Shown: piece by piece, positions 1 through 64,000 of the stretch
Layout of the letters: every line of letters starts with the position of its first letter
How positions within the stretch are numbered: the stretch's first letter is position 1
Assembly (NCBI GenBank): GCA_024711325.1
Contig: JANJTC010000002.1
Location: 372,001-436,000 of the forward strand
Direction of reading: 5' to 3'
Source: Bacteriovoracaceae bacterium
GTDB lineage: Bacteria; Bdellovibrionota; Bacteriovoracia; Bacteriovoracales; Bacteriovoracaceae
Length of the DNA: 64,000 nt
Notes under the pieces: model-generated
Database searches by the model: none
What the model saw: only the letters and a program-made list of their open reading frames with translations
What the model was told of the DNA's origin: nothing
Made by a program: the position numbers and the translations under genes

Positions 1-1
1 T

Positions 2-331
2 AAAAAAGGCAACATCATTAATATTGTATCCACTGCCGCAAAACGCAGTTGGGCCAATGCTTCTGCTTATCACGCCAGTAAGTGGGGTCTATTAGGTTTC
101 ACCCATGCTTTACATGTTGAAGGCAGACAAATGGGAGTTAAGGTCACTGCAGTCATTTGTGGAGGAATGAGGACTCCTTTTTTAACGGATCGTTTTCCTG
201 ATATTGATCTTTCAACTTTGCAGCCGCCTGAGAATGTTGCCAAGGTCATTGCGCAAATTCTGCAAATGCCTGAGGAGTCAGTGATACCTGAAGTTATGGT
301 TCTTCCTATGAAGGAGACTTCATGGCCATAG
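2..331 (+). CDS. Short-chain dehydrogenase/reductase, C-terminal part (5' end outside window)
   Basis: The open frame runs in from the left edge and stops at 329-331. It encodes the second half of an NAD(P)-binding SDR: an 'NIVSTAA' strand with the catalytic Ser region, followed by the catalytic Tyr-x3-Lys signature (YHASK) about 12 residues later and the usual 'GLLGFTHAL' helix. A GMRTPF stretch matches the post-strand-6 loop of classical SDRs. The Rossmann glycine motif lies outside the window. The stop overlaps the start of the next gene by 10 bases, so it belongs to the LPS-core operon. Its substrate, perhaps a nucleotide sugar or a sugar intermediate, cannot be told from this fragment. 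Confidence 0.85.
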   Translation, partial: KKGNIINIVSTAAKRSWANASAYHASKWGLLGFTHALHVEGRQMGVKVTAVICGGMRTPFLTDRFPDIDLSTLQPPENVAKVIAQILQMPEESVIPEVMVLPMKETSWP

Positions 332-909
332 GAACAGAATTTCACAAGGGGGCAATCTTTTTTGATAAGGATGGGACTTTAGTCGAAAACATTCCTTATA
401 ATATTGATCCTAATAAAATTTCTTTCACTCCCGGTACAGATCGGGCCCTCGCATTACTCAAAGAATTTTATCAATTTCATGTGGTTTCTAATCAGGCAGG
501 AATTGCTCTGGGAATGTTTGAGGAAGAAGATTTGGCCCCTGTAAAAAAAAGAATTCGTGAAATGTTCTCTGAATTCGGAGCAGAATTAAAAGATTTCCAT
601 TATTGTCCTCATCATCCTGAAGGGAACATCTCCTCTTATACCTTTGAATGTGACTGCAGAAAACCGGGTTCTCTAATGTTGGAAACGGCGGCCCAGATTC
701 ACTATATTAATTTAAATGCTTCCTGGATGATAGGCGATATCTTAGATGATGTTGAGGCAGGAAAACGGGCAGGGTGCCGAACCATTTTTTTAGATGTGGG
801 AAATGAAACAGAATGGCTTCCCGGTGAATTTCGAGTTCCTGATTACATTGTAAATAATCTAGAGGAAGCGGCTCTTCTGATTTTAAGTAACCGGAGTATC
901 AAAATATGA
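322..909 (+). CDS. gmhB: HAD-family phosphatase, GmhB-like (D-glycero-D-manno-heptose-1,7-bisphosphate 7-phosphatase)
   Basis: 195 aa, the usual GmhB length. The HAD motif DKDGT gives nucleophile D15 and acid/base D17. The GmhB zinc site is present as CPHHPEG followed by CDCRKP, with the 'RKP' continuing into HAD motif III. 'GDILDDVEAGKRAG' is motif IV. GmhB removes the C7 phosphate of heptose bisphosphate on the way to ADP-heptose for the LPS inner core. Two heptosyltransferase-type genes directly downstream support this role. It overlaps the SDR gene by 10 bases and the next gene by ATGA (906-909), so translation is probably coupled. A histidinol-phosphate phosphatase role is possible from fold alone, but no his genes are near. 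Confidence 0.87.
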   Translation: MAIGTEFHKGAIFFDKDGTLVENIPYNIDPNKISFTPGTDRALALLKEFYQFHVVSNQAGIALGMFEEEDLAPVKKRIREMFSEFGAELKDFHYCPHHPEGNISSYTFECDCRKPGSLMLETAAQIHYINLNASWMIGDILDDVEAGKRAGCRTIFLDVGNETEWLPGEFRVPDYIVNNLEEAALLILSNRSIKI

Positions 910-2036
910 ACTCTTGGTCAGAAGCAAAGAATATCCTTTGTATTCGTCTTGATGCCATGGGTGATCTGATCATGACAACCCCTGCTATTAAGGCCTTAAA
1001 GAAAGCAGTATCTGGAAGGAAAATAACACTGCTCGCTTCACTGGAGGGAACTAAGATTGCTGAAAGTATACCGCTTTTTGAGAAAGTCATTTCTTACCAA
1101 GCTCCCTGGTTAAAGGCCGGTGGGATAAAAAACGATCCAGTCCCGGATCTGGAGATGATTCAAACAATTAAAGGCCATAACTTTGATGGAGTTGTCATTT
1201 TCTCAGTCTATAGCCAGAACCCTCTACCTTCTGCCTTGTTAAGTTATTATGCTGGTATACCACTCAGGGCAGCTGTCTGTAGGGAGAATCCGTATTCTTT
1301 ACTCACACATTGGGTGAAAGAGGTGGAACCTCATTTAACGGTTAAGCATGAGGTCAGACGGCATTTGGATTTAGTCCAACACCTGGGAGCTTCAGGCGAA
1401 AACCTGCCACTGACATTAATGATGGATATGGATGCACTGGAAAGTCTGGAAGATAAGTTAATGAAGCTTCAGATTAATTTGAAAGATAAAGATTGGATTA
1501 TCATTCATCCAGGGTCTACCGCCGAATCCCGTCGTTATCACGCAGAAGGGTTTGCAGAACTGGCCGACCTTCTGACTGAAAGAACAGGCAGAAGGATTCT
1601 CTTTACTGGGACTGAAGCTGAGAGAGATCTTATATCACAAGTTCAAAGTTTGATGAAAAATTCCAGTGTTAATCTGGGGGGAGTACTTTCATTAAAAGAA
1701 ATGATCGCCTTAATAGGGAAATCTCAATTACTTATTTCTAATAATTCAGGTCCAGTTCATATGGCCGCGGCACTTGGAACTCCCGTTATTGTTCTTTATG
1801 CCCTTACTAATCCTCAACACACCCCATGGCTGATTCCTCATCATGTACTCTATCATGATGTCTCCTGCAAGTTTTGTTATAAAAGCATTTGTCCTGAAGG
1901 CAATAATGCTTGTCTCAATATGATAAAACCTGAAACGATTTTTGAAAAGGCCTGTGAATTATTAAACAATGAGGATGCCCCTTGTTTTGATTTTAAGGCC
2001 ATTCATCCATTGAACTTAACTGTGCCTGCCTATTAA
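906..2036 (+). CDS. Glycosyltransferase family 9 (ADP-heptose:LPS heptosyltransferase-like)
   Basis: 376 aa, soluble, two-domain GT-B protein. The N-terminal 'RLDAMGDLIMTTPAIKAL' is the family-9 signature around the first beta strand. The C-terminal half has 'IHPGST' and 'SNNSGPVHMAAALGTPVIVLY', the ADP-heptose-binding face. Four cysteines near the end (CKFC...CPEG...C) form a cluster often seen in this family. It should add heptose to the LPS core at the cytoplasmic face. It starts in an ATGA overlap with the gmhB-like gene. Which heptose it adds cannot be read from the sequence. Confidence 0.88.
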   Translation: MNSWSEAKNILCIRLDAMGDLIMTTPAIKALKKAVSGRKITLLASLEGTKIAESIPLFEKVISYQAPWLKAGGIKNDPVPDLEMIQTIKGHNFDGVVIFSVYSQNPLPSALLSYYAGIPLRAAVCRENPYSLLTHWVKEVEPHLTVKHEVRRHLDLVQHLGASGENLPLTLMMDMDALESLEDKLMKLQINLKDKDWIIIHPGSTAESRRYHAEGFAELADLLTERTGRRILFTGTEAERDLISQVQSLMKNSSVNLGGVLSLKEMIALIGKSQLLISNNSGPVHMAAALGTPVIVLYALTNPQHTPWLIPHHVLYHDVSCKFCYKSICPEGNNACLNMIKPETIFEKACELLNNEDAPCFDFKAIHPLNLTVPAY

Positions 2037-2050
2037 AAAAAGGAAGCAAT

Positions 2051-2917
2051 ATGTTTATTTTGGAAAATAGCAAGCTACTGATTCAAATTGATAATTGTCG
2101 CGGAGCTAAGGTTATTCAGTTCCTCGATAAGGCCACAGGCAAAGATTGGGTCTGGAAGCCATCTGACAATAAAATTCAAACTGGAATTGATACTTTAAAT
2201 TTAGAAGCTGGTTTTGACGATCATTGGACAGGCGGATTTGAAGAGGTTTTTCCCAATGATGCTCCTACGGAGGTTGAAAGTTTCAGGCTTGTTGATCATG
2301 GTGAATTGTGGCGGAGATCCTGGGAATTGATACGATCTAACGAACAAGAAATTTGTTTCACATTAAATTGTGAAACCTATCCTATGTCAGTCACTAAAAC
2401 ATTCACCTTAGATACGAATAGTTCTGAGCTTAACATACATTATGAAATTGAATCTCGTGCCTCAAAAAGATTACCGTTTATCTTTAAACTTCATCCTGCA
2501 TTAAGTATTGAACCTGGGGACGAATTTCAGATGCCAAACGCTAAAATGGCTCCGGTTGCCATGGAATTTAGTCGTCTTCTTGGCAAGAATGATTCCGCTA
2601 TTTATAAAGCGCTACCGAATGATGGTTATTCGCGTGAGTTTACCATATTGAGTGAACTGGATGGGGGGAATTGCTCTATCTATAATCCACGTACAAATAG
2701 TAAGTTAACCTTGAATTTCCCTATTAATATTCTTCCTCATTTATGGCTTTTCCAAAGCTATGGTGGTTTTAGAAATCATTACGTCTCAATGGTTGAGCCT
2801 ACCAATGCCGGCCATTATGATCTTGCTTACGCTAACGAAAATAACTTATGCGGTCATTTAGATCCCCTTGAAAAAATTAACTTTGATATAAAAATAAAAA
2901 ATGAGCATGTTAAATAA
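2051..2917 (+). CDS. Aldose 1-epimerase (galactose mutarotase)-like protein
   Basis: 288 aa with no signal peptide. The pattern is that of the mutarotase-like superfamily: an N-terminal beta-rich half, 'GFDDHWTGGFEEVFPND', a histidine-containing 'DHGELWRRSWEL' segment, and a later 'FKLHPALSIEPGDEF' that probably carries the second active-site His and an acidic residue. Such proteins interconvert sugar anomers or bind carbohydrate. A Shine-Dalgarno AAAGGAAG sits before the ATG, 14 bases after the preceding stop. Placement between two heptosyltransferase-type genes suggests action on a nucleotide-sugar precursor; that is inference. Confidence 0.7.
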   Translation: MFILENSKLLIQIDNCRGAKVIQFLDKATGKDWVWKPSDNKIQTGIDTLNLEAGFDDHWTGGFEEVFPNDAPTEVESFRLVDHGELWRRSWELIRSNEQEICFTLNCETYPMSVTKTFTLDTNSSELNIHYEIESRASKRLPFIFKLHPALSIEPGDEFQMPNAKMAPVAMEFSRLLGKNDSAIYKALPNDGYSREFTILSELDGGNCSIYNPRTNSKLTLNFPINILPHLWLFQSYGGFRNHYVSMVEPTNAGHYDLAYANENNLCGHLDPLEKINFDIKIKNEHVK

Positions 2918-3950
2918 GAAAGAAGTGAAGAAAATTGGTGTTCTCAGAGCAAATGCCCTTGGGGATTTTATCCTCACTCTTCCTGCGATTGAAGCATTAA
3001 AGCATACCTATCCTCAAGCTGAGCTCATACTTTTGGGAAGAAAGAATCATCAGGAGTTTCTCAAAAATAGAAAAACGGTCATTGATAGGATTATTTCTAT
3101 ACCCGAATGCATACAGTTCAATGAAAGTATGCTGGAAGAAGATGATGAGAAATTGCAGTTTCTCAATAACATGCAAAAAGAACACTTTGATCTTTTAATT
3201 CAGCTCCATGGCGGCGGAAGATACTCCAATCTTTTCATCAATCAGATTGGATCCCGCTATTCCATAGGAGCGAGAACTCAAGATGCTCCACCTTTAGATA
3301 GCACTGTTCAGTATTCTCAATTCCAGCATGAAATTTTGAGACAGCTGGAGATTGTACAACTAGCAGGCGTTGAATTGGAAAGTATTGCACCAAAGATTAC
3401 AGTCTCCAATGAAGAAGTAAAATGGGCCCGGCTTTATTTGGAGAAACATTTGAAGAGAGGAATTGGCCCATTTGTTCTGATCAATCCAGGTGCTAAAGAC
3501 CCAAAAAGAAGATGGCCGGCATCAAACTTTTTGAAAATTGCAGAAAAGTTAAACTTGGCCGGATACACCATTCTTTTTAATATTGGACCAGAAGAAAAAG
3601 AATTAGCGAGCGAATTAAGACACCCAGTGAACCTCATCTCGCCCGGTTTGGATGAAATCACCGGTATTATTTCTTTGTCTGAATTGGTTATATCAAATGA
3701 TACAGGAACTCTTCATCTGGCTACAGCTTTACAAAAAAAAGTTGTTGGACTCTTTTGGTTTGTAAATTTATTAAACTATGGTCCCACAACTTCAAAAGAC
3801 AAGAGAATTTTAGTTTCATGGGAGGTTCAATGTCCCGAATGTAAGTGTAATTGCCTGGAAACAGCATGTGGCCACAATAAATCACTAATAGCTTCGATAG
3901 CGCCAGAAAAGGTCCTACAAGCATCTAAAGAACTTTTAGCAATCAATTAA
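2901..3950 (+). CDS. Glycosyltransferase family 9 (second heptosyltransferase-like)
   Basis: 349 aa GT-B protein related to the gene at 906. It opens with 'GVLRANALGDFILTLPAIEAL' spread over the first strand and helix, and has 'INPGAKDPKRRWP' and 'SNDTGTLHLATALQKKVVGLFW' in the donor-binding half. A Cys-rich stretch near the C terminus (CPECKCNC) parallels its paralogue. The start overlaps the preceding gene by 17 bases; a second in-frame ATG lies two codons in. It probably adds a further core heptose or related sugar. Confidence 0.86.
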   Translation: MSMLNKKEVKKIGVLRANALGDFILTLPAIEALKHTYPQAELILLGRKNHQEFLKNRKTVIDRIISIPECIQFNESMLEEDDEKLQFLNNMQKEHFDLLIQLHGGGRYSNLFINQIGSRYSIGARTQDAPPLDSTVQYSQFQHEILRQLEIVQLAGVELESIAPKITVSNEEVKWARLYLEKHLKRGIGPFVLINPGAKDPKRRWPASNFLKIAEKLNLAGYTILFNIGPEEKELASELRHPVNLISPGLDEITGIISLSELVISNDTGTLHLATALQKKVVGLFWFVNLLNYGPTTSKDKRILVSWEVQCPECKCNCLETACGHNKSLIASIAPEKVLQASKELLAIN

Positions 3951-3961
3951 GGAGGATCTCT

Positions 3962-4354
3962 ATGATTGTCACCATTGAAGTCTCAGTAGGGGAATTACTG
4001 GATAAAATCTCTATTCTTGAAATAAAATCACTCAGAATTAAAGAAGAAGAGAAGCTTAGAAATATCAAAAGAGAATTGCAGAGTTTGACCGTTGTACGTG
4101 ATGCTCAAATTCGTAGGGAGGATATAGAAGACTTGTATGGCCAACTTAAGTCAATTAACGAAAGCCTATGGAGAATTGAGGACAGTATTCGTCTTTGCGA
4201 AAAAAGGAAAAACTTTGGTCAGGAATTTATTCAACTTGCAAGAATGGTTTATCAAGAGAACGATCAGCGCTCCAGAATAAAATCTGAAATTAATAACAAA
4301 CTTGGTTCAGTCCTTCGTGAAGAGAAGTCTTACTCAGAATATTCATTTCAATAA
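3962..4354 (+). CDS. DUF6165-like small coiled-coil protein of LPS operons
   Basis: 130 aa, highly charged, predicted almost entirely helical. The N-terminal motif 'SVGELLDKISILEIK' recalls the DUF6165 family, usually found beside glycosyltransferase genes, but I rely on memory of that motif. A strong ribosome site (AAGGAGG) lies 8 bases before the ATG and only 11 bases separate it from the heptosyltransferase stop, so it is the last gene of this operon. A terminator follows. Function unknown; a structural or regulatory helper in LPS assembly would fit. Confidence 0.75.
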   Translation: MIVTIEVSVGELLDKISILEIKSLRIKEEEKLRNIKRELQSLTVVRDAQIRREDIEDLYGQLKSINESLWRIEDSIRLCEKRKNFGQEFIQLARMVYQENDQRSRIKSEINNKLGSVLREEKSYSEYSFQ

Positions 4355-4379
4355 ACTATTTCACATCTCATAAGTTTGT

Positions 4380-4422
4380 AGAGTTAAAACCTGAGAATTT
4401 TAACTCTGCATATTCTTTTTTT
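4380..4422 (+). terminator. Rho-independent terminator of the LPS-core operon
   Basis: Ten-base perfect stem (AGAGTTAAAA / TTTTAACTCT) with an eight-base loop, followed after a short spacer by a run of seven T at 4416-4422. It stands 25 bases after the last stop and before the transporter gene, which therefore needs its own promoter in the remaining 110 bases. Confidence 0.75.
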
Positions 4423-4531
4423 GCTATTCGAAAATTAACTTTTAACATTAAACCTTAAGTGATTCTATAGTTTCAAACGATAGAAAATTTACTTTAAAAA
4501 AAGATTACAAATCGTTTTAAAGGTTCACTTT

Positions 4532-7500
4532 ATGTTAAAAAAAATCCTCTTTTCTCAAGTCTCTCCCATTATTCGACAAGGCCAAAAGAAGCCTCTTGTC
4601 CTGAACGATTTTCCTGAATTACCTGAGCTTTGGAACCCTGAAACTTATGACAAAGGTTTTGACCAATTAAACGGCAGGAAAGGTGGTAAAGACTTTATTC
4701 GACAAGTTGTACGAATACTGAAGCCTCAAGCAAATCGGTTGGCCATCATGATTCTGTTCATGTTGATACTAAAAATGTCATCCCCAGTTCTTATTCATGA
4801 GTTAATCAAAACGGTGGGACTTGCGTCTTCTGGAAATATTTCACTTTGGAGTGGAATAGGAACAGCGCTTATTCTATGTGCTGTCCAATTAATCTCCGCC
4901 ATTTTAGGACAACATTATGTCTATCACGCCGTAACTTCAACTCAATCTGCTATAAATGGAATTAACCAGCGAATTTGCCGCTCTATCCTGGGTTCAACAG
5001 CTGCCGATAATAAGAAAGGACAGGTGATTAACCGGGCCAGCGCCGATGCAGAATTAGCGGGAGCTTCTTTATGGGCAATAGGTGAAGTGGTGCAGATCGT
5101 TTTAACCATGATTGCAACTGGATCCCTATTATTTTATTATCTCGGAACAGCTGCGATTGCTCCTCTTGTAATCATGACACTACTCATGCCTTTATCTCGT
5201 TGGTTCTCTCATCGATTCTCTGCCATACAGGGACAGATAATGAAGAACAGGGATGAAAGAATTGGACGGATGTCTCAATTCTTAGAAGGAATTAAAGTTA
5301 TTAAGTCGTTTGTCTGGGAGAAAGTAGTTCGGGAAGAAGTCGGGAAAATTCGACATGAGGAAAATAAATCCTGGAAAAAGATGGCCAATTATAAAGCCTT
5401 TTCCACTGGGAGTTATCTATTTGCCAGTTTACTTGTGTCTCTAATTGCTTTTGGTGTTTTTGTTCTACAAGGTCAGACTTTGACGGCAGCAACTGCTTTT
5501 ACCTGTCTGACACTTTTTGGCTATCTTGAACCATGTTTTAGGCAACTTCCAAAAATTCTGGGAGACGTAAGTTCTTCATTAGTTGCTGGGAATCGAATAG
5601 CTTCGTTACTGAATGATTCTGAGGTTTCTGATCATTCTGCTAATGAGATGATAGTGAGTGGTGTGGAACTTAAGGATCTAACTGTTTCATATGAGTCACA
5701 GAAAAATGCTTTGAAAGAATTCAATCTTGTTCTGAAGAAAGGTGAAAGTGTTGCTATTATCGGCCCTGTTGGTTCAGGGAAGACCACTTTATTGAAAACT
5801 ATTTTAGGAGAAATTCAACCCGAGAAAGGAACGGTTCTGAAAGAGAAATGTCCTACTGCTTATGTTCCCCAGGATCCTTTTCTCTTTCATGCCTCTTTGG
5901 AGCAGAATATCGTTCTTGGCTCGGAAGCAATCGATGAGTATTTCTTGAAACAGGCCCTTCACGCTTCTTGTCTTGATCATGACCTAAATCTTTTACCAAA
6001 TGGACTTCAGACCGAAATAACTGAAGGCGGAGGTAATTTATCTGGTGGTCAAAAGCAGAGAGTAAATCTGGCCCGGGCGGCGATTCATTCACCTAAACTA
6101 GTGATTATGGATGATCCTTTTTCAGCTCTCGATGCTGGTACTGAAAAAGAGATTGTTGATCGGTTAGTCTTTGGTATGTGGAAGGGTCAAACGCGTATCG
6201 TTACCACCCATCGCCTGGCCCATCTTAAAAACTTTGATCATATTATTTATATGGACGGTGGCTCGATTATTGCTCAAGGAAGCTTTAGTGATCTTCTGTT
6301 ACATAACCAGGAATTTCAGCGTTTTTATTTTGAACAAGTTGCCAGCGTTGAAAATAAAGGGAAAGAAATAATTGGATCTGAAAAAATCCAGGAAAGCGCT
6401 CCAAAGCAATTAGGTAACTTTAATGTTGTAGAAGTAGAAGAGCAAAAGACCGGTGAAATCGCTCTCAAACTTTATTGGGATTATTTTCGGGCCATGGCCA
6501 ACTTTTCCAAGAAGCAGTTGCCCTTTACTATAGGTCTTCTACTTTTAACATCTCTCAGCGCCATGCTATTACCGATTCTTCAAAACAAATGGCTATCGCG
6601 CTGGACCCAGTCTCTTAATGAGACGAAGGGAGTTGATAACCATCATTACTTACTGGTTTATGCTGCAATTGGTGTCCTGACTCTTATCGTTTGTGCTTTA
6701 CAGCACTTTTACTGGGCACGGAAAGCTGTAGATGCTTCTCAGGCCCTCCATAGAAATGCACTTAATGGGGTCTTATCCACTGTCCTTCGCTATTTTGATG
6801 CTAATCCGACTGGAAGGATCCTTAATCGGTTTTCTCGTGATCTGGATGCAGTCGAAAAAGATTTATCATGGTCTTTAGAAGAAGCGTTTATGGCCCTTTT
6901 GAATTCTATTGGTGCAGTCTTTGTTCTCTTAACAGCACTTCCTCTTATGGGCGTGATTGTCTTGCCTGTAGTCGTGCTTTATTCGTTTCTACAGAAGACA
7001 TATCGATCTTGTATGCGAGAGGCTAAACGGTTGATGGCCGTAGCTCGCTCACCTAGAATGTCTTCCATAAAAGAAGTTCTTGATGGTGCAGCAGTGATCC
7101 GTAGTTATAAAGCTGAAGCCTTCTTTCAAAAGCGTTTTTCTAATGCCCTTTATGATTATCAGAAAGCATTTTATGGTGTTGTTCTCATCAATCGATGGTT
7201 CTCTATCCGTATTCCACTTGTGAGCTCACTTTTATCACTTGCAGCTGCGATTGGTGTTATTTTAATGGGTCGTGCAGGCAATATGTCTGAAGGTCTGGCA
7301 GGAATGACTCTGGTTTATGCTTTCCGCTTTTGGGATAGTTTAAATTGGACTGTCAGGGCCTTCGGAGAAGCAGAGGCACAAATGACGTCGGTTGAACGAC
7401 TCGAATCCCTTGCCTCACTACCTAAAGAAATCTCGGCAGGAGATACTTCAATTGTTCCTGATCAGTTTCAAGGTAAAATTAGCTTTAATAATGTCTTTGC

Positions 7501-8158
7501 AAGTTATGCTCCTCACTTACCTAATGTTCTTAAAGGAGCTTCATTTGAAGTTCCTGCCGGTGCCAAAGCGGGAGTTATAGGAAGAACAGGTGCAGGGAAA
7601 TCAACTCTTTTTAGCCTGCTTCATCGATTTATAGAATGTAGTGCTGGTGAAATTTTGATTGATAAGATTAATATCAATGATCTTCCACTTGATACATTAA
7701 GACAGACAATCGGCACGATTCCTCAAAATCCAATTCTCTTCAGTGGGACAATTCGGGACAATCTTGATCCTTTGAACGAGCATCAAGATGAAAAGTTAAA
7801 TGACCTTCTTAAAAAAGTTCATTTGAACTTCTTGTCCAACGGTCTTGATACAAAAGTTTCTGAAGGCGGTTCAAATTTCAGTAGGGGACAAAGACAACTG
7901 ATTTGCCTGGCCCGTGCTTTAGTTCGTAATGCCCAAGTAATTATTGTAGATGAAGCGACCGCGAGTGTTGATGGAAAAACAGATGCGTTAATCAGGGATG
8001 TTTTAATGAATGAATGTCCAGGCATTACAGTTCTTATCATTGCGCATAAGCTTCAAAGTGTTAGTCAATGCGACATGATTATTGAGATGGGAGATGGAAA
8101 AGTCGTTAGCAGCACTCACCCTTTATCCCCTAGCATTTTAGATCAAATTCCTGCCTGA
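4532..8158 (+). CDS. Full-length ABCC-type (MRP-like) ABC transporter, two TMD and two NBD in one chain
   Basis: 1208 aa. The order is N-terminal 'lasso' (FSQVSPIIRQGQKKPL, then an acidic PELPE turn), TMD1, NBD1, linker, TMD2, NBD2. NBD1 has Walker A GPVGSGKT (411-418), LSGGQKQR, and Walker B ending D527-D528, so Asp replaces the catalytic Glu. NBD2 has GRTGAGKS (1017-1024), signature FSRGQRQL and an intact D1140-E1141. This asymmetry (degenerate first site, 'SxGQRQL' second site) is the hallmark of the ABCC family best known from eukaryotic MRP/CFTR proteins. It is expected in the inner membrane, exporting amphipathic anions or conjugates. It stands alone between terminators; the substrate is unknown. 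Confidence 0.9.
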   Translation: MLKKILFSQVSPIIRQGQKKPLVLNDFPELPELWNPETYDKGFDQLNGRKGGKDFIRQVVRILKPQANRLAIMILFMLILKMSSPVLIHELIKTVGLASSGNISLWSGIGTALILCAVQLISAILGQHYVYHAVTSTQSAINGINQRICRSILGSTAADNKKGQVINRASADAELAGASLWAIGEVVQIVLTMIATGSLLFYYLGTAAIAPLVIMTLLMPLSRWFSHRFSAIQGQIMKNRDERIGRMSQFLEGIKVIKSFVWEKVVREEVGKIRHEENKSWKKMANYKAFSTGSYLFASLLVSLIAFGVFVLQGQTLTAATAFTCLTLFGYLEPCFRQLPKILGDVSSSLVAGNRIASLLNDSEVSDHSANEMIVSGVELKDLTVSYESQKNALKEFNLVLKKGESVAIIGPVGSGKTTLLKTILGEIQPEKGTVLKEKCPTAYVPQDPFLFHASLEQNIVLGSEAIDEYFLKQALHASCLDHDLNLLPNGLQTEITEGGGNLSGGQKQRVNLARAAIHSPKLVIMDDPFSALDAGTEKEIVDRLVFGMWKGQTRIVTTHRLAHLKNFDHIIYMDGGSIIAQGSFSDLLLHNQEFQRFYFEQVASVENKGKEIIGSEKIQESAPKQLGNFNVVEVEEQKTGEIALKLYWDYFRAMANFSKKQLPFTIGLLLLTSLSAMLLPILQNKWLSRWTQSLNETKGVDNHHYLLVYAAIGVLTLIVCALQHFYWARKAVDASQALHRNALNGVLSTVLRYFDANPTGRILNRFSRDLDAVEKDLSWSLEEAFMALLNSIGAVFVLLTALPLMGVIVLPVVVLYSFLQKTYRSCMREAKRLMAVARSPRMSSIKEVLDGAAVIRSYKAEAFFQKRFSNALYDYQKAFYGVVLINRWFSIRIPLVSSLLSLAAAIGVILMGRAGNMSEGLAGMTLVYAFRFWDSLNWTVRAFGEAEAQMTSVERLESLASLPKEISAGDTSIVPDQFQGKISFNNVFASYAPHLPNVLKGASFEVPAGAKAGVIGRTGAGKSTLFSLLHRFIECSAGEILIDKININDLPLDTLRQTIGTIPQNPILFSGTIRDNLDPLNEHQDEKLNDLLKKVHLNFLSNGLDTKVSEGGSNFSRGQRQLICLARALVRNAQVIIVDEATASVDGKTDALIRDVLMNECPGITVLIIAHKLQSVSQCDMIIEMGDGKVVSSTHPLSPSILDQIPA

Positions 8159-8214
8159 CAATTTGCCATTGCTTATTAAAACACAATTAACAAGCAATTC
8201 TTCAGATGCCATTT

Positions 8215-8262
8215 GAACTTAAGTCTCATCAGTCTCATCATAAAACTATGAGACTTAAGTTC
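8215..8262. repeat. 15-bp perfect inverted repeat spanning a start codon
   Basis: GAACTTAAGTCTCAT at 8215-8229 is the exact reverse complement of ATGAGACTTAAGTTC at 8248-8262, with 18 bases between. The left arm and loop also hold a tandem nine-base repeat, AGTCTCATC (8222-8230 and 8231-8239). There is no T run, so it is not a standard terminator. The right arm begins with the ATG that best starts the next protein. Confidence 0.8.
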
Positions 8263-9111
8263 TATATCCTTACAGTCCTTTTTTTATTATTGAGCTCCTT
8301 AGCTTTTGCAAAAGAATTTCAGTTAAAAGGCTCCTTTAAGCTAGATTCTTCTGAAAAGCGGGTTGTTGCATTTACTCTGAATTGGGAAGAGGAGAATAAT
8401 TTCCTGAAAGGGACTTATCGAGATGATTACTTTACTAAAAAGGGAAAAGTAAGCGGAATAAAAAGTAACACTGGAAGAACTTTTATGATCACATTACCGG
8501 AAAATAAAAAAGGAGTTACCTCTCTAACCCTTCTAAGTTCTCAAGCGGGAGCAGCTTTATCAGGCACGACTATCCCCGTGAGCATAATCACCCGCGATCA
8601 ACAAGGTAATCCACTGACAAACACTGAAACAAACTCTCAATTTGTAGAAGTTTCACAGAGGGTGACACAGAGGCAGGAAGAGGCCCTTTGCCGTGAAGGC
8701 TTTGGTGAACTTACCGGTCATTGCGGCGTCTATCAAGGTCTCACCACAGAAGAAGTTGATAGAAGGAATCAATGCAATTTACTTTTCGCAGATGCTATCA
8801 GGCTGGAACTAAATACGATGGGGGATATAACTTTATACTTAGGAGAGGTGAATGAAGTGGTTTCGGTTCCTGTTCACAACATAAGTCGTATACCATCTAA
8901 TCCTGAAACCACTTCCATTGATGTTCTTGGCCGAAGTTGTAGACCTTTGCCGGGAACTACTTTCCCAGGAGATAACTGTAAGAGACTCCATCTTATAGGT
9001 AAATTCACGACTGAGGATGTAAACCGGCATTTTACTGGTGTTTATTCAATCACTGATGAATTAACCAATAATACCTGCCGTTACTCCCTTTCATTAGACA
9101 GGGAAGATTAA
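8248..9111 (+). CDS. Secreted protein of unknown function
   Basis: The chosen start gives a clean Sec signal peptide (MRLKFYILTVLFLLL then SSLAFA) and a mature protein of about 265 aa. An upstream ATG at 8206 would add 14 polar residues in front of it, and neither start has a good Shine-Dalgarno. The mature part looks beta-rich with several paired cysteines (CREGF...GHCGVY, CNLLF, GRSCRP, DNCKR, NTCRY), suggesting a disulfide-stabilised periplasmic or surface protein. I recognise no family. Its stop overlaps the stop of serA on the other strand by four bases. Confidence 0.75.
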   Translation: MRLKFYILTVLFLLLSSLAFAKEFQLKGSFKLDSSEKRVVAFTLNWEEENNFLKGTYRDDYFTKKGKVSGIKSNTGRTFMITLPENKKGVTSLTLLSSQAGAALSGTTIPVSIITRDQQGNPLTNTETNSQFVEVSQRVTQRQEEALCREGFGELTGHCGVYQGLTTEEVDRRNQCNLLFADAIRLELNTMGDITLYLGEVNEVVSVPVHNISRIPSNPETTSIDVLGRSCRPLPGTTFPGDNCKRLHLIGKFTTEDVNRHFTGVYSITDELTNNTCRYSLSLDRED

Positions 9112-10322
9112 AACACCACCCGGGTTCTTATTGAGCGTTTAAGTTTTTCAATTTCGTTTGCCAACTGCTCAGCATGAGTAGAATGGACATCCATAACGAG
9201 ATAACCGATTTCATCATCTGTTGATAGATACTGACCTTCGATATTAGCACCGGCATTGGATATGATCGTATTGATTTCGCCGAGAACCCCAGGTTCATTT
9301 CGGTGCACATTAAGAATTCGTGAGGTTCCTTTTTTAACAGGTAAATCAACATTTGGAAAATTGACGGCACCGGAAGAAGAACCTATCTTTAAAAAACGAT
9401 GAAAACTTTCCGCCACTTCAATTCCAATTGCTTTTTGTGCTTCTTCGGTGCTCCCACCAATATGAGGAGTGAGGATGACGTTAGGTAAACCTTGTAGGGG
9501 AGAGACAAATTTTTCTTTATTTGAAGAAGGTTCTACCGGAAAGACGTCAACAGCACAGCCCGCAATATGCTTGGATTCAATCGCGGCAGCCAAATCTTCG
9601 ATGACTACCACTGTACCCCGACTAGCATTTATTAAATAACTGCCTATCTTCATAATAGATAGTTCTCGCTGACCTATCATATTCATGGTTTCAGGAATTT
9701 CTGGAACATGAAGAGTAACAAAGTCTGATATCTTCAATAATTCATCCAAAGAAGGTACGGAGCGGGCATTTCCCAATGGAAGCATTTTCTTGGTGTCATA
9801 AAAAACCACTTTAAGACCCATACTTTCTGCCAGCACGCTTACCTGGCTTCCAATATGGCCATAACCTACAATTCCCAGAACTTTACCACGGACTTCCTTT
9901 GAACCCTCAGCTGACTTGACCCACTCGCCCTGATGGGCCTTCGTATTGCGGTCACCTAATTGACGGGAAAGGGAAATCATTTCTGCAATAACGAGTTCTG
10001 CTACACTTCGCGTGTTAGAATGAGGGGCATTAAATACTGCGACTCCTTTATGACGTGCACGAAGGAGATCAACTTGATTGGTGCCAATACAAAAGCAACC
10101 AATGGTGAAAAGATGTTGCGAGTGTTCTAAAATTTTTGGAGTTATTTCAGTTTTTGAACGTATCCCGAGCGCACAATACTGAGGGAGAAGTTCTATAAGT
10201 TCTTCTTCTGAAGGTGAATGAGTTAATAGATCCACTTGATAGCCATCATTTTCTAAAAACTCTTTAGCGATTGGATGGATATTTTCAACAAGCAGAATTC
10301 GGGATTTATTCGGATTTTTCAT
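9108..10322 (-). CDS. serA: D-3-phosphoglycerate dehydrogenase with C-terminal ACT domain
   Basis: 404 aa, close to the 410-aa E. coli-type SerA rather than the longer form. The N-terminal substrate domain is interrupted by the NAD-binding Rossmann domain (GIVGYGHIGSQVSVLAESMG). 'INASRGTVVV' carries the catalytic-loop Arg region and 'LTPHIGGSTEEAQ' the catalytic His. The last about 75 residues form an ACT domain (NVHRNEPGVLGEINTIIS), the site of serine feedback inhibition. It catalyses the first committed step of serine synthesis in the cytoplasm. It appears monocistronic. Confidence 0.95.
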   Translation of the reverse strand: MKNPNKSRILLVENIHPIAKEFLENDGYQVDLLTHSPSEEELIELLPQYCALGIRSKTEITPKILEHSQHLFTIGCFCIGTNQVDLLRARHKGVAVFNAPHSNTRSVAELVIAEMISLSRQLGDRNTKAHQGEWVKSAEGSKEVRGKVLGIVGYGHIGSQVSVLAESMGLKVVFYDTKKMLPLGNARSVPSLDELLKISDFVTLHVPEIPETMNMIGQRELSIMKIGSYLINASRGTVVVIEDLAAAIESKHIAGCAVDVFPVEPSSNKEKFVSPLQGLPNVILTPHIGGSTEEAQKAIGIEVAESFHRFLKIGSSSGAVNFPNVDLPVKKGTSRILNVHRNEPGVLGEINTIISNAGANIEGQYLSTDDEIGYLVMDVHSTHAEQLANEIEKLKRSIRTRVVF

Positions 10323-10468
10323 TTGATAAGTCTAAATAAAAAGAGGACTTATTGAAAGGGAAAGATAGTCAAAACGCTAAAACTGTCAACAAAGTGACAC
10401 GTATAATTAAAGATGTTGATTTAGTGTAAATTATTTTTAACACTACTAAGTACACACATGGAGGATAT

Positions 10469-10756
10469 ATGGAAAACATGAACACTGCTAAAGCTACAAA
10501 ACCAGCTCGTAAACCAAATGCTGCTTTTATGAAAGCTCTTACACCGTCTGCTGAACTGGCAGATGTAATTGGTGCCAATCCAGTTGCAAGAACTGAAGCT
10601 GTTAAACTTATGTGGGATTATATCAAGGCCAATAACCTTCAAAATCCAGCTAACAAGAGAAACATTCTTGCTGATTCAAAGCTAAGTAAAGTTTTTGGAA
10701 AAGAAGAAGTTACGATGTTTGAACTTACTGGTCTACTTGGTAAGCATTTAAGCTAA
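10469..10756 (+). CDS. Stand-alone SWIB/MDM2-domain protein
   Basis: 95 aa. After about 15 basic residues (KATKPARKPN) the whole protein is a SWIB domain: 'FMKALTPSAELADVIGANPVARTEAVKLMW' (split motif), 'DYIKANNLQNPANKRNI' and 'DSKLSKVFGKEEVTMFEL'. In eukaryotes SWIB belongs to chromatin-remodelling complexes; bacterial copies are rare and known mainly from chlamydiae, usually linked to topoisomerase or nucleoid roles. The Lys/Arg-rich tail suggests DNA association. A strong site GGAGG precedes the ATG and its own terminator follows, so it looks like a single well-expressed gene. Confidence 0.9.
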   Translation: MENMNTAKATKPARKPNAAFMKALTPSAELADVIGANPVARTEAVKLMWDYIKANNLQNPANKRNILADSKLSKVFGKEEVTMFELTGLLGKHLS

Positions 10757-10778
10757 TTTCTCTCGAAATTGTTTATCT

Positions 10779-10803
10779 AAAGGGCCCTAAGGGGCCTTTT
10801 TTG
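10779..10803 (+). terminator. Terminator of the SWIB gene
   Basis: GC-rich hairpin AAAGGGCCC-taa-GGGGCCTTT with one internal mismatch, leading into a run of T at 10797-10802. It lies 23 bases after the SWIB stop and 19 bases before the next start. Confidence 0.75.
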
Positions 10804-10821
10804 ATTGTATGAAAATAAATT

Positions 10822-11946
10822 ATGATAACAATTTTTTCAAATCGTTGTGAGACGGAACCATATCGCATCTTTTTTCCGTTAGGTATTCTCTGTTTACTTT
10901 ACGGTATTCTCTTATGGTTGCCCCAAATCTGGAATCCCGGTGATTATCCGGTTTTAGTCCATCGTTATCTCATGCTCAATGGGTTTGTAGCTTCTTTTAT
11001 GGGCGGTTTTCTTATGACTGCCGTTCCAAGATTTTCAAAAACCCAGACAGCAGAAAAATGGGAAATTATTTTCTTCTTTCTTTTAACTATCTTGGGAATT
11101 TATTTCGCTGCTAGAGAACAAGAAAGAATGGTTTTTGTCATTTCTTCATTGCAGGCCTTTAATTTAATAGCCTTCCTAATGAGAAGGATTTCAAAAAGAA
11201 AAGCGAATCCTCCTTATACGTTCATTTTTATTTTTGTAGGTCTGTTATTATGGCTAATCTCTGCAATTGGAGGGATCTTTTTTGAAGTTGAGGCTTTTAA
11301 ACATCTTCATTATGAAGGCTCGATTGTCGCCATTATACTTGGAGTTGGAAGTCGCTTGATCCCTGGTATCTTGGGGCATGTTGAAATTGTAAATTCTCAA
11401 AAAGGGCCTGATGAAGGTCCGGAATCACTTTTTCGCACAATTCCCTGGTATTTTTATTTAATTATTTTAAGTTTTGTATTGAGTTATTTCTTGAATGACT
11501 TTTTGGGAAGTATCATTCGTTCTGTTGTCGTCGGAATTGTTGGAATCCTTTACTGGAAGTTACTGTTATTACCAAAAAAGAAATCGGCCTTAACCTGGAA
11601 CTTATGGCTGTGCGGTTGGTTTATTCTGTTAAGTTTTTTATTGAAATCACTTTGGCAGGATGGTTTGATCCACGCCAGTCATTCGCTTTTTTTAAGTGGA
11701 ATTGTCCTCCTTTCACTACTTATAGCTACGAGAGTAATCCAATCTCATGGCCCAAAGGATGAAGAGCTTGAAAATTGGCGAGGCCTCTATATTGTCAGTT
11801 CATTAGTTGTATTAGCAACTGCCACTCGTGTCACTGCTTTTCTTATGCCTGAAGGATATCTTCGACACTTAGGGTATTCTTCTTTTGTTTTAACTCTCGC
11901 CATTCTCGTTTGGTCATACAAGTATTTAAGATTTGTACGAGCATGA
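10822..11946 (+). CDS. NnrS-like haem/copper membrane protein
   Basis: 374 aa with about ten to twelve hydrophobic helices. The opening 'YRIFFPLGILCLLYGILLW' and 'GFVASFMGGFLMTAVPRFS' match NnrS family landmarks, as does 'GVGSRLIPGILGH'. The usual H-x-HEM before the second landmark is replaced by 'LVHRYLMLNGF', so only one of the early histidines is kept. NnrS proteins sit in the inner membrane and protect against nitric-oxide stress. No nor or nir genes are near. Start ATG has no strong Shine-Dalgarno. Confidence 0.75.
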   Translation: MITIFSNRCETEPYRIFFPLGILCLLYGILLWLPQIWNPGDYPVLVHRYLMLNGFVASFMGGFLMTAVPRFSKTQTAEKWEIIFFFLLTILGIYFAAREQERMVFVISSLQAFNLIAFLMRRISKRKANPPYTFIFIFVGLLLWLISAIGGIFFEVEAFKHLHYEGSIVAIILGVGSRLIPGILGHVEIVNSQKGPDEGPESLFRTIPWYFYLIILSFVLSYFLNDFLGSIIRSVVVGIVGILYWKLLLLPKKKSALTWNLWLCGWFILLSFLLKSLWQDGLIHASHSLFLSGIVLLSLLIATRVIQSHGPKDEELENWRGLYIVSSLVVLATATRVTAFLMPEGYLRHLGYSSFVLTLAILVWSYKYLRFVRA

Positions 11947-11950
11947 TAAT

Positions 11951-12928
11951 CTAGGCCATATTTTTCTTATCGTAAGTATCTCCTAAAGTGTCCGCCATTT
12001 CGGCGTTTCTTTTTCCCATGGGTTTGGGCTTACCTTTAGTAGAATCTACGCTTGTTTGATGTTCCAGTTCAGCATTAATTTCTCCTCCCAGAAGGATGAC
12101 AAAACTTGAAAGGTAGAACCATGTCATTAAGACAATGACGGCGCCTAATGAACCATAAGTTTTATTGAAATTCCCAAATTCTTTAGCATACCAGGAAAAG
12201 AGCAAGGAAGTTACCGCCCATAAAACGGCCGCAATGACAGCACCCCAGGATACCCATTTCCACTTGGCCTTGTTACGATTAGGACCAAAACGATAAATGA
12301 TGGATAAAAAGAAAGAGAAAAGTGCCAGTAGAATTACCCAGCTCCCTATACTGACTGCTGTCTCTATGGCTTGAGGAAAATTGAAGAGACTAGTAACAGC
12401 GGGAATACCGATAATGACACCAATTGCGATGATGCTTAAGACTGCACCTAGCAGGGTAAGAGATAATGCTAAGCCATTTAACTTAAAAAACCCCCGACCA
12501 TCTTCCTCATCATAAATAATATTCATCGCCTGAATGACGGCCTTGCTCATTTTAGATGCTGCCCAAAGTGAAAGAAGCAGTGAGAAAATGGCCCCTATTC
12601 CCAGGGAAGAAGATGCTGTACTTGCGAGTGTACTTAATTGAGTCTTTAAGATTTCCTGTAGTTCACTTGGGATAAACTGGGAGATTTTTGAAATGTGTTG
12701 CGTGATATCGCTGGGGTCACTTACCCAGGCATATATTAGGACGACTGATGTCAGTGCTGGGACTAGTGAGAATAGAGCATAATAGGCCATAGCTGCTGAG
12801 ACCAGAGAGATTCGATCATCTTTAATCTCTTTTTTAACTCTTACCATTGTATCTTTCCAACCTTTGGCCGGAATATCTTTAGGAGACCTAGCGTTTCTTC
12901 CCCGTTGATCCCATGTTGCAGTTGCCAT
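11951..12928 (-). CDS. YihY/BrkB-family inner-membrane protein
   Basis: 325 aa from the preferred start at 12928, where AGGGAGA lies 6 bases ahead; an ATG 16 codons upstream (12976) has no such site. A short basic N-terminal region is followed by 'SAAMAYYALFSLVPALTSVV', the family signature, then six membrane segments, ending in a polar tail. Once called 'RNase BN', the family is now seen as membrane proteins of unclear transport function. It ends 4 bases from the NnrS-like gene, tail to tail. Confidence 0.88.
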   Translation of the reverse strand: MATATWDQRGRNARSPKDIPAKGWKDTMVRVKKEIKDDRISLVSAAMAYYALFSLVPALTSVVLIYAWVSDPSDITQHISKISQFIPSELQEILKTQLSTLASTASSSLGIGAIFSLLLSLWAASKMSKAVIQAMNIIYDEEDGRGFFKLNGLALSLTLLGAVLSIIAIGVIIGIPAVTSLFNFPQAIETAVSIGSWVILLALFSFFLSIIYRFGPNRNKAKWKWVSWGAVIAAVLWAVTSLLFSWYAKEFGNFNKTYGSLGAVIVLMTWFYLSSFVILLGGEINAELEHQTSVDSTKGKPKPMGKRNAEMADTLGDTYDKKNMA

Positions 12929-13026
12929 ATTTTTCTCCCTGGTTGAGGATCTCACTTCAGGAGAGTTGCAAGTCATAGACCAAAGGGGCTTCCAATGTGT
13001 ATTATTTCAATTGAGGATAAAATGTA

Positions 13027-15225
13027 ATGAAACGAGACATTGCCAAATTATCTCTTCCTTTATTTGCCGCTTTTTGTGCGTTCACTATTACTTTACTTGC
13101 ATTTTTTCTTACCACAAAAAGTATCAATGAAAGAGAGGCGCTGGCCTTCAACAGTTTATCTATCCAGGTTAAACAAAGCATAATTTCAAGAATGCAGACA
13201 TATATAAATGCTTTGGTTCAAACCAAGAGTATGTTTTATGTAACTAAAGAAGTTGATCGAAAAGAATTCTATCACTACATCAAGAATCTGAATCTCTTGA
13301 AAGAATACCCGGGGATACAGGGGATAGGCTTTACCAAAAGGGTTCTGAAAAAAGAGTTGGCTTCCCATATCAGGGCGATACGAGAAGAGGGGTTCCCGAA
13401 ATACAAGATTTGGCCTGACTTTGATCGCCCTGAATATCACTCCATTATTTATCTGGAACCTTTTAACTGGAGGAATCAAAAAGCTTTTGGTTTTGATATG
13501 TCTACGGATGACACTCGACGAGAAGCTATGGATAAGGCAAGGGATACTGGAAGGCCTATCATTACTACTAGAGTTACTTTGGTTCAGGAAACTGAGGAGG
13601 ATATACAGCATGGGTTTCTTATATATGTTCCCCTCTATGCAGATGTAGCTTTACCAGAAACGTTAAAAGAGAGAAGGAATAAGTTGCGAGGTTTTATTTA
13701 TAGTCCTTTTCGCTCCAAGGACTTGTTCATGGACATACTCACTCCCTACAAGAAAGCAGAAATTGGCATTGAAGTTTTTATTGACTCAGAAGTTAAGAAA
13801 AACTTGATTTATAATTCACATGATGAATCTATACTTAAAAAATCTTTATTCACTCATCAGTACGAAATTGAAGTTGCCAGTAAAAAGTGGTTGGTTAAAA
13901 CTTACTCTTTGCCAAATTTTGGAAGTAAAGTTGACCTTGCACCTCTGCTCTTGCTCATATTGGGTCTATTCCTCTCATCCTTAATATTTTGGTTTATCTG
14001 GAAACACCAGAAGTATTCAATCGCCGAAAGAGACAGGGCCAAGAACTATGAAATACTTAATCAAATCGGCAAAGTTCTTTCTGCCGAATTAGATCTGGAT
14101 AAATTAGTAAAATCCATAACGGATGCGGGTCTGAAATTATCCAAGGCTTCCTTAGGAGCTTTTTTTTACCATACCCAGGAGGAATCCCGCTCTAGATTTT
14201 CTTTGTCTACATGGTCAGGAGCGGGCAAGGAGACTTTTGAAGAACTACAATATTCACCCATCTTTGATTTTGCCTTTACAGACAAAGGAACAATTAGAAG
14301 TGATGACATTACCCAAGATAATCGTTATGGAAAACTACAATTACCAGTTAAGAGTTTCCTCGCAGTTCCTATCATTTCCAGGACAGGTGAATTTATTGGT
14401 GGCCTATTTTATGGGCATCCTGAAAAATCTATTTTTGGACCCCGGGAACAAATTCTCATCGAAGGTATAGCTTCTCAGGCCGCTATTGCCATAGATAATG
14501 CAAAACTTCATAAGAAAACGATGGAAGCAGTGGCCGCTAGAGATGAATTTTTAAGTATAGCTTCCCATGAGTTAAAAACGCCTATTACTTCTATGAAATT
14601 ACAGTTCCAGCTGGCACAGAAGCTGGTTGATAAAAAAGATCACCGGGTATTTGATCATGATCAAATACGTAAAAGGGTTCAACTGGCAAATTCACAGTTA
14701 GACCGGATGAGTAAACTAGTAAGTGACATGCTTGAAACCGCACGTTTTTCATCACATCGATTGGATTTGAATAAAGAAGAGTTGGATCTGGCAGAAGTCG
14801 CTCTTTCAGTGATAGAGGGTTTAAAACCGCAACTGGAAGTTCAGGGGATTCAATTGGATTTTAAAAGCAAGGTTTCTTCACCTCATATTATTGGTGATAA
14901 GTTTAGACTTGAGCAAGTAATGACCAATCTTGTGACAAATGCCATGAAATATGGAATGAACAGGCCAATTAAGGTACGACTGGAAGAGAGGGATGGTATT
15001 CTATTATTTAAAGTTCAGGATCATGGTATGGGAATACCAAATGAGCAGCTCTCTAAAATTTTCAATCGCTTTGAAAGGGCCATCTCAAGCTCTAACATAA
15101 GTGGTCTGGGTCTAGGTCTTTATATCTCTAGAGAAATCATAACTGCCCATGGCGGTGAGATCAGAGTTGAAAGTATCCCTAACCAAGGCTCAACTTTTAC
15201 GGTTGCATTGCCACGCTTTAAGTGA
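13027..15225 (+). CDS. CHASE-GAF hybrid sensor histidine kinase
   Basis: 732 aa. One N-terminal membrane helix, a periplasmic CHASE domain (about 40-290; 'GIQGIGFTKRV', 'GFDMSTDDTRREAM', 'PIITTRVTLVQE'), a second membrane helix near 300-320, a GAF domain (about 345-495), HisKA with phospho-acceptor H514 in 'SIASHELKTPITS', and HATPase with N box 'NLVTNAMKYG', G1 'DHGMGIP' and G2 'GLGLGLYISREI'. CHASE domains bind small extracellular ligands such as cytokinin-like or peptide signals. There is no receiver domain and no response-regulator gene next door, so the partner is elsewhere. The stop overlaps the convergent permease gene by 8 bases. Confidence 0.93.
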   Translation: MKRDIAKLSLPLFAAFCAFTITLLAFFLTTKSINEREALAFNSLSIQVKQSIISRMQTYINALVQTKSMFYVTKEVDRKEFYHYIKNLNLLKEYPGIQGIGFTKRVLKKELASHIRAIREEGFPKYKIWPDFDRPEYHSIIYLEPFNWRNQKAFGFDMSTDDTRREAMDKARDTGRPIITTRVTLVQETEEDIQHGFLIYVPLYADVALPETLKERRNKLRGFIYSPFRSKDLFMDILTPYKKAEIGIEVFIDSEVKKNLIYNSHDESILKKSLFTHQYEIEVASKKWLVKTYSLPNFGSKVDLAPLLLLILGLFLSSLIFWFIWKHQKYSIAERDRAKNYEILNQIGKVLSAELDLDKLVKSITDAGLKLSKASLGAFFYHTQEESRSRFSLSTWSGAGKETFEELQYSPIFDFAFTDKGTIRSDDITQDNRYGKLQLPVKSFLAVPIISRTGEFIGGLFYGHPEKSIFGPREQILIEGIASQAAIAIDNAKLHKKTMEAVAARDEFLSIASHELKTPITSMKLQFQLAQKLVDKKDHRVFDHDQIRKRVQLANSQLDRMSKLVSDMLETARFSSHRLDLNKEELDLAEVALSVIEGLKPQLEVQGIQLDFKSKVSSPHIIGDKFRLEQVMTNLVTNAMKYGMNRPIKVRLEERDGILLFKVQDHGMGIPNEQLSKIFNRFERAISSSNISGLGLGLYISREIITAHGGEIRVESIPNQGSTFTVALPRFK

Positions 15226-15988
15226 TGAGTTTTTTTCTGATTTTCCAGAAACCTATGGCGCAGAAGAAAAGACTCTGAAGAACAAGTATACCTCCATGCA
15301 AGACAAAGGTTGAAAGAACTTCACGATTCCAAAAAATGGCCTGGGCCAGACGAACACCGTGAATGAGTGGGAAAAATTCTGCCAGAAATCTCAAGGCATT
15401 AGGCATTTGCTCAATTGGAAAGAAAATTCCTGAAAGAAAATATAAAGGTGCAATGATGAAAGAGTAGACGGTTTGGAATTGATTAATGTTGTTAACCAAA
15501 GCCGTGGCAAGTAATCCCATGGCACCGCAAGGCAAGGCCACTAGAAAGCCAACGATTGCTAAAAAGGGAATTAACCAGGGATTCGCCATTAATCCGAAGA
15601 TTGAAAGTACGATCCCTACACATAAAGACATGATGGCACCTTTAAGCCCCACCCATAACATCTCTCCAAAAACAACTTCACCCACCCCGATCGGTGTTGT
15701 TAACATGGCCTTGAAGACATTTTCATAAGTCATACGAACGAAAAAGCCGTAGCTACTTTCAAAAAATGACGTAAAAAGGGCAGTGGCCACCGTTAGACCA
15801 GGTGCCAGATATTGCATATAGCTCATACCTTCTACATTTGTAACATAGGCACCCAATCCAAGGCCCAGTGAGACCATTATGAGCGCTGGATCTGCCACTG
15901 TTGGAGAGATATTTGAGATCAAGTCTTTTTTGTAAACGGTCCAGTTTCTAAGAGTTATCTGAAAGCAAAGTTTAAATGATTCAAGCAT
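15218..15988 (-). CDS. ABC-2 type transporter permease, NodJ-like
   Basis: 256 aa with six predicted membrane helices and the ABC-2 signature 'YSFIIAPLYFLSGIFFPIEQMPNAL'. It overlaps the ATPase gene upstream by 8 bases, so the two form one exporter. NodJ-type permeases export lipooligosaccharides, drugs or polysaccharide precursors; 'NodJ' here is a fold name, and no nod genes are present. The 3' end overlaps the kinase gene by 8 bases. Confidence 0.88.
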   Translation of the reverse strand: MLESFKLCFQITLRNWTVYKKDLISNISPTVADPALIMVSLGLGLGAYVTNVEGMSYMQYLAPGLTVATALFTSFFESSYGFFVRMTYENVFKAMLTTPIGVGEVVFGEMLWVGLKGAIMSLCVGIVLSIFGLMANPWLIPFLAIVGFLVALPCGAMGLLATALVNNINQFQTVYSFIIAPLYFLSGIFFPIEQMPNALRFLAEFFPLIHGVRLAQAIFWNREVLSTFVLHGGILVLQSLFFCAIGFWKIRKKLIT

Positions 15989-16895
15989 CGTCAGATAACT
16001 CCTGACCAGTTAATTTCAAAAAAACATCTTCGAGATTTGATGGTCGTATTTGTAGTGGATTCAGGCCATGCTGAGAATGTAAAGAGGTCAATTCCTCTAG
16101 AGTCGCAGCTCGTAGATAAATCCCTGAAGAATCCTCGTGGGCATTAAAGGAATTTATCTGTGATGAGAGGTTATGAATCTTCTCCCGATCTTCCAATGCA
16201 AAAATTCCGATATAACCTGGAGTATGCTGATGAATCATATTTCTTGGTGATCCTTCTGCCGAAATTCTGCCATTATTCATAATAACTAAACGATCACAAA
16301 GAACTTCTGCTTCATGCATGTAGTGAGTTGTAAGAACTATCGAAGTTCCTTGTTGGTGCAGTTCCTTGACCTTTCCCCAGAGTAGATGGCGGATAGCAGG
16401 ATCAAGGCCAGTGGTTGGTTCATCCAGGATGAGTAACTCTGGTTGACCTAAAAGGGCACGGACAAAAACAAGTCTTCTTTTCATTCCACCGGATAAGGTG
16501 ATAATTTTAGTATCTTTTTTATGGGTTAGGTTCATGTAATCCAAAAGATCCAGCACTCTTTTCTTTCTTACATGCCGTGGGATTCCAATGAAAGAAGAAT
16601 AAATTAACATGTTCTCCAGGACTGTAAGACTCTCATCTAAAGCATTATCTTGAGTGACAACACCTAAACGTTTTTTGATATCCCGGGAATGTGTTTTAGG
16701 ATCATGGCCAAAAACCAGAAGTTCACCACCACTACGCTGGACAGTACCATACGTCATGCTTATGAAAGTGGATTTTCCAGCACCATTAGGGCCTAATAAT
16801 CCAAAGCATTCGCCTTGATGGACGTTAAGGTCAATATGGTCTACAGCTGTAAAGTTACCAAAAGTCTTAGTTAAAGATTTTGCCGTTATCATCAT
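15981..16895 (-). CDS. ABC transporter ATP-binding protein, NodI-like
   Basis: 304 aa. Walker A LLGPNGAGKST, signature LSGGMKRR, Walker B ELLILDEPTTGLD and switch His in 'IVLTTHYMHEAE'. The C-terminal about 80 residues form the extension typical of DrrA/NodI-type exporter ATPases. It pairs with the overlapping permease gene. Only 25 bases separate its start from the divergent gene at 16921, so the two promoters must overlap one another or the genes. Confidence 0.9.
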   Translation of the reverse strand: MMITAKSLTKTFGNFTAVDHIDLNVHQGECFGLLGPNGAGKSTFISMTYGTVQRSGGELLVFGHDPKTHSRDIKKRLGVVTQDNALDESLTVLENMLIYSSFIGIPRHVRKKRVLDLLDYMNLTHKKDTKIITLSGGMKRRLVFVRALLGQPELLILDEPTTGLDPAIRHLLWGKVKELHQQGTSIVLTTHYMHEAEVLCDRLVIMNNGRISAEGSPRNMIHQHTPGYIGIFALEDREKIHNLSSQINSFNAHEDSSGIYLRAATLEELTSLHSQHGLNPLQIRPSNLEDVFLKLTGQELSDDA

Positions 16896-16905
16896 TCAAT
16901 GATTA

Positions 16906-16914
16906 TGCTAAAAT
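16906..16914 (+). promoter_or_regulatory. Extended -10 element abutting a start codon
   Basis: TG-c-TAAAAT, with the last T at 16914, seven bases before the ATG at 16921. Transcription would begin at or next to the A of the ATG. No Shine-Dalgarno exists between the element and the start. Confidence 0.5.
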
Positions 16915-16920
16915 CTCTAC

Positions 16921-17646
16921 ATGTCTAGATCTCACTATTTCTATTTTCCATTGTCAGTTGCGGAGCTTGAACAAGTCGTTGAGGCCCACCAGATTGAATT
17001 TGATGCTATGATCGGTGATGTCTTTAGTGAGGATGAAATACTGGCCCTTGAAAAGATGTTAGATTCGATCGCGCCAGTTTACGTTCAACCAATTTTAAGT
17101 GAACTAAGTTTTGATGATTTTTATCCCGATCCGTCATCGTCTGATAAACAACGGAGATTTTTCCAGGCTTGCCGTAGTTCGCTTGCCATTGAAAATCTTC
17201 CCTATTTAGAAAGTAATCCTTTTCAGGTCAATTATTTAAAACAACTACTTTCTCATTTTAGTGAGGTTTTGATCGATCAGGGTGGTGTACAGGAGTTGCA
17301 GTTTAAAGCAGCTTATTTAGAAAATCTAAACAGGTTTAGAGATATAGATTCTCTTATATCTGGAGGCAGACCTAAAGCGGTTGAACCCCTAAGTGGTGCA
17401 CCTGTTGACCCAATTGATTTTTTGGTCCGTGATGTTTACAAAGAAATAGAGCGCATCAGGCATAGTGGAAACAGTGGAGCAATGGATAGAACACTCTTGG
17501 ACCAGTCGCTTAAAGTGCAAACAGTTTATCAGGCAATGATTAAAGGCCCATATGATGCAACCGCCTTGTTTCAAAAGGCCGGTCTATCTCCAAAGGATTT
17601 TGATGATCATCTGGAAAAGTTAAAGTTTTTACTAAAAAAGATTTAG
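16921..17646 (+). CDS. Conserved-looking protein of unknown function
   Basis: 241 aa, acidic, with no signal peptide and no membrane segment; predicted mostly helical. An aromatic N-terminal stretch (SHYFYFPLS) precedes several amphipathic helices. I recognise no family or catalytic motif. Codon use looks like that of its neighbours and the frame is long and clean, so I believe it is real. It appears to be translated from a leaderless mRNA. Its stop overlaps that of the hydrolase gene on the other strand by four bases. Confidence 0.75.
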   Translation: MSRSHYFYFPLSVAELEQVVEAHQIEFDAMIGDVFSEDEILALEKMLDSIAPVYVQPILSELSFDDFYPDPSSSDKQRRFFQACRSSLAIENLPYLESNPFQVNYLKQLLSHFSEVLIDQGGVQELQFKAAYLENLNRFRDIDSLISGGRPKAVEPLSGAPVDPIDFLVRDVYKEIERIRHSGNSGAMDRTLLDQSLKVQTVYQAMIKGPYDATALFQKAGLSPKDFDDHLEKLKFLLKKI

Positions 17647-18395
17647 TTTTTGTTAACAGTTTTTAAGATAATTTCGCTTAATTTCTTAGGATTCGAAACC
17701 ATCGGGTAATGTCCGGTAGCAATACCTGTAACATCTTTTATCTTCGTCCTGGAAGTATATTGAAATTGAGTGGTCAAACTTAAAACAGGATCGTTTTTAG
17801 TATAGATATAACTCTTCGGAATTCCCTGGAATAGGTTTTCATCATAATTCACATCTTCGGAGATCAGGCTGATCCACTCACTATGAAGATCGGGAAGTTT
17901 CTGGTCATTTTTAATGAGGGGATCAGTACCTTTGAAATAGGTCAGAGCATCTTTGGGAACGATCTTGAACTTTCCAAATGTCACCACGCGCGAGTAATTT
18001 CGTTGATCCGTTTTATTCATGAGATCAAAAGGTTTTTCATTTTTGAGTGGGACAACGGCACTGACATAAATGATACGACTGATTTTCTCGGGACATAATC
18101 CTGTCATTTGATTTGCTATCGCTCCACCATAACTATGAGCAACAATAATGGACTTTTGAGGTATCTGCTGACAACTCATGCCGGCAATCTTACTAAGAGA
18201 GGCGGGATCTTCAGAATCTCGGCCAATGCGATTTAAATCGATAATATTAAAACCAGATTCATTGAATGATTTTTTAAGCTCTGTCCATACTCCGCCGTCC
18301 ACATGAATACCTTGAATCAAAACAATGGTCTGATTAGGTTTTTTGGGAACAGTAGAGCAACTAACTAATAAAAAGATTAAGAATAAGTTTTTCAT
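17643..18395 (-). CDS. Lipoprotein alpha/beta-hydrolase
   Basis: Start placed at 18395 to give a lipoprotein signal (MKNLFLIFLLVSC, lipobox Cys at residue 13); an ATG 21 codons upstream would bury it. The mature protein is a compact alpha/beta hydrolase of the salicylate-esterase/AB_hydrolase_6 kind: 'VLIQGIHVDGGVW' oxyanion strand, nucleophile elbow AHSYGG, and 'GHYPMVSNP' with the catalytic His near the end. It is probably an esterase or lipase anchored in the periplasm. Substrate unknown. Confidence 0.85.
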   Translation of the reverse strand: MKNLFLIFLLVSCSTVPKKPNQTIVLIQGIHVDGGVWTELKKSFNESGFNIIDLNRIGRDSEDPASLSKIAGMSCQQIPQKSIIVAHSYGGAIANQMTGLCPEKISRIIYVSAVVPLKNEKPFDLMNKTDQRNYSRVVTFGKFKIVPKDALTYFKGTDPLIKNDQKLPDLHSEWISLISEDVNYDENLFQGIPKSYIYTKNDPVLSLTTQFQYTSRTKIKDVTGIATGHYPMVSNPKKLSEIILKTVNKN

Positions 18396-18456
18396 GGTAA
18401 AATGTTCTGACATTAAGCTCAAAAATGCAACAAAACAAATATAACCAGGAGTCGAC

Positions 18457-18963
18457 ATGCTTTATCATATTACCGTGCCTCAATTCATAAAAATGCTTCA
18501 CAATTTAGGGCATATTCTGGATAAGGCAGAGGCACATTCTAAAGAGAAAAAATTCGAAATGAATGTTCTCCTGAACACTCATCTTACTCCTAATATGTTC
18601 AGTCTCATACGTCAGATTCAGATTGCTTGCGATACGGCCAAACTCTGTACATCACGTTTATCTGGTAAAGAAGCCCCCGTGAACGACGACTCAGAAAAAA
18701 CATTGCCGGAGTTGAAGAATCGAATCCACCAAACAATTACTTATTTGGAATCATTTAAAGAAGGTGATTTTGAAGGGGCCGAAACTAGGCATATTACTCA
18801 GCCGCGCTGGGAAGGAAAATACTTAACAGGGAGTGAATTCACACTACAGCATGCCATACCAAATCTTTATTTTCATATATCGATGGCCTACGCTATCCTG
18901 AGAAGCAACGGTGTTGAAATAGGCAAAAAAGATTATCTGGGCGAAATGCCTTATAAAAAATAA
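18457..18963 (+). CDS. DUF1993-family protein
   Basis: 168 aa, helical, DinB-like four-helix fold. 'YHITVPQFIKMLHNLGHILDKAE' and 'QIQIACDTAKLCTSRLSGKE' are family landmarks, and 'TLQHAIPNLYFHISMAYAILRSNGV' gives the His-containing last helix. Members are widespread, of unknown function, with histidines that could hold a metal. AGGAG precedes the ATG and a strong terminator follows, so it is a single gene. Confidence 0.85.
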   Translation: MLYHITVPQFIKMLHNLGHILDKAEAHSKEKKFEMNVLLNTHLTPNMFSLIRQIQIACDTAKLCTSRLSGKEAPVNDDSEKTLPELKNRIHQTITYLESFKEGDFEGAETRHITQPRWEGKYLTGSEFTLQHAIPNLYFHISMAYAILRSNGVEIGKKDYLGEMPYKK

Positions 18964-18966
18964 TTT

Positions 18967-18996
18967 AAAGCAAGGGCCCCGAGGGGCCTTTGCTTT
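18967..18996. terminator. Bidirectional terminator
   Basis: Fourteen-base stem (AAAGCAAGGGCCCC / GGGGCCTTTGCTTT, one G-T pair) with a two-base turn. It sits 3 bases after the DUF1993 stop and overlaps the stop of the protease gene on the opposite strand. Both strands carry short T runs on the far side. Confidence 0.75.
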
Positions 18997-21808
18997 AATG
19001 AATTTCTATATTTCCTAAAAATATTTGATTGTCTGATAGACCATGTCCGAATTCGACTTTATAGAGGCCACTTTCCAACTGAGGAAGTTTAAGGGCCTTC
19101 ATCGAATTACCAAAAATATCCATTCTGATGCTTGTTTCCGATTTGAATGAAGTGATGATCATCTTCCAATAGAGGTCTTCTTTAATTTCAATTCCGTAAT
19201 CAAAAGGGACACAACGAAATTTCAAGGTCACATTTTCATCAGTATTATTATGAAAGCTTGTAGTTTCAGTTGGAACAAAAACGTCATCCTTTTTTTCCAT
19301 GATACTGCAACTTGTATTCATGTATGACAGATCATACTTTGTAGTTGCCTTCAGATCTAACTGGTATGACCCTTTTGGAAGCACCATTGTTTCTTCCGGA
19401 ATTGTTTTATTATTGAATACAACCGTTTTGATAATGGTATCAATTGGAGTCAGGATAATATCACCTTGAAGGATTGCGTTACCCTCATTGAAGAGTTCAA
19501 TCTTGCCACCACTGAGTGCGACTTCTGTTAAGAGGTTGATTTGAACTTCTTCTATTTCAAATTCTACTGCGGCCTCACGGCCAGTTCCCTGAATCATGGA
19601 TAAAGTCAGTTGATGATGTCCAGCTTTACGGGCAGGAATAATAAACTCTTGTGGCATGCCAAAATTCAAAAAGCGAATATAGTCGGGATCGTAGACTGAA
19701 ACATTAAGAAAACGTCCTTCTCCTTCAATTAAACGAGCTCTGACTTTTAAGCCTTTGATGCCCTCTGGTATATTCAGATGTAGACGTGCTCCTTCTTGGG
19801 AAGATACTTTTAAGGTCTTTCGGATAAAATTTTTCGCCCTGAGATCATTGATTGCAGTAACCGGTATAACTGCCATAAGTGACTTATCTATTTTTGATAT
19901 GACTCTTATTTCTCCAAAGGCTTCTATTTTCTTACCCAAAAATTCTTCAACATCGATATCAACGGAAAATCTGCTGGAAGAGCTACTTATCCATAGTTCT
20001 TCAGGCCCTTTAATACCTTTGCTGTATTCCAGATCTATTGGAACCAGTAGGTTCGTAGTGGTATCCACTGGCGCAATTTCGGATGTATGACCCTTCATGC
20101 TAATACGATAGCTTTCTATATTCTGAGCTTCAGAGCTTTTAAGGATGATTCCTTGAGCGCTAGTTCCGTCAAGTCCGCCTCGGTTCACGGTATGAATCAC
20201 GTGAGAGAATTTTTTCCCTTGAATGAGTTCATGGTAAAGATGTAGAGCTTTCTCTATTTGGGGAAGCCCGTAACCTTGAGAAACAAATGGTTCATTTTGT
20301 ATCTGTCGAGATGAAAGTCTTAATGCCTGAACCACTGTCGCAGCATGAACCTTTAAGTTTTCCAGTTTAATGGCCGAAATTAAAACTGCAGCTGCTCCTG
20401 CCAGGGCAGGAGAAGCTGAACTGGTACCATTGAATGCCCGATAACCGGAGTCTGGAGAAGAGTGGGTTAAGCTTGAGAGAGGGGAAATCATCATTGGACC
20501 AACACCGCTGACTCCTGGACCTCTGCTTGAATAATAAACAACTCGTCCATCATCAGGAATACCAGTAGTTCCCCAAACTCTCTCATCAAGTTCTTTTGAG
20601 ACATAGGCACCAGCTACCATTGCAGAAGAAGGATAGATGAGCCGTCGGTTTAGCGAACCTAATCCAGGACCGTTATTTCCTGCTGAAAAAGAGACAACGA
20701 TATTGTGTTTTTCAATAATTGTGGCCAGGGCCTTTGCCATAAAGCTCTGTGTTTTAGCATTTGTGAAGAATAGGGAGTAGCTGACGTTGGCCACTTCTGC
20801 CCCTTCACTTGCCAGCCAGTCAAACGCCAGAAGAAAAGTCCCAAGCGTATATTCATTTTCATTGGGTTTATCTGTATTCTCAGATAGGTCATAGTCGGCT
20901 ATCTGTGCCCCAGGAGCGACTCCGTTAAAACCAGCAAGGTTTCCTTGTTGATAGGATGCCATGACACTGGCAACTCCTTCACCGTGCGAATCATCACCTG
21001 TTTCAGGTTGGAATATTTGGATTTGTTTTTTCTCCAGATTTACTTCTGCCATCGTAACCAATGTTTTCTTATTTGGCAGAATAAAATAATCGCCAGTTCG
21101 TTTGAAAGTCCCTTTGCATTCATCATCAGAGAAAGCATCATTTACATCCAGATCAAGACACACTAGTTGACCGTCTTCAGATATAGATGCCTTGAATGAA
21201 CCAATGGTTCCATCCTGATTTAAATCCATTTTACCTGAGAAACCGGAGCCTTCCTTAATCAAAGCAGTGTAACCACTTTCTGAAACTTGAAGGGGATAGG
21301 TACTAAAAGTAGATTGTGTGGCCTTGGAAAGAAACTTGCGTGCACCAGTTGTTGTTCTGGAGAACCCAATTTGATGAGGTGAAATGCCGTCATCAATCAC
21401 ACCAACGATCACGCCTCGTCCATCGGCTTCCGGATATTTTTTCCAAAAATCAAGGATGCCAAAATCTTTCTTCGCTAAGTAAAGAGCGTCTTTATCAATG
21501 TCTCCAAATTGTGGTTTTTGAATTTCAATAACCGAATCCAGTTCGTAATCAAAGTTTTCTTTCACAGGAATATTTAATCGATTTAGATCCGAGGCTTGAC
21601 CAGTTAAACGAATAATAGTGTTACCTTCAGAGGTTACGCCTGCCGCATGGAGCTCCTGTTTAAAAGATTCCGTTATGCTCGCTCCGACAAGTAAAACAGA
21701 GACATTCTTATCTTGGGCCTCTTTGATATTCAATTTTTCAGTCTTCTCTTGAGGAGAACCACAGCTAATAAGAAAAACTGTTGAGAGTAGACTTAAGACC
21801 TTGATCAT
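18995..21808 (-). CDS. Subtilisin-like (S8) serine protease, large lipoprotein
   Basis: 937 aa. Lipobox LISC puts the lipid on C16. The catalytic triad is D139 ('GVIDDG'), H274 ('DSHGEGVAS') and S462 ('NGTSSASP'), with oxyanion Asn377 ('SAGNNG'). The 135-residue gap between D and H is far longer than in subtilisin and contains an EF-hand-like D194-N196-D198 loop; such an insert and the long C-terminal beta-rich region (about 480-937) recall tripeptidyl-peptidase II-like S8 enzymes. It should be a cell-envelope protease facing the periplasm or the outside. No propeptide inhibitor domain is obvious. It is transcribed alone. Confidence 0.92.
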   Translation of the reverse strand: MIKVLSLLSTVFLISCGSPQEKTEKLNIKEAQDKNVSVLLVGASITESFKQELHAAGVTSEGNTIIRLTGQASDLNRLNIPVKENFDYELDSVIEIQKPQFGDIDKDALYLAKKDFGILDFWKKYPEADGRGVIVGVIDDGISPHQIGFSRTTTGARKFLSKATQSTFSTYPLQVSESGYTALIKEGSGFSGKMDLNQDGTIGSFKASISEDGQLVCLDLDVNDAFSDDECKGTFKRTGDYFILPNKKTLVTMAEVNLEKKQIQIFQPETGDDSHGEGVASVMASYQQGNLAGFNGVAPGAQIADYDLSENTDKPNENEYTLGTFLLAFDWLASEGAEVANVSYSLFFTNAKTQSFMAKALATIIEKHNIVVSFSAGNNGPGLGSLNRRLIYPSSAMVAGAYVSKELDERVWGTTGIPDDGRVVYYSSRGPGVSGVGPMMISPLSSLTHSSPDSGYRAFNGTSSASPALAGAAAVLISAIKLENLKVHAATVVQALRLSSRQIQNEPFVSQGYGLPQIEKALHLYHELIQGKKFSHVIHTVNRGGLDGTSAQGIILKSSEAQNIESYRISMKGHTSEIAPVDTTTNLLVPIDLEYSKGIKGPEELWISSSSSRFSVDIDVEEFLGKKIEAFGEIRVISKIDKSLMAVIPVTAINDLRAKNFIRKTLKVSSQEGARLHLNIPEGIKGLKVRARLIEGEGRFLNVSVYDPDYIRFLNFGMPQEFIIPARKAGHHQLTLSMIQGTGREAAVEFEIEEVQINLLTEVALSGGKIELFNEGNAILQGDIILTPIDTIIKTVVFNNKTIPEETMVLPKGSYQLDLKATTKYDLSYMNTSCSIMEKKDDVFVPTETTSFHNNTDENVTLKFRCVPFDYGIEIKEDLYWKMIITSFKSETSIRMDIFGNSMKALKLPQLESGLYKVEFGHGLSDNQIFLGNIEIH

Positions 21809-22010
21809 AAAATTTCCTTCACATTTTTTAATACTTAATTGTAACGAAACGAGGGGTCCTCTGCGTCAGATGTTGAAATCTTTTCACGGTGTCCAAGGAA
21901 GACTCATTAAGGCCGTAAGCTTTAGGAATTATTATTGATTTTGCCCAAATTTTAGCCAAATAAAAGGCCAACATATGGACCTTCGACCCAGGACTTAGGA
22001 GAATCTTATT

Positions 22011-22484
22011 GTGAGCACTGAAAAGAAGAAGAAAAAACGCCATAAGCTTTATATTCCCTGGTACACCAGCGACGCTGATTTATATGATGAAGAAGATAAG
22101 GATGAAGACAGTTGGATAAATTATATTCGACGAAATATGCCTCACACCGCTGGCGAAGAAAGTCCTTTCCCTTATTCCAGCTGGAGCTATACCCGTCATG
22201 ATTCCCCTTTTGAGAAAGATGACGAAGAAGCTCTGGGTAAAAGATCCGATACTAGTTTAATGGAAGAAGCAACTGAGGCCCTTTATCACAATCCGTTAAT
22301 CGATGCTTCTAAAATTAAGATCATTGTATTAAATGGAATTATTTGTCTCTTTGGAAGCGTGAAGTCCTTACTAGAGTGGAGAGAAGCTGAGAGGGTTATC
22401 AAAGACTTACCGGGTGTATGGAGCGTGCGTAATGAGCTGAGCATCGAGGAATCAGAAAAGCGCAGCTTAGTTTCTAATGGATAA
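22011..22484 (+). CDS. BON-domain protein with acidic N-terminal region
   Basis: 157 aa from a GTG start with AGGAG at good distance. The first 20 residues are very basic (KKKKKRHK), the next 60 acidic and aromatic, and the last 70 form a BON domain ('LIDASKIKIIVLNGIICLFGSV', 'EAERVIKDLPGVWSVRNEL'). No signal peptide, so it is probably cytoplasmic, unlike most BON proteins (OsmY type), which are periplasmic. BON domains bind phospholipid or partner proteins and often accompany stress genes. Its stop overlaps ftsH, on the other strand, by 11 bases. Confidence 0.8.
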   Translation: MSTEKKKKKRHKLYIPWYTSDADLYDEEDKDEDSWINYIRRNMPHTAGEESPFPYSSWSYTRHDSPFEKDDEEALGKRSDTSLMEEATEALYHNPLIDASKIKIIVLNGIICLFGSVKSLLEWREAERVIKDLPGVWSVRNELSIEESEKRSLVSNG

Positions 22485-24339
22485 ATGATTCATCTAATTC
22501 ACTAGATCTTGGGATATCTTCATTATCGAGTTCACGAAAAATATGCATCAGCTGCTCTTCATTCAAGGTTTCTTTAGTCATGAGTTGTTTGGCGGCAGAT
22601 TCTAATAAGTCTCGATGATTATTCAGAAAAGAATAGGCCCGATCATACGAACCCATGACTATTTCTTTCACAGATTGATCAATTTCTTTGGCGGTATTAT
22701 CCGAAATAGGAGCACGTGAAAAACCATCCTTAGCTTCCAGAAAAGGTGAGCCTTGATCTTCATAAGAAACAAAGCCTAATTCTTGAGTCATCCCAAAACG
22801 CATGACCATCTCACGTGCAATGTTAGTGACTTTAACCATATCATCGGCCGCACCAGTGCTGAGTTTTCCAAAGATGAGCATTTCTGCCGCACGGCCGGCC
22901 ATCAGAACGGCCATTTTATTTTCTAAATCTTCTTTGGTCATCAGGTAACGGTCTTCAGTTGGTCTTTGAATAGTGTAGCCCATAGAGCCTATTCCATGAG
23001 GGATGATTGAAACCTTGTGAATTTTATCATCTTTGTTCATAGAGTAACCCACCAGGGCATGACCCATCTCATGATAAGAAACAATTTCTTTCTCTTTTGG
23101 GTTAAGAATTTTACTTTTTTTCTCAATACCGGCCACAATTCTTTCCATGGCCCGAGTGAAATGGTCGATAAGCACAAATTCTGCTTTATCTCTCATCGCA
23201 ATGATGGCCGCTTCATTAACCAGATTAGCAATGTCGGCGCCAGTAAAGCCAGGAGTAAGACTTGCAATAGCGTCCAGATCTACATTAGGTCCGAGTTTTA
23301 CATTCTTTGTATGGATGGCCAGAATATCTTTCCTGCCTTTTCGGTCTGGCTTATCGACGACTACCTGACGGTCGAATCGTCCGGCACGTAAGAGGGCCGG
23401 ATCTATCATCTCTGGTCGGTTCGTGGCCGCCAGAATAATGATTCCTCCCTGAGTATCAAAACCATCCATTTCCACTAAAAGCTGGTTTAGGGTTTGCTCT
23501 TTTTCATCATTGCCGGAAATCATGTTAGAGTGTCTGGTTTTACCCATAGCATCTAATTCATCAATAAAGATAATACATGGGGCAGTCTTCTTGGCCTGTT
23601 CAAATAGATCTCTTACCCTAGCAGCACCAACACCAACAAACATTTCTACGAATTCAGCACCACTGGTAGAAAAAAAGGGCACATTGGCCTCACCAGCAAT
23701 GGCCTTGGCAATCAATGTTTTACCAGTACCTGGAGAACCTACCAGAAGAATACCTTTTGGCATTTTACCACCCAAGGATTTTACATTGTCAGTATTTTTT
23801 AGGAAATCAATGACTTCTTTTAATTCCTCTAAAGCTTCATCAGCGCCTGCCACATCTTTGAAAGTTGTCTTGGTATCAGTTTCTACATAAATTTTTGCTT
23901 TGCTCTTTCCAATCGACATGAAAGATCCGCCTCCAGAATTTAGACCTTTAAGTCCGCGTCTCAAAATGAAATACCAGAAACCAATGAATAAAATCGTCGG
24001 GAGAAGAAATAGAATGAAATTACTCAGGAAGGATGACTGTCCATGACTTTCATAGATCACATTATGTTTATCTAATTCTTCAGAAATATCAGGAGGTACA
24101 ATGGTCGTTTGGAAACTGGATTTACCTTCAATAGGATTTTTAAATTCACCTGATGCAAGCTCACCTCGTATGGAGACACTTTTAATGTCGCCCTTTTCAA
24201 GGTGGTATTTAAATTCGCTGTATGGCATCCTGTCTATTGAAGCTCCTTCCAGACAGCTCCTAAGAATGAGGATAGTCATTAGACCTAGAAAGATATGATA
24301 ATAACTGAATACGAATTTTTTATCTTTTTCAGCTTCCAT
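22474..24339 (-). CDS. ftsH: ATP-dependent zinc metalloprotease FtsH
   Basis: 621 aa. Two membrane helices (about 12-32 and 104-125) flank a short periplasmic domain. The AAA module has Walker A GSPGTGKT (201-208), Walker B '[10 protein letters not shown]' and the second-region-of-homology arginines '[11 protein letters not shown]'. The zinc site is HEMGH (423-427), where most FtsH have HEAGH, with the third ligand in 'GAADDMVK'. It degrades misfolded or regulatory membrane proteins. It is not in the usual ftsJ-ftsH-folP neighbourhood but beside BON, DUF2267 and OsmC genes, so it may be a second, stress-related FtsH. Confidence 0.95.
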
Positions 24340-24403
24340 TCAATTCCATGCTAACAGTGATTAATACAAAGTACACTCGCGCAGTAGTTCAATTCGAACT
24401 TAC

Positions 24404-24829
24404 TTACTCAAGACACATCTCCTGGATTTCAGTTGGCAGATTCTGAAGGACTTGACGTGCTTCACCCTGATCAATCATATCAAGGATAATGCCTAAAGTG
24501 ATTGGCACCGCTTTATTCAAGTCTATCTCATCGTGTCCTCTAAAATGTCGACGAACGTCATTTAAAAAATCATCCGTGCTTTTTGCACGAGAAATAGTAT
24601 TATTTAACTCCCAACCTTCGTAATAATAACCGCGTAAGATTGGTGAAAGTTGAGAGCCCAAATGAATTGCTTCACTTTTACCAATCCGATCCCTTAAAGT
24701 TTTAAGACAGGCCTTTAAGATAACGAAGGCCTTATGCTCATCAGAGAAAACCTTCGACTTCATCATAACATTTATTACGTGATTAAATTCTTCATTGGCC
24801 TTCACAATTCCTTTAAGGTTCCTGATCAT
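24404..24829 (-). CDS. DUF2267-family protein
   Basis: 141 aa, helical. 'ILKACLKTLRDRIGKSEAIHLGSQLSPILRGYYYEGW' contains the family core: Leu-Arg-Asp-Arg, 'EA..L..QL' and 'LRG.Y..GW'. The C-terminal half is a second repeat of the same fold. Function unknown; family members are often found among stress genes with universal stress and BON proteins, as here. It is 64 bases upstream of ftsH on the same strand and may be co-transcribed with it. Confidence 0.8.
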   Translation of the reverse strand: MIRNLKGIVKANEEFNHVINVMMKSKVFSDEHKAFVILKACLKTLRDRIGKSEAIHLGSQLSPILRGYYYEGWELNNTISRAKSTDDFLNDVRRHFRGHDEIDLNKAVPITLGIILDMIDQGEARQVLQNLPTEIQEMCLE

Positions 24830-24919
24830 ATTACCCCCTTGGAAAATATTAAGTTGGATTGATACTGAGAGAGGGAGGATACTTGGTCAATCCGACGAGG
24901 ACGAAATAAAGGAGTTCTT

Positions 24920-25372
24920 ATGGAGTTCAAAACAGTTTGGAAAGAAGGCATGATTTTTAAATCCAAGATTGGAAAGCACGTTATAACTATGGATTCACAG
25001 CCTCCCTTAGGAAACGATAAGGGAACTAATCCCAAAGAACTTCTTGCTGCTTCTCTCGCCGGGTGTATTGGTATGGATGTGGTGGGACTTTTAAAGAAAT
25101 ACCGGCAAAGTATCTATAAGTTTGCTATTGAAACTAAAATTCAACAGAGCACTGGTGATTATCCGATTGTGTTTGATGAGATTGAGCTTCTCTTGAGAAT
25201 TGATGGTGAAATAAATGAAGATATGGTGGTTGAGGCAGCAAGACTCGCCCATACTAAGTATTGTGGCGTCAGTGCCATGCTTTCTCATTCTGTACCAATT
25301 CACTGGAGAGTGATTCTTAATGGCAAAGAAGTGGGTACCGGAATCTCAGAACAATTCTTATCTCACGAATAA
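24920..25372 (+). CDS. OsmC-family peroxiredoxin-like protein
   Basis: 150 aa. 'GTNPKELLAASLAGCIGMDVVGLLKK' carries the first redox cysteine (C49) and 'HTKYCGVSAML' the second (C115), the spacing of the OsmC/YhfA type that reduces organic hydroperoxides. A site AAGGAGTTCTT precedes the ATG. Cytoplasmic. Divergent from the DUF2267 gene; a seven-base inverted repeat (GGATTGA...TCAATCC) lies in the 90-base gap but may be chance. Confidence 0.9.
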   Translation: MEFKTVWKEGMIFKSKIGKHVITMDSQPPLGNDKGTNPKELLAASLAGCIGMDVVGLLKKYRQSIYKFAIETKIQQSTGDYPIVFDEIELLLRIDGEINEDMVVEAARLAHTKYCGVSAMLSHSVPIHWRVILNGKEVGTGISEQFLSHE

Positions 25373-26035
25373 ATGGCTTGGAATTCTCCAGGCAGCATGC
25401 GCATTGATGTTGGCAAGGATTAATCCCTGGGTTTCAAAAACAGGAGGGATTTTTCCATGCGAGTGCACAATTTCCGAAATGTATTTATCTAAAGTTTTGG
25501 TCTTGGTCGGAAGTTCAGCAGTTATCTTCTCTAGGGTGATGGCCGCATTAACGAAATTAGAAACTCCTGTTACACGGTAAGCAGAAGATACGGTCTGAAG
25601 AGTACCCTTTAAAATTGTAAGCAATTCTTCTTCTGTCTTGTTCTTCTGATCAATGAATTCAAAAGCAAACCGCTTCATGTCCTTCATATCAGTTGCATAA
25701 GCATAAAAGGGAACAATTTTATCAAAATCATATCCCCAGGTCACTTTTTTGACCTGAACGCCCTGGCAACCCGTGAGTTTAGCGTCTTCATCCATATTAT
25801 GAACTCGTACATCTCTGATCGAAGGCACAACTTCAATTTTTCCATTCACATTACAATCATAGAGACACTCAAATATAACTGAACGTGGATATTTAGAACT
25901 AAAGTCACTATCAATGTAGCGCTTGGATTGGACCTGAGGTGCACAATGGTTCGGAGGAATAACTGTTGTGGCCATTGCACTGTAGCTAGTAAGAGCAAAT
26001 AATAAAAAAGTTGTTCTTGGATTGATGTATTTCAT
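25358..26035 (-). CDS. Secreted protein of unknown function
   Basis: 225 aa with a Sec signal peptide (about residues 1-22, ending SYSAMA). The mature part has four cysteines in its first half (NHCAPQ, FECLYDC, LTGCQG), probably two disulfides, then a helical region. No family recognised. The stop lies inside the osmC 3' end, a 15-base tail-to-tail overlap. Confidence 0.75.
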   Translation of the reverse strand: MKYINPRTTFLLFALTSYSAMATTVIPPNHCAPQVQSKRYIDSDFSSKYPRSVIFECLYDCNVNGKIEVVPSIRDVRVHNMDEDAKLTGCQGVQVKKVTWGYDFDKIVPFYAYATDMKDMKRFAFEFIDQKNKTEEELLTILKGTLQTVSSAYRVTGVSNFVNAAITLEKITAELPTKTKTLDKYISEIVHSHGKIPPVFETQGLILANINAHAAWRIPSHLFVR

Positions 26036-26172
26036 GGTGAGAGTTTATTGGCCTTTTATCGTTTGCGAAGGTCAATGTGAAAAAAATGGAAGTCCTGTCA
26101 AATCTCTAGACACTGAATGTCTTGTACAGGAAGAAGCTCCGACTTAATCTTCATCAATTGAGGAAGGTAAGA

Positions 26173-27003
26173 ATGATTCAAAGCACTGAAACCACAATTG
26201 ATGAAGTTTCACACCACTACGATGAGCTGGATGATTTTTACCGGGAACTTTGGGGGATTCATCTTCATCATGGCCTTTGGGAATCTCCCTTTGATAGCAA
26301 AGAAGAAGCAGTGATTAATCTCTCTCGTAAAGTAATCTCTCATCTAGGTGATATCAGTTGCAAGCATTTGATGGATATTGGCTGTGGCTATGGTGGAACG
26401 GCCAAGCTTGCCTTATTGCAGGGTGCGGGAAGAGTAACTGGTATTACCTTGTCTCAAAAGCAATTCCATTTTGCTCGTCTTCACTCTGACCAACTTGCTG
26501 TGAATTATGTTTTAGGAGATTGGCTTGAAAATAAATTTGCCAATGCCACTTTTGATGGAGCTTACTCCATTGAATGTTTTTCCCATATCAAAGATAAAAA
26601 ACGGTTTTTCGAAGAGATAAAAAGGACCCTTCGTCCAGGAGGGAAATTCGTTATGACGGCCTGGCTTTGTGATGAGGATCCTTCTTTATTGGAGAGAGAA
26701 CTCATATTGAGTCCTATTTGCAAAGAAGGAAGATTGCCTTCGCTTTTGAGTAAAAAAGAAGTCTTATATTATATTAAAGAGAGTGGACTCACCTTTAAAG
26801 AACATATCGATCTGGGAAGTAGGGTCTGGAGAACCTGGCTTATTAGTTCCAGACAACTTTTAAAACTTCTTAATTTTCGGGGACTTAAATACTTCTTTAA
26901 TAGTAAAAACCGGGAGAGACGTTTTGCTTTGAGTGTCCTTAGGATACTTGCCGGCTATAGAAAAGGCTGCTTCAAATATGGGCTCTTTATCATAGAGAAC
27001 TAG
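26173..27003 (+). CDS. Class I SAM-dependent methyltransferase (small-molecule type)
   Basis: 276 aa from the ATG at 26173, which has AGGAAGG eight bases ahead; the ATG at 26122 has none. 'LMDIGCGYGGTAKLALLQGAGRVTGITLS' is the SAM-binding motif I and post-I, with 'EIKRTLRPGGKFVMTAW' as the later strand. The N-terminal 'HYDELDDFYRELWGIHLHHGLWE' is typical of the tocopherol/sterol/fatty-acid methyltransferase group, so a lipid or quinone-like substrate is likely. Alone on its strand. Confidence 0.83.
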   Translation: MIQSTETTIDEVSHHYDELDDFYRELWGIHLHHGLWESPFDSKEEAVINLSRKVISHLGDISCKHLMDIGCGYGGTAKLALLQGAGRVTGITLSQKQFHFARLHSDQLAVNYVLGDWLENKFANATFDGAYSIECFSHIKDKKRFFEEIKRTLRPGGKFVMTAWLCDEDPSLLERELILSPICKEGRLPSLLSKKEVLYYIKESGLTFKEHIDLGSRVWRTWLISSRQLLKLLNFRGLKYFFNSKNRERRFALSVLRILAGYRKGCFKYGLFIIEN

Positions 27004-27093
27004 TGTCTAAAGGTTTAACACTCTTGTAATTTTGTCCTGACCGTTACATTTCAACCTGGTCTTAAGAGATAATATCAAAAACCAGGAGTCCCT

Positions 27094-27732
27094 ATGAAAT
27101 CATTCCTCGCTATTGTCTTTGTGTTTTCATTTTTTACTCAATCAGCTTCGGCGCAATTATTTCAACGCCACTATAATTATATGAATATCCAAACTGGTGA
27201 GATGATCGATCTCATTAAGAAAAATGAAGCCGAAGGTACCGGTGTTTATTATGACTATCAGGAAAGTAAGAAAAAAACGGTTTCTTTGAGTCTTTTGAGT
27301 AAAGAGACTGATAAACAAATAAATGGGGTAAAGGCAGGGGAAATGATCTTGGTTAAATGGGATAAAGAACTCAAACCATGCCAGGTCTATTATCTGTTCG
27401 AAAATGGTGTCGCCCGGATAGGCTGCCAGACTGGTCGAATCTCAGCGAATATTGGAGTCGACCGTCATCTACTTGGCAGTTATAACGTTGATACTGAAAT
27501 CGTCATTGCTGAAGTAAAGGCGTCGGAAGGTTTTAGAAAAAATGAAAGAGTGACCCTAAGAAAGCAGGTTGGAGATTTAGAATCTGGAACTACTGTGAAA
27601 ATCGAAGCGATCTTCAATAATGGAGATGTCCTGGTTCAGAAAGCTGGTCTAAATTTACTGGATACATCTGGAGTGCTTTTAAAAAGATTTGGAGTGGCCA
27701 AGGTTAGTCTTAAGGATATTGAGAAAAAATAA
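27094..27732 (+). CDS. Secreted protein of unknown function
   Basis: 212 aa with a Sec signal peptide (ends SASA, about residue 20). The mature protein is basic and beta-rich, with two cysteines ('KPCQVYYL', 'RIGCQTG') likely to pair. A ribosome site AGGAG precedes the ATG and a perfect hairpin follows the stop. No family recognised; the regular 'GEMILVKWDKELKPCQVYYLF' layout resembles a small SH3-like or Tudor-like barrel, which I offer only as a guess. Confidence 0.75.
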   Translation: MKSFLAIVFVFSFFTQSASAQLFQRHYNYMNIQTGEMIDLIKKNEAEGTGVYYDYQESKKKTVSLSLLSKETDKQINGVKAGEMILVKWDKELKPCQVYYLFENGVARIGCQTGRISANIGVDRHLLGSYNVDTEIVIAEVKASEGFRKNERVTLRKQVGDLESGTTVKIEAIFNNGDVLVQKAGLNLLDTSGVLLKRFGVAKVSLKDIEKK

Positions 27733-27742
27733 CAAGTTCATG

Positions 27743-27774
27743 AGTTAACTGAGGAGATTTCTCCTCAGTTAACT
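27743..27774. terminator. Bidirectional terminator hairpin
   Basis: Perfect fifteen-base stem AGTTAACTGAGGAGA / TCTCCTCAGTTAACT with a two-base turn, between two genes that end tail to tail (stops at 27732 and 27782). The T run is poor on both strands. Confidence 0.65.
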
Positions 27775-27781
27775 TTGTTCA

Positions 27782-28180
27782 TCAATAAGCTTCAGCATAT
27801 TCATAATCTCTAATTTCACATTGTATATCTACTGACTGTTGAATCTCTTCCTGAGAGTATTGAAGCGTTCCGGATGTGTTACCAGTTGAATCCAGAAAAA
27901 TAAGTTTTGCGCCAGGAAAGGTATATATATCTTTTCCCTGTTTAAACTGCCTGGTTCCAGTGAAGAGACCTTCTAGTGCCCCAGTAAAGGTGACTGCACT
28001 TTGACTGACATCTTTTATTCCATCAAAATTTGAATAATAGGTAAGATTAACGGTTGATCCATCTTTTAAAGTACCAGAGCAAGTGCCTTCTATTTTTAGA
28101 GTGGATCCCTCAGTCGGGGCCGCTTGTACTTTAAAGTTAAGCAATAATAGAGAAAATGCGATTAAGAGAAAATGTTTCAT
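27782..28180 (-). CDS. Small secreted protein of unknown function
   Basis: 132 aa from the ATG at 28180 (GAGG six bases ahead); an ATG four codons upstream lies too near the ribosome site. The signal peptide ends NFKVQA-A. The mature part is a small beta-sandwich-like sequence with two cysteines ('EGTCSGTL' and 'IQCEIRD') at its ends. No family recognised. Confidence 0.72.
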   Translation of the reverse strand: MKHFLLIAFSLLLLNFKVQAAPTEGSTLKIEGTCSGTLKDGSTVNLTYYSNFDGIKDVSQSAVTFTGALEGLFTGTRQFKQGKDIYTFPGAKLIFLDSTGNTSGTLQYSQEEIQQSVDIQCEIRDYEYAEAY

Positions 28181-28271
28181 TTGATACCTCATCCTTTTGG
28201 AGCGATGGGTAAAGATAGTCCTGCAGAAGAGGATGAACCACTTAAAGTAATCTAAAGCTTTGATACTTTAG

Positions 28272-28709
28272 TTACTCACTTAATGGAAGGAGATTTCCTT
28301 TGAGTGTCAGGGCCCATTTCTGGCCATCATACCAGCGTTCATCATAAAAAATTTCATGGGTGTTATTCTGCTTGAGGGTTAAAAAATAAGTCGAGCCATC
28401 TTCTGGATCATAGACTGAATATTTGATTTCATTTTGTGTAATCGACCCCAGCTCTTGCTCCTTATGATAAAGCTTCCCATTTCTAATAGTAAGCTTGAAT
28501 GCTTCAAAAGAAGCTTTCAAAAAACCACAATTGTAGCCGCCATCTTTCAACTGGAACTCTGTTGCGTTGGTTTTCAGTCTCAGAAATATTTCCGAGCATT
28601 CATAACGATTACCACTATGAAAAACGGCCAGGCCCTTGCCGGAATAGCGACCATTAAAACCCGCTAAGGTTGGCAGAGAGATAAAAAATGAGAGTAGGAT
28701 AAACTTCAT
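28272..28709 (-). CDS. Small secreted protein of unknown function
   Basis: 145 aa with a signal peptide ending in LPTLAG. 'FNGRYSGKGLAVF', 'YECSEIFLRLK' and 'GGYNCGFLKASFEA' suggest a lipocalin-like or fatty-acid-binding-like small barrel with one disulfide; this is only a shape impression. It overlaps the glutathione transferase gene by ATGA (28706-28709), so the two are translated together. A weak hairpin overlaps the stop at 28246-28276. Confidence 0.72.
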   Translation of the reverse strand: MKFILLSFFISLPTLAGFNGRYSGKGLAVFHSGNRYECSEIFLRLKTNATEFQLKDGGYNCGFLKASFEAFKLTIRNGKLYHKEQELGSITQNEIKYSVYDPEDGSTYFLTLKQNNTHEIFYDERWYDGQKWALTLKGNLLPLSE

Positions 28710-29389
28710 GACTTTTGTCCAAAGAGTATCTTTTTAGCTTCCTCAGATAGAGTAGTCTCTTTATTAATGGTATCTGCCAAAGTATAGGCCTTTACAATGG
28801 CAGTTCTTTGAGACATCTTTTCAAACCATTTTTTAATATTAGGGAAATCATTTAAATTTTGTCCTTGTTTTTCATAAGGTACGATCCAGGGAAAGATTGC
28901 CATATCAGCGATAGAGTAATCTTCGGTCACCCAATCTCTACCCTCTAATTGTTTATTTAAAACCCCATAAAGTCGGTTAGTTTCTTTAATGTATCTCTCC
29001 ATGGCGTAAGGAATCTTTTCAGGTGCATAGTTATTAAAGTGATGATTTTGTCCTGCCATAGGTCCGAGACCTCCCATTTGCCAAAAGAGCCATTGTGATA
29101 CTTGGGCCTTACCTCGTGGATCTTTTGGAACAAACTTTCCGACCTTTTCTGCCAAATACCATAAAATTGCCCCAGATTCGAAGAGAGAAAGGGGTCCCTG
29201 CTCATCAGCGGGAGTTCTATCTACAATGGCCGGAATGCGGTTATTAGGGGCAATCTTAAGGAACTCAGGATTAAATTGTTCCCCTTTGCCTATGTTAATA
29301 GGATGAATTTCATAGGGAAGACCGGACTCTTCTAAGAAAATGGTGATTTTATGTCCGTTCGGCGTAGTCCAATAATATAAATCAATCAT
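28706..29389 (-). CDS. Glutathione S-transferase, YfcG/nu-class-like
   Basis: 227 aa from the ATG at 29389 (AAGGA upstream at good distance; an ATG three codons earlier is too close). The N-terminal thioredoxin fold starts 'IDLYYWTTPNGHKITIFLEE', with Thr-Pro-Asn in the active-site loop as in E. coli YfcG, 'NNRIPAIVD' with the cis-Pro, and 'SLFESGAILWYLAE', the GSH-binding Glu-Ser. The all-helical C-terminal half keeps 'YSIADMAIFPW'. Family members act as disulfide reductases or GSH transferases in the cytoplasm. Confidence 0.92.
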   Translation of the reverse strand: MIDLYYWTTPNGHKITIFLEESGLPYEIHPINIGKGEQFNPEFLKIAPNNRIPAIVDRTPADEQGPLSLFESGAILWYLAEKVGKFVPKDPRGKAQVSQWLFWQMGGLGPMAGQNHHFNNYAPEKIPYAMERYIKETNRLYGVLNKQLEGRDWVTEDYSIADMAIFPWIVPYEKQGQNLNDFPNIKKWFEKMSQRTAIVKAYTLADTINKETTLSEEAKKILFGQKS

Positions 29390-29465
29390 AATGAGCATCC
29401 TTTTTATTTAGGATAATTGGAACATTGCGAGTCATTCAAGCATCTGGTAATGAATAGGGATGGAT

Positions 29466-29666
29466 ATGGGACATTTTAATTTATTTATAAAAATGGTTAA
29501 GGAAGAATTTAAACTTTCTGAATCACAATTAACGACTCTTACTGCTCGCATGCTGGCCGATGACAATGAGTTTGAAAAAGTTTGGAAGCTTTATAAGAAT
29601 AAATCGACAAGATTTAATGGTGGAGTGGATGATTTCAAGTTTTTGCTTCACGACCTGATTAGTTAG
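29466..29666 (+). CDS. Small protein of unknown function
   Basis: 66 aa from the ATG at 29466 with AGGGA five bases ahead. Charged and helical (FIKMVKEEFKLSESQLT, then KVWKLYKNK), no signal peptide. It may be a short helical adaptor; nothing more can be said. Stop overlaps the next gene's stop by four bases (TTAG). Confidence 0.55.
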   Translation: MGHFNLFIKMVKEEFKLSESQLTTLTARMLADDNEFEKVWKLYKNKSTRFNGGVDDFKFLLHDLIS

Positions 29667-29986
29667 GGTGTCAATTCATGATCAATATCTCCACCAACGA
29701 GCTCATCATTGATGTAAATATGGCATCCCGCTGTTCCATACCATTTAGTTCCAATAATCACTTTGCACTCACCCACATCTTCAATTGGAAAAACGAATTG
29801 GGTTTTGACTGACATGAACCAATAAAAATTTTGGCCAACGACTTGATTATTGAGATGAAAGCTTTCCCCATTCATTCCCAATAATGACCACCAGTTTATA
29901 ATTTCTATCCGATGTCCGTCATGATGATGAATCCACGATTTTCTAAAGGCAGATTTTTGCACAAAATCTTTAAATGTATTGATCAT
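29663..29986 (-). CDS. Small protein of unknown function
   Basis: 107 aa, no signal peptide, beta-rich and aromatic (IIEINWWSLLG-like segment, 'NFYWFMSVKTQFVFP', 'VGECKVIIGTKWYGTAGCHIYIND'). The alternating pattern suggests a small beta-sandwich. No Shine-Dalgarno before the ATG, so the start is uncertain. No family recognised. Confidence 0.6.
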   Translation of the reverse strand: MINTFKDFVQKSAFRKSWIHHHDGHRIEIINWWSLLGMNGESFHLNNQVVGQNFYWFMSVKTQFVFPIEDVGECKVIIGTKWYGTAGCHIYINDELVGGDIDHELTP

Positions 29987-30061
29987 TAAAACAGTGTAAT
30001 AGAAATATTATTCTTATGGGACTTAAGATTTTTTTTAAACACTTAATTTTTCTTAAGTCTT

Positions 30062-30604
30062 TTAGGATTTCCCCTTAGGATCAAAAGTTTCAGCTTCATG
30101 TTTGAGCTCTCCATCCTTTGTGATCTCAATGGTGGCCCCGGTTTTATGACTGAAAATCATCTTTCCTTCCATTTTGTTTTGAGTCTCAGTGGCACAACTT
30201 TCACAATGTGTGACTTTTCCCGGTAAACCTCTTCTTTCTTCGGAATTATATTCAACACCGCAGGATTCACAATTTCTCATTTGAACCTTAGAAGATACTG
30301 GCCGGGAAGTTTTGTTTTCTATTCTCGTCCGGTTCATGTTTTTTGTATGAGTCAGTGTCCGACTTGAGCTTGATCCGCTGATAAAGGGCATGGATACAGT
30401 TTTGGCCTTAGGAATGAGGGGGGCCTCTTGTGATGCCTCTTCAATAATTTTCAAGTCACTGACCAGTATATTGGCCCGATTACCATTATCTAAAAAACAG
30501 GCAGCATTCTTTCGACCTGAATCATCTACACTAATATTAGTAATTCGAACCAGACCTCCGGCATAGCGGCCGTTTATTACCTGGGCCTTTATAATCTTAC
30601 TCAT
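30062..30604 (-). CDS. Putative zinc-ribbon protein of unknown function
   Basis: 180 aa from the ATG at 30604; a GTG at 30682 would add 26 residues, and neither has a convincing ribosome site. The N-terminal 50 residues form a small beta-rich unit ('AQVINGRYAGGLVRITNIS...'). A Ser/Thr/Arg-rich linker follows, then a two-knuckle zinc ribbon, CESCG and CESCA about 23 residues apart. The last 35 residues are polar. It could bind nucleic acid or protein; no family recognised. Confidence 0.65.
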   Translation of the reverse strand: MSKIIKAQVINGRYAGGLVRITNISVDDSGRKNAACFLDNGNRANILVSDLKIIEEASQEAPLIPKAKTVSMPFISGSSSSRTLTHTKNMNRTRIENKTSRPVSSKVQMRNCESCGVEYNSEERRGLPGKVTHCESCATETQNKMEGKMIFSHKTGATIEITKDGELKHEAETFDPKGKS

Positions 30605-30750
30605 GGACGTATTTTGCAGCTTCCAGAAGAATAATTCAACAGAGTGCTTCAAGCGGTCCGGAACTGTTAAGATTTTAGACACATATTAAGTGCAACTGTT
30701 TAGAAAATTGTCAGCTAATCATGTGAGGATTTTTAGCCGATAGGTGCCTT

Positions 30751-31332
30751 ATGGACTCTGCTAATTATTACGTAACAACTCTCACTACAGCATTCACTAA
30801 ACTTCTACCTTATTTTATTTTTTTGGTAGGAGGCTATTTTGTTTTCATTAGATTACCTTTTCTTTTTTTCAGGAAAAGTATGGATACTCAAAAAAAGAAG
30901 CTGGAAGATGAAAATAAATCACTTCTTGGTCAAGACAAGAGGGCCTATACCGTAGATGATTACAGAGAATTTCAGAAAACGATGAAACTGATAAATGGAG
31001 AAAAGCCAAAAGAAGGGGCAAAGAAGGAAGAACGTAAAACGGAGCAGAGGAAAACTGAACAGCAGAGAACGGAGCAGAAGAGATCGGAAAAGAAAGAAGA
31101 AGAACCTAAAAGATCAAATCCGCCCAATGGACAGACTCCTGAGCAAATCTTTAGTCTAAGGCCGAATGAAGTGATATCAAAAGCCGAACTTAAAAAAAGA
31201 TATTTTGAACTGATCAAACAAAACCATCCAGACCGAGTGGCATCTATGGGAGCGGACTTTAAGAAGCTCGCTGAAAAAAACACCAAAGAAATAAATAAGG
31301 CCTATGATAAGTTAAAAAATAAGGCCGCCTAA
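30751..31332 (+). CDS. Membrane-anchored J-domain protein
   Basis: 193 aa. One membrane helix near residues 15-40, a highly charged linker with a repeated TEQ-K/R pattern (ERKTEQRKTEQQRTEQKR), and a C-terminal J domain (about 130-190) with the HPD tripeptide in 'KQNHPDRVASMG'. There is no Gly/Phe or zinc-finger region, so this is a class III (DjlA-like layout reversed) co-chaperone that would recruit DnaK to the inner face of the membrane. The stop overlaps that of the pyroglutamyl peptidase gene by four bases (CTAA). Confidence 0.85.
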   Translation: MDSANYYVTTLTTAFTKLLPYFIFLVGGYFVFIRLPFLFFRKSMDTQKKKLEDENKSLLGQDKRAYTVDDYREFQKTMKLINGEKPKEGAKKEERKTEQRKTEQQRTEQKRSEKKEEEPKRSNPPNGQTPEQIFSLRPNEVISKAELKKRYFELIKQNHPDRVASMGADFKKLAEKNTKEINKAYDKLKNKAA

Positions 31333-31928
31333 TATTCGAGATAATTCAGGATGAGAGTCATTGTCCGATATAGATGCTGTAAGGGAAGGCCAAATTCATC
31401 CGGGCCTGCTTGTTCTTCAAGAAGAGGGACATGGATGAAGCCACACAGTCGGAATGATTCCTGATTAGTCTCCATCAATCGGTAAAATAAATAATTACAA
31501 ACAAAAGCTCCCGCATCATTTGAAAGCTTAACAGGTAGACCTGCTTCCTTCAGAGTTGTCTCAAGACCTTGAATTGGTAAAGTCGATAGGTAGCAGGGTG
31601 GACCATCTGGTGTAATAAGTTGGTTTTGAGGCATGACACCAGAATTATCTGCAATCGTGGCATTAATGTGATTAATCGCCACAGTTTCGATCTCAATTGA
31701 ATCTCTTTTTGCCATCCCGAAACACATCACCACGTCAGGATTAAAAGTTTCAATCTTTTCTTGAAGGTCATCAAATGCGGACTCGAAAGTAACGGGCAGT
31801 AAAACCTGGTCCACAATGAGTGAGGCGGGGTAGGGTATTTTATTATTTTCCAGAGCTTCTATTAGAAGGGCGGTCGGGTTGATTTCCCTGCCCCCAAAAG
31901 GCTCAAAACCAGAAATTAGAATGCGCAT
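31329..31928 (-). CDS. pcp: Pyroglutamyl-peptidase I
   Basis: 199 aa, slightly shorter than the usual 205-215. The catalytic triad is intact: E81 ('SIEIETVAIN'), C144 ('NDAGAFVCNYLFY') and H166 ('CGFIHVPLL'), and the N-terminal 'ISGFEPFGGREINP' is the family hallmark. It removes N-terminal pyroglutamate from peptides in the cytoplasm. A peptide-scavenging role would suit an organism living on protein. Monocistronic as far as can be seen. Confidence 0.93.
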   Translation of the reverse strand: MRILISGFEPFGGREINPTALLIEALENNKIPYPASLIVDQVLLPVTFESAFDDLQEKIETFNPDVVMCFGMAKRDSIEIETVAINHINATIADNSGVMPQNQLITPDGPPCYLSTLPIQGLETTLKEAGLPVKLSNDAGAFVCNYLFYRLMETNQESFRLCGFIHVPLLEEQAGPDEFGLPLQHLYRTMTLILNYLEY

Positions 31929-31995
31929 ATTTCTATATCATCATTCTCAATACCCACAGGAGTCAATAGTTGGAATTATTCAGGTATATTCCTGA

Positions 31996-33288
31996 TTAAA
32001 CTTCCAGGGTTTTTCCCCGTTCTGGTATTTCAACTGAAAATTGTTTCTCCTGAAGCTTCTCTTTAAGGGCGAGCTTGGAAGCTGTTTCACCGTGAAGTAA
32101 AAATACTCGGGCCGTCTGGTTTTTACCTGTGAGCCATTGTATGAGTTCGGATTGATCCGCATGCGAGGAGAAGGCCTCGGATGTCAGGACTTCGCCTGAC
32201 CATGTGGCACTGTCTTTGTCCTGGTTTTTGAGAGTCCTGTTGCCTTCTATCATCGCTCTGCCAGGAGTCCCTACACCTTGGTAGCCAGGGAGGAAAAGAA
32301 CCGCCCCTGCGTCGTGCTGCCAATTCTGGAGATGGCGGAAGATGCGACCCCCAGTGAGCATGCCACTGGAACTTATAATAATTAAGGGACCTTTATTCTT
32401 TTTAATGCTGTCCCATTGCCTGAGATAATCAATCGGTTCGATTTCATCTAAGGCATTATACAAGTCATGGGGTCTCGTTGTGAGATGAGCGTATTGCTTA
32501 TAAACCTGATTGGCCTCTTTCATCATTGGACTATCAATGTACACTTTAACTTTCTCTTCCGGATGCCTTTGAAAGAAATCATGTATGAGAGTGAGTAACA
32601 TTTGAGCTCGGGCAACTGCAAAACTTGCAATTATTCCTACCCGTTCTTCCCGGGAAATTTTTATCAGGAAACTTGCTAATTCTTTATCAAGGTTTCCCTG
32701 TCTGCACTTACCTCCGTAAGTTGACTCCATGATTATCAAGTCGGCTTCCGGACAATCAAGGGGAGTAGGAAAAAGCGGGTCATCATGTCTACCTAGATCA
32801 CCGGAGAAAACAATTCTCTTGTTTGCATGCTTAATGATTAAAGAAGAAGCCCCTAGTATGTGGCCTGCCGGTTGAAAATGAAAAGTTGAATCATTGATGT
32901 TTATTTTTTCTTCCCACTCAACCGTCTTAACCAGTTGCAAAGTCGTAACGACATCCTTACTTGAATAAAAATTCTCCTCCATCAGGGAAGCACTATCCGT
33001 GAGAATAATTCTCATCAGCTTAGCGGTGGCAGGAGTACAGAAAATTTGACCTCTAAAACCTTTCTTAACGAGCCTTGGTAAATAGCCGGAATGGTCCAAA
33101 TGGGCATGGGTAATGAAAACAGCATGAATAGTGGAGGCTTCGAATGGTAACTGAAGCAGATTAATTCTTTCAACTTCATCCGTTCCCTGAGCAAGACCCG
33201 AATCAACCATGATTCTTGTTTGTTCAAAATCAAGAAAGGTCATTGAACCAGTCACTTCATCAGTAGCACCCCAGAATGTAATTTTCAT
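31996..33288 (-). CDS. Beta-CASP metallo-beta-lactamase RNA nuclease (CPSF/YSH1-like)
   Basis: 430 aa. The metal site is H61-x-H63-x-D65-H66 ('THAHLDHSG'), with later ligands in 'FSGDLGR' and 'SSHADQSEL'. Beta-CASP motifs include 'STYGG', 'ISSSGMLTGGRI' and 'LHGE'. It lacks the RNase J C-terminal domain and resembles the shorter CPSF-type form. Such enzymes cut RNA; the bacterial role is little studied. It overlaps the ATP-cone gene upstream by four bases and is the third gene of that operon. Confidence 0.9.
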   Translation of the reverse strand: MKITFWGATDEVTGSMTFLDFEQTRIMVDSGLAQGTDEVERINLLQLPFEASTIHAVFITHAHLDHSGYLPRLVKKGFRGQIFCTPATAKLMRIILTDSASLMEENFYSSKDVVTTLQLVKTVEWEEKININDSTFHFQPAGHILGASSLIIKHANKRIVFSGDLGRHDDPLFPTPLDCPEADLIIMESTYGGKCRQGNLDKELASFLIKISREERVGIIASFAVARAQMLLTLIHDFFQRHPEEKVKVYIDSPMMKEANQVYKQYAHLTTRPHDLYNALDEIEPIDYLRQWDSIKKNKGPLIIISSSGMLTGGRIFRHLQNWQHDAGAVLFLPGYQGVGTPGRAMIEGNRTLKNQDKDSATWSGEVLTSEAFSSHADQSELIQWLTGKNQTARVFLLHGETASKLALKEKLQEKQFSVEIPERGKTLEV

Positions 33289-34127
33289 AGGATTCCCTTG
33301 CTTAGAATATTCAATTCACCTTGAATTTGGTTAATATCATTTGAAGAAAAGCCAAGCTTATAAAGCATATCGACTTTGCGGTTTAAGTCCTTCACCAGAA
33401 TGATTCCTTCTTCTATCAGGATTCTTTTAGTCGTCCGATCAAGCGATTTGAGACTGGTAATGGGATACAGATTTAGCTGTTTAATATGATCCAAAAAAGA
33501 CATCTCTGAAGGGGCATTAATGCCTAATAGCCTAAGTCCTGTACCTGCAGCATATTTAATCGCATCCAGACTGAAAGCTGTGTTGCTTGCCAGATAAAAT
33601 CCTGTCAGGTCATGGCCCACGGGACCGGCCTTCAAATCATCCCAGCGGGCCTTGACGTAGAGGGCAGTTTTAATGTCATTTTTTATACCTATGCGATTAT
33701 GAAACTTGCATTCAACAAAATATTTTTCTCCTCTACTTAAAGCGACGACATCGATTTCGTGAGAAACCCATTTCCCTTTATAAGTTTGACAGGTTTTTGT
33801 TTTGAAGCACAACTCTTCAAAATACCTGGCGACAAATGTTTCAAAATGATGGCCTGTCGGACCTAATTCGAAGATGGCCCGCTTAAGGGAGTATTGGGCG
33901 CCGGCCAGAGAGGAAGTCTGGCGTACCAGACGGAGTGTTTTACGATAAATATCACTGGTTTTAACCCCTTCGCCAATGTCATGAGTCACTTCATTTGCGA
34001 TGTTCTCGCATTGACGTTTAGGGAGACTGGTTCTTTTTATGGATTGTATGAGTTTTTTTTTAGAAAAACTTTCTGGTCGTCCACTGGATTTTACTATCCG
34101 GAAATCATGGTGATGCTTATTTCTCAT
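33285..34127 (-). CDS. ATP-cone fused to an Mrr-like endonuclease-fold domain
   Basis: 280 aa. Residues about 8-95 form an ATP-cone ('IVKSSGRPESFSKKKLIQSIKR'), the nucleotide-sensing module of ribonucleotide reductases and NrdR. Residues about 95-200 are a PD-(D/E)XK endonuclease fold: 'GHHFETFVARYFEEL', 'HEIDVVAL' and 'KYFVECKFHN' supply E, D and E-x-K. The C-terminal about 60 residues look like helix-hairpin-helix ('TKRILIEEGIILVKDLNRK'). A nuclease gated by ATP/dATP level is a fair reading but is inference. It overlaps both neighbours by four bases. Confidence 0.8.
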   Translation of the reverse strand: MRNKHHHDFRIVKSSGRPESFSKKKLIQSIKRTSLPKRQCENIANEVTHDIGEGVKTSDIYRKTLRLVRQTSSLAGAQYSLKRAIFELGPTGHHFETFVARYFEELCFKTKTCQTYKGKWVSHEIDVVALSRGEKYFVECKFHNRIGIKNDIKTALYVKARWDDLKAGPVGHDLTGFYLASNTAFSLDAIKYAAGTGLRLLGINAPSEMSFLDHIKQLNLYPITSLKSLDRTTKRILIEEGIILVKDLNRKVDMLYKLGFSSNDINQIQGELNILSKGIL

Positions 34128-34486
34128 TTCTCTAGTTTAAGGCTTTTTAAGACATTAAACAGCTTAGAATCTTTATTTTTAAGCAAGGAGAAGATTTCAG
34201 ATTTCCCTAAGAGTACTATTTGAGAGTTACTCTTGATTCGGCAGCCTAAACGAACCGGTTGCTCCTCGAGGAGCTGCTTAATACCCATAAGGCAGTTATC
34301 TTCAATCAACTGGGTAGGGCGCGACTTTTTAATAAGTTCGATCTGGCCTTTAATGAGGGCCACACCCGTGCTTGGGATCTGGTTTTCATAAACCAGATCG
34401 AAGTCGTTAGGGAAGGTAAGAACTTCGTAATCTTCTTTTAAGCTCTCGACTTCTTCTGAATTAAGAATATTTAGTTTTTCCTTCAT
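34124..34486 (-). CDS. Cyclic-nucleotide-binding-like domain protein without DNA-binding domain
   Basis: 120 aa. 'FDLVYENQIPSTGVALIKGQIELIKK' and the following strands follow the cNMP-binding/cupin pattern of Crp, with the final 'LLGKSEIFSLLKN' matching the strand and helix after the pocket. No helix-turn-helix follows. The phosphate-binding cassette is not convincing, so it may not bind a nucleotide. First gene of the operon with the ATP-cone/nuclease and beta-CASP genes (four-base overlap). Confidence 0.65.
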   Translation of the reverse strand: MKEKLNILNSEEVESLKEDYEVLTFPNDFDLVYENQIPSTGVALIKGQIELIKKSRPTQLIEDNCLMGIKQLLEEQPVRLGCRIKSNSQIVLLGKSEIFSLLKNKDSKLFNVLKSLKLEK

Positions 34487-34549
34487 CCGTAAAATCTAAT
34501 GCAAGACCTGGCAAAGGAATATGTTCTAGATCATCTTTTTTAATGAGTT

Positions 34550-35263
34550 TTAATAATCCAGATTAGCAAATTCCAAAAGTTTTTCTTCATCTACAATATA
34601 AATGACCTTACCATCCTGCTCTAGAATGCCTTCTTCTCTAAATTCTGAAATAAGGCGGATTATGGTTTCGTTGGCCGTTCCTACTAAGGAAGCGATTTCA
34701 TCACGGTTAAGTTTTATTTCCAGACGACAGCGTCCATTTTCCTCAACTCCATAGTTCTTTTTGAAAGTTAGGAATAACTCTGCCAGCCTTTCCCGGGCAT
34801 TTTTCTGTGACATAGATGCATTACGATTTTCAGCTGCACCCATATCTCGACTGAGTTTATGGATGAGATTAAGAGCAATACTTGGATTTTCTTTAAGTGC
34901 AGAATAGATATAATTTTTATCGAGAAAACAAATGGCAGAATCTTCAATGACGGTAGCAGAAGCTGAATAATTTTCTTTACTAAAAAGGCTTCGATGCCCA
35001 AGTACATCTCCAGCACCAGCTATACGAATAATAGATTCTTTACCATCATTGCCTATTTTAGAAACTTTGATCTTACCACTGTTGATACAGTAAAGACCAA
35101 AGGGTGGATTTCCCTGAAAAAAGATCGTTTGACCCTTCTTGTAATGATTCATCACTTTATGGTGACTGACACTGGCAAGATCACCATCGGCCAAGTCACA
35201 AAATATCCCTTTGTCTCGGGATTCACAGTGTTCGCAATCTACAGATTTGAAAGGCTTTTGCAT
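34550..35263 (-). CDS. Crp/Fnr-family transcription regulator, probable Fe-S Fnr type
   Basis: 237 aa. N-terminal cysteines C10, C13 and C22, plus C112 in 'SAICFLDKNY' at the position of E. coli FNR C122, could hold a 4Fe-4S cluster. The sensor domain (about 30-150) is followed by a dimer helix and a helix-turn-helix; the recognition helix 'TANETIIRLI' keeps the Glu and Arg that read TGA in Crp and FNR sites. It therefore should bind TGA-N6-TCA. Such a box lies 52 bases upstream of its own start, with a well-placed -10, so autoregulation is likely. A second inverted repeat covers that -10. Confidence 0.88.
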   Translation of the reverse strand: MQKPFKSVDCEHCESRDKGIFCDLADGDLASVSHHKVMNHYKKGQTIFFQGNPPFGLYCINSGKIKVSKIGNDGKESIIRIAGAGDVLGHRSLFSKENYSASATVIEDSAICFLDKNYIYSALKENPSIALNLIHKLSRDMGAAENRNASMSQKNARERLAELFLTFKKNYGVEENGRCRLEIKLNRDEIASLVGTANETIIRLISEFREEGILEQDGKVIYIVDEEKLLEFANLDY

Positions 35264-35270
35264 TAAATAG

Positions 35271-35292
35271 ATCCTAGTTTTTTTCCTAGGAT
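35271..35292. promoter_or_regulatory. Inverted repeat over the -10/start region of the Crp/Fnr gene
   Basis: ATCCTAG (35271-35277) and CTAGGAT (35286-35292) are a perfect seven-base inverted repeat with an eight-base T-rich spacer. It overlaps the predicted -10 (35288-35293 on the minus strand) and the transcription start, a position typical of a repressor site. Confidence 0.4.
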
Positions 35293-35314
35293 AACATAAA
35301 AATGCCGGAAAAAC

Positions 35315-35328
35315 GTGATCTAAGTCAT
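35315..35328 (-). promoter_or_regulatory. Crp/Fnr-type box upstream of the Crp/Fnr gene
   Basis: GTGATCTAAGTCAT on the plus strand, core TGA-N6-TCA. Its centre is 34 bases from the last base of an extended -10 (TG-t-TATCCT, minus strand 35296-35288), which is the class II activator geometry (centre near -41). Confidence 0.6.
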
Positions 35329-35356
35329 GTTTTTAATAATCTTATGAAATACCTTG

Positions 35357-36508
35357 TTACTGTTTTAAAGGCTTAGTCTTAGGACCCAATAATCTATCAA
35401 GTTCATCAATTTCTTCTTCTACTTCAGTGGGGATATTGGTGCCACTTGAGCCAGAAAAGTCAAATTCTATGCTTTCTTTATACTCTTTTAGGCACTCTTT
35501 TGCGATAGGGTGCTTCGGATATTTCCTAATGCATTGTTTTAAGAAGTAATCTCCAGCTCCGAAAAAATCTTCTCTTTTTAGCCTCTTTTCTAGCCATCCC
35601 ATCCAATAACTGATCTCGGCTGCATGTGAAGTGTCCTGATTAAAGAAGAAATAGTTGGAAAGGATGCCCGAAGTTAAAAGCAAGTCCACTTTGTGTCCTT
35701 CTTCAAAAACATTGATTTGTTTAAGCGGAATTAAGCGGGTTTTAAAGAATTGTTTTAAATCATTTTCAGACTGCAAACCTTTTTGCAAGATGGGAGCGTT
35801 CTTCCAATAAGTAAGGCGCTCCTTCCATTGAGACAAAATGGTTTTCATTGATTGAGGCATCAACTCTTTTTTCATATAACTATCAATGATCAGTTCCATA
35901 GATGCAGGATCTTTTAAAATTTTGGTTTCAATCAGAAGGATCTGTTGGAAAGGGGCCTTTAGTTCATTGAAGTCTTTTTTTATTAATTTATCCTGAATGT
36001 CACGGGTGAAACTATTTTTGGCGTCGACATACCGACGAACAATTAAGTGCGCCATCCCCAGAGTGAAGGGATCTTTAAGTTTAGTTTCGTCTACTCTTAA
36101 TTCTCCATTTTGAAAGCTTGAGGAGTGGGATTCTGGAAGACGAGTGTGACAATCAAGGCAAAGGGAAGTTAATTCTCCAAGTGTCCAATGAGCATAGCTT
36201 TTTTTTCCAGCATTAAAGGCATTAACTACTTCATTCACATTCTCTGTGATTAATGAGTAGGAAGGAGCAAAAAGATCATGCTGCAGCATCGTTTCATGCT
36301 TGGCACTTTTCATTGCCGTATTAAGTTCTTTTAGTTTTTGCTTGATAACGGCTTCATTTTTTTTATCCATGAAGCTGGGCTGATCATGAATGAAGGGAAG
36401 GAGATCAGTGACGGCCAGGAAGGCCCGATTCATAGGCAATATGGTGGCCGCGAATAGAGGTAATGTTATTCCGGCCAATAGAAGCAGACTGATCTTTTTA
36501 TTTCTCAT
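35357..36508 (-). CDS. Periplasmic mono-haem c-type protein of unknown function
   Basis: 383 aa with a signal peptide (residues about 1-22, ending LFAA). A single CLDCH haem-attachment motif lies near residue 118 within a helical region resembling a small four-helix cytochrome. The remaining 250 residues are helical, and the C terminus is acidic. No distal methionine can be assigned. It is probably a periplasmic redox or sensing protein. It begins 4 bases after the stop of the upstream gene, so the two form an operon. Confidence 0.75.
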   Translation of the reverse strand: MRNKKISLLLLAGITLPLFAATILPMNRAFLAVTDLLPFIHDQPSFMDKKNEAVIKQKLKELNTAMKSAKHETMLQHDLFAPSYSLITENVNEVVNAFNAGKKSYAHWTLGELTSLCLDCHTRLPESHSSSFQNGELRVDETKLKDPFTLGMAHLIVRRYVDAKNSFTRDIQDKLIKKDFNELKAPFQQILLIETKILKDPASMELIIDSYMKKELMPQSMKTILSQWKERLTYWKNAPILQKGLQSENDLKQFFKTRLIPLKQINVFEEGHKVDLLLTSGILSNYFFFNQDTSHAAEISYWMGWLEKRLKREDFFGAGDYFLKQCIRKYPKHPIAKECLKEYKESIEFDFSGSSGTNIPTEVEEEIDELDRLLGPKTKPLKQ

Positions 36509-36512
36509 AAGT

Positions 36513-37091
36513 TTATTTACCTTTCATTTGCTCATAGATGAATAATACAGTCGCCATAGTACCTGCAGATATGATCAAGCCCCTTCTCAGGTCTTGTCTC
36601 CCTGATGGATCTCCTGAACCAGATGTTAAAGAGTCCATCAATAATAAAGTGGTTGTCATCGTAAGCGCAGAGGCCACCTCAGTGGAAACGGGCAGGGTTA
36701 GAGGTCTGAACTCTCCGGGCACTTGATCAAGCTGCAAGGAGCTTTCAGGTAGTTTAAAGTTTATCTGCCCTAAGCGTTTTAACGAAACCGGGCGGATAGA
36801 TTCAATCATAAAATATGGCTTAAATGATGTCCTTTCCATTGAGAACGTTGGTCGATAATTTATGTGACCTTCCATCAAAACTTCATCACCTTCTTCCAGC
36901 TTTTTTAGTTCATCTACCAAATTTTTGTTAGCAAATGCCCCCGGAATGACATCCCCATTGGTTGATCGGAAAATTCGGAGTTCGCCATTTTGTTGTTCTA
37001 TTCTGACAAGGATTTTTACGCGTTCCGTTTCAGTTTCACTAAAGGTTGAGAGAGAAAAAAGAAAGAAAAAGCAGGCGATAAAGGTTTTCAT
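36513..37091 (-). CDS. Secreted/membrane protein of unknown function
   Basis: 192 aa. Signal peptide to about residue 18 (LSTFSE). The body holds a small beta-rich region, perhaps OB-like ('DEVLMEGHINYRP'), and the C terminus has one or two hydrophobic helices ('ALTMTTTLLLMDSL', 'GLIISAGTMATVLFIYEQM'). No family recognised. It is the first gene of the pair with the haem protein; its start lies 36 bases from the Crp/Fnr box at 37127, which could also act on it. Confidence 0.7.
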   Translation of the reverse strand: MKTFIACFFFLFSLSTFSETETERVKILVRIEQQNGELRIFRSTNGDVIPGAFANKNLVDELKKLEEGDEVLMEGHINYRPTFSMERTSFKPYFMIESIRPVSLKRLGQINFKLPESSLQLDQVPGEFRPLTLPVSTEVASALTMTTTLLLMDSLTSGSGDPSGRQDLRRGLIISAGTMATVLFIYEQMKGK

Positions 37092-37126
37092 GGGATTAGT
37101 TTAGTTCATAAAGAGTCGTCTGAAAT

Positions 37127-37140
37127 ATGACTTTTATCAG
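37127..37140 (+). promoter_or_regulatory. Crp/Fnr-type box upstream of the stress protein/ATPase pair
   Basis: ATGACTTTTATCAG, core TGA-N6-TCA. A candidate -10 TAATAA at 37162-37167 ends 34 bases from the box centre, the class II distance. Confidence 0.6.
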
Positions 37141-37232
37141 TTATGACGCTGTATTTTTTAATAATAACTTGAACAAAGTTAAGTTAGATTTAATCAGGAT
37201 TCTTCATTAAAATGGAATCAAGGAGACCCTGT

Positions 37233-37685
37233 ATGAAATTCGCTAAAAAAGTTATTGTCGCGGTTCCCCTCATTGAAAATATGGCGGAAATGTTACTTGA
37301 AGTTAAAGAAATGGAATTCTTAAAAAACAGTGAAGTCCATTTGGTATCGGTCTTTAATACGATCAATTATGCAGTTGGCCTAGGCGAATTTCCCTTGGTT
37401 TATCCCGTGGTTGAGGACAGGAAGGCAATTGAAACATCCATCATTAATAAATTGATGCAAGTTCGTTCTGAGATCCTTCCAGCTGATCTAGAAAATCGTG
37501 CCCATGTCCGCTGTCTATTTGGGGAAAACGTGAAAGAAACTTTCTGCTCTTATGCAGAGGAAATAAAGGCCGATGCTGTGATTGTGGCCACACGTAAGAA
37601 GCGAGATTTTTTTGAAAGTTCTTTTGCTCAATATGTCATGAAACACTTAGATGCCGATATAATTATCATAAAAAAACACCAATAG
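37233..37685 (+). CDS. Universal stress protein, single domain
   Basis: 150 aa from the ATG at 37233, chosen because AAGGAG lies seven bases ahead; an in-frame ATG at 37212 has none. The fold is UspA: 'KKVIVAVPLI' first strand and 'ADAVIVATRKKRDFFESSFAQYVMKH' last region. The ATP-binding G-x2-G-x9-G-S/T motif is absent, so it should be a UspA-type non-ATP-binding member. Its stop is followed at once by the start of the ATPase gene, so the two are translationally coupled. Confidence 0.85.
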   Translation: MKFAKKVIVAVPLIENMAEMLLEVKEMEFLKNSEVHLVSVFNTINYAVGLGEFPLVYPVVEDRKAIETSIINKLMQVRSEILPADLENRAHVRCLFGENVKETFCSYAEEIKADAVIVATRKKRDFFESSFAQYVMKHLDADIIIIKKHQ

Positions 37686-40256
37686 ATGAACTCCCAACCT
37701 TGGGCCCAAGAGGCCCCAGATGTTTTGTCAGCTTATGGAACTGCTTCTCAGTTGGGGTTAACTCAGGAGCAGTTACTTTTAGCTTCACAGAAGTTTGGAA
37801 AAAATAATCTTAAATCAGAAAAAAAAATAAGTAAGCTTACGTTGCTATTAAAGCAGTTCAAGAGTCCGATGGTTTATACGCTACTAGTTGCTACCATCGT
37901 TTCGGCATTCCTTGGCGATAGCATTGATGCTTTGGCCATCCTGGCCATTGTGATTCTCAATGCCCTCATAGGTTTTGGACAGGAAGCTCGGGCCGAGGAA
38001 TCGATTGAAGCTCTTAAAAGTCTGTCGGTTCCCAAGGCCCGGGTCAAACGCGATGGTATGGTTAAAATCATCGATTCTCAGGATGTGGTGCCTGGTGATC
38101 TTATCGTACTTGAAGCAGGTGATTATGTAGTTGCTGATGGAAGAATCATTCAAGGTTTTCAATTGGCCGCAGATGAAGCCATTTTGACCGGTGAGTCCAT
38201 GCCGGTTGAAAAGAATCAGGTTCGTATTGCTTCGGAAGCTCCTCTCGCCGAACGCAGTAATATGCTTTTTGCCAGCACTGCTATCAGCAAGGGATCGGGG
38301 GAAATGATTGTGACTGCTACCGGTATGAATACTCAAATCGGGCATATTGCAGGACTTCTTGGTCAAGCAAAGGTGAAAGAGACACCGCTGCAGGAAAGAA
38401 TGGGCAAACTCAGTAATCTTCTGATTCTTATGGGAGCAGGGGTTATTGTTATAGTAGGTTTGATTGGGTTCTCAAAGGGCACTGCCTGGAGTGAAATTTT
38501 CATGAATGCCATTAGTTTGGCAGTGGCCACTATTCCGGAAGGTCTACCAACTGTTGTGACTCTGGCCCTGGCCCTGGCAGTTCGAAGAATGAGTAAGCGT
38601 AATGCCATTGTCAGAAAAATGCCGGCCGTTGAAACTTTAGGATCTACGGATGTTATTTGTACAGATAAAACGGGAACTCTAACCACCGGTAAAATGCGAG
38701 TGAGAGAAACTTACACGCTAGATAATCAACAAGATGAAATCTTTTATCAAATTTTAGTCAAATGCAATAATGCCAGTCTTGATCATGGAGGTTCAGGGGA
38801 TCCCACTGAGATAGCGCTATTGTACCTGGCCGATGAAGCAGGTACTCTTGACGCTGTCAAGGCCGGATCAAATCGAATTCATGAGTGGAGCTTTGAGAGT
38901 GACCGCAAACGCATGAGTGTGGCCATTAAGTCTCATAATGAATTTTTAATTCTTACCAAAGGTGCTCCAGAAACACTTCTCCCGCTTTGTCTGCTGACTG
39001 ACGAAGAAAGAAGCAGAATTAGCGAAAGAATCAATACCCTTTCTATGAAAGGCCATAGAATACTTGCTCTGGCCTATAAAAAAATAGATGACCTAAGCTC
39101 AAAGGAAAAACAAAATCCCGGTTTGATTGAGAGAGAACTCACCTTCAAAGGACTTGTGGCCATAGCCGATCCACCTAAAGAGGAAACAATTCCTGCTATA
39201 AAAAGCTGTAAGGCCGCGGGGATTAAAGTTGTCATGATTACCGGAGATCACCCTCTAACGGCCAGTGCAATTGCTCATGAACTTGGGATTACCGAAGAAG
39301 GTATATTTGATGAAGTCCTTTCAGGGGCAGATCTTGAAAAAATGAGTCAGGATGAATTGAAGATACGGGCCGAAAAAACTGCCGTTTATGCAAGGGTCAG
39401 TCCTGAACACAAATTACAAATTATTAAGGCCCTCGAATCCAATGGACATGTGGTCTCCATGACTGGGGATGGGGTTAACGATGCTCCGGCCCTGAAATCG
39501 GCAGCTATTGGCGTTGCCATGGGGAAAGCCGGTACGGAAGTGGCCAGACAGGCCTCTTCCATGATTCTGACGGATGATAATTTCTCCACGATTGTTTCTG
39601 CAGTTGAAGAGGGGCGTGCCCTTTACGGAAACATTAAGCGAACAATTCAATATCTTTTATCAACCAATCTGGCAGAACTTTTGATCATGGTTGGAGCGGT
39701 ATTGATTGGGTTACCAGTGCCACTGCATCCCTTGAACTTACTATGGATCAATCTGGTAACAGATGGATTACCTTCTCTTGCTCTGGCCGCTGAACCAGTG
39801 GGGAAAGATTATCTAAAAACCAGCACTCGACCTTCTCCTTCCAGTTTCTTTGATCGTCCTTTTTACCTGGAGCTTTTTTTTGTTGGGATCTTAAGCACGA
39901 TCCTGGGTCTGATCATTTATGATTACAGTATTCAGCATTACGATCTCCTGACCTCCAGAAGCTACATGTTTAATTTCATGGTGTACTTGTGTTTGTTCCG
40001 ATCATTCTCCTGCCGAAGTGAAACAAAAACTTTTTTTGAGCTCTCATTTAACCCCATCCATCTAGGGGCAGTATTAGCACCTGTCATTTTACAGGCTAGT
40101 TTGCAGTATTCAGGATTATTTCAGAGTCTATTTAAGGTGAGGGCCGTGACCTTAACCGAGAATGGAATCTTAATTGGAATCAGCTTAATTCCTGTGACTT
40201 TCGTAGAAGTTTATAAACTCATCAATAAAAAGAGAAAGAAAACTGAGGAGTTTTAA
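37686..40256 (+). CDS. P2A-type cation-transporting ATPase (Ca2+ type)
   Basis: 856 aa. N-terminal cation-ATPase domain, TGES actuator motif, P-type aspartate D327 in DKTGTLTTG, nucleotide domain with 'KGAPETLLP', and hinge 'TGDGVNDAP'. Calcium site residues of SERCA are kept: PEGLP in M4, 'STNLAE' in M5 (Asn and Glu) and 'NLVTDG' in M6 (Asn and Asp). This indicates a Ca2+ (or Ca2+/Mn2+) pump of the inner membrane. It starts with no gap after the stress-protein stop and ends inside a terminator hairpin. Confidence 0.93.
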   Translation: MNSQPWAQEAPDVLSAYGTASQLGLTQEQLLLASQKFGKNNLKSEKKISKLTLLLKQFKSPMVYTLLVATIVSAFLGDSIDALAILAIVILNALIGFGQEARAEESIEALKSLSVPKARVKRDGMVKIIDSQDVVPGDLIVLEAGDYVVADGRIIQGFQLAADEAILTGESMPVEKNQVRIASEAPLAERSNMLFASTAISKGSGEMIVTATGMNTQIGHIAGLLGQAKVKETPLQERMGKLSNLLILMGAGVIVIVGLIGFSKGTAWSEIFMNAISLAVATIPEGLPTVVTLALALAVRRMSKRNAIVRKMPAVETLGSTDVICTDKTGTLTTGKMRVRETYTLDNQQDEIFYQILVKCNNASLDHGGSGDPTEIALLYLADEAGTLDAVKAGSNRIHEWSFESDRKRMSVAIKSHNEFLILTKGAPETLLPLCLLTDEERSRISERINTLSMKGHRILALAYKKIDDLSSKEKQNPGLIERELTFKGLVAIADPPKEETIPAIKSCKAAGIKVVMITGDHPLTASAIAHELGITEEGIFDEVLSGADLEKMSQDELKIRAEKTAVYARVSPEHKLQIIKALESNGHVVSMTGDGVNDAPALKSAAIGVAMGKAGTEVARQASSMILTDDNFSTIVSAVEEGRALYGNIKRTIQYLLSTNLAELLIMVGAVLIGLPVPLHPLNLLWINLVTDGLPSLALAAEPVGKDYLKTSTRPSPSSFFDRPFYLELFFVGILSTILGLIIYDYSIQHYDLLTSRSYMFNFMVYLCLFRSFSCRSETKTFFELSFNPIHLGAVLAPVILQASLQYSGLFQSLFKVRAVTLTENGILIGISLIPVTFVEVYKLINKKRKKTEEF

Positions 40257-40273
40257 GTCCTCAGTTTTTTTTT
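40241..40273. terminator. Terminator shared by two convergent genes
   Basis: Nine-base stem AACTGAGGA / TCCTCAGTT with the ATPase stop codon in the loop, followed by a long T run to 40273. The stop of the CBS gene on the other strand lies at its edge. Confidence 0.8.
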
Positions 40274-40679
40274 ATTTCATTCTGGTATGAAGAAGTTCAT
40301 CCATGGCATGAAGAGCATCAATCCAGGTGAAAATACCCACTAAGTGGCCATTGTCTTCAACGACCACTGAACCAATTTTATCAGCGGCCATAATTCGGCA
40401 CACTTCATCTACCAGCGTATCCGGTCTTACGATTCTTGGGTTAGGAGTAAAAGCATCATAGACTTTCATCTTTGAGATGTCGGTATCCTTCATCGCTGTC
40501 ACCAAAGTAACATCAGTCATCGATAAGACTCCTTCGATCTTTCCCTGATAAAGAACCGGCAGGTGGCGGAATCCTTCTTTTTGCATGTAGGTGCCGGCCT
40601 CGTAAAGAGATTGATCCTTTTCGACAAACTTGGGATTAGTAGTCATGTACTTTTCAATGTGAGGAATAGGTTTTGACAT
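40272..40679 (-). CDS. CBS-pair protein
   Basis: 135 aa made almost wholly of two CBS motifs ('YMTTNPKFVEKDQSLYEAGTYM' and 'FTPNPRIVRPDTLVDEVCRIM', each ending in 'GIFTWIDAL'-like strands). Stand-alone CBS pairs bind AMP, ATP or NAD and often control enzymes or carriers. Control by a Crp/Fnr-type box and its place beside the stress protein/ATPase genes suggest a low-energy or low-oxygen role. Confidence 0.9.
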   Translation of the reverse strand: MSKPIPHIEKYMTTNPKFVEKDQSLYEAGTYMQKEGFRHLPVLYQGKIEGVLSMTDVTLVTAMKDTDISKMKVYDAFTPNPRIVRPDTLVDEVCRIMAADKIGSVVVEDNGHLVGIFTWIDALHAMDELLHTRMK

Positions 40680-40750
40680 AATTGCTCCTTGATTGTGTTT
40701 ATTAAAACATTCTCGAAGTGCAAGGTATCTGATTTAAGATGAAAGTGGAG

Positions 40751-40764
40751 GTGATATTGATCAG
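40751..40764 (-). promoter_or_regulatory. Crp/Fnr-type box upstream of the CBS gene
   Basis: GTGATATTGATCAG on the plus strand, core TGA-N6-TCA, the most FNR-like of the four (GTGAT-N4-ATCAG). It lies 72 bases upstream of the CBS start. At the class II distance there is a weak -10 (GATACC, minus strand 40729-40724). Confidence 0.55.
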
Positions 40765-41823
40765 TTATTTTGTATTTAATTGACCACATGCCGCAAGGAT
40801 CTCATCCCCCTTGGTCTTTCTGATAAGAGTTGGCACCTTGTAGCTATCCATGATGGATTTGAAGCTTTCAACCTCCTGAATATGGGGCCTTTGGTATTGA
40901 GTTCCTGGAAAAGGATTAAAGGGGATAAGACTCACATAGGCATTTTTATCTTTCAGAAATTTACCAGTGGCATGAGCATCTTCAGGAGAGTCATTAAAGC
41001 CTTTGATCAGCAGGTACTCATAAGTCACAAAGCGCGTGCGCCCTTCAGGGATGGTCTCGGCAAATGCCACGACATCTTCAATAGGATAGCGCTTATTAAT
41101 TGGAATAAGTTTATCCCTTTTTTCTTTAATCGTTGAATGAAGTGAGACCGCGATGTTGACCTTGGGCATTTCATTCTTCCAGCGCTCAAGACCTGGCAAG
41201 TATCCTGCTGTAGAAATTGTAATTTTATGTGGCGCCAGACACAGGCCATTTTTTGAGAGAAAAATTTCACAGGCCTTTTTAACGGCATCGAAATTATGAA
41301 GCGGTTCACCTTGTCCCATGAAAACAATATTCAAAATTTTGTCATCCTGGGGACGATTTTTAGTCAGCCACTTTTGCGCCACTAAGAACTGGCCCGTGAT
41401 TTCCTCTGTCGTGAGGTGGCGCTTTAATCCTTGAGTGCCAGTAAAGCAGAAACTGCAATTCATGGCGCAACCAACTTGAGATGAAAGGCAAATAGTATAT
41501 TTTTGATTAAAGGGGATAAGAACGCATTCAACTTTAAGCTGATCATGAAGCCTTATGAGAAATTTCACTGTTTTATCGGGGGACTCTTGAATAGTATCTA
41601 TTTCCGGTAATTGAAAATCCAGATGGTCTAAAATAAAGGCACGACTGATTTTTGCAAGAGCAGTTTCACAGGCTTCACTCATTCTTTTCTTATAATGCCA
41701 GTTAAACAGAAGTGCCGGGCCTGAGGGCGGCAGTGAGTGAGCAGCGAATAAATCCTGAAGTTCTTTTAAAGTGAATTGATAAAATGATGGCCTTTTTGAC
41801 TGCATAAGGCCGTTTTGTATCAT
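40765..41823 (-). CDS. rlmN: Dual-specificity RNA methyltransferase RlmN (radical SAM)
   Basis: 352 aa. The radical-SAM cluster motif is C-A-M-N-C-S-F-C ('VGCAMNCSFCFTG'), and the second catalytic cysteine that forms the methyl-enzyme intermediate is in 'DEILAACGQL' near the end. The N-terminal helical accessory domain and 'FMGQGEPLHNF' also match RlmN. It methylates A2503 of 23S rRNA and A37 of some tRNAs. AAGG lies five bases before the ATG at 41823. Confidence 0.93.
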   Translation of the reverse strand: MIQNGLMQSKRPSFYQFTLKELQDLFAAHSLPPSGPALLFNWHYKKRMSEACETALAKISRAFILDHLDFQLPEIDTIQESPDKTVKFLIRLHDQLKVECVLIPFNQKYTICLSSQVGCAMNCSFCFTGTQGLKRHLTTEEITGQFLVAQKWLTKNRPQDDKILNIVFMGQGEPLHNFDAVKKACEIFLSKNGLCLAPHKITISTAGYLPGLERWKNEMPKVNIAVSLHSTIKEKRDKLIPINKRYPIEDVVAFAETIPEGRTRFVTYEYLLIKGFNDSPEDAHATGKFLKDKNAYVSLIPFNPFPGTQYQRPHIQEVESFKSIMDSYKVPTLIRKTKGDEILAACGQLNTK

Positions 41824-41865
41824 ACTTACCTTGAATTCTCAAAACTGGGGCCCTAAAATCATGGG

Positions 41866-42291
41866 ATGAATGATAAAAAATGGTTTTTAATCTTTATTTG
41901 CTGGCTGCTGGCCTCGTTTGCAACTGCCGGAAGCCTCTTCTTTAGTGAAGTCATGCGATTTCCTCCTTGTGTTCTTTGCTGGTATCAGAGAATTTTTATG
42001 TACCCTTTGGTGGTGATCTTTCTGATGGGGCTTTTTCCCTTTGATAGGAGTGTCATCAAGTTTGCGGCCCCTGTCGTAGGACTGGGATGGTTGACCGCTA
42101 TTTATCATAATCTCCTATACTATAAAGTTCTTCCTGCCAGTGCCGCTCCTTGTGTGAGTGGTGTTTCCTGTACCACTATTCAGGTTCAATGGTTTGGATT
42201 TATCACTATCCCTGTCATGTCGCTTACCGCTTTTACCTTAATACTTATTTTACTAACCATTTGCTTCAGGATGATTAAACGTGAAAAATAA
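41866..42291 (+). CDS. DsbB/BdbC-type quinone-linked thiol oxidase
   Basis: 141 aa with four membrane helices. First cysteine pair C35-V-L-C38 ('PPCVLCWYQR'), second pair C96 and C102 in the next periplasmic loop. Size and 'CWYQR' match the compact BdbC-like form of DsbB. It re-oxidises the partner thioredoxin-fold protein and passes electrons to quinone. The downstream DsbA-like gene overlaps it by 11 bases. Confidence 0.9.
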   Translation: MNDKKWFLIFICWLLASFATAGSLFFSEVMRFPPCVLCWYQRIFMYPLVVIFLMGLFPFDRSVIKFAAPVVGLGWLTAIYHNLLYYKVLPASAAPCVSGVSCTTIQVQWFGFITIPVMSLTAFTLILILLTICFRMIKREK

Positions 42292-42928
42292 AATCGGCTT
42301 AATTGCTGGGACAGTTCTCTTGCTTATTGGAATCTTTTTTGCTGGGATGAGAATTTACCAGAAGCAGGAAGCTCAGAGGTTAGGCTTTATTGCCAAAGAG
42401 GATTTCTCAAAATTCGTGCCGGATTATGCCCCACGCTTGGGAGCAAAAGATGCTCAGGTCTATCTGGTTGAATTTCTCGATCCTGAGTGTGAAAGCTGCC
42501 GGGAATTTTATCCTTATGTAAAATCGATCCTTGAAGAGAATGCTGGAAAAGTGCAATTAGTTGTCCGGTATGCTCCTTTTCATGGCAACTCAAAGTTCAT
42601 CATTAAAGTTCTTGAAGCTGCCAGGAAACAAAACAGGTACTGGGAAGCTTTAGAAGTATTATTTCGTTATCAGCCTTATTGGGGCAGTCACCATAATCCA
42701 CAACCTCAACTGGTTTGGAAATACTTACCAGAAGCTGGAGTTGATATTGCTAAAATACAAGAGGATATGAAAGATCCTGCTATCGATAAGATGATTGAGC
42801 AGGAGTTAAGGGATGTCGAGGCCCTGGGTGTGCGGGGAACTCCAAGCTTTTTTGTAAATGGGAAACCACTGGAGAGCTTTGGGTATGAACAACTGAGATC
42901 ATTGGTAAGAGAAGCACTTCAGGAATAA
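42281..42928 (+). CDS. Membrane-anchored DsbA/BdbD-type thiol oxidoreductase
   Basis: 215 aa from a GTG start (AGGA nine bases ahead). One N-terminal membrane anchor, then a DsbA-like thioredoxin fold with active site C70-E-S-C73 and the cis-Pro loop 'VRGTPSFFVNG'. With the overlapping DsbB-type gene it forms a BdbCD-like disulfide-forming pair in the periplasm. This would serve the many small cysteine-containing secreted proteins encoded nearby. Confidence 0.9.
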   Translation: MKNKIGLIAGTVLLLIGIFFAGMRIYQKQEAQRLGFIAKEDFSKFVPDYAPRLGAKDAQVYLVEFLDPECESCREFYPYVKSILEENAGKVQLVVRYAPFHGNSKFIIKVLEAARKQNRYWEALEVLFRYQPYWGSHHNPQPQLVWKYLPEAGVDIAKIQEDMKDPAIDKMIEQELRDVEALGVRGTPSFFVNGKPLESFGYEQLRSLVREALQE

Positions 42929-42936
42929 AACTACCG

Positions 42937-42968
42937 CGGTAGCCTTTTAGTTAAGACTAGGGCTACCG
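42937..42968. terminator. Possible bidirectional terminator
   Basis: CGGTAGCC (42937-42944) pairs perfectly with GGCTACCG (42961-42968) around a 16-base loop. It lies just past the DsbA-like stop and spans the stop of the small lipoprotein on the other strand. T runs are poor. Confidence 0.4.
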
Positions 42969-43090
42969 TAGTATTCAGCGTTAATTCCTCTTTCCACTTC
43001 TTGGTTTTCAACATCAGTTGAAGACGAAGGTGTTCTTGATGCACAAGAAATCACAGATAAAGAAAGTAAGGCAAGCAGCAAAAATTTCAT
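42947..43090 (-). CDS. 47-residue lipoprotein
   Basis: A complete lipoprotein in miniature: MKFLLLALLSLSVIS then lipidated Cys at residue 16, leaving a 32-residue mature peptide rich in Ser, Glu and Tyr (ends EYYGSPSLN). A strong ribosome site, AGGAG, lies six bases before the ATG. It resembles the many tiny lipoproteins (entericidin size) of Gram-negative cells, but the sequence is not one I recognise. The mature part is long enough to sit at the inner face of the outer membrane. Confidence 0.72.
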   Translation of the reverse strand: MKFLLLALLSLSVISCASRTPSSSTDVENQEVERGINAEYYGSPSLN

Positions 43091-43170
43091 AAAAACTCCT
43101 GTGGTAAGATTTGTTAGTCATCCACGGCATCATTATCTCATAATTTTGAATTTTTGTGTGGTTAGCAAAT

Positions 43171-43189
43171 CTTGGCAGTTTTTGCCAAG
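43171..43189 (-). terminator. Hairpin directly after rlmF
   Basis: CTTGGCA / TGCCAAG, perfect seven-base stem with five-base loop, beginning at the base next to the rlmF stop. The trailing T run on the minus strand is short (ATTT). Confidence 0.45.
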
Positions 43190-44053
43190 TTACTTCGTCG
43201 GATGATCAAATTTCCAGGCGATTAGACGGCTTTTCTTCTGTCCTTGTGACATTTCAATGATTTTGACTTGGGCCGGATGTAACTTTGACAGTGCCTTTTG
43301 AAGAGTGAAAAGACTTTTCTCTTTAGAGACTAAACAAGTAAACCAGTTAACTTGATTGCAATACTCGGAACTTTCCTGAATCAGGCTAAGAATAAAGGCC
43401 CTTTCCCCACCCGGACACCACAATTCAGCTCCTTTGCCACCGAAGTTAAGCACAGTTTTAGGGGAGGATTTTCCCAGGTTTTTCCATTTACGTTTACTGC
43501 CAGAAACTGCCTCTTCCAAGGATTCATGGAAAGGAGGGTTGCAAATGACTAAATCAAAAAATTCATTGGGCAAGATGATATTTCTTAAAGTCGATTTAGC
43601 GTCAGGTTGATGACGTAGTTCTATAAAGGAAGTCAGCTCATTTTTACGGACGATATTATTGGCATTGGCCAGTGATTGTTTATCGATATCAGTCCCTACA
43701 AACTTCCAATGATATTCTTTATAACCTAACAGGGGATAAATACAATTGGCCCCAGTTCCGATATCTAAAACTTTTAAATGCTCTTTTTGTTCAAAGAGAT
43801 CGGCAGCTGAGTGGATATAATCTGCCCGGCCTGGTATAGGAGGACAAAGGTTGTGATCCGGAATATCCCAATAATTAATATCATAGAAAAATTTAAGCAG
43901 GGCCTGATTAAGGGACTTTACTGCCAGAGGATTCGCGAAATCAATTGTTTCATCACCATATTTATTAACTGTAATAAATGGTAACAAACCAGGCGAGGTC
44001 AGGGACAGTTGTTTTAACTGATACCGATCATGATGACGATTTTTAGGATGCAT
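43190..44053 (-). CDS. rlmF: 23S rRNA (adenine-1618-N6)-methyltransferase RlmF
   Basis: 287 aa. It begins 'MHPKNRHHDRYQL', the family opening, has 'VLDIGTGANCIYPLLG' as SAM motif I, and the N6-adenine methylase motif N-P-P-F in 'VICNPPFHES'. It modifies A1618 of 23S rRNA. It stands alone with no clear operon partner. Confidence 0.93.
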   Translation of the reverse strand: MHPKNRHHDRYQLKQLSLTSPGLLPFITVNKYGDETIDFANPLAVKSLNQALLKFFYDINYWDIPDHNLCPPIPGRADYIHSAADLFEQKEHLKVLDIGTGANCIYPLLGYKEYHWKFVGTDIDKQSLANANNIVRKNELTSFIELRHQPDAKSTLRNIILPNEFFDLVICNPPFHESLEEAVSGSKRKWKNLGKSSPKTVLNFGGKGAELWCPGGERAFILSLIQESSEYCNQVNWFTCLVSKEKSLFTLQKALSKLHPAQVKIIEMSQGQKKSRLIAWKFDHPTK

Positions 44054-44092
44054 GTAATTCTAGAGTAGGCGTGACGTTTCCATTTGGCCATA

Positions 44093-44461
44093 ATGAAGAC
44101 TATGAAAAACATTGACCTTTTAAAGCTCGACCAAGATATCTGCCAATTTGTTAGCGAACGGGATTGGGATCAGTTTCATTCAGTGAAAAACCTAAGCATG
44201 GCCTTGGCAGTAGAAAGTGCTGAGCTACTTGAAATCTTTCAGTGGATGTCGGAGGAAAATTCCAACCGGATAAGTGAAAATCCCCAGGTTATGGCAAAAA
44301 TTAATGATGAAGTGGCAGACGTTTTTGTTTACCTGATGAGGATTATCAATAAGACCGGGATTGATCTTGAACAGGTTGTCAGGAATAAAATGCAGAAGAA
44401 TGGTGAAAAGTACCCGGTGGAAAAGTCCAAAGGGAATTCAAAAAAATATAATGAACTTTGA
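44093..44461 (+). CDS. MazG-like nucleotide pyrophosphohydrolase
   Basis: About 122 aa; starts at ATG 44093 or 44102 are both possible and a TTG at 44084 less so. The helical core carries the metal-binding E-x2-E then E-x2-D pattern: 'ALAVESAELLEIFQWM' and 'KINDEVADVFVYLMRI', as in the dCTPase/RS21-C6 group. These enzymes hydrolyse non-canonical dNTPs. Small, cytoplasmic, and followed by a strong terminator. Confidence 0.9.
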   Translation: MKTMKNIDLLKLDQDICQFVSERDWDQFHSVKNLSMALAVESAELLEIFQWMSEENSNRISENPQVMAKINDEVADVFVYLMRIINKTGIDLEQVVRNKMQKNGEKYPVEKSKGNSKKYNEL

Positions 44462-44497
44462 AGACCTGGTTATCAGGAATGATAACCAGGTCTTTTG
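44461..44497. terminator. Bidirectional terminator
   Basis: Perfect fourteen-base stem AAGACCTGGTTATC / GATAACCAGGTCTT with a six-base loop, between convergent genes that end at 44461 and 44498. TCTTTT follows on the plus strand. Confidence 0.75.
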
Positions 44498-44686
44498 CTA
44501 TTGAAGAGTTTTATATAGCTTACTGTTTTTGATATCGTTGTATCTGCTTTCATACTCTTTCCATAAAAGCTTAATCCGGCTCTTCTTTCCAGGGCCAGAG
44601 GCGTATGCCTCATTGAGATCCTTTCTTAGTTCAGGAATAACCTTAGAAACCTTTTCCAGTTCACTCTTAATTTCTGTCACCTTCAT
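44498..44686 (-). CDS. Small helical protein of unknown function
   Basis: 62 aa, strongly basic and helical (TEIKSELEKVSKVIPELRKDLNEA). AAAGGAG stands seven bases before the ATG, one of the better ribosome sites in the window, so I take it as a real, well-translated gene. No family recognised. Confidence 0.68.
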   Translation of the reverse strand: MKVTEIKSELEKVSKVIPELRKDLNEAYASGPGKKSRIKLLWKEYESRYNDIKNSKLYKTLQ

Positions 44687-44730
44687 AAGTACTCCTTTGG
44701 TAGAACGGTTATATTAAAGGTCGTTATATC

Positions 44731-44744
44731 CGTCATTTGTGACG
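44731..44744. promoter_or_regulatory. Palindrome CGTCA-N4-TGACG
   Basis: CGTCATTTGTGACG is a perfect five-base inverted repeat in the 218-base gap between two divergent genes. It resembles a two-fold operator but no regulator can be matched to it. A plausible promoter for the downstream gene lies further right: TTAACC (44849-44854), 18 bases, TAAAAT (44873-44878). Confidence 0.35.
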
Positions 44745-44904
44745 AGTTACGCTTGTGCAGCGGAAGAGACTGTAAAGGTTGGCAGAGTTCAGCTTTCCCG
44801 AGTCATTCAGGCCGATATCTTAAAATAACCTTACAATATTTCAGAGAGTTAACCGATAACCCTTTATTACTTTAAAATAGCTTAATTAACTTTCAGGACC
44901 CCTA

Positions 44905-45864
44905 ATGGATACAGCTGATTCCGGATTATTGGTAAAGATGGAGATCATTCATCTCATAAAGTTTGCAGAGAAGTTTGCAGGCATTGAAGTTCATCTTCCG
45001 GTGAATGGAAAATTTTTGAAACTTAACTATTCACAAGATCATTTTGTAGGAATTCTAAGAAAGCTTCAGCAAAAGGATGTGACAGAAGTCTACATCAAGG
45101 AAGCCGATTGCAAAAAAGTGTTGGAGCAAGTCACCCAATCAATGTCCTCTGCCAGTTTTTATGATCCTAAGACCATTCAGGAGCAAAGAGTTGAAGCGGT
45201 GAGTGCTGCAATGGAAACGGTTAAAGGGATCATCAATCAATTGGGAGTGGAAGCTGAAACGGTGAAACTGCTTAAGACCATTAATAGCAGGGCCATGACC
45301 CTGTTGGGTGAGTCACCATCTATCTTTGCTTTCATAAAAGATTTTAAGAAAAACTGCTCAGAAGAGTTTCTTCTCTCAATATTGACCAACTATATAATGT
45401 CTTTGGTGATAGATAAATTTCCCTGGAAGTCCGATCAAGTCAAAGAGAAGGGGGCGCTGGCCTCAATGATGTGTGACATGACTCTGACTAAAGATGATTT
45501 TAAAGTACTAAGAGATTGGCAGAAAAATGGCGGGGATTTGCCGGAACATCTTTTACGTCATCCTGCCGAGATTGCGGAGAGTTTAAAAAAGAATCGGCTT
45601 TTGATTCCAATAGAAACGATCACCATCATTGAACAGCATCATGAGACTCCTGATGGTAAGGGGTTTCCAATGGGTATTACCTCCAACCGTTTTAACCAAC
45701 TGTCGGCCATTTTTATTATTAGCCAGCAATTCACTGAGAATTTGCATGACGCTTCTTATGATTACGAAAAACGAAATGAAATCATTAAGCGTATCCATAA
45801 CAAATATGGACACGCTAAAATGTTTGAAAAGGCGATAGATGCCTTGATGAAAGTTGTCGCCTAG
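44905..45864 (+). CDS. Degenerate HD-GYP-like domain protein
   Basis: 319 aa. A 110-residue N-terminal region of unknown type precedes an HD-GYP-like domain. The GYP landmark is clear: 'EQHHETPDGKGFP' (H245-H246-E247, then GFP for GYP). The HD pair itself is C190-D191 ('MMCDMTL') and the first helix His is also missing; 'RHPAEI' keeps one His. Cyclic-di-GMP phosphodiesterase activity is therefore doubtful, and a c-di-GMP-binding or partner-binding role is more likely. The stop overlaps the next gene's stop by four bases (CTAG). Confidence 0.8.
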   Translation: MDTADSGLLVKMEIIHLIKFAEKFAGIEVHLPVNGKFLKLNYSQDHFVGILRKLQQKDVTEVYIKEADCKKVLEQVTQSMSSASFYDPKTIQEQRVEAVSAAMETVKGIINQLGVEAETVKLLKTINSRAMTLLGESPSIFAFIKDFKKNCSEEFLLSILTNYIMSLVIDKFPWKSDQVKEKGALASMMCDMTLTKDDFKVLRDWQKNGGDLPEHLLRHPAEIAESLKKNRLLIPIETITIIEQHHETPDGKGFPMGITSNRFNQLSAIFIISQQFTENLHDASYDYEKRNEIIKRIHNKYGHAKMFEKAIDALMKVVA

Positions 45865-46784
45865 CCTTCTCCCCATTCCTGCAGGCGATTGCCACGGGCG
45901 CTTTCCCAGCGGGATCTCCACCAATCAAAAACCCGGTCATACCAAGGCTCTTCTTCAGGGGCTTCTTCTCGTGGAGTAGGTGCTTCCCATGAATCATCAT
46001 GGGGGATAGATTCCGGGAATTCTGGTTCTTCAACTTCACCAATTGGCCCTGGAATATTTCCTTCTTCGTAAACCTCACCGGGAATTTTAGTGACTTTGGA
46101 AAAAGTTCCGCAGGCAATAGGCAGAGTCTGGTGAGTAGGCCTTCTATGGGTACTGGCCACGCTTTCTGGAAATTCTCCCTCAGGAGCTCCCTGGACAATA
46201 ACAACCTTCTCTTCAAGATCCAGACCTTCCTCTGGAAGGAGTTTCATTACATTGTCTGATAGATTTTTATCATCACTTTTTAAATCGCTAAAAAGTCGTT
46301 TAAAGCTGGTGACTCGCTCGTAGAAATATCCTCCTGATTCATCTGCCATGGGATAGATGTTTCGGCCGGCCTTCTGAGTACCTAGATTTGCATCAAGAGG
46401 AATTAAAATCTTACCCAGGGCCTTTTCTGTCTCTGAAATATCCAGATAACCATCCCCATTTAAATCGTCGTTCAAATCTGGACATCGGGTTCCTTCATAA
46501 ATGTTTTGTTGGTGCCATGCTCGAGGCGCTCCGCCAAATAAGCGCACATAGGCAAAAAGTTTATCGTCTTGCCTTTGAATGGTTGCTGACCCGGCCAAGG
46601 TTCCATTGACGTGCGGATTGAGAGTGATGAATTTGGCCATGTACAGGCCTGCAATGTTAGAGCCATCCAGAGGAATAATTTTTCTCTGCTGCTCTTGATT
46701 AACTTTTGGAAGTCCGGCATTAGATCCGGTTTTTCCACAGGACAAGGCCAGGACAAGTAAGAGAAGAACTCCGAAAACTTGCAT
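45861..46784 (-). CDS. Lipoprotein with EF-hand-like loop, acidic C-terminal tail (paralogue of the gene at 58187)
   Basis: 307 aa. Lipobox LALSC (C16). The core (about 35-235) is shared with the gene at 58187 over its full length: 'IPLDGSNIAGLYMAKFIT', 'AWHQQNIYEGTRCP', an EF-hand-like 'DDLNGDGYLDISE' loop, 'GKILIPLDA', 'YERVTSF', 'LPIACG'. The C-terminal 70 residues are Pro/Glu/Trp-rich and unrelated to the paralogue's tail. 'NVNGT..GSAT' in both resembles CHRD-like beta-sandwich segments, but I cannot assign a family. A calcium-binding surface lipoprotein is the likeliest reading. Confidence 0.8.
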   Translation of the reverse strand: MQVFGVLLLLVLALSCGKTGSNAGLPKVNQEQQRKIIPLDGSNIAGLYMAKFITLNPHVNGTLAGSATIQRQDDKLFAYVRLFGGAPRAWHQQNIYEGTRCPDLNDDLNGDGYLDISETEKALGKILIPLDANLGTQKAGRNIYPMADESGGYFYERVTSFKRLFSDLKSDDKNLSDNVMKLLPEEGLDLEEKVVIVQGAPEGEFPESVASTHRRPTHQTLPIACGTFSKVTKIPGEVYEEGNIPGPIGEVEEPEFPESIPHDDSWEAPTPREEAPEEEPWYDRVFDWWRSRWESARGNRLQEWGEG

Positions 46785-46980
46785 AAAACCTCCAGTCGGC
46801 AGTCAAACAAAAGCTATCATGGAGAAGTTGCTCGACCTTTGTCCAGTGATTCAAGTATTGCCACGCATTGGATTGTTTAAGTCTGATAACTTTAGTCAGT
46901 CACAATTTAGCTAGGATCTGTAGGCAATTTCTGAACAATGTAATAGCGTTAAATTTTGGATTTTTCACGAGGAAAACAAT

Positions 46981-48456
46981 ATGTCTATTCGATTGCCCGA
47001 GCATGTCATTGCTTGCTCCAATTTTATTAATGGCCAATGGATCAAGGGAGAGTCGGCCACTCAAGATATTATTTCTCCTTATCACGGAAAAAAAATTGGT
47101 GAGGTTTCCGTTCCTTCTTTAAATCAGATCAAAGATGCCATCCGTATTGCCAATCAGGCCCAAGTGGAATGGGGAAAAACTCCATTAAAAGAACGGGCCC
47201 GGGTGTTGTTTAATTTTAGAAATATTCTTATGCGTGATCTGGATGAAATTTCACACATTAAAGCTTCTGAATCCGGTAAGACCTTTAATGAAGGTAAGGC
47301 CGGTTTAATGAAAGGCATTGAAGTGCTTGAGTACGCTCTCTCTCTTCAAAATATTGATGTGGGTGGACGTCTGGAAGTTTCCCGAGGAGTGAGTTGTGAG
47401 TACCGTCGTGCCCCCTTGGGAGTAGTCGCTAATATCACCCCTTTTAATTTTCCTGCCATGGTTCCTATGTGGACCATTCCTATCGCTTTAGGACTAGGCA
47501 ATGCTTATATCTGGAAGCCATCAGAAAAAACGCCTCTGACTTCCATCTATATTGCCAATGCCTTGAAAGAAGCGGGCCTGCCTGATGGACTTTTCACAGT
47601 TCTTCACGGTGGACCGCAAACAGTTGATGCCATTATCGAAGCACCTGAAGTTAAGGCGGTAGGATTTGTAGGATCGACTAAAATTGCCAAGCTTGTTTAT
47701 ACCAAGGCCACGGCCTTAGGTAAGCGGGCCTTATGTCTCGGTGGCGCTAAAAACCACCTGGTCCTCTTGCCTGATGCTACTCCTGAAATTGCAGGTGTAG
47801 GTATATCGGACTCTTTCACGGGTTGTGCTGGACAACGTTGTATGGCAGCTTCTGTACTACTGGCAGTAGGTGATGTGGATCAACACGTAGAGAAGATTAT
47901 GAAACGGGCCTCATCACTGGAGCTTGGTAAAGACATGGGAGCGATTATCACCCGCTCACAACGGGATTTTTTAGTTGAGGCGATTGATAAAGCTGAAAAA
48001 CAAGGTGCCAAAGTTCTTTTGGATGGTAGAAAGGCCAAAGCTCCTGCTGGAATGGAAAATGGTCATTGGATTGGACCTACTATTTTAGATCAGGTTAAGG
48101 CCGGCTCAGAAGCTCAGACAGTTGAACTCTTCGGCCCGATTCTTTCAGTGATCCGTTGTAAGGATATTTCAGAGGCCATGACCATTCAAAACAGTAGTGA
48201 GTACGGAAATGCCTGCTCTGTGTTTACAAATTCTGGCGCCCTGGCCGAAAGAGTGATTCGTGAGGCCAAAGCCGGCATGGTGGGAGTTAATGTGGGTGTT
48301 CCCGTTCCACGTGAGCCGTTTTCTTTTGGAGGAGTGGCCGCTTCAAAATTTGGTTCAGGTGATATAACCGGTGAGCACAGCTTGAATTTCTGGTCTGATA
48401 TTAAAAAAGTCACCACTAAATGGGAAAAACAAAACGACAACAATTGGATGTCGTAA
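46981..48456 (+). CDS. mmsA: CoA-acylating (methyl)malonate-semialdehyde dehydrogenase-like aldehyde dehydrogenase
   Basis: 491 aa, aldehyde-dehydrogenase fold. Catalytic cysteine C287 in 'GCAGQRCMAA', and 'GGAKNHLVLLPDA', the Glu-lacking variant typical of MmsA, which uses CoA instead of water. MmsA converts malonate or methylmalonate semialdehyde to acetyl- or propionyl-CoA. As first gene of the uracil operon it would fit removal of malonate semialdehyde, the three-carbon product expected from uracil. Ribosome site GAGGAAAAC precedes the ATG; only 8 bases separate its stop from the next start. Confidence 0.88.
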   Translation: MSIRLPEHVIACSNFINGQWIKGESATQDIISPYHGKKIGEVSVPSLNQIKDAIRIANQAQVEWGKTPLKERARVLFNFRNILMRDLDEISHIKASESGKTFNEGKAGLMKGIEVLEYALSLQNIDVGGRLEVSRGVSCEYRRAPLGVVANITPFNFPAMVPMWTIPIALGLGNAYIWKPSEKTPLTSIYIANALKEAGLPDGLFTVLHGGPQTVDAIIEAPEVKAVGFVGSTKIAKLVYTKATALGKRALCLGGAKNHLVLLPDATPEIAGVGISDSFTGCAGQRCMAASVLLAVGDVDQHVEKIMKRASSLELGKDMGAIITRSQRDFLVEAIDKAEKQGAKVLLDGRKAKAPAGMENGHWIGPTILDQVKAGSEAQTVELFGPILSVIRCKDISEAMTIQNSSEYGNACSVFTNSGALAERVIREAKAGMVGVNVGVPVPREPFSFGGVAASKFGSGDITGEHSLNFWSDIKKVTTKWEKQNDNNWMS

Positions 48457-48464
48457 GGAGCAAT

Positions 48465-49724
48465 ATGACTACGAAGCTAGATGAGCGTAAAGAACACGTT
48501 GTTCTCGCTACACATTCAAACTTAAAGTATCCGGAGTCTTTGATTCTTGATTGGGGGAATAAAGACCCAATTAAGCGTGGAGCTGTTGTTGCCTCACAGA
48601 CTAACCCTAAGGCCCGTAACGCTATAGGAACCCATTCAGGCTCTTACACTGTTTATCGGGCCCTCTCAATTGCCAGTGGACAATATCCACCTGCTCATCG
48701 GCCTGATCTGAATAATACTCACTCACCAATTCCACTTGGACCTTTTCCTTCATGGTTTGATGACACTAAAATTGTTTCGCTTGATCCTTGGGGACTGGAT
48801 CCTCAAAACCATTTCAAAGAACTCTATGCAAATGGATATGACATTCGTCCCAGCATAGCCGTTACTCAGGCCCACTTACAAATTCCTGAAATTCACGATG
48901 CTATTCGGGCCGGAAGGCTCAAACCCGATGGGAAAATCATTAAAGAGAACATGGATATCAAAGTCACTAAAGTGGCAATTGAACCTGTTTGGTTTCTTCC
49001 CGGTATGGCCAAACGTTTAAAGGTAGAAGAAGGAGTTCTTCGTCGAATTCTTTTTCAGGAATCGGGAGGCATGTATCCGGAACTGATTACTCGTCCTGAC
49101 TTAAAAGTTTGGTTACCGCCTATTGGATCAACCACGGTTTATATTTTTGGTGATCCTAAAGATCTTTCTAATCCAAATATTGAACTCTCTTGCAGAGTGC
49201 ATGATGAATGTAATGGTTCTGATGTATTCGGCTCAGATATCTGTACTTGCAGACCTTATCTTATGTACGGGATTGAACATGCTGCTGAAACAGCTCAAAG
49301 AGGTGGAGTAGGGATTATCGCCTACTATCGTAAGGAAGGCCGTGCTTTAGGTGAAGTCACAAAATTCCTTGTCTACAATGCCCGTAAACGTCAGGAGGGT
49401 GGAGATTCTGCTGCAACTTATTTTAAGCGCACAGAATGCGTGGCAGGAGTTGAAGATGCCCGCTTCCAGGAATTTATGCCTGATGTTCTTCATTTATTCG
49501 GAATTCAAAAAATTCATAACCTTCATTCCATGTCCAACATGAAGTACAACGCGATTGTGGATTCTGGAATTGAAGTGGTGAATCGGATTTCGATCCCGGA
49601 TGGCCTGATTCCTCTGGATGCGCAAGTTGAAATGGAGGCCAAAAAAGCGGCCGGCTATTTTAATACCGAAGCACCTAAAACAGCTGAGGATCTCAAAAAA
49701 GTAAAAGGTAGAGAAATAACATGA
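48465..49724 (+). CDS. URC1-type GTP-cyclohydrolase-II-like protein (uracil catabolism)
   Basis: 419 aa from the ATG at 48465, chosen for AAGGAG seven bases ahead. The C-terminal half is GTP cyclohydrolase II-like: zinc cysteines C249, C260 and C262 have exactly the E. coli RibA spacing (C54, C65, C67), and 'RKEGRALGE' matches RibA 'RQEGRGIGL'. A 230-residue N-terminal extension and the lack of any rib gene nearby set it apart. Coupling to DUF1688 (ATGA overlap), uracil phosphoribosyltransferase and uridine kinase identifies it as the URC1 partner of the yeast/bacterial URC pathway, believed to open the pyrimidine ring at the nucleoside or nucleotide level. Confidence 0.88.
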   Translation: MTTKLDERKEHVVLATHSNLKYPESLILDWGNKDPIKRGAVVASQTNPKARNAIGTHSGSYTVYRALSIASGQYPPAHRPDLNNTHSPIPLGPFPSWFDDTKIVSLDPWGLDPQNHFKELYANGYDIRPSIAVTQAHLQIPEIHDAIRAGRLKPDGKIIKENMDIKVTKVAIEPVWFLPGMAKRLKVEEGVLRRILFQESGGMYPELITRPDLKVWLPPIGSTTVYIFGDPKDLSNPNIELSCRVHDECNGSDVFGSDICTCRPYLMYGIEHAAETAQRGGVGIIAYYRKEGRALGEVTKFLVYNARKRQEGGDSAATYFKRTECVAGVEDARFQEFMPDVLHLFGIQKIHNLHSMSNMKYNAIVDSGIEVVNRISIPDGLIPLDAQVEMEAKKAAGYFNTEAPKTAEDLKKVKGREIT

Positions 49725-50902
49725 GCGATCTGGATTATATCTTCTCTCCGGTTTGTGTGAGAGATGGAGCAAAAAAAATATTTAGTGAAACTAGAAGTGG
49801 AAATACTCATTTTCACTATCATGAAGAAAAATTAGGGCCTACGGTTGATTTTGTCATGCAAACGATACGGGAAAACTACCCTGATATGAATATTCCCTTT
49901 CATTCACGATGGGGTCATTTTCGTCCTGGTAATGTAGACCGCTCTCTATGGCTTAAAGCTAAAATAAGAGATCTGGACCCATTGGAGCAGGCAAGAGTGA
50001 AATGGGATTTAGTCATTCCTTCGGTTTTACTTGATGCGGGAGCTGGACCTGGTTGGAAATTTTTTGAAAAAGAAACTTCCCGTGAATACACACGCTCAGA
50101 AGGATTGGGAGTGGCAAGCTTCCATCTCTTTATGTCCGGCGCTTTTTCAAATGACGGAAAAAGTTTGCAAAGTACCGCGGAAGGACTTAAAAAAGTTACT
50201 CCTGCTCTGATTGAAGAATTCTTTCAAGTAACTCCTAATAATCCATTAGTTGGAATTGAAGGAAGAACAAGTCTTTTAAAAAATCTTGGCAGCGCTTTGG
50301 AGAATAAAAAGTTTTTTAAAGATGGTCGTCCTGGAAATCTGATTGATTATTTGATAGAGAAGCATGGAACCACTATTCCCGCCACTGCACTTCTGCGAGC
50401 TGTCTTAGATGGTCTGGGGCCTATCTGGCCTGGCCGGGAGTCTCTGGATGGCGTGAATTTAGGCGATGCCTGGAAACATTCTAAGTATGGTCTAATTGCA
50501 TTTCATAAACTCTCTCAATGGATGACTTATTCTCTGGTTGAACCACTTCTCGAAGCAGGCATCCAGGTAACAGGAGTTGAAGGTTTAACCGGACTACCTG
50601 AATACCGAAACGGTGGCCTTCTGCTTGATTCAGGTATGCTCACTTTCAAAAACCAAAAAGATAGTGAAAGCACTTGGGGACCTGAAAGTGATCTAATTAT
50701 TGAATGGCGTGCTCTGACAGTTTTTCTCCTGGATGTTATCGGTGGCGAGGTCCAAAAGCGACTTGGTAAATCACCGATAGATTTCCCACTGGCCAAGGTT
50801 CTCGAAGGGGGAACCTGGTGGGCCGGAAGAAAAATGGCTGCAATGTACCGGGCAGGGGGTATGCCTCCGCTTAATATTAAAAGTGATGGAACCGTTTTTT
50901 AG
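49721..50902 (+). CDS. DUF1688 / URC4 family protein (uracil catabolism)
   Basis: 393 aa, cytoplasmic. The family motifs are strong: 'IPFHSRWGHFRPGNVDR', 'SVLLDAGAGPGWKF' and 'TRSEGLGVASFHLFMSGAFS'. URC4 is required for uracil use as nitrogen source in Lachancea kluyveri, with URC1, and is found beside URC1 in some bacteria; its reaction is unknown. It starts within the stop of the URC1-like gene (ATGA). This pair is the diagnostic core of the pathway. Confidence 0.92.
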   Translation: MSDLDYIFSPVCVRDGAKKIFSETRSGNTHFHYHEEKLGPTVDFVMQTIRENYPDMNIPFHSRWGHFRPGNVDRSLWLKAKIRDLDPLEQARVKWDLVIPSVLLDAGAGPGWKFFEKETSREYTRSEGLGVASFHLFMSGAFSNDGKSLQSTAEGLKKVTPALIEEFFQVTPNNPLVGIEGRTSLLKNLGSALENKKFFKDGRPGNLIDYLIEKHGTTIPATALLRAVLDGLGPIWPGRESLDGVNLGDAWKHSKYGLIAFHKLSQWMTYSLVEPLLEAGIQVTGVEGLTGLPEYRNGGLLLDSGMLTFKNQKDSESTWGPESDLIIEWRALTVFLLDVIGGEVQKRLGKSPIDFPLAKVLEGGTWWAGRKMAAMYRAGGMPPLNIKSDGTVF

Positions 50903-50911
50903 GGGACATAT

Positions 50912-51544
50912 ATGTATAAAAATTTGATTGAACTTAAACACCCGCTGCTTCTTCATAAACTGGGGCACCTTCGTGATAAAAATACGAACTCGGCCGACTT
51001 TAGAAACATCATGGCCGAAATTTCTAAAATGCTTGCCTATGAATCGATGAAGGATTGGACTGAGTTGGATGCCGTAAGAGTAGAAACTCCTATGGCGCCA
51101 ACAAAAGTTGACCGAATTATTAACCCTCCAGTGGCAGTAGCTATTTTACGCGCCGGTAATGGGATGCTCGATGGTGTCCTTTCCATGATCCCGATCGCTT
51201 CGGCCGGGTATATTGGCATTTATCGGGATAAATTTATCCAAAATACCGTGGAATATTATTTCAAGCTGCCTCAAGACGTAAAAGGCCGTCAGATTCTCCT
51301 TTGTGACCCTCTGATTGCGACTGCCGATACTATGATTGCCGCCATTGATCGCCTTAAAAGCTATCATGTTGGACCGATTAAAGTCCTCTCAGTCCTGGTA
51401 TCTGATCATGCCCTCAATCGTCTCGAACATTTTCATCCAGATGTTAAGATTTATGCTCTGAATGTCGAGAAGGAAATGACTGAGAACGGCTATCTTGTTC
51501 CAGGATTAGGAGATGCCGGTGACAGGCTTTACCAGACCAAATAA
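50912..51544 (+). CDS. upp: Uracil phosphoribosyltransferase
   Basis: 210 aa, normal length. The PRPP loop is 'LLCDPLIATADTMIAAI' (classical enzymes have DPMLATGGS/T, so TADT is a small departure), and the uracil-binding C terminus 'PGLGDAGDRLYQT' is typical. It makes UMP from uracil and PRPP. In this operon UMP may be the entry into catabolism rather than salvage. The uridine kinase gene begins 32 bases before its stop. Confidence 0.92.
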   Translation: MYKNLIELKHPLLLHKLGHLRDKNTNSADFRNIMAEISKMLAYESMKDWTELDAVRVETPMAPTKVDRIINPPVAVAILRAGNGMLDGVLSMIPIASAGYIGIYRDKFIQNTVEYYFKLPQDVKGRQILLCDPLIATADTMIAAIDRLKSYHVGPIKVLSVLVSDHALNRLEHFHPDVKIYALNVEKEMTENGYLVPGLGDAGDRLYQTK

Positions 51545-52160
51545 AAGTTTCATTTTAGGTGTTGCCGGGGGCTCAGGCTCCGGCAAAACTTATTTTGCGA
51601 AAGAACTTCAAAATGCATTAGGCGAACATTCTACGATTGTTTACCAGGATAATTTTTATATTGATCAATCGCATCGATTTGACCATGACGGTGGATCAGT
51701 TAATTTTGATCACCCGGAAAGTCTGGATTTGAAACTTCTCGCCAAATGCCTGAGTGAGCTTAAGTCTGGTCAGGCCACCCAAATACCCATTTATGACTTT
51801 AAAACTCATTCTCGAGGTGAGGAACAACTTTATATCGAACCTACGAAGATCGTGATTGTTGACGGCATTTTAATATTTCATCCGGATTATCTTCGGGAAC
51901 AATTTGATGAGATGATTTTTTTTGATACTCCAGAATCACTTCGTTTTGAGAGACGTCTTGAAAGGGACGTCAATGAGCGGGGAAGAACACCTGAGGGTGT
52001 AAAGGCCCAATTCTTAAAACAGGTTAAGCCCATGCATGATGAATTTGTCGAACCATCAAAGTTTCATGCCCATACCATCGTTAAAGATCTCGGAGACTAT
52101 CGTGAACATTTTGACGCTTACAAAGAGAGACTATTGAAACTTGCGTTAAAGTCCCTTTAA
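51513..52160 (+). CDS. udk: Uridine kinase
   Basis: 215 aa. Walker A GGSGSGKT, 'YQDNFYIDQS' (nucleoside and magnesium contacts), 'NFDHPESLD', 'IVDGILIF' Walker B-like strand, and the lid 'ERRLERDVNERGRTPE'. It phosphorylates uridine and cytidine. Its start lies 32 bases inside upp, so the pair is tightly coupled; the ribosome site must lie in upp coding sequence (AGGAGATGCCGGTG region gives AGGAG six bases before the ATG). Last gene of the URC operon. Confidence 0.92.
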   Translation: MPVTGFTRPNKSFILGVAGGSGSGKTYFAKELQNALGEHSTIVYQDNFYIDQSHRFDHDGGSVNFDHPESLDLKLLAKCLSELKSGQATQIPIYDFKTHSRGEEQLYIEPTKIVIVDGILIFHPDYLREQFDEMIFFDTPESLRFERRLERDVNERGRTPEGVKAQFLKQVKPMHDEFVEPSKFHAHTIVKDLGDYREHFDAYKERLLKLALKSL

Positions 52161-52166
52161 GTCATA

Positions 52167-52180
52167 GTGATTTCCATCAC
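52167..52180 (+). promoter_or_regulatory. Crp/Fnr-type box upstream of PEP carboxykinase
   Basis: GTGATTTCCATCAC, a perfect inverted repeat with TGA-N6-TCA core. The candidate -10 TATTAA (52202-52207) ends 34 bases from the box centre, the class II distance. Confidence 0.65.
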
Positions 52181-52261
52181 CTTTTGCCATGCTCCTTCTC
52201 ATATTAAATCTTTGAGCTAATGATTATAACTTTAGTGAGTCATCTATGACTGGGGGATTAA

Positions 52262-53800
52262 ATGTGGGAATGGTGGAATGGAATTCTTTCAGGTGAAATT
52301 CAAATAAGAGTTAATCCTGCTGTTTCATTTTTAATTGAGAAAACAATTCAAAAACATTCAGGCATGCTCACCAAGGATGGAGCGCTTGTTATTAAATCCG
52401 GAAAGTTTACCGGACGAGCTGCTGACGATAAATATGTGGTAAAAAATGAAGCTTCTCTTCACACAATTGATTGGGATGGCAAAATAAGATCTCTGGATGA
52501 TGATAAATTTAATGACTTGAAAGTAGAACTATTAAAAAGGCTTCACCTACTTAAACCTGAAACCTATGTCATTGAGGCCAGTGCGGGTGCCGACCCCGTC
52601 TATTCTCTCGGAGTGAATCTTATTACTACATCTGCTCCCCATGCTTTGTTTTGTCGTCAAATCATGCGCCAAAAAAAAGAGAATAATCCTTTAGGGACCT
52701 ATACCATCTTTCATGATCCTGATTTGGAATTTGACGCGAAGAAGTTGGGTCTTCATTCTTCTACTGTCATTGCGATAAATTTTAAAACAAAAGAGATTCT
52801 GATTGCAGGCACCAGCTATTGTGGTGAAATAAAAAAAGCAATTTTTTCCGTTATGAATACTATCTTGCCTGATTATGGGGTTCTTCCGATGCATTCAGGT
52901 GCATGCGCTGATTCAAAAGGAAAGGTTTCTGTCTTCTTTGGACTATCTGGAACTGGAAAAACGACGCTTTCAACTGATGTCGGAATGAATGTCATCGGTG
53001 ACGATGAGCATGGGATTTCAGAACGTGGTATCTTTAATTTTGAAGGCGGCTGTTATGCCAAAACCTTCAGGTTAAAATCTTCCGAGGAACCACAGATCTT
53101 CAATGCAGTTAATCGTTTTGGAAGTTTGATGGAAAATGTGGTTTTAGGGACCGAGACTCGTGAGCCAGATTTCAATGATCAGGGAATCACTGAAAATGGG
53201 CGTGCCACTTATCCGCTTAATTTTTTAGAGACGATCATTAATGATGGTCGTGGGGAGATTCCTTCGAACTTCTTTTTCCTTTCCGCAGATGCGATGGGAG
53301 TTTTACCTGCCATCGCCCAACTTAGTCATGAACAGGCCATGTATTACTTTCTATTGGGCTATACAGCTAAGGTTGCCGGAACCGAAATGGGAATGAAGGG
53401 AGTCAGTGCTACCTTCTCTCATTGTTTTGGAGCGCCCTTTATGCTCAGAAAACCCGCCGATTATGGAAATCTTTTAAAAGATATTCTTCGTAAACACCAA
53501 ATTAAAGTCTGGTTAGTGAATACCGGATGGTATGGTGGCCATTATGGGATTGGTAAAAGGTATGATCTCTCTTTTACCAGGGCCTGCATCAGAAGTGTTC
53601 AAAGAGGATTGCGAGAAGATACTAGCTTCACTCAGGACCCGGTTTTTTCTTTATCTGTTCCAGATGGGCTGGACAATATCGATGGACGTCTCTTAAAACC
53701 GCACAAGTTATGGGCCAGTGAAGAAGAATATTTTAAGAATGCCAATGAGTTAAAGATTAAGTTTGATGAAAACTTTCAAAAAATAGCAGGGGTCAGTTAA
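52262..53800 (+). CDS. pckA: Phosphoenolpyruvate carboxykinase (ATP), divergent
   Basis: 512 aa, a little shorter than the 530-540 usual. Kinase 1a P loop 'GLSGTGKT', kinase 2 'GDDEHG', active-site Arg in 'FTGRAADDK', 'GTSYCGEIKK' (Tyr and Mn-binding Lys), His in 'PMHSG' and Arg in 'NGRATYPL' match the E. coli enzyme. The usual MHCSAN and GDDEHGW motifs read MHSGAC and GDDEHGI, so it is a diverged member. It interconverts oxaloacetate and PEP with ATP. A Crp/Fnr-type box and promoter precede it, and a stress-protein gene follows with no gap. Confidence 0.9.
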   Translation: MWEWWNGILSGEIQIRVNPAVSFLIEKTIQKHSGMLTKDGALVIKSGKFTGRAADDKYVVKNEASLHTIDWDGKIRSLDDDKFNDLKVELLKRLHLLKPETYVIEASAGADPVYSLGVNLITTSAPHALFCRQIMRQKKENNPLGTYTIFHDPDLEFDAKKLGLHSSTVIAINFKTKEILIAGTSYCGEIKKAIFSVMNTILPDYGVLPMHSGACADSKGKVSVFFGLSGTGKTTLSTDVGMNVIGDDEHGISERGIFNFEGGCYAKTFRLKSSEEPQIFNAVNRFGSLMENVVLGTETREPDFNDQGITENGRATYPLNFLETIINDGRGEIPSNFFFLSADAMGVLPAIAQLSHEQAMYYFLLGYTAKVAGTEMGMKGVSATFSHCFGAPFMLRKPADYGNLLKDILRKHQIKVWLVNTGWYGGHYGIGKRYDLSFTRACIRSVQRGLREDTSFTQDPVFSLSVPDGLDNIDGRLLKPHKLWASEEEYFKNANELKIKFDENFQKIAGVS

Positions 53801-54667
53801 ATGTTATTTCCCATCAAGAAAATTCTGGTATGCACGGATCTTAGTGATCATTCTGACGAAGTACTAAAAAGTGCTGAGGCCATCAGGCAAAGAGTTAATG
53901 GCGAACTGAACGTTTTATATGTTTCAGACATTGGTTTACACCTGGAATGGGCTTCAGATAAGGCCCGGCAGGAAACCTTTTACCAGACTTTTATTGGTTC
54001 AATAGCTGATGATTTGACTGAGAAGATGAAGGTCCAGCTTAAAAGAACAGGGGCAAATGCCAAACTCTTCCTCAGACAAGGTGTTATTGTTGATCAAATC
54101 TGCCAGACCATTATGGAAAGTGATGAAAAATTTGATCTTTTGATCATAGGCCATAGTAGTAAGACGACTTTATTTCATCATCTCATAGGAAACGTGGCCA
54201 GAAAGCTGGTTTCATCCGTCTCAATTCCTACTTTAGTAATAAAAAAACCGATCGAATTTAATAAAATTGCAGGCCTCATTGATGAAAGAGGGTCTTCTAA
54301 TTGGATGATTACTTCGACACTGGATTTTTATAGGACACTTAATTATAAAGAAGTTGAATTTATATCTCTTTGGCATGACCGTCCGGAATTTTTTAATCAA
54401 GACGAGAGCATGAATGATTTTAAAGAAAATCTCATGGATGATATAAAATATTTTACAAGGGATGGAGAGAAGGTCATTGTACGGGTTGAGGCCACCCATG
54501 ATCTTCAAATAGCCCATCAACTGGCCCAATTGATTGAAGAAGATAAGGTAAGCCTCGCTATGATGAAAAGAAACCGTGGCAAGAAATTAAATAAGCTCCT
54601 CTTAGGATCAGAAACATTAAGAATGCTTGAGCTGGAGTCGATAAATATTCTGGTAATGCCGGTTTAA
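53801..54667 (+). CDS. Tandem-domain universal stress protein
   Basis: 288 aa. Domain 1 (about 1-148) starts 'FPIKKILVCTDLSDHSDEV' and ends 'LLIIGHSSKTTLFHHLIGNVARKL', close to the ATP-binding G-x2-G-x9-G pattern though the second Gly is lost. Domain 2 (about 150-288) ends 'LLLGSETLRMLELESINILVMPV'. The ATG follows the pckA stop directly, so the two are coupled. A stress or energy-starvation role with PEP carboxykinase is inferred from this linkage. Confidence 0.87.
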   Translation: MLFPIKKILVCTDLSDHSDEVLKSAEAIRQRVNGELNVLYVSDIGLHLEWASDKARQETFYQTFIGSIADDLTEKMKVQLKRTGANAKLFLRQGVIVDQICQTIMESDEKFDLLIIGHSSKTTLFHHLIGNVARKLVSSVSIPTLVIKKPIEFNKIAGLIDERGSSNWMITSTLDFYRTLNYKEVEFISLWHDRPEFFNQDESMNDFKENLMDDIKYFTRDGEKVIVRVEATHDLQIAHQLAQLIEEDKVSLAMMKRNRGKKLNKLLLGSETLRMLELESINILVMPV

Positions 54668-54673
54668 TTTAGT

Positions 54674-55099
54674 TCATTCGTTTACGGTAAGAGTCATTCC
54701 TTTGAAATTTAAAGGAACAAGTTCTACACTTCCTTCAAAAGGCAGGTTAAGCGTAATCATTTCTGTTGGGGCCCTTACACAACGTGCTGTGGTTGAAGAT
54801 TGATTAAATATATTAATTGCTCCGAAATAAAGTACTCCCCGGCCATCGATAATTTCAAACCGTGAAAAATGTCCTCCGAAACGATCTAAACAAGCGTTAA
54901 GAGTCACTCTGACTTTTGCGATGGAGCCAAAAGCGCGGCAAGTGATGCGATCTGGTTGATCAGGACAGATTTCCTGAACACTTATAAGTTCACTTTTGGC
55001 CTCTGAGAAATGAAGATCCCCTTTCTCAAATGCAGTCACTTCTTGAGCATAGGCCTGTTGTAAGCAAGTCAGGATCATTAGAATTAAAAAAGTTCTCAT
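54674..55099 (-). CDS. Small secreted protein of unknown function
   Basis: 141 aa with a signal peptide ending in QAYA. The mature part is beta-rich with four cysteines ('QEICPDQPDRITCRAFG', 'LNACLDRF', 'ARCVRAP'), so probably two disulfides. No family recognised. It ends 6 bases from the stress-protein stop on the other strand. Confidence 0.72.
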   Translation of the reverse strand: MRTFLILMILTCLQQAYAQEVTAFEKGDLHFSEAKSELISVQEICPDQPDRITCRAFGSIAKVRVTLNACLDRFGGHFSRFEIIDGRGVLYFGAINIFNQSSTTARCVRAPTEMITLNLPFEGSVELVPLNFKGMTLTVNE

Positions 55100-55182
55100 A
55101 TCATCTCCGGGATTAAGTTCGTCCGGAAAAATAATTCAAACGATATTCAATGGCAAAAAAAAGGAGCTAAAGATATTCTTAA

Positions 55183-55983
55183 TTAAATAGTGGGAACACC
55201 AGCGATAGTTTTAAATTCCTGAATAATTGCTCCTTCGTGGAACAATAAAAGAGTTCCTGGTTCATGAACCTTCCATCTTTCATTTTCAGTCAATGGATTA
55301 GTTGCAATCACGGCCACGCGATCGATGGCAGAAGTAACAGCACTGAAATCGACTTTGACATCCTGATCTTTCAGATGGGCCGTTGAGAAAGGGGCCTTTC
55401 TTACAATGCTTGCCAGTTTAGTTGAGCAGTGGGCCAACATGAATTCGCCATTAGATAGTAAGAAATTAAAAACACCATAGCTGGCAAGTTGCATGGTCAG
55501 CTCATGCAGTTTATTACCAAGTGCTTCTAGAGTAGATGGCACTTCTGAAAATGCTTGATCCAATTCTTGAAGAATGAAACAGAAGGCCTGTTCGGAGTCT
55601 GTATGCCCAACCGGTAAAAATCTTCCATTAAGATCAATGGACAAGTTTTTAAGATCTCCATTGTGGGCAAATGACCAGTATTGTCCCCAGAGTTCCCTGA
55701 CAAAAGGATGAGTATTTTCTAGCTTCGTCTCACCTTGTGTGGCCTTCCTGATGTGAGCGATAACATTCTTCGATTTTATGGGATAAGTTCTGACAAAATC
55801 CGCAACTGCTGAATGGGCCGAAGCATTAGGGTCCAGGAATTGGCGGACACCTTTACCTTCAAAAAAAGTGATTCCCCAGCCATCAGTGTGGTGATCAGTG
55901 AGCCCGCCACGGGCCTGAAAGCCAGTGAAGGAGAAACAGATATCGGTCGGTACGTTACAGTTCATTCCAAGTAGCTGACACAT
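55183..55983 (-). CDS. Class II glutamine amidotransferase, YafJ type
   Basis: 266 aa. The N-terminal nucleophile Cys2 is ready after Met removal (MCQLLGMNC). 'DGWGITFF', 'IAHIRKATQG', 'NTHPF' and 'WSFAHNGDL' are the glutaminase-domain landmarks. There is no synthetase domain, as in YafJ/DUG3-like proteins, which have been linked to gamma-glutamyl or glutathione breakdown. Its start lies 28 bases from the divergent gene at 56011. Confidence 0.88.
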   Translation of the reverse strand: MCQLLGMNCNVPTDICFSFTGFQARGGLTDHHTDGWGITFFEGKGVRQFLDPNASAHSAVADFVRTYPIKSKNVIAHIRKATQGETKLENTHPFVRELWGQYWSFAHNGDLKNLSIDLNGRFLPVGHTDSEQAFCFILQELDQAFSEVPSTLEALGNKLHELTMQLASYGVFNFLLSNGEFMLAHCSTKLASIVRKAPFSTAHLKDQDVKVDFSAVTSAIDRVAVIATNPLTENERWKVHEPGTLLLFHEGAIIQEFKTIAGVPTI

Positions 55984-56010
55984 GACAAAAGGATAGCATA
56001 TAATCGTTTC

Positions 56011-56691
56011 ATGGATGAGTTAAAAGTTACAAGAGAAGTTTTTTGTCAGGATGCTATTTCCTGGTTAAATGAATTCAAGATGTCTGATGATTATTCTTTT
56101 CTAGGATCCTTGCCGGATATTTCAGAATTCCCCGGTTACTCCCTGGATGAGTGGAAAGAATGGTTTCAGTCAACAGCTGAGCTTATATTATCCAAAACTT
56201 CCCCCGATGGTGTCTCTATCTTTTTTCAATCGGATATTAAGTATGAAAATGTCTGGATAGATAAGGCTTACTTGATTCAAAAAGTAGCCGAAAAACTCAA
56301 TCATAAACTTCTATGGCACAAGATATTCTGTCGATTTCCTGCGGGAACAATTACTTTTGGACGACCGGCCTATTCCCATATGCTGTGCTTTTCAAAAAAT
56401 GTGACTCCTGATCTGTCAAAATCGACGGCAGATGTTGTTCCTGATCTGGGTGAAAAAACCTGGATGAGGGGTATGGGGCTGGAGGCATCGCTTGTGGCCT
56501 CAACTTTTGTTTTGAAGCAAACTCAGACCCGAACACTCATTAATCCTTTTTGTGGAGAAGGGAGTGTTTTGGCCGTGGCCAATTCTATTGGGCTTAATGC
56601 TGTTGGCATCGAGAGGAGTCCGAAGAGGGCCCAGAAAGCTCGTCTTCTTCAGGTTGCTTCAGATGGGAAAAGCTGGGATCTGAAAGAATAA
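56011..56691 (+). CDS. SAM-dependent methyltransferase-like protein of unknown target
   Basis: 226 aa. The C-terminal third has a Rossmann SAM site: 'LINPFCGEGSVLAVANSIGLNAVGIE' (motif I and an acidic end of strand 2), in the manner of TRM11/UPF0020-type RNA or DNA methylases. The N-terminal 130 residues are helical and not recognised. No NPPY-type catalytic motif is visible, so the target and even activity are open. The final 98 bases are shared with the rhomboid gene on the other strand. Confidence 0.7.
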   Translation: MDELKVTREVFCQDAISWLNEFKMSDDYSFLGSLPDISEFPGYSLDEWKEWFQSTAELILSKTSPDGVSIFFQSDIKYENVWIDKAYLIQKVAEKLNHKLLWHKIFCRFPAGTITFGRPAYSHMLCFSKNVTPDLSKSTADVVPDLGEKTWMRGMGLEASLVASTFVLKQTQTRTLINPFCGEGSVLAVANSIGLNAVGIERSPKRAQKARLLQVASDGKSWDLKE

Positions 56692-57337
56692 TTTCTTCCA
56701 TCTCCAGTTCTTTTTGGCCGATTTTTATTTCAATCCATTCTTCACAGGCCTTAATTCTAGGTCTATTTATAACATAGTAGATGATGCCAGTTGGTATTCC
56801 CATAACAGCACCCAGACCATGGGCCAGATAACTGACTTCAGGTTGGAAGACTTGTGGAAAAAGAAAAATCAGCGACACCGCGATGGCATGGATGAGACGT
56901 ATAAAAAGCGTTTGGCGTTTTTCTATTAAAATATAAAGAGTCAGCCAGAATGTTGCCATAAAGTAGATGACACCTGATACCCCTACAAGATGAACTTCTG
57001 GTGGATAGAACGATAAGGCCAACAGGTTAATTAATCCCCCGATGAAGAAACTCAAAACAGGAAAAATCCAATAACCAAAATAATTATGTAAAAGAGCTGC
57101 AAGACCAGTGAAAAAAAAAGCATTGTGGGCAAGATGGTTGAGATCGGCGTGCAAAAGAGTGGTTGTGAAGGCCCTCCAGTATTCTTTCTGTTCAAAAACA
57201 AGCTCACCACTTGCTGATAAATCCCGCTGATCAAGACCAAAAAAAAGCAGAAGAGTTGCAAGGCTTAATACTGCGATGAAAAAGCTGGATACGGAAGGCC
57301 GCTTGGAAAGAAATGTTTTATTAAGTTTTAGATGCAT
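56594..57337 (-). CDS. Rhomboid-family intramembrane serine protease
   Basis: 247 aa with six membrane helices. Catalytic S121 in 'LVGVSGVIYF' (GxSG) and H173 in 'SYLAHGLGAVMG'; the conserved 'LLHADLNHLAHNAFFF' gives the H-x2-N oxyanion region. It should cleave membrane proteins within the bilayer. The last 32 residues are polar and acidic and are encoded opposite the end of the methyltransferase-like gene. Confidence 0.9.
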   Translation of the reverse strand: MHLKLNKTFLSKRPSVSSFFIAVLSLATLLLFFGLDQRDLSASGELVFEQKEYWRAFTTTLLHADLNHLAHNAFFFTGLAALLHNYFGYWIFPVLSFFIGGLINLLALSFYPPEVHLVGVSGVIYFMATFWLTLYILIEKRQTLFIRLIHAIAVSLIFLFPQVFQPEVSYLAHGLGAVMGIPTGIIYYVINRPRIKACEEWIEIKIGQKELEMEEIILSDPSFSHLKQPEEDELSGPSSDSSRCQQH

Positions 57338-57448
57338 TTAAGCCCTCGTATTTAAACTTAAGATGGTGTTACTTAAGCTAATGTCAAGTTTTGGACTTGA
57401 TGAATAAAATTCCTTCATGATATTAGCAGCTTGAATATTGGAGGTTTA

Positions 57449-58150
57449 ATGAATTTATTATTGTTTATCCTGACTCTCTTCTCGATAAATGTCTGGGCGC
57501 AATTTACACATGAATCAGAGGTCTCACTTGTACAAACGGGAGGCAACTCTGAAGTAGAAACGAACAATTTAAAAACGACCAATCTTTATACATGGGAGGC
57601 CAATCAACTTAAATTTGGCGGACATTATATTTATGGCGAAACCAATAATGGCGTCTCGGCAAGAAATTGGGATGTTAATGGAAAATATGAAAGGGCCATT
57701 TCTCCGCATTTCTCTTTGACTGCCGGAGAAATCATAGAGGGAAACCGTTTTACCGGAATAAAGGCCCGCTATAACTCCGATCTCGGCATTAGATATTATA
57801 TTATCAAGACGGACTTGAAGAATCTCTTTACCGAACTTGGGTATCGATACAGTATTGAAGACCGTTATGAGCCACTTCAAAATACTTATGATAATAAGGC
57901 CCGTTTTTATAACGAACTCAATCATAAGATCTCCGAAACTGTTCAATATAAATTCTGGTTAGAAATTATTCCCAACTTCTCCGAAAATGATGATTATCTT
58001 ATCAATGGAGAAGCATCTATTACCTCTATCCTCAATTCAATTTTCTCATTGAAAGTGGCCTATATGGGGATGTATGACAACCGTCCGGCCTTCGCGGGAT
58101 TTAAAAATTACGACTACACCACGACAACCGCTCTCGTTGCTAAATTCTAA
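57449..58150 (+). CDS. DUF481-family outer-membrane beta-barrel protein
   Basis: 233 aa from the ATG at 57449, which has TTGGAGG five bases ahead. Signal peptide ends INVWA. The mature protein is a run of amphipathic strands rich in Tyr, Asn and Thr, starting 'HESEVSLVQTGGNSEVETNN', a DUF481 (YdiY-like) opening, and ends in Phe, the outer-membrane sorting residue. Salt-induced outer-membrane proteins are the known relatives. Monocistronic. Confidence 0.87.
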   Translation: MNLLLFILTLFSINVWAQFTHESEVSLVQTGGNSEVETNNLKTTNLYTWEANQLKFGGHYIYGETNNGVSARNWDVNGKYERAISPHFSLTAGEIIEGNRFTGIKARYNSDLGIRYYIIKTDLKNLFTELGYRYSIEDRYEPLQNTYDNKARFYNELNHKISETVQYKFWLEIIPNFSENDDYLINGEASITSILNSIFSLKVAYMGMYDNRPAFAGFKNYDYTTTTALVAKF

Positions 58151-58178
58151 AAAAGGCAAGGCCCAAGAAGCCTTGCCT
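58147..58178 (-). terminator. Terminator of the minus-strand lipoprotein operon
   Basis: Perfect nine-base stem AGGCAAGGC / GCCTTGCCT, seven-base loop. Read on the minus strand it runs straight into a T run (58147-58153 as A on the plus strand). The plus strand has no T run, so it serves mainly the lipoprotein gene. Confidence 0.75.
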
Positions 58179-58186
58179 AATGCGGT

Positions 58187-59392
58187 TTAGAGACCTGAGC
58201 TGTTTTCTAAGAATCCACCTGTTGTGGTCCCGGTAGTGCTGGAACTTGAGGAATCACTGCTTGTAACTGTTGTAGTCGTTGAGCTTGAGTCGGAGCTGCT
58301 GGTCTCAGAGGAAGTGGATGAGTTACTTCCACTGTCAGAGTCGCTTCCGCTAGACGCCCCACCGGTAGTTGAATCACTACTAGTTGAGGTCCCATCTGAA
58401 GTTGAACCACTAGTCGTCTGAGGTTCGTCATCTCCGGTTGTCGATCCGCCGGTTGAGCCTCCTGAAGTGCCTCCTGATGTTCTGCCCTCGCCATCTGAAA
58501 CCGGCCCATCACCATCGTCTGAATCATTTGTACCACCACTTGATCCACCTGATTCTCCAGTCGGATCATCTTCCTGGGTATCTTCGGGCGGAGCAGGTTG
58601 ATCCTGACCTTCAATAACATCTGCTACTGGACCTGGTATTTCATCAACATACGGATCTCCCGGAAGTACTTCCACTTTTTCATAAATACCACAGGCAATT
58701 GGAAGAGTTTGAAAGGGTCTTCGTCTCTCCAGAGTTTGAACAGTCTCTGGCAACTCTACATCTTCGGTTACCCCCTGAATCATGACTGCTCTGCCGACAA
58801 GTTTTAGGCCTTCATCCGGTGCTAGTTTCATGATTTGATCTTCAGGATTTTTATCCTCACTTTTTAAATCTTTAAAGAAACGCTGGAAGCTTGTTACCCT
58901 CTCATAGTGATAACTTCCTGACAGATCTGCTAGCGGATAAAAATTACGTCCAGAATTCTGTGAACTGATATCAGCATCCAAAGGAATGAGGATCTTCCCT
59001 AACACTGCCTGAGCTTCAATGATATCAATAAAACCATCCAGATTTAAGTCATCATTGGCACTAGGACAACGTGTACCCTCGTAAACATTTTGCATGTGCC
59101 ATGCCTTTGGCATTCCTGCAAAGAGACGAAGATAAGCAAACCATTTATCCTCTTTTCTGAAGAATGTTGCTGACCCTGGAATCGTTCCATTTACATTGGA
59201 ATTAATGGTAATAAATTTTGCTTTATACAAACCTTCTATATTTGAACCATCAACAGGAATGACTTCTTGTTCTTCCTGGACATCTTGCTCCACAGATCCG
59301 CTGCTACCTGATTTCTTTTTTTCGGAATCTCCACAGGAAGCTGCCAAAGAAAGTACTGCAAGGGTCGAAATGATCTTGATACCTTTTTTCAT
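58187..59392 (-). CDS. Lipoprotein with EF-hand-like loop and long Ser/Thr/Gly tail (paralogue of the gene at 45861)
   Basis: 401 aa. Lipobox AASC (C20). The core (about 40-245) matches the gene at 45861 with the same landmarks: 'DGSNIEGLYKAKFIT', 'WHMQNVYEGTRCP', EF-hand-like 'DDLNLDGFIDIIE', 'GKILIPLDAD', 'LPIACG'. The C-terminal 130 residues are low-complexity Ser, Thr, Gly and Asp, like a flexible stalk or glycosylated linker. It follows the protein-glutaminase-like gene by 11 bases, so the two form an operon. A surface calcium-binding partner of that enzyme is a guess. Confidence 0.82.
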   Translation of the reverse strand: MKKGIKIISTLAVLSLAASCGDSEKKKSGSSGSVEQDVQEEQEVIPVDGSNIEGLYKAKFITINSNVNGTIPGSATFFRKEDKWFAYLRLFAGMPKAWHMQNVYEGTRCPSANDDLNLDGFIDIIEAQAVLGKILIPLDADISSQNSGRNFYPLADLSGSYHYERVTSFQRFFKDLKSEDKNPEDQIMKLAPDEGLKLVGRAVMIQGVTEDVELPETVQTLERRRPFQTLPIACGIYEKVEVLPGDPYVDEIPGPVADVIEGQDQPAPPEDTQEDDPTGESGGSSGGTNDSDDGDGPVSDGEGRTSGGTSGGSTGGSTTGDDEPQTTSGSTSDGTSTSSDSTTGGASSGSDSDSGSNSSTSSETSSSDSSSTTTTVTSSDSSSSSTTGTTTGGFLENSSGL

Positions 59393-59403
59393 ATGTCTCC
59401 TGA

Positions 59404-60249
59404 TTATAGACGTTCATCGTAAGCTTCTAAATAAGCCCCACGTACTTCATCCATATTGAATTTATCTTTGGTGTAGCCCCAGGCCTCATTCATCTGAAGA
59501 TCAGCAGGCTGATAAGTGTACATGTTTGTTCTTTGGATATAACACTCACCGGAATATGGATGATCAGCGTAGTCAGAGTATTTAGTAATCACCTGGCAAG
59601 GAGCATCGTTTCGCATGAAGAGATTCGTCCATCGAGTAAATTCACTGGGACCTCTGGAGTATTTTACATCCATCACTCTTTCAACCACTTTCCCATTCTC
59701 CATAATATGAACATATGGAGCAATATGAAACCACCATTCGAAGTTATAGCGACGGATGTAGTTTCTGGTAAAGTAGATAAGCAGCTTGTTGGACTTTAAG
59801 CTGTGCTCCCGCCACCATTCATAAGACCAAACCATGGCACGATTAAAACATTGAGAGTCTTTTGGATTATATCGGGCCTCACGGAAATATTTTTTTGCAA
59901 GATCCATATTTGCTATCGTAGTAGGAACATATTCAGATCGTACTTTCTGATCCGAATGAGTTCTTAAAATAGCGGGGAGAAAGGGTGTTGTAGGTTCTAG
60001 TCCTGATATGAATCTATTCTCATCCATTGAAACTTTGAACCACTTGCCCTTAGTTTTTTCTAATGCAAACTTTGAGAGCATCACCTTGTTTTCTGGAAGG
60101 ACCTTAGCGACATGACCACTGGTAAGGAGAACCAGAACTTCATCTTTTGAATTTGTACCAAAGTCAATATCATGAATTTGAGTCGTAAGTTCTGTCATGG
60201 CCAAGACTGGTAAGCTCATGAGACAGAATAAAAGTCCGAAAACGCGCAT
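59404..60249 (-). CDS. Secreted protein-glutaminase-like enzyme (Cys-His-Asp)
   Basis: 281 aa from the ATG at 60249 (GGAGGG five bases ahead; an ATG four codons earlier is part of this site). Signal peptide ends LPVLA. A candidate triad is C134 ('SQCFNRAMVWSYEWW'), H175 ('WWFHIAPYVHI') and D194 ('RVMDVKYS'). The spacing, 41 and 19 residues, is nearly that of Chryseobacterium protein-glutaminase (41 and 20), whose pro-region lies before the Cys as the first 130 residues do here. It would deamidate glutamines of proteins, or share the fold of a transglutaminase-like enzyme. Two more cysteines may form a disulfide. Confidence 0.75.
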   Translation of the reverse strand: MRVFGLLFCLMSLPVLAMTELTTQIHDIDFGTNSKDEVLVLLTSGHVAKVLPENKVMLSKFALEKTKGKWFKVSMDENRFISGLEPTTPFLPAILRTHSDQKVRSEYVPTTIANMDLAKKYFREARYNPKDSQCFNRAMVWSYEWWREHSLKSNKLLIYFTRNYIRRYNFEWWFHIAPYVHIMENGKVVERVMDVKYSRGPSEFTRWTNLFMRNDAPCQVITKYSDYADHPYSGECYIQRTNMYTYQPADLQMNEAWGYTKDKFNMDEVRGAYLEAYDERL

Positions 60250-60447
60250 AGAACCCTCCATTGTTTTTCTACGTAACGAACAAACTCCATCATGATGATG
60301 AAATTATCCTTTTTTTGTCTACTAAAGCTCTCTCTTGAGTTTTGAGACGAGGGAGCGCAAATTCCGACTTGTTCGCTGAGGAACTCATGCACCATTGATA
60401 GAAGTGGTAGTAAATATTCATGTCTCATCTCAATAAATGCTGTGGCC

Positions 60448-60453
60448 TATAAT
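60448..60453 (+). promoter_or_regulatory. Consensus -10 hexamer TATAAT
   Basis: A perfect TATAAT in the 240-base gap before the gene at 60518, but no good -35 is seen 16-18 bases upstream. A second -10-like TAAAAT lies at 60488-60493, nearer the gene. The rest of this gap holds nothing I can name. Confidence 0.35.
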
Positions 60454-60517
60454 GCATTGCAATTTTTCTTTGCAGAACGTTCAACGCTAAAATATTTAAA
60501 AGATGGGGGGATTAAAC

Positions 60518-61039
60518 TTGAAATTTTCTTTTATGTTCTTGTTCTTGGTCATGACTGTTTGCGCTCACGCGGAGGTATTCAAGTTGGCCGAAATAACCTC
60601 AGAGTTCGATAAAGATGTCATGGATTTCTACGTCGAAACGGATGACCAAAGAAAGATAGATTCTATTCGCTATATTACTACCAGACCTGATGGGAGTATT
60701 TTTGAAGATGTATCAGTACCGGCAGAGAGGGTCATTGCTGAAGGGGTAGTCATTGTTGAACGGGATGGATACTCAGCTGTCAGATTGGAAGTTGAAAATT
60801 TTTCTGTGTTATCCGGTGGGGTTGTTAAGCTCAACTACCTCTATAATGGAATCACTGGAACGAGACATGTGAAACGGCTTTTACTGAATTGGGTTGATGA
60901 GCAATTACGTTTGTTTGACCTGGAAAACATCCCGGTAAATCGAATGTATTTCAAAGCAAATCATTCGAGGGTATTCGGCATTATTGGCATTAGAGAAATT
61001 ATGACTTCCTTTGCCTTTCAAAAACTTCGTTTCTTTTAG
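60518..61039 (+). CDS. Secreted protein of unknown function
   Basis: 173 aa if it starts at TTG 60518, which makes a typical signal peptide (KFSFMFLFLVMTVCAHA) and leaves GGGGGATTAA as ribosome site, the same string that precedes pckA. An ATG at 60503 would consume that site and is less likely. The mature part is a beta-rich small domain with no cysteines ('FKLAEITSEFDKDVMDFYVE...'). No family recognised. Confidence 0.7.
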   Translation: MKFSFMFLFLVMTVCAHAEVFKLAEITSEFDKDVMDFYVETDDQRKIDSIRYITTRPDGSIFEDVSVPAERVIAEGVVIVERDGYSAVRLEVENFSVLSGGVVKLNYLYNGITGTRHVKRLLLNWVDEQLRLFDLENIPVNRMYFKANHSRVFGIIGIREIMTSFAFQKLRFF

Positions 61040-61066
61040 ACAATGACCTCTACAAAAGAGGTGCTT

Positions 61067-61375
61067 ATGAATTCTTCAAACGAGCATTCCCCATTCGATA
61101 TGAATGCTGAAAATTATCTACCCAATGATCAAGAAATTGAAAAAGTAGTTAAGGAATTATTGCATAATAGTCAACGGATTGATGCCAGAGACATTAGTGT
61201 AACAGTTGATCAATTGAATGTTACTCTTAGTGGCACTGTCAGAAGCCAATATGAAAGAGACTATGCTGTGGCCGTCACCAAGTTGGTTCATGGTGTGGGG
61301 AATATTGAATCGGAAATCATAGTTAAAAGGAATGAGGGGATACTACCTACAGATATTGGCCGAAAAATACATTGA
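61067..61375 (+). CDS. Small BON-domain protein
   Basis: 102 aa from the ATG at 61067 (AGAGG six bases ahead). After 35 polar residues a single BON domain fills the rest: 'NDQEIEKVVKELLHNSQRIDARDISVTV', 'LNVTLSGTV', 'GVGNIESEIIV'. No signal peptide, so it is cytoplasmic like the BON protein at 22011. It is 27 bases downstream of the secreted-protein gene and may share its transcript. Confidence 0.8.
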   Translation: MNSSNEHSPFDMNAENYLPNDQEIEKVVKELLHNSQRIDARDISVTVDQLNVTLSGTVRSQYERDYAVAVTKLVHGVGNIESEIIVKRNEGILPTDIGRKIH

Positions 61376-61424
61376 CGACGCTTTGAATCTTAACTTAAGG
61401 GATTTGTACGAGTAGGATTTGGTA

Positions 61425-62285
61425 ATGAAAATTCTACTCATTCTTCTTTTTGTTTCTGTTAATTCATATGCATCTTTTCTATCTTGGGATCAATATCCAG
61501 AAGATAGAGACTACACCAGTGCCGATCGTGGAATGAAGCCTTATCGCTCTTTATCCTTGTATAAGAGTGGTACTTTTTCCCTTACTTTTGATGATGGACC
61601 GGATCTCGTTAAAACCCCTAAGATTTTGGATATTCTAAAACAATACGATGTTAAGGCGACTTTCTTCGTATTAACTAAGCTCTTGGATCAAAGAACATTC
61701 CCTATCCTGAAGCGCATGTTGGATGAAGGACACATTGTGGCCTCTCATGGCCCAAGTCATGACCGTTCGGGTGATCTGACTAAGGAAGAATGGAAGCGCC
61801 AGACTAATCAATCTTTTAAGGTACTGGCCCATTGGTACAAGCTTGCAGGACATGAGTTTACCAAGCACTACTATCGATTCCCTTATGGAAGTTACGGAAC
61901 CAGGGATGACTATCATCATATCAATGCTCTAAAAGAAGTATCCCATGAGCTTATGGGGGAGAACTGCATTCATATGGTTTTTTGGGATGTAGATACAAGT
62001 GACTGGGTTCCTGGAATGACACCTGCTGAAGTTGCCCAGAATATTGTGGCATGGAATGAAGGGGGCGTGTACATAGACTTTAAAAAGGAGGGGAACTCCT
62101 ATGTGAAGAATCCGGTATATATTCAAAACCCTTTGGGCGGAGGTGTGATACTTCAACATGATATTCAGGAGCCTTCAGTTAAAGGCCTTGAACTCTTTTT
62201 AAAATATGCACAGGCAAAAGGTTTGAATCTTCCTCGTCTGGATGAGGTTGATGAGTTTAAGATAACGAAAGATTGCCGACTCTAA
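61425..62285 (+). CDS. Secreted polysaccharide deacetylase (NodB domain, CE4)
   Basis: 286 aa from the ATG at 61425 (AGGA nine bases ahead). Signal peptide ends VNSYAS. Motif 1 is TFDDGP, with the first Asp as catalytic base and second as metal ligand; motif 2 is H-G-P-S-H ('SHGPSHDRS'), and motif 3 'RFPYGSYG' keeps Arg and Pro. 'WDVDTSDW' and 'GVILQHD' are motifs 4 and 5. It removes acetyl groups from peptidoglycan or chitin-like glycans. In predatory bacteria such enzymes mark prey peptidoglycan, but that role here is only an idea. Confidence 0.9.
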   Translation: MKILLILLFVSVNSYASFLSWDQYPEDRDYTSADRGMKPYRSLSLYKSGTFSLTFDDGPDLVKTPKILDILKQYDVKATFFVLTKLLDQRTFPILKRMLDEGHIVASHGPSHDRSGDLTKEEWKRQTNQSFKVLAHWYKLAGHEFTKHYYRFPYGSYGTRDDYHHINALKEVSHELMGENCIHMVFWDVDTSDWVPGMTPAEVAQNIVAWNEGGVYIDFKKEGNSYVKNPVYIQNPLGGGVILQHDIQEPSVKGLELFLKYAQAKGLNLPRLDEVDEFKITKDCRL

Positions 62286-62288
62286 TAA

Positions 62289-63290
62289 CTACTCATCTAC
62301 ATTAGATTTGAATATTTTCATTAAGAAAAAATACCCTGGTATAATCAACAATAAACCAACGATAAGAGCATAAATTAATGCCTTGAGCACTGCCGGTTCT
62401 GCACTCGCGTCAAGAAAACTGATAGATGTAGCATCCTGAGCTAGAATAAAATTTGGATATAAAGGGTAGAAACCTGCTCCCATAATACAAATAAGCTGCA
62501 GGCCTGCAATAATACGAGATGAATTTCTCATGGATCGATCTATGGTATATATTTGCGGCATTAATAGGAGGAAGGAAAATACGATGAGCACAATACTTAC
62601 AGGATTCATGAAAAAGAACTTCCAGCGATCAATCGCATAGGCGAGGAAAATCCCATGTGTTAGCAATCCACTTAAGATTAATACAATAAATATCTTAATC
62701 GTTAAACTTCTCCAGAGTGGTCGATGAATTTTCGCCTCTGCTGTTAAGAAAAGAGCTGCATTAAACATCATAAGCATCGTGACAAAACATCCCATTGAGA
62801 TAGCAACAGGATTTAACCAGTGTTTGAAATAGCGTTCAAAAATACCAGTATCGCTTAATGAGAAATTACCTAGCATTAAAGAACCTACAATTAACCCCAG
62901 CCAAAAAGTACACCAAACAGAGGATAGTCCAAAAATCCAGTGGTAGATCTTTTGTGACCCATCTTTGATTGGGTCATAGTGAAGAAAAGTAAAGCTAGCT
63001 CCCCGAAAGATGATGCCAAAGGCAAGTGCGCCAAAAGGGAAATGAAACCACTCAGATATAAACCAGAATATCCCGGGAAAAGCATTAAATGAGATGACCA
63101 GCGCAAGAATTAACCAGATATGGTTGGATTCCCACACCGGCCCCATGGCCTTACCAATCAGAACTGTCTTATCTTTAGTCGGAATTTTACCCGGTAATAT
63201 TTCGATAATTCCTGCCCCAAAGTCAGCGCCTGCTAACAAAGCATAAAGGAAAAGGGCAACTGCAAGAATAAAGACAATGAACTCAGTCAT
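62289..63290 (-). CDS. cydB: Cytochrome bd oxidase subunit II
   Basis: 333 aa with eight to nine membrane helices. 'FLYALLAGADFGAGI' and 'IGPVWESNHIWLIL' (here 'MGPVWESNHIW') are the family landmarks. With CydA it forms a high-affinity quinol oxidase of the inner membrane, suited to low oxygen. The gene overlaps the cydA end by four bases. It ends 3 bases from the deacetylase stop on the other strand. Confidence 0.95.
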   Translation of the reverse strand: MTEFIVFILAVALFLYALLAGADFGAGIIEILPGKIPTKDKTVLIGKAMGPVWESNHIWLILALVISFNAFPGIFWFISEWFHFPFGALAFGIIFRGASFTFLHYDPIKDGSQKIYHWIFGLSSVWCTFWLGLIVGSLMLGNFSLSDTGIFERYFKHWLNPVAISMGCFVTMLMMFNAALFLTAEAKIHRPLWRSLTIKIFIVLILSGLLTHGIFLAYAIDRWKFFFMNPVSIVLIVFSFLLLMPQIYTIDRSMRNSSRIIAGLQLICIMGAGFYPLYPNFILAQDATSISFLDASAEPAVLKALIYALIVGLLLIIPGYFFLMKIFKSNVDE

Positions 63291-64000
63291 GGCCCATCCT
63301 TTTTAAGAAAATGTACCAGAATGAGGCGATAAAAGAGCCAGCATACAACGGCCATTAAAAAAAGATAGAGAAACAAGTAGGTATAAAAAGTTAATTGCAA
63401 GGCAGGGGCATTAGTAAGGGCATCTTTGGTTTTCATGAACCCATAAATAATCCATGGCTGACGGCCGACTTCAGTGACTGTCCAGCCTGCTTCTATGGCC
63501 ACTATTCCTAATGGGGACACCAGTACAAAGAATTTCAATAACCACGGATTCGATGCCAAAGATTTTTTGCGGATAATGGTGAGAAGTGCCCATACTGCAG
63601 CTAAGGCGAGTAAGCTGCCACAGAAAATCATTATCTGAAAGGCCACATGGACGATGGCCACTGGAGGCCAGTGTTCTTTTGGAAAATCTTTTAAACCTTT
63701 GACCTCAGAATTCAGATCACCGTGAGCAAGATAACTTAAAATCTTAGGAACATGGATTGCATAATCAACTCTTTCATTCTCAACATCCGGTAATCCGCCA
63801 AGCACTAGAGGGGCGGAGCGAGTTGTTTCAAACAACGATTCCATTGCAGCAAATTTGATGGGCTGACGTTTGGCCACATCTTTGGCAGCAAGATCTCCAC
63901 TCAAAGGTTGTAATAAAGCGGAAATAATAAAAAATGGAGCAGCGATTTTTATGGCGAGCAAGTTTAAATTTTTCCTTCGCCCAAGTAAGTACAAAAAGGA
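63287..64000 (-). CDS. cydA: Cytochrome bd oxidase subunit I, C-terminal part (5' end outside window)
   Basis: About 237 residues to the right edge; the frame is open through base 64000. 'VGRQPWIIYGFMKTKDA' is the CydA signature near the last helices and 'QPLSGDLAAKDVAKRQPIKFAAME' (two parts) is the region ahead of the quinol loop. The loop between 'FAAMESL' and 'PPVAIVH' is short, as in the cyanide-insensitive (CioA-like) branch. Haem ligands of the N-terminal half are outside the window. Confidence 0.92.
   Translation of the reverse strand, partial: SFLYLLGRRKNLNLLAIKIAAPFFIISALLQPLSGDLAAKDVAKRQPIKFAAMESLFETTRSAPLVLGGLPDVENERVDYAIHVPKILSYLAHGDLNSEVKGLKDFPKEHWPPVAIVHVAFQIMIFCGSLLALAAVWALLTIIRKKSLASNPWLLKFFVLVSPLGIVAIEAGWTVTEVGRQPWIIYGFMKTKDALTNAPALQLTFYTYLFLYLFLMAVVCWLFYRLILVHFLKKDGP

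Follow-up and report, generated by a model that had tools for sequence, protein, structure and literature searches.

We propose, with moderate confidence, that DUF1688/URC4 supplies the missing N-glycosidase for ribosylurea 5'-phosphate, and that it and Qng1 are sister enzymes whose common nucleotide-N-glycosidase fold is used for queuine salvage as well as for degrading pyrimidines, across bacteria and fungi. In Bdellovibrionota, on this proposal, the protein belongs to an operon sufficient by itself to convert uracil nucleotides, whose likely source is prey RNA, to ribose 5-phosphate and acetyl-CoA, both ring nitrogens being discarded as urea. DUF1688 is still a protein of unknown function in Pfam, and the portions of the yeast literature cited here place URC4 in a uracil-degrading route without giving a mechanism (PMC7530994, PMC3869809). 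A link to Qng1, together with a candidate catalytic lysine and acid, makes the URC4 step a defined, testable assay and leads to the prediction that Bdellovibrionota degrade uracil to urea and acetyl-CoA rather than to ammonia. The bacterium's family includes predators, and the operon may serve feeding, as the initial annotation suggested.

Operon structure and conservation

The operon occupies positions 46981–52160 of the window, by which we mean the whole stretch of 64,000 nucleotides analysed, from a Bacteriovoracaceae bacterium (assembly GCA_024711325.1). Its five genes share the plus strand:

46981..48456, + strand: MmsA-like CoA-acylating (methyl)malonate-semialdehyde dehydrogenase, 491 aa (TIGR01722, 447.1 bits)
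48465..49724, + strand: URC1, UTP-cyclohydrolase-type paralogue of GTP cyclohydrolase II (NF005536, 704.8 bits; PF12471 and PF00925)
49721..50902, + strand: URC4 (DUF1688, urg3 family), proposed ribosylurea-5'-phosphate N-glycosidase and distant Qng1 (DUF2419) homologue (PF07958, 459.3 bits)
50912..51544, + strand: upp, uracil phosphoribosyltransferase (PF14681, 200.7 bits; NF001097, 225 bits, cut-off 114)
51513..52160, + strand: udk, uridine kinase (NF004018, 221 bits, cut-off 180; PF00485, 129 bits)

Pfam and NCBIfam back every gene name, DUF1688 being without an NCBIfam match, and the searches with the two core proteins, URC1 and URC4, gave the high profile scores listed. The initial annotation had described these genes as one compact operon; all five were recovered at its coordinates, on the plus strand, and its intergenic gaps of 8, −4, 9 and −32 bases were reproduced with URC1 starting at ATG 48465, the best start (behind AAGGAG) in an open reading frame that spans 48420–49724. 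In relatives, all five genes were found by script on one strand in 35 of the 40 testable loci among L032–L083, or 36 of 40 counting L053, where a URC4 gene split over two frames misled the script into scoring upp as missing though it is present; given this retention, the gene order is not due to chance.

No transporter or regulator gene lies inside the operon and, beyond the five genes, no other gene cluster occurred in more than 14 of 80 loci. A PEP carboxykinase gene sits 101 bases behind udk in the window and was rejected as a member of the operon, because L032 and L040 are the only two of the 80 loci where it comes directly after udk. An Rfam search of positions 44000–56000 returned nothing at the gathering score, and scans of positions 46700–54800 gave no excess over shuffles, with 10 candidate promoters against 16.9 expected and 6 candidate terminators against 6.9.

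Distribution in Bdellovibrionota

DUF1688 was present in 110 of 290 Bdellovibrionota genomes, so that 'scattered bacteria', as the initial annotation put it, understates the case for this phylum, in which the URC pathway is common. URC1 scored over its cut-off in 107 of those 110 genomes, leaving three with DUF1688 but no URC1 above that cut-off; the reverse was seen in none of the 290. Near and far loci differ at the edges of the operon: the dehydrogenase gene precedes URC1 in 42 of 43 near loci that could be tested versus 2 of 24 far loci, and udk is found in 45 of 48 versus 2 of 24, making this pair of genes a lineage variant. Behind URC4, upp is retained in 48 of 49 near loci (L053 corrected) and in all 26 testable far loci. 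The locus sets L001–L031 and L032–L111 overlap (L005 and L067, for example, look like one contig). Two far loci, L084 and L088, have DUF1688 without URC1 upstream. L082 and L083 were scored as lacking udk, yet carry a udk-like gene (37–39% identity) upstream on the other strand.

URC4 as a relative of Qng1

URC4 matches PF07958 over profile positions 2–420 of 420, against a cut-off of 25 bits, and its structure was modelled with a pLDDT of 93.9 and a pTM of 0.92. When the model was compared with the PDB using Foldseek, all 11 matches at E ≤ 0.001 were Qng1 chains, the best with E 7.3e-9, probability 1.00 and TM 0.62/0.71, and the first match outside Qng1 had E 0.099. These structural matches have TM 0.60–0.63 by query length at 13–15% identity. 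Profile–profile comparison with HHalign, in which six sequences made up the Qng1 side (the L130 reading frame, being the wrong one, was left out), gave a probability of 90.8% and a score of 54.2, against 24.0 for the best of 200 column shuffles, 15.8 for a reversed profile, and 17.5 and 15.6 for two unrelated families. At E ≤ 1, the Pfam model Q_salvage (PF10343) matched 29 of 44 DUF1688 proteins, the best with E 1.2e-5, and the next foreign family matched four (best E 0.01); one relative, L121, passes the Q_salvage cut-off at 25.3 bits versus 25.

The URC4 of the window and 14 other members of the 44 gave no Q_salvage match at E ≤ 1, a sequence search of the PDB with the profile of the 44-member alignment did not find Qng1, and a plasmid search with a Qng1 protein gave no match. 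As the window's own URC4 lacks a direct sequence match, the homology rests on its relatives, the profile–profile comparison and the fold.

The Qng1 residues K199 and D231, whose positions were read from the mutant chains 7u5a and 7ulc, correspond to K263 and E294 (Asp to Glu) of URC4 in a profile alignment made through the Qng1 relative L124, rather than by superposition; an E-x-R motif also aligns between the two proteins. Residues K263, Q266, E294, Y295, R296, E328 and R330 are invariant in all 44 sequences of the DUF1688 alignment, which comprises the window protein and 43 of 80 loci chosen by hand for spread. Qng1, the queuosine-5'-monophosphate N-glycosidase, acts on queuosine phosphate, whereas ribosylurea 5'-phosphate is the expected substrate of URC4. 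Because fold match, profile comparison and the aligned lysine and acid all point to Qng1, URC4 is probably a ribosylurea-5'-phosphate N-glycosidase, as judged from a structure model and alignments. The link is new here: a literature search, judged on titles and the starts of abstracts, found no paper connecting DUF1688 or URC4 with Qng1.

Proposed pathway

We consider it likely that the operon encodes a bacterial version of the URC pathway that recovers carbon from uracil nucleotides; the probable products of uracil breakdown are acetyl-CoA, a sugar phosphate and urea. UMP would be formed by Upp from uracil and PRPP and by Udk from uridine and ATP, then raised to UTP by general kinases. URC1, a zinc enzyme, would open the pyrimidine ring of UTP, C4–C6 leaving as malonate semialdehyde (3-oxopropanoate); by analogy with RibA it would also release pyrophosphate, and ribosylurea 5'-phosphate would remain. 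URC4 would hydrolyse the N-glycosidic bond of this compound to urea and ribose 5-phosphate, using K263 and E294 as counterparts of the Qng1 pair. The MmsA-like dehydrogenase would convert malonate semialdehyde, CoA and NAD+ to acetyl-CoA and CO2, and the urea, left unsplit, would probably leave the cell. All substrates and products, the level of UTP rather than UMP and the purpose in vivo are what we infer from these assignments, acetyl-CoA as end product being taken from the dehydrogenase family.

In yeast, according to the portions of the papers used here, the URC route leads from uracil to urea and 3-hydroxypropionate, with URC4 acting on ribosylurea (PMC7530994, PMC3869809). Lachancea kluyveri (URC1, URC4, URC6) and Schizosaccharomyces pombe (urg1/urg3) share with our operon the URC1- and URC4-family proteins and a uracil phosphoribosyltransferase, and both systems are expected to give urea and a C3 unit (same sources). 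Unlike the yeast genes, those described here are joined in a single bacterial operon that also encodes a uridine kinase and a semialdehyde dehydrogenase of the CoA-acylating type, and the expected end is acetyl-CoA instead of 3-hydroxypropionate.

The dehydrogenase

The initial annotation had inferred that the operon brings its own MmsA-like semialdehyde dehydrogenase, and the family assignment stands: the protein is the best of seven TIGR01722 matches in the genome and its next family scores 272 bits, although its TIGR01722 score falls 1.4 bits short of the cut-off of 448.5. Hydrolytic aldehyde dehydrogenases need a general-base glutamate. In all 44 sequences aligned, window and duplicates included, the catalytic Cys287 is kept and position 252 is not Glu (Ala in 23, Cys in 18, Thr in two, Ser in one), as in CoA-acylating members of the MmsA/IolA group. 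What sets the protein apart, besides the narrow shortfall, is Lys111, present in 44 of 44, where the five MMSDH structures compared, out of ten found, have an arginine for the substrate carboxylate (Arg107 of IolA). Since it scores under the MMSDH cut-off and has Lys for Arg, its substrate may differ.

These same two features, and the lack of such a gene ahead of URC1 in 22 of 24 far loci, would suit a dehydrogenase that is a mere neighbour oxidising some other aldehyde, such as methylmalonate semialdehyde from valine or thymine. We regard this as unlikely, as the gene keeps its place upstream of URC1 in nearly all near loci and also in the Holophagaceae and Myxococcus loci L093 and L105, and malonate semialdehyde is the very aldehyde expected from the ring carbons.

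Fate of urea

A yeast-type URC pathway splits urea to ammonia and CO2; neither urease alpha nor allophanate hydrolase was matched in the window's genome, which is 93% complete. Across the phylum, urease alpha was credible in one of 290 genomes, one without DUF1688, and allophanate hydrolase passed its cut-off in none of the 290, while control genomes were over the cut-off in both searches. A partial urease alpha match in G071, at 23.6 bits, is doubtful. As both enzymes are nearly absent from the phylum, urea is probably excreted; ammonia was rejected as the expected product, and ammonia release, the readout that had been suggested with the operon, is probably the wrong one. The yeast route supplies nitrogen by way of urea, according to the portion of PMC7530994 used here, and the bacterial operon could likewise scavenge nitrogen if some unrecognised enzyme split urea to ammonia; against the counts just given and their positive controls, we find this quite unlikely.

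Upp and the salvage of uracil

Both upp and udk encode ordinary salvage enzymes, and the operon might be a pyrimidine salvage unit whose main service is UMP, the catabolic genes having been added by chance. Within the bacterium's own family, DUF1688 is present in 52 of 54 genomes with a strong upp (best match at least 190 bits, our own threshold) and in none of the 39 without one, in a comparison whose Fisher tests ignore shared ancestry. This near-exclusive co-occurrence points to a dedicated catabolic role for upp, not general salvage, and a salvage-only reading of the two genes was rejected on it. Far relatives, moreover, keep upp behind URC4 throughout but seldom have udk. Salvage as the main purpose is thus very unlikely. 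The two exceptions with strong upp and no DUF1688 are G249 and G259.

URC1 and riboflavin GTP cyclohydrolase II

URC1 exceeds the NF005536 cut-off of 403 bits by a wide margin and reaches 45.9 bits with the TIGR00505 ribA model (cut-off 205.85), while a separate ribA gene elsewhere in the genome (G000:C1:1203585) scores 256.2 bits. The initial annotation spoke of a RibA-like protein with three zinc cysteines and a long N-terminal extension, distinct from riboflavin enzymes, and each of these points held. In a phmmer alignment to E. coli RibA (2bz0), the three cysteines that bind zinc in GTP cyclohydrolase II fall on C264, C275 and C277 of URC1, numbered from 48420, and Tyr319, Asp346 and Arg348 align too; their E. 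coli counterparts are the Zn-binding Cys triad, Tyr105, Asp126 and Arg128. Among 102 URC1 sequences, duplicates included, at least 97% keep each of the six residues (for both sets of residue counts, a minimum length of 380 or 450 aa and a coverage of at least 85% were required). The N-terminal extension is a PF12471 GTP_CH_N domain (262 bits), and is a family trait since the solved relatives 7eev and 7ej3, which URC1 matches at 545 bits over 409 residues, align along the whole of it. We take these two structures to be the UTP cyclohydrolase reportedly described by Zhang et al. (ACS Catal 2021), and URC1 is predicted by this likeness to act on UTP. Both are also named GTP cyclohydrolase II in the PDB.

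A role for URC1 as an additional GTP cyclohydrolase II for riboflavin, in a cluster for flavin or another GTP-derived product, is hardly credible: NF005536 (PRK07198) bears that name and the RibA catalytic residues are kept, but URC1 falls far under the ribA cut-off in a genome with its own ribA, has the additional PF12471 domain, is linked with DUF1688 and upp, and has solved relatives that we take to be UTP cyclohydrolase.

Plasmids of Azospirillum, Gordonia and Pseudoroseomonas show the same order of 'GTP cyclohydrolase II', 'URC4/urg3 family protein' and upp, with no adjoining aldehyde dehydrogenase or udk in the features listed, the gene table being incomplete by design. The NCBIfam name GTP cyclohydrolase II for URC1-type proteins, also carried by these public records, is a probable naming error. 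On the Azospirillum plasmid, an ABC transporter and an amidohydrolase stand behind upp.

Operon content and gene identities

The initial annotation had described a URC-type uracil-catabolism operon of five genes, and Pfam and NCBIfam agree with it both on the operon and on all five names:

46981–52160, + strand: five-gene URC operon (ORFs, Pfam, NCBIfam)

Its domains are, in order, an aldehyde dehydrogenase of the methylmalonate-semialdehyde dehydrogenase (MMSDH) type, GTP_CH_N plus GTP_cyclohydro2 (URC1), DUF1688 (URC4), UPRTase (upp) and uridine kinase (udk). The URC1 ORF starts at 48420, and taking the ATG at 48465, which is preceded by AAGGAG, reproduces the 8-base gap from the dehydrogenase reported earlier; further along, URC1 and DUF1688 overlap by ATGA, upp follows 9 bases later and udk overlaps upp by 32 bases. 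The operon is of a known kind, widespread in its phylum, with a distinct finishing enzyme, and a feeding role in predation is plausible.

URC4 as a relative of Qng1

A stronger result than the operon itself is that URC4, as judged from profile comparison, DUF1688 relatives and a predicted fold, is a relative of Qng1 (DUF2419; Pfam Q_salvage), the queuosine-5'-phosphate N-glycosidase. When the AlphaFold2 model of URC4 (44 DUF1688 sequences; pLDDT 93.9, pTM 0.92) was compared with the PDB using Foldseek, every one of the 11 matches at E ≤ 0.001 was Qng1/DUF2419 (E 7.3e-9 to 2.5e-7; 13–15% identity; TM 0.60–0.63 by query, 0.70–0.74 by target), and the first match outside that family had an E-value of 0.099 and a TM of 0.16. 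Among 44 DUF1688 proteins, 29 matched Q_salvage at E ≤ 1 (best 1.2e-5), while the next foreign Pfam family matched four (best 0.01); the window URC4 by itself gave no Q_salvage match at E ≤ 1. A Q_salvage search of 290 genomes from the phylum returned only three matches (G273, G118, G244), all within DUF1688 genes, as is the match in Reyranella massiliensis; one DUF1688 protein from these finds exceeds the Q_salvage cut-off (25.3 vs 25). The profile of the 44-protein DUF1688 alignment did not find Qng1 in the PDB by sequence. Compared with six Qng1 relatives in HHalign, the same alignment scored 54.2 (probability 90.8%), against a maximum of 24.0 in 200 column shuffles and control scores of 15.8 (reversed alignment), 17.5 (dehydrogenase alignment) and 15.6 (URC1 alignment). 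The URC4–Qng1 link was not found in the literature listings searched.

HHalign pairs URC4 FHKLSQ (K263, Q266) with Qng1 FYKRAQ, LTGLPEYR (E294, Y295, R296) with LTAFADYK, and IIEWRALT (E328, R330) with an E-x-R-A stretch of Qng1; these seven putative active-site residues are invariant in 44/44 sequences, and the Qng1 mutant structures 7u5a (K199C) and 7ulc (D231N) mark residues within FYKRAQ and LTAFADYK. According to excerpts of two papers, the primary substrate of Qng1 is queuosine 5'-monophosphate (PMC11592518) and the enzyme removes the base from queuosine and its monophosphates (PMC11130926). Acting in a Qng1-like manner on ribosylurea 5'-phosphate, URC4 would release urea and ribose 5-phosphate, products that would agree with the yeast model as excerpted, in which URC4 converts ribosylurea to urea (PMC7530994).

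URC1 and its substrate

The RibA-like protein had been thought distinct from the riboflavin enzyme, and profile scores bear this out: 704.8 bits to NF005536 (cut-off 403) and 45.9 bits to the ribA model (cut-off 205.85). That low ribA score, together with a separate ribA match elsewhere in the genome (G000:C1:1203585, a 413-codon frame, 256.2 bits; the window occupies G000:C7:372001–436000), rules out URC1 as riboflavin RibA. Alignment to E. coli RibA (2bz0) located the three zinc cysteines noted initially (C264, C275, C277; numbered from 48420) and matched Y319, D346 and R348; across 102 sequences (duplicates among them), each of the six is conserved in 97% or more. We take the latter three to be Tyr105, Asp126 and Arg128 of the E. 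coli enzyme. Arg128 of RibA acts on the triphosphate, so its retention is compatible with a nucleoside triphosphate substrate.

The best PDB relatives, 7eev and 7ej3 (545 bits), are named GTP cyclohydrolase II and are presumably the structures from the UTP cyclohydrolase study of Zhang et al. An excerpt of PMC12507026 cites that study for the URC pathway (Zhang et al., ACS Catal 2021). NF005536 and plasmid loci L134, L135 and L137 also label URC1-type proteins 'GTP cyclohydrolase II', despite adjacent URC4 and upp; the label is probably a family-wide misnomer.

Distribution and gene order

DUF1688 is present in 110/290 Bdellovibrionota genomes (87/221 of good-quality ones), including all 107 with URC1 above cut-off; the other three are G135 and G137, both with URC1 fragmented, and G171; G143 and G253 hold URC1 fragments without DUF1688. 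By DUF1688 protein, the nearest relative found is a Bacteriovoracaceae MAG of this phylum (L032, 97% identity).

Checking gene order in relatives, as initially proposed, covered 80 loci: a near set (L032–L083) and a far set (L084–L111; 20/28 alphaproteobacterial, judged from record titles). The near set has the dehydrogenase 5' of URC1 in 42/43 testable loci, upp in 48/49 (47 by script, corrected for L053 with its split URC4), same-strand udk in 45/48 and the complete operon in 36/40 (35 by script). The far set has URC1 in 25/27 testable loci and upp in 26/26, with the dehydrogenase in 2/24, udk in 2/24 and all five genes in 1/20. From these counts, URC1-URC4-upp is the shared core, to which the near set typically adds the dehydrogenase and udk. 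The full set also occurs in a Holophagaceae MAG (L093), and Myxococcus dinghuensis (L105) has the dehydrogenase without udk. Thirteen plasmid records held a match; three of the four examined show the core order, annotated as 'GTP cyclohydrolase II', 'URC4/urg3 family protein' and upp, and the fourth has no gene table.

Some individual loci stand out. The L053 operon is complete except that its DUF1688 gene (3596–4778) is broken across two frames, through decay or assembly error, and L077 (Fluviispira multicolorata) has dehydrogenase-URC1-URC4 with neither upp nor udk in the vicinity. The organism name on L073 (Nitrosovibrio sp. Nv4) looks wrong, the number and match coordinates of this short contig agreeing with G066:C135, from a Bdellovibrionota genome. 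On an Azospirillum sp. TSH58 plasmid (L134), a BMP-family ABC transporter, which we take to import nucleosides, and an amidohydrolase lie 3' of URC1-URC4-upp, possibly as an uptake module serving the pathway.

Co-occurrence across genomes shows that upp is part of the URC pathway. Of 115 Bacteriovoracaceae genomes surveyed for upp, 93 were shared with the DUF1688 survey; strong upp (at least 190 bits, a threshold we set) occurs in 54 of these, 52 of which carry DUF1688, as against 0/39 of the remainder (Fisher p = 3e-24, computed ignoring ancestry). Within the window's own genus the figures are 9/9 and 0/5. Among the 93 family genomes in both surveys, those with strong upp but lacking DUF1688 are G249 and G259.

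Dehydrogenase and fate of urea

The operon dehydrogenase heads seven MMSDH-model matches in its genome (446.9 bits; runner-up 248), and in the protein scan fell 1.4 bits below the curated MMSDH cut-off. Cys287 is kept in 44/44 sequences. Position 252, presumably Glu in hydrolytic ALDHs, is Ala in 23, Cys in 18, Thr in two and Ser in one; the lack of Glu throughout is consistent with a CoA-acylating dehydrogenase. Position 111 is Lys in 44/44 and Arg in all five MMSDH structures listed. If this is, as we assume, the carboxylate-binding Arg of IolA, Lys111 sets apart a subfamily whose substrate differs and is plausibly malonate semialdehyde; the product would be acetyl-CoA.

Urease alpha exceeded the profile cut-off in 2/290 genomes: a credible match in G191 (189 bits), which lacks DUF1688, and a partial one in G071 (23.6 bits), which has it. 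Allophanate hydrolase did so in 0/290, and the weaker hits seen in 206 genomes probably reflect GatA or similar amidases; neither enzyme was found in the window's genome by profile search, and the control genomes gave 3/14 and 1/14, respectively. Given this near-absence, from a search covering urease alpha and allophanate hydrolase, the lineage probably leaves urea nitrogen unused, unlike yeast, where the URC route serves nitrogen use, so a working pathway could escape a growth or ammonia test.

Neighbouring genes

Upstream, a 319-aa protein (44905–45864, +) carries a HHETPDGKGFPMG stretch, which to us resembles a degenerate HD-GYP motif, and has an HD_5 match below cut-off (18 bits vs 27.2). 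PEP carboxykinase and, immediately after it, a universal stress protein (together 52262–54667, +) lie 3' of the operon, a pair that holds the same position in L032 and L040. Elsewhere in the window are a 285-aa protein with a Gln_deamidase_2 domain (59404–60261, −; 39.6 bits, cut-off 25) and a single 1208-aa ORF (4532–8158, +) that contains ABC-transporter membrane stretches and ABC ATPase stretches, two of each.
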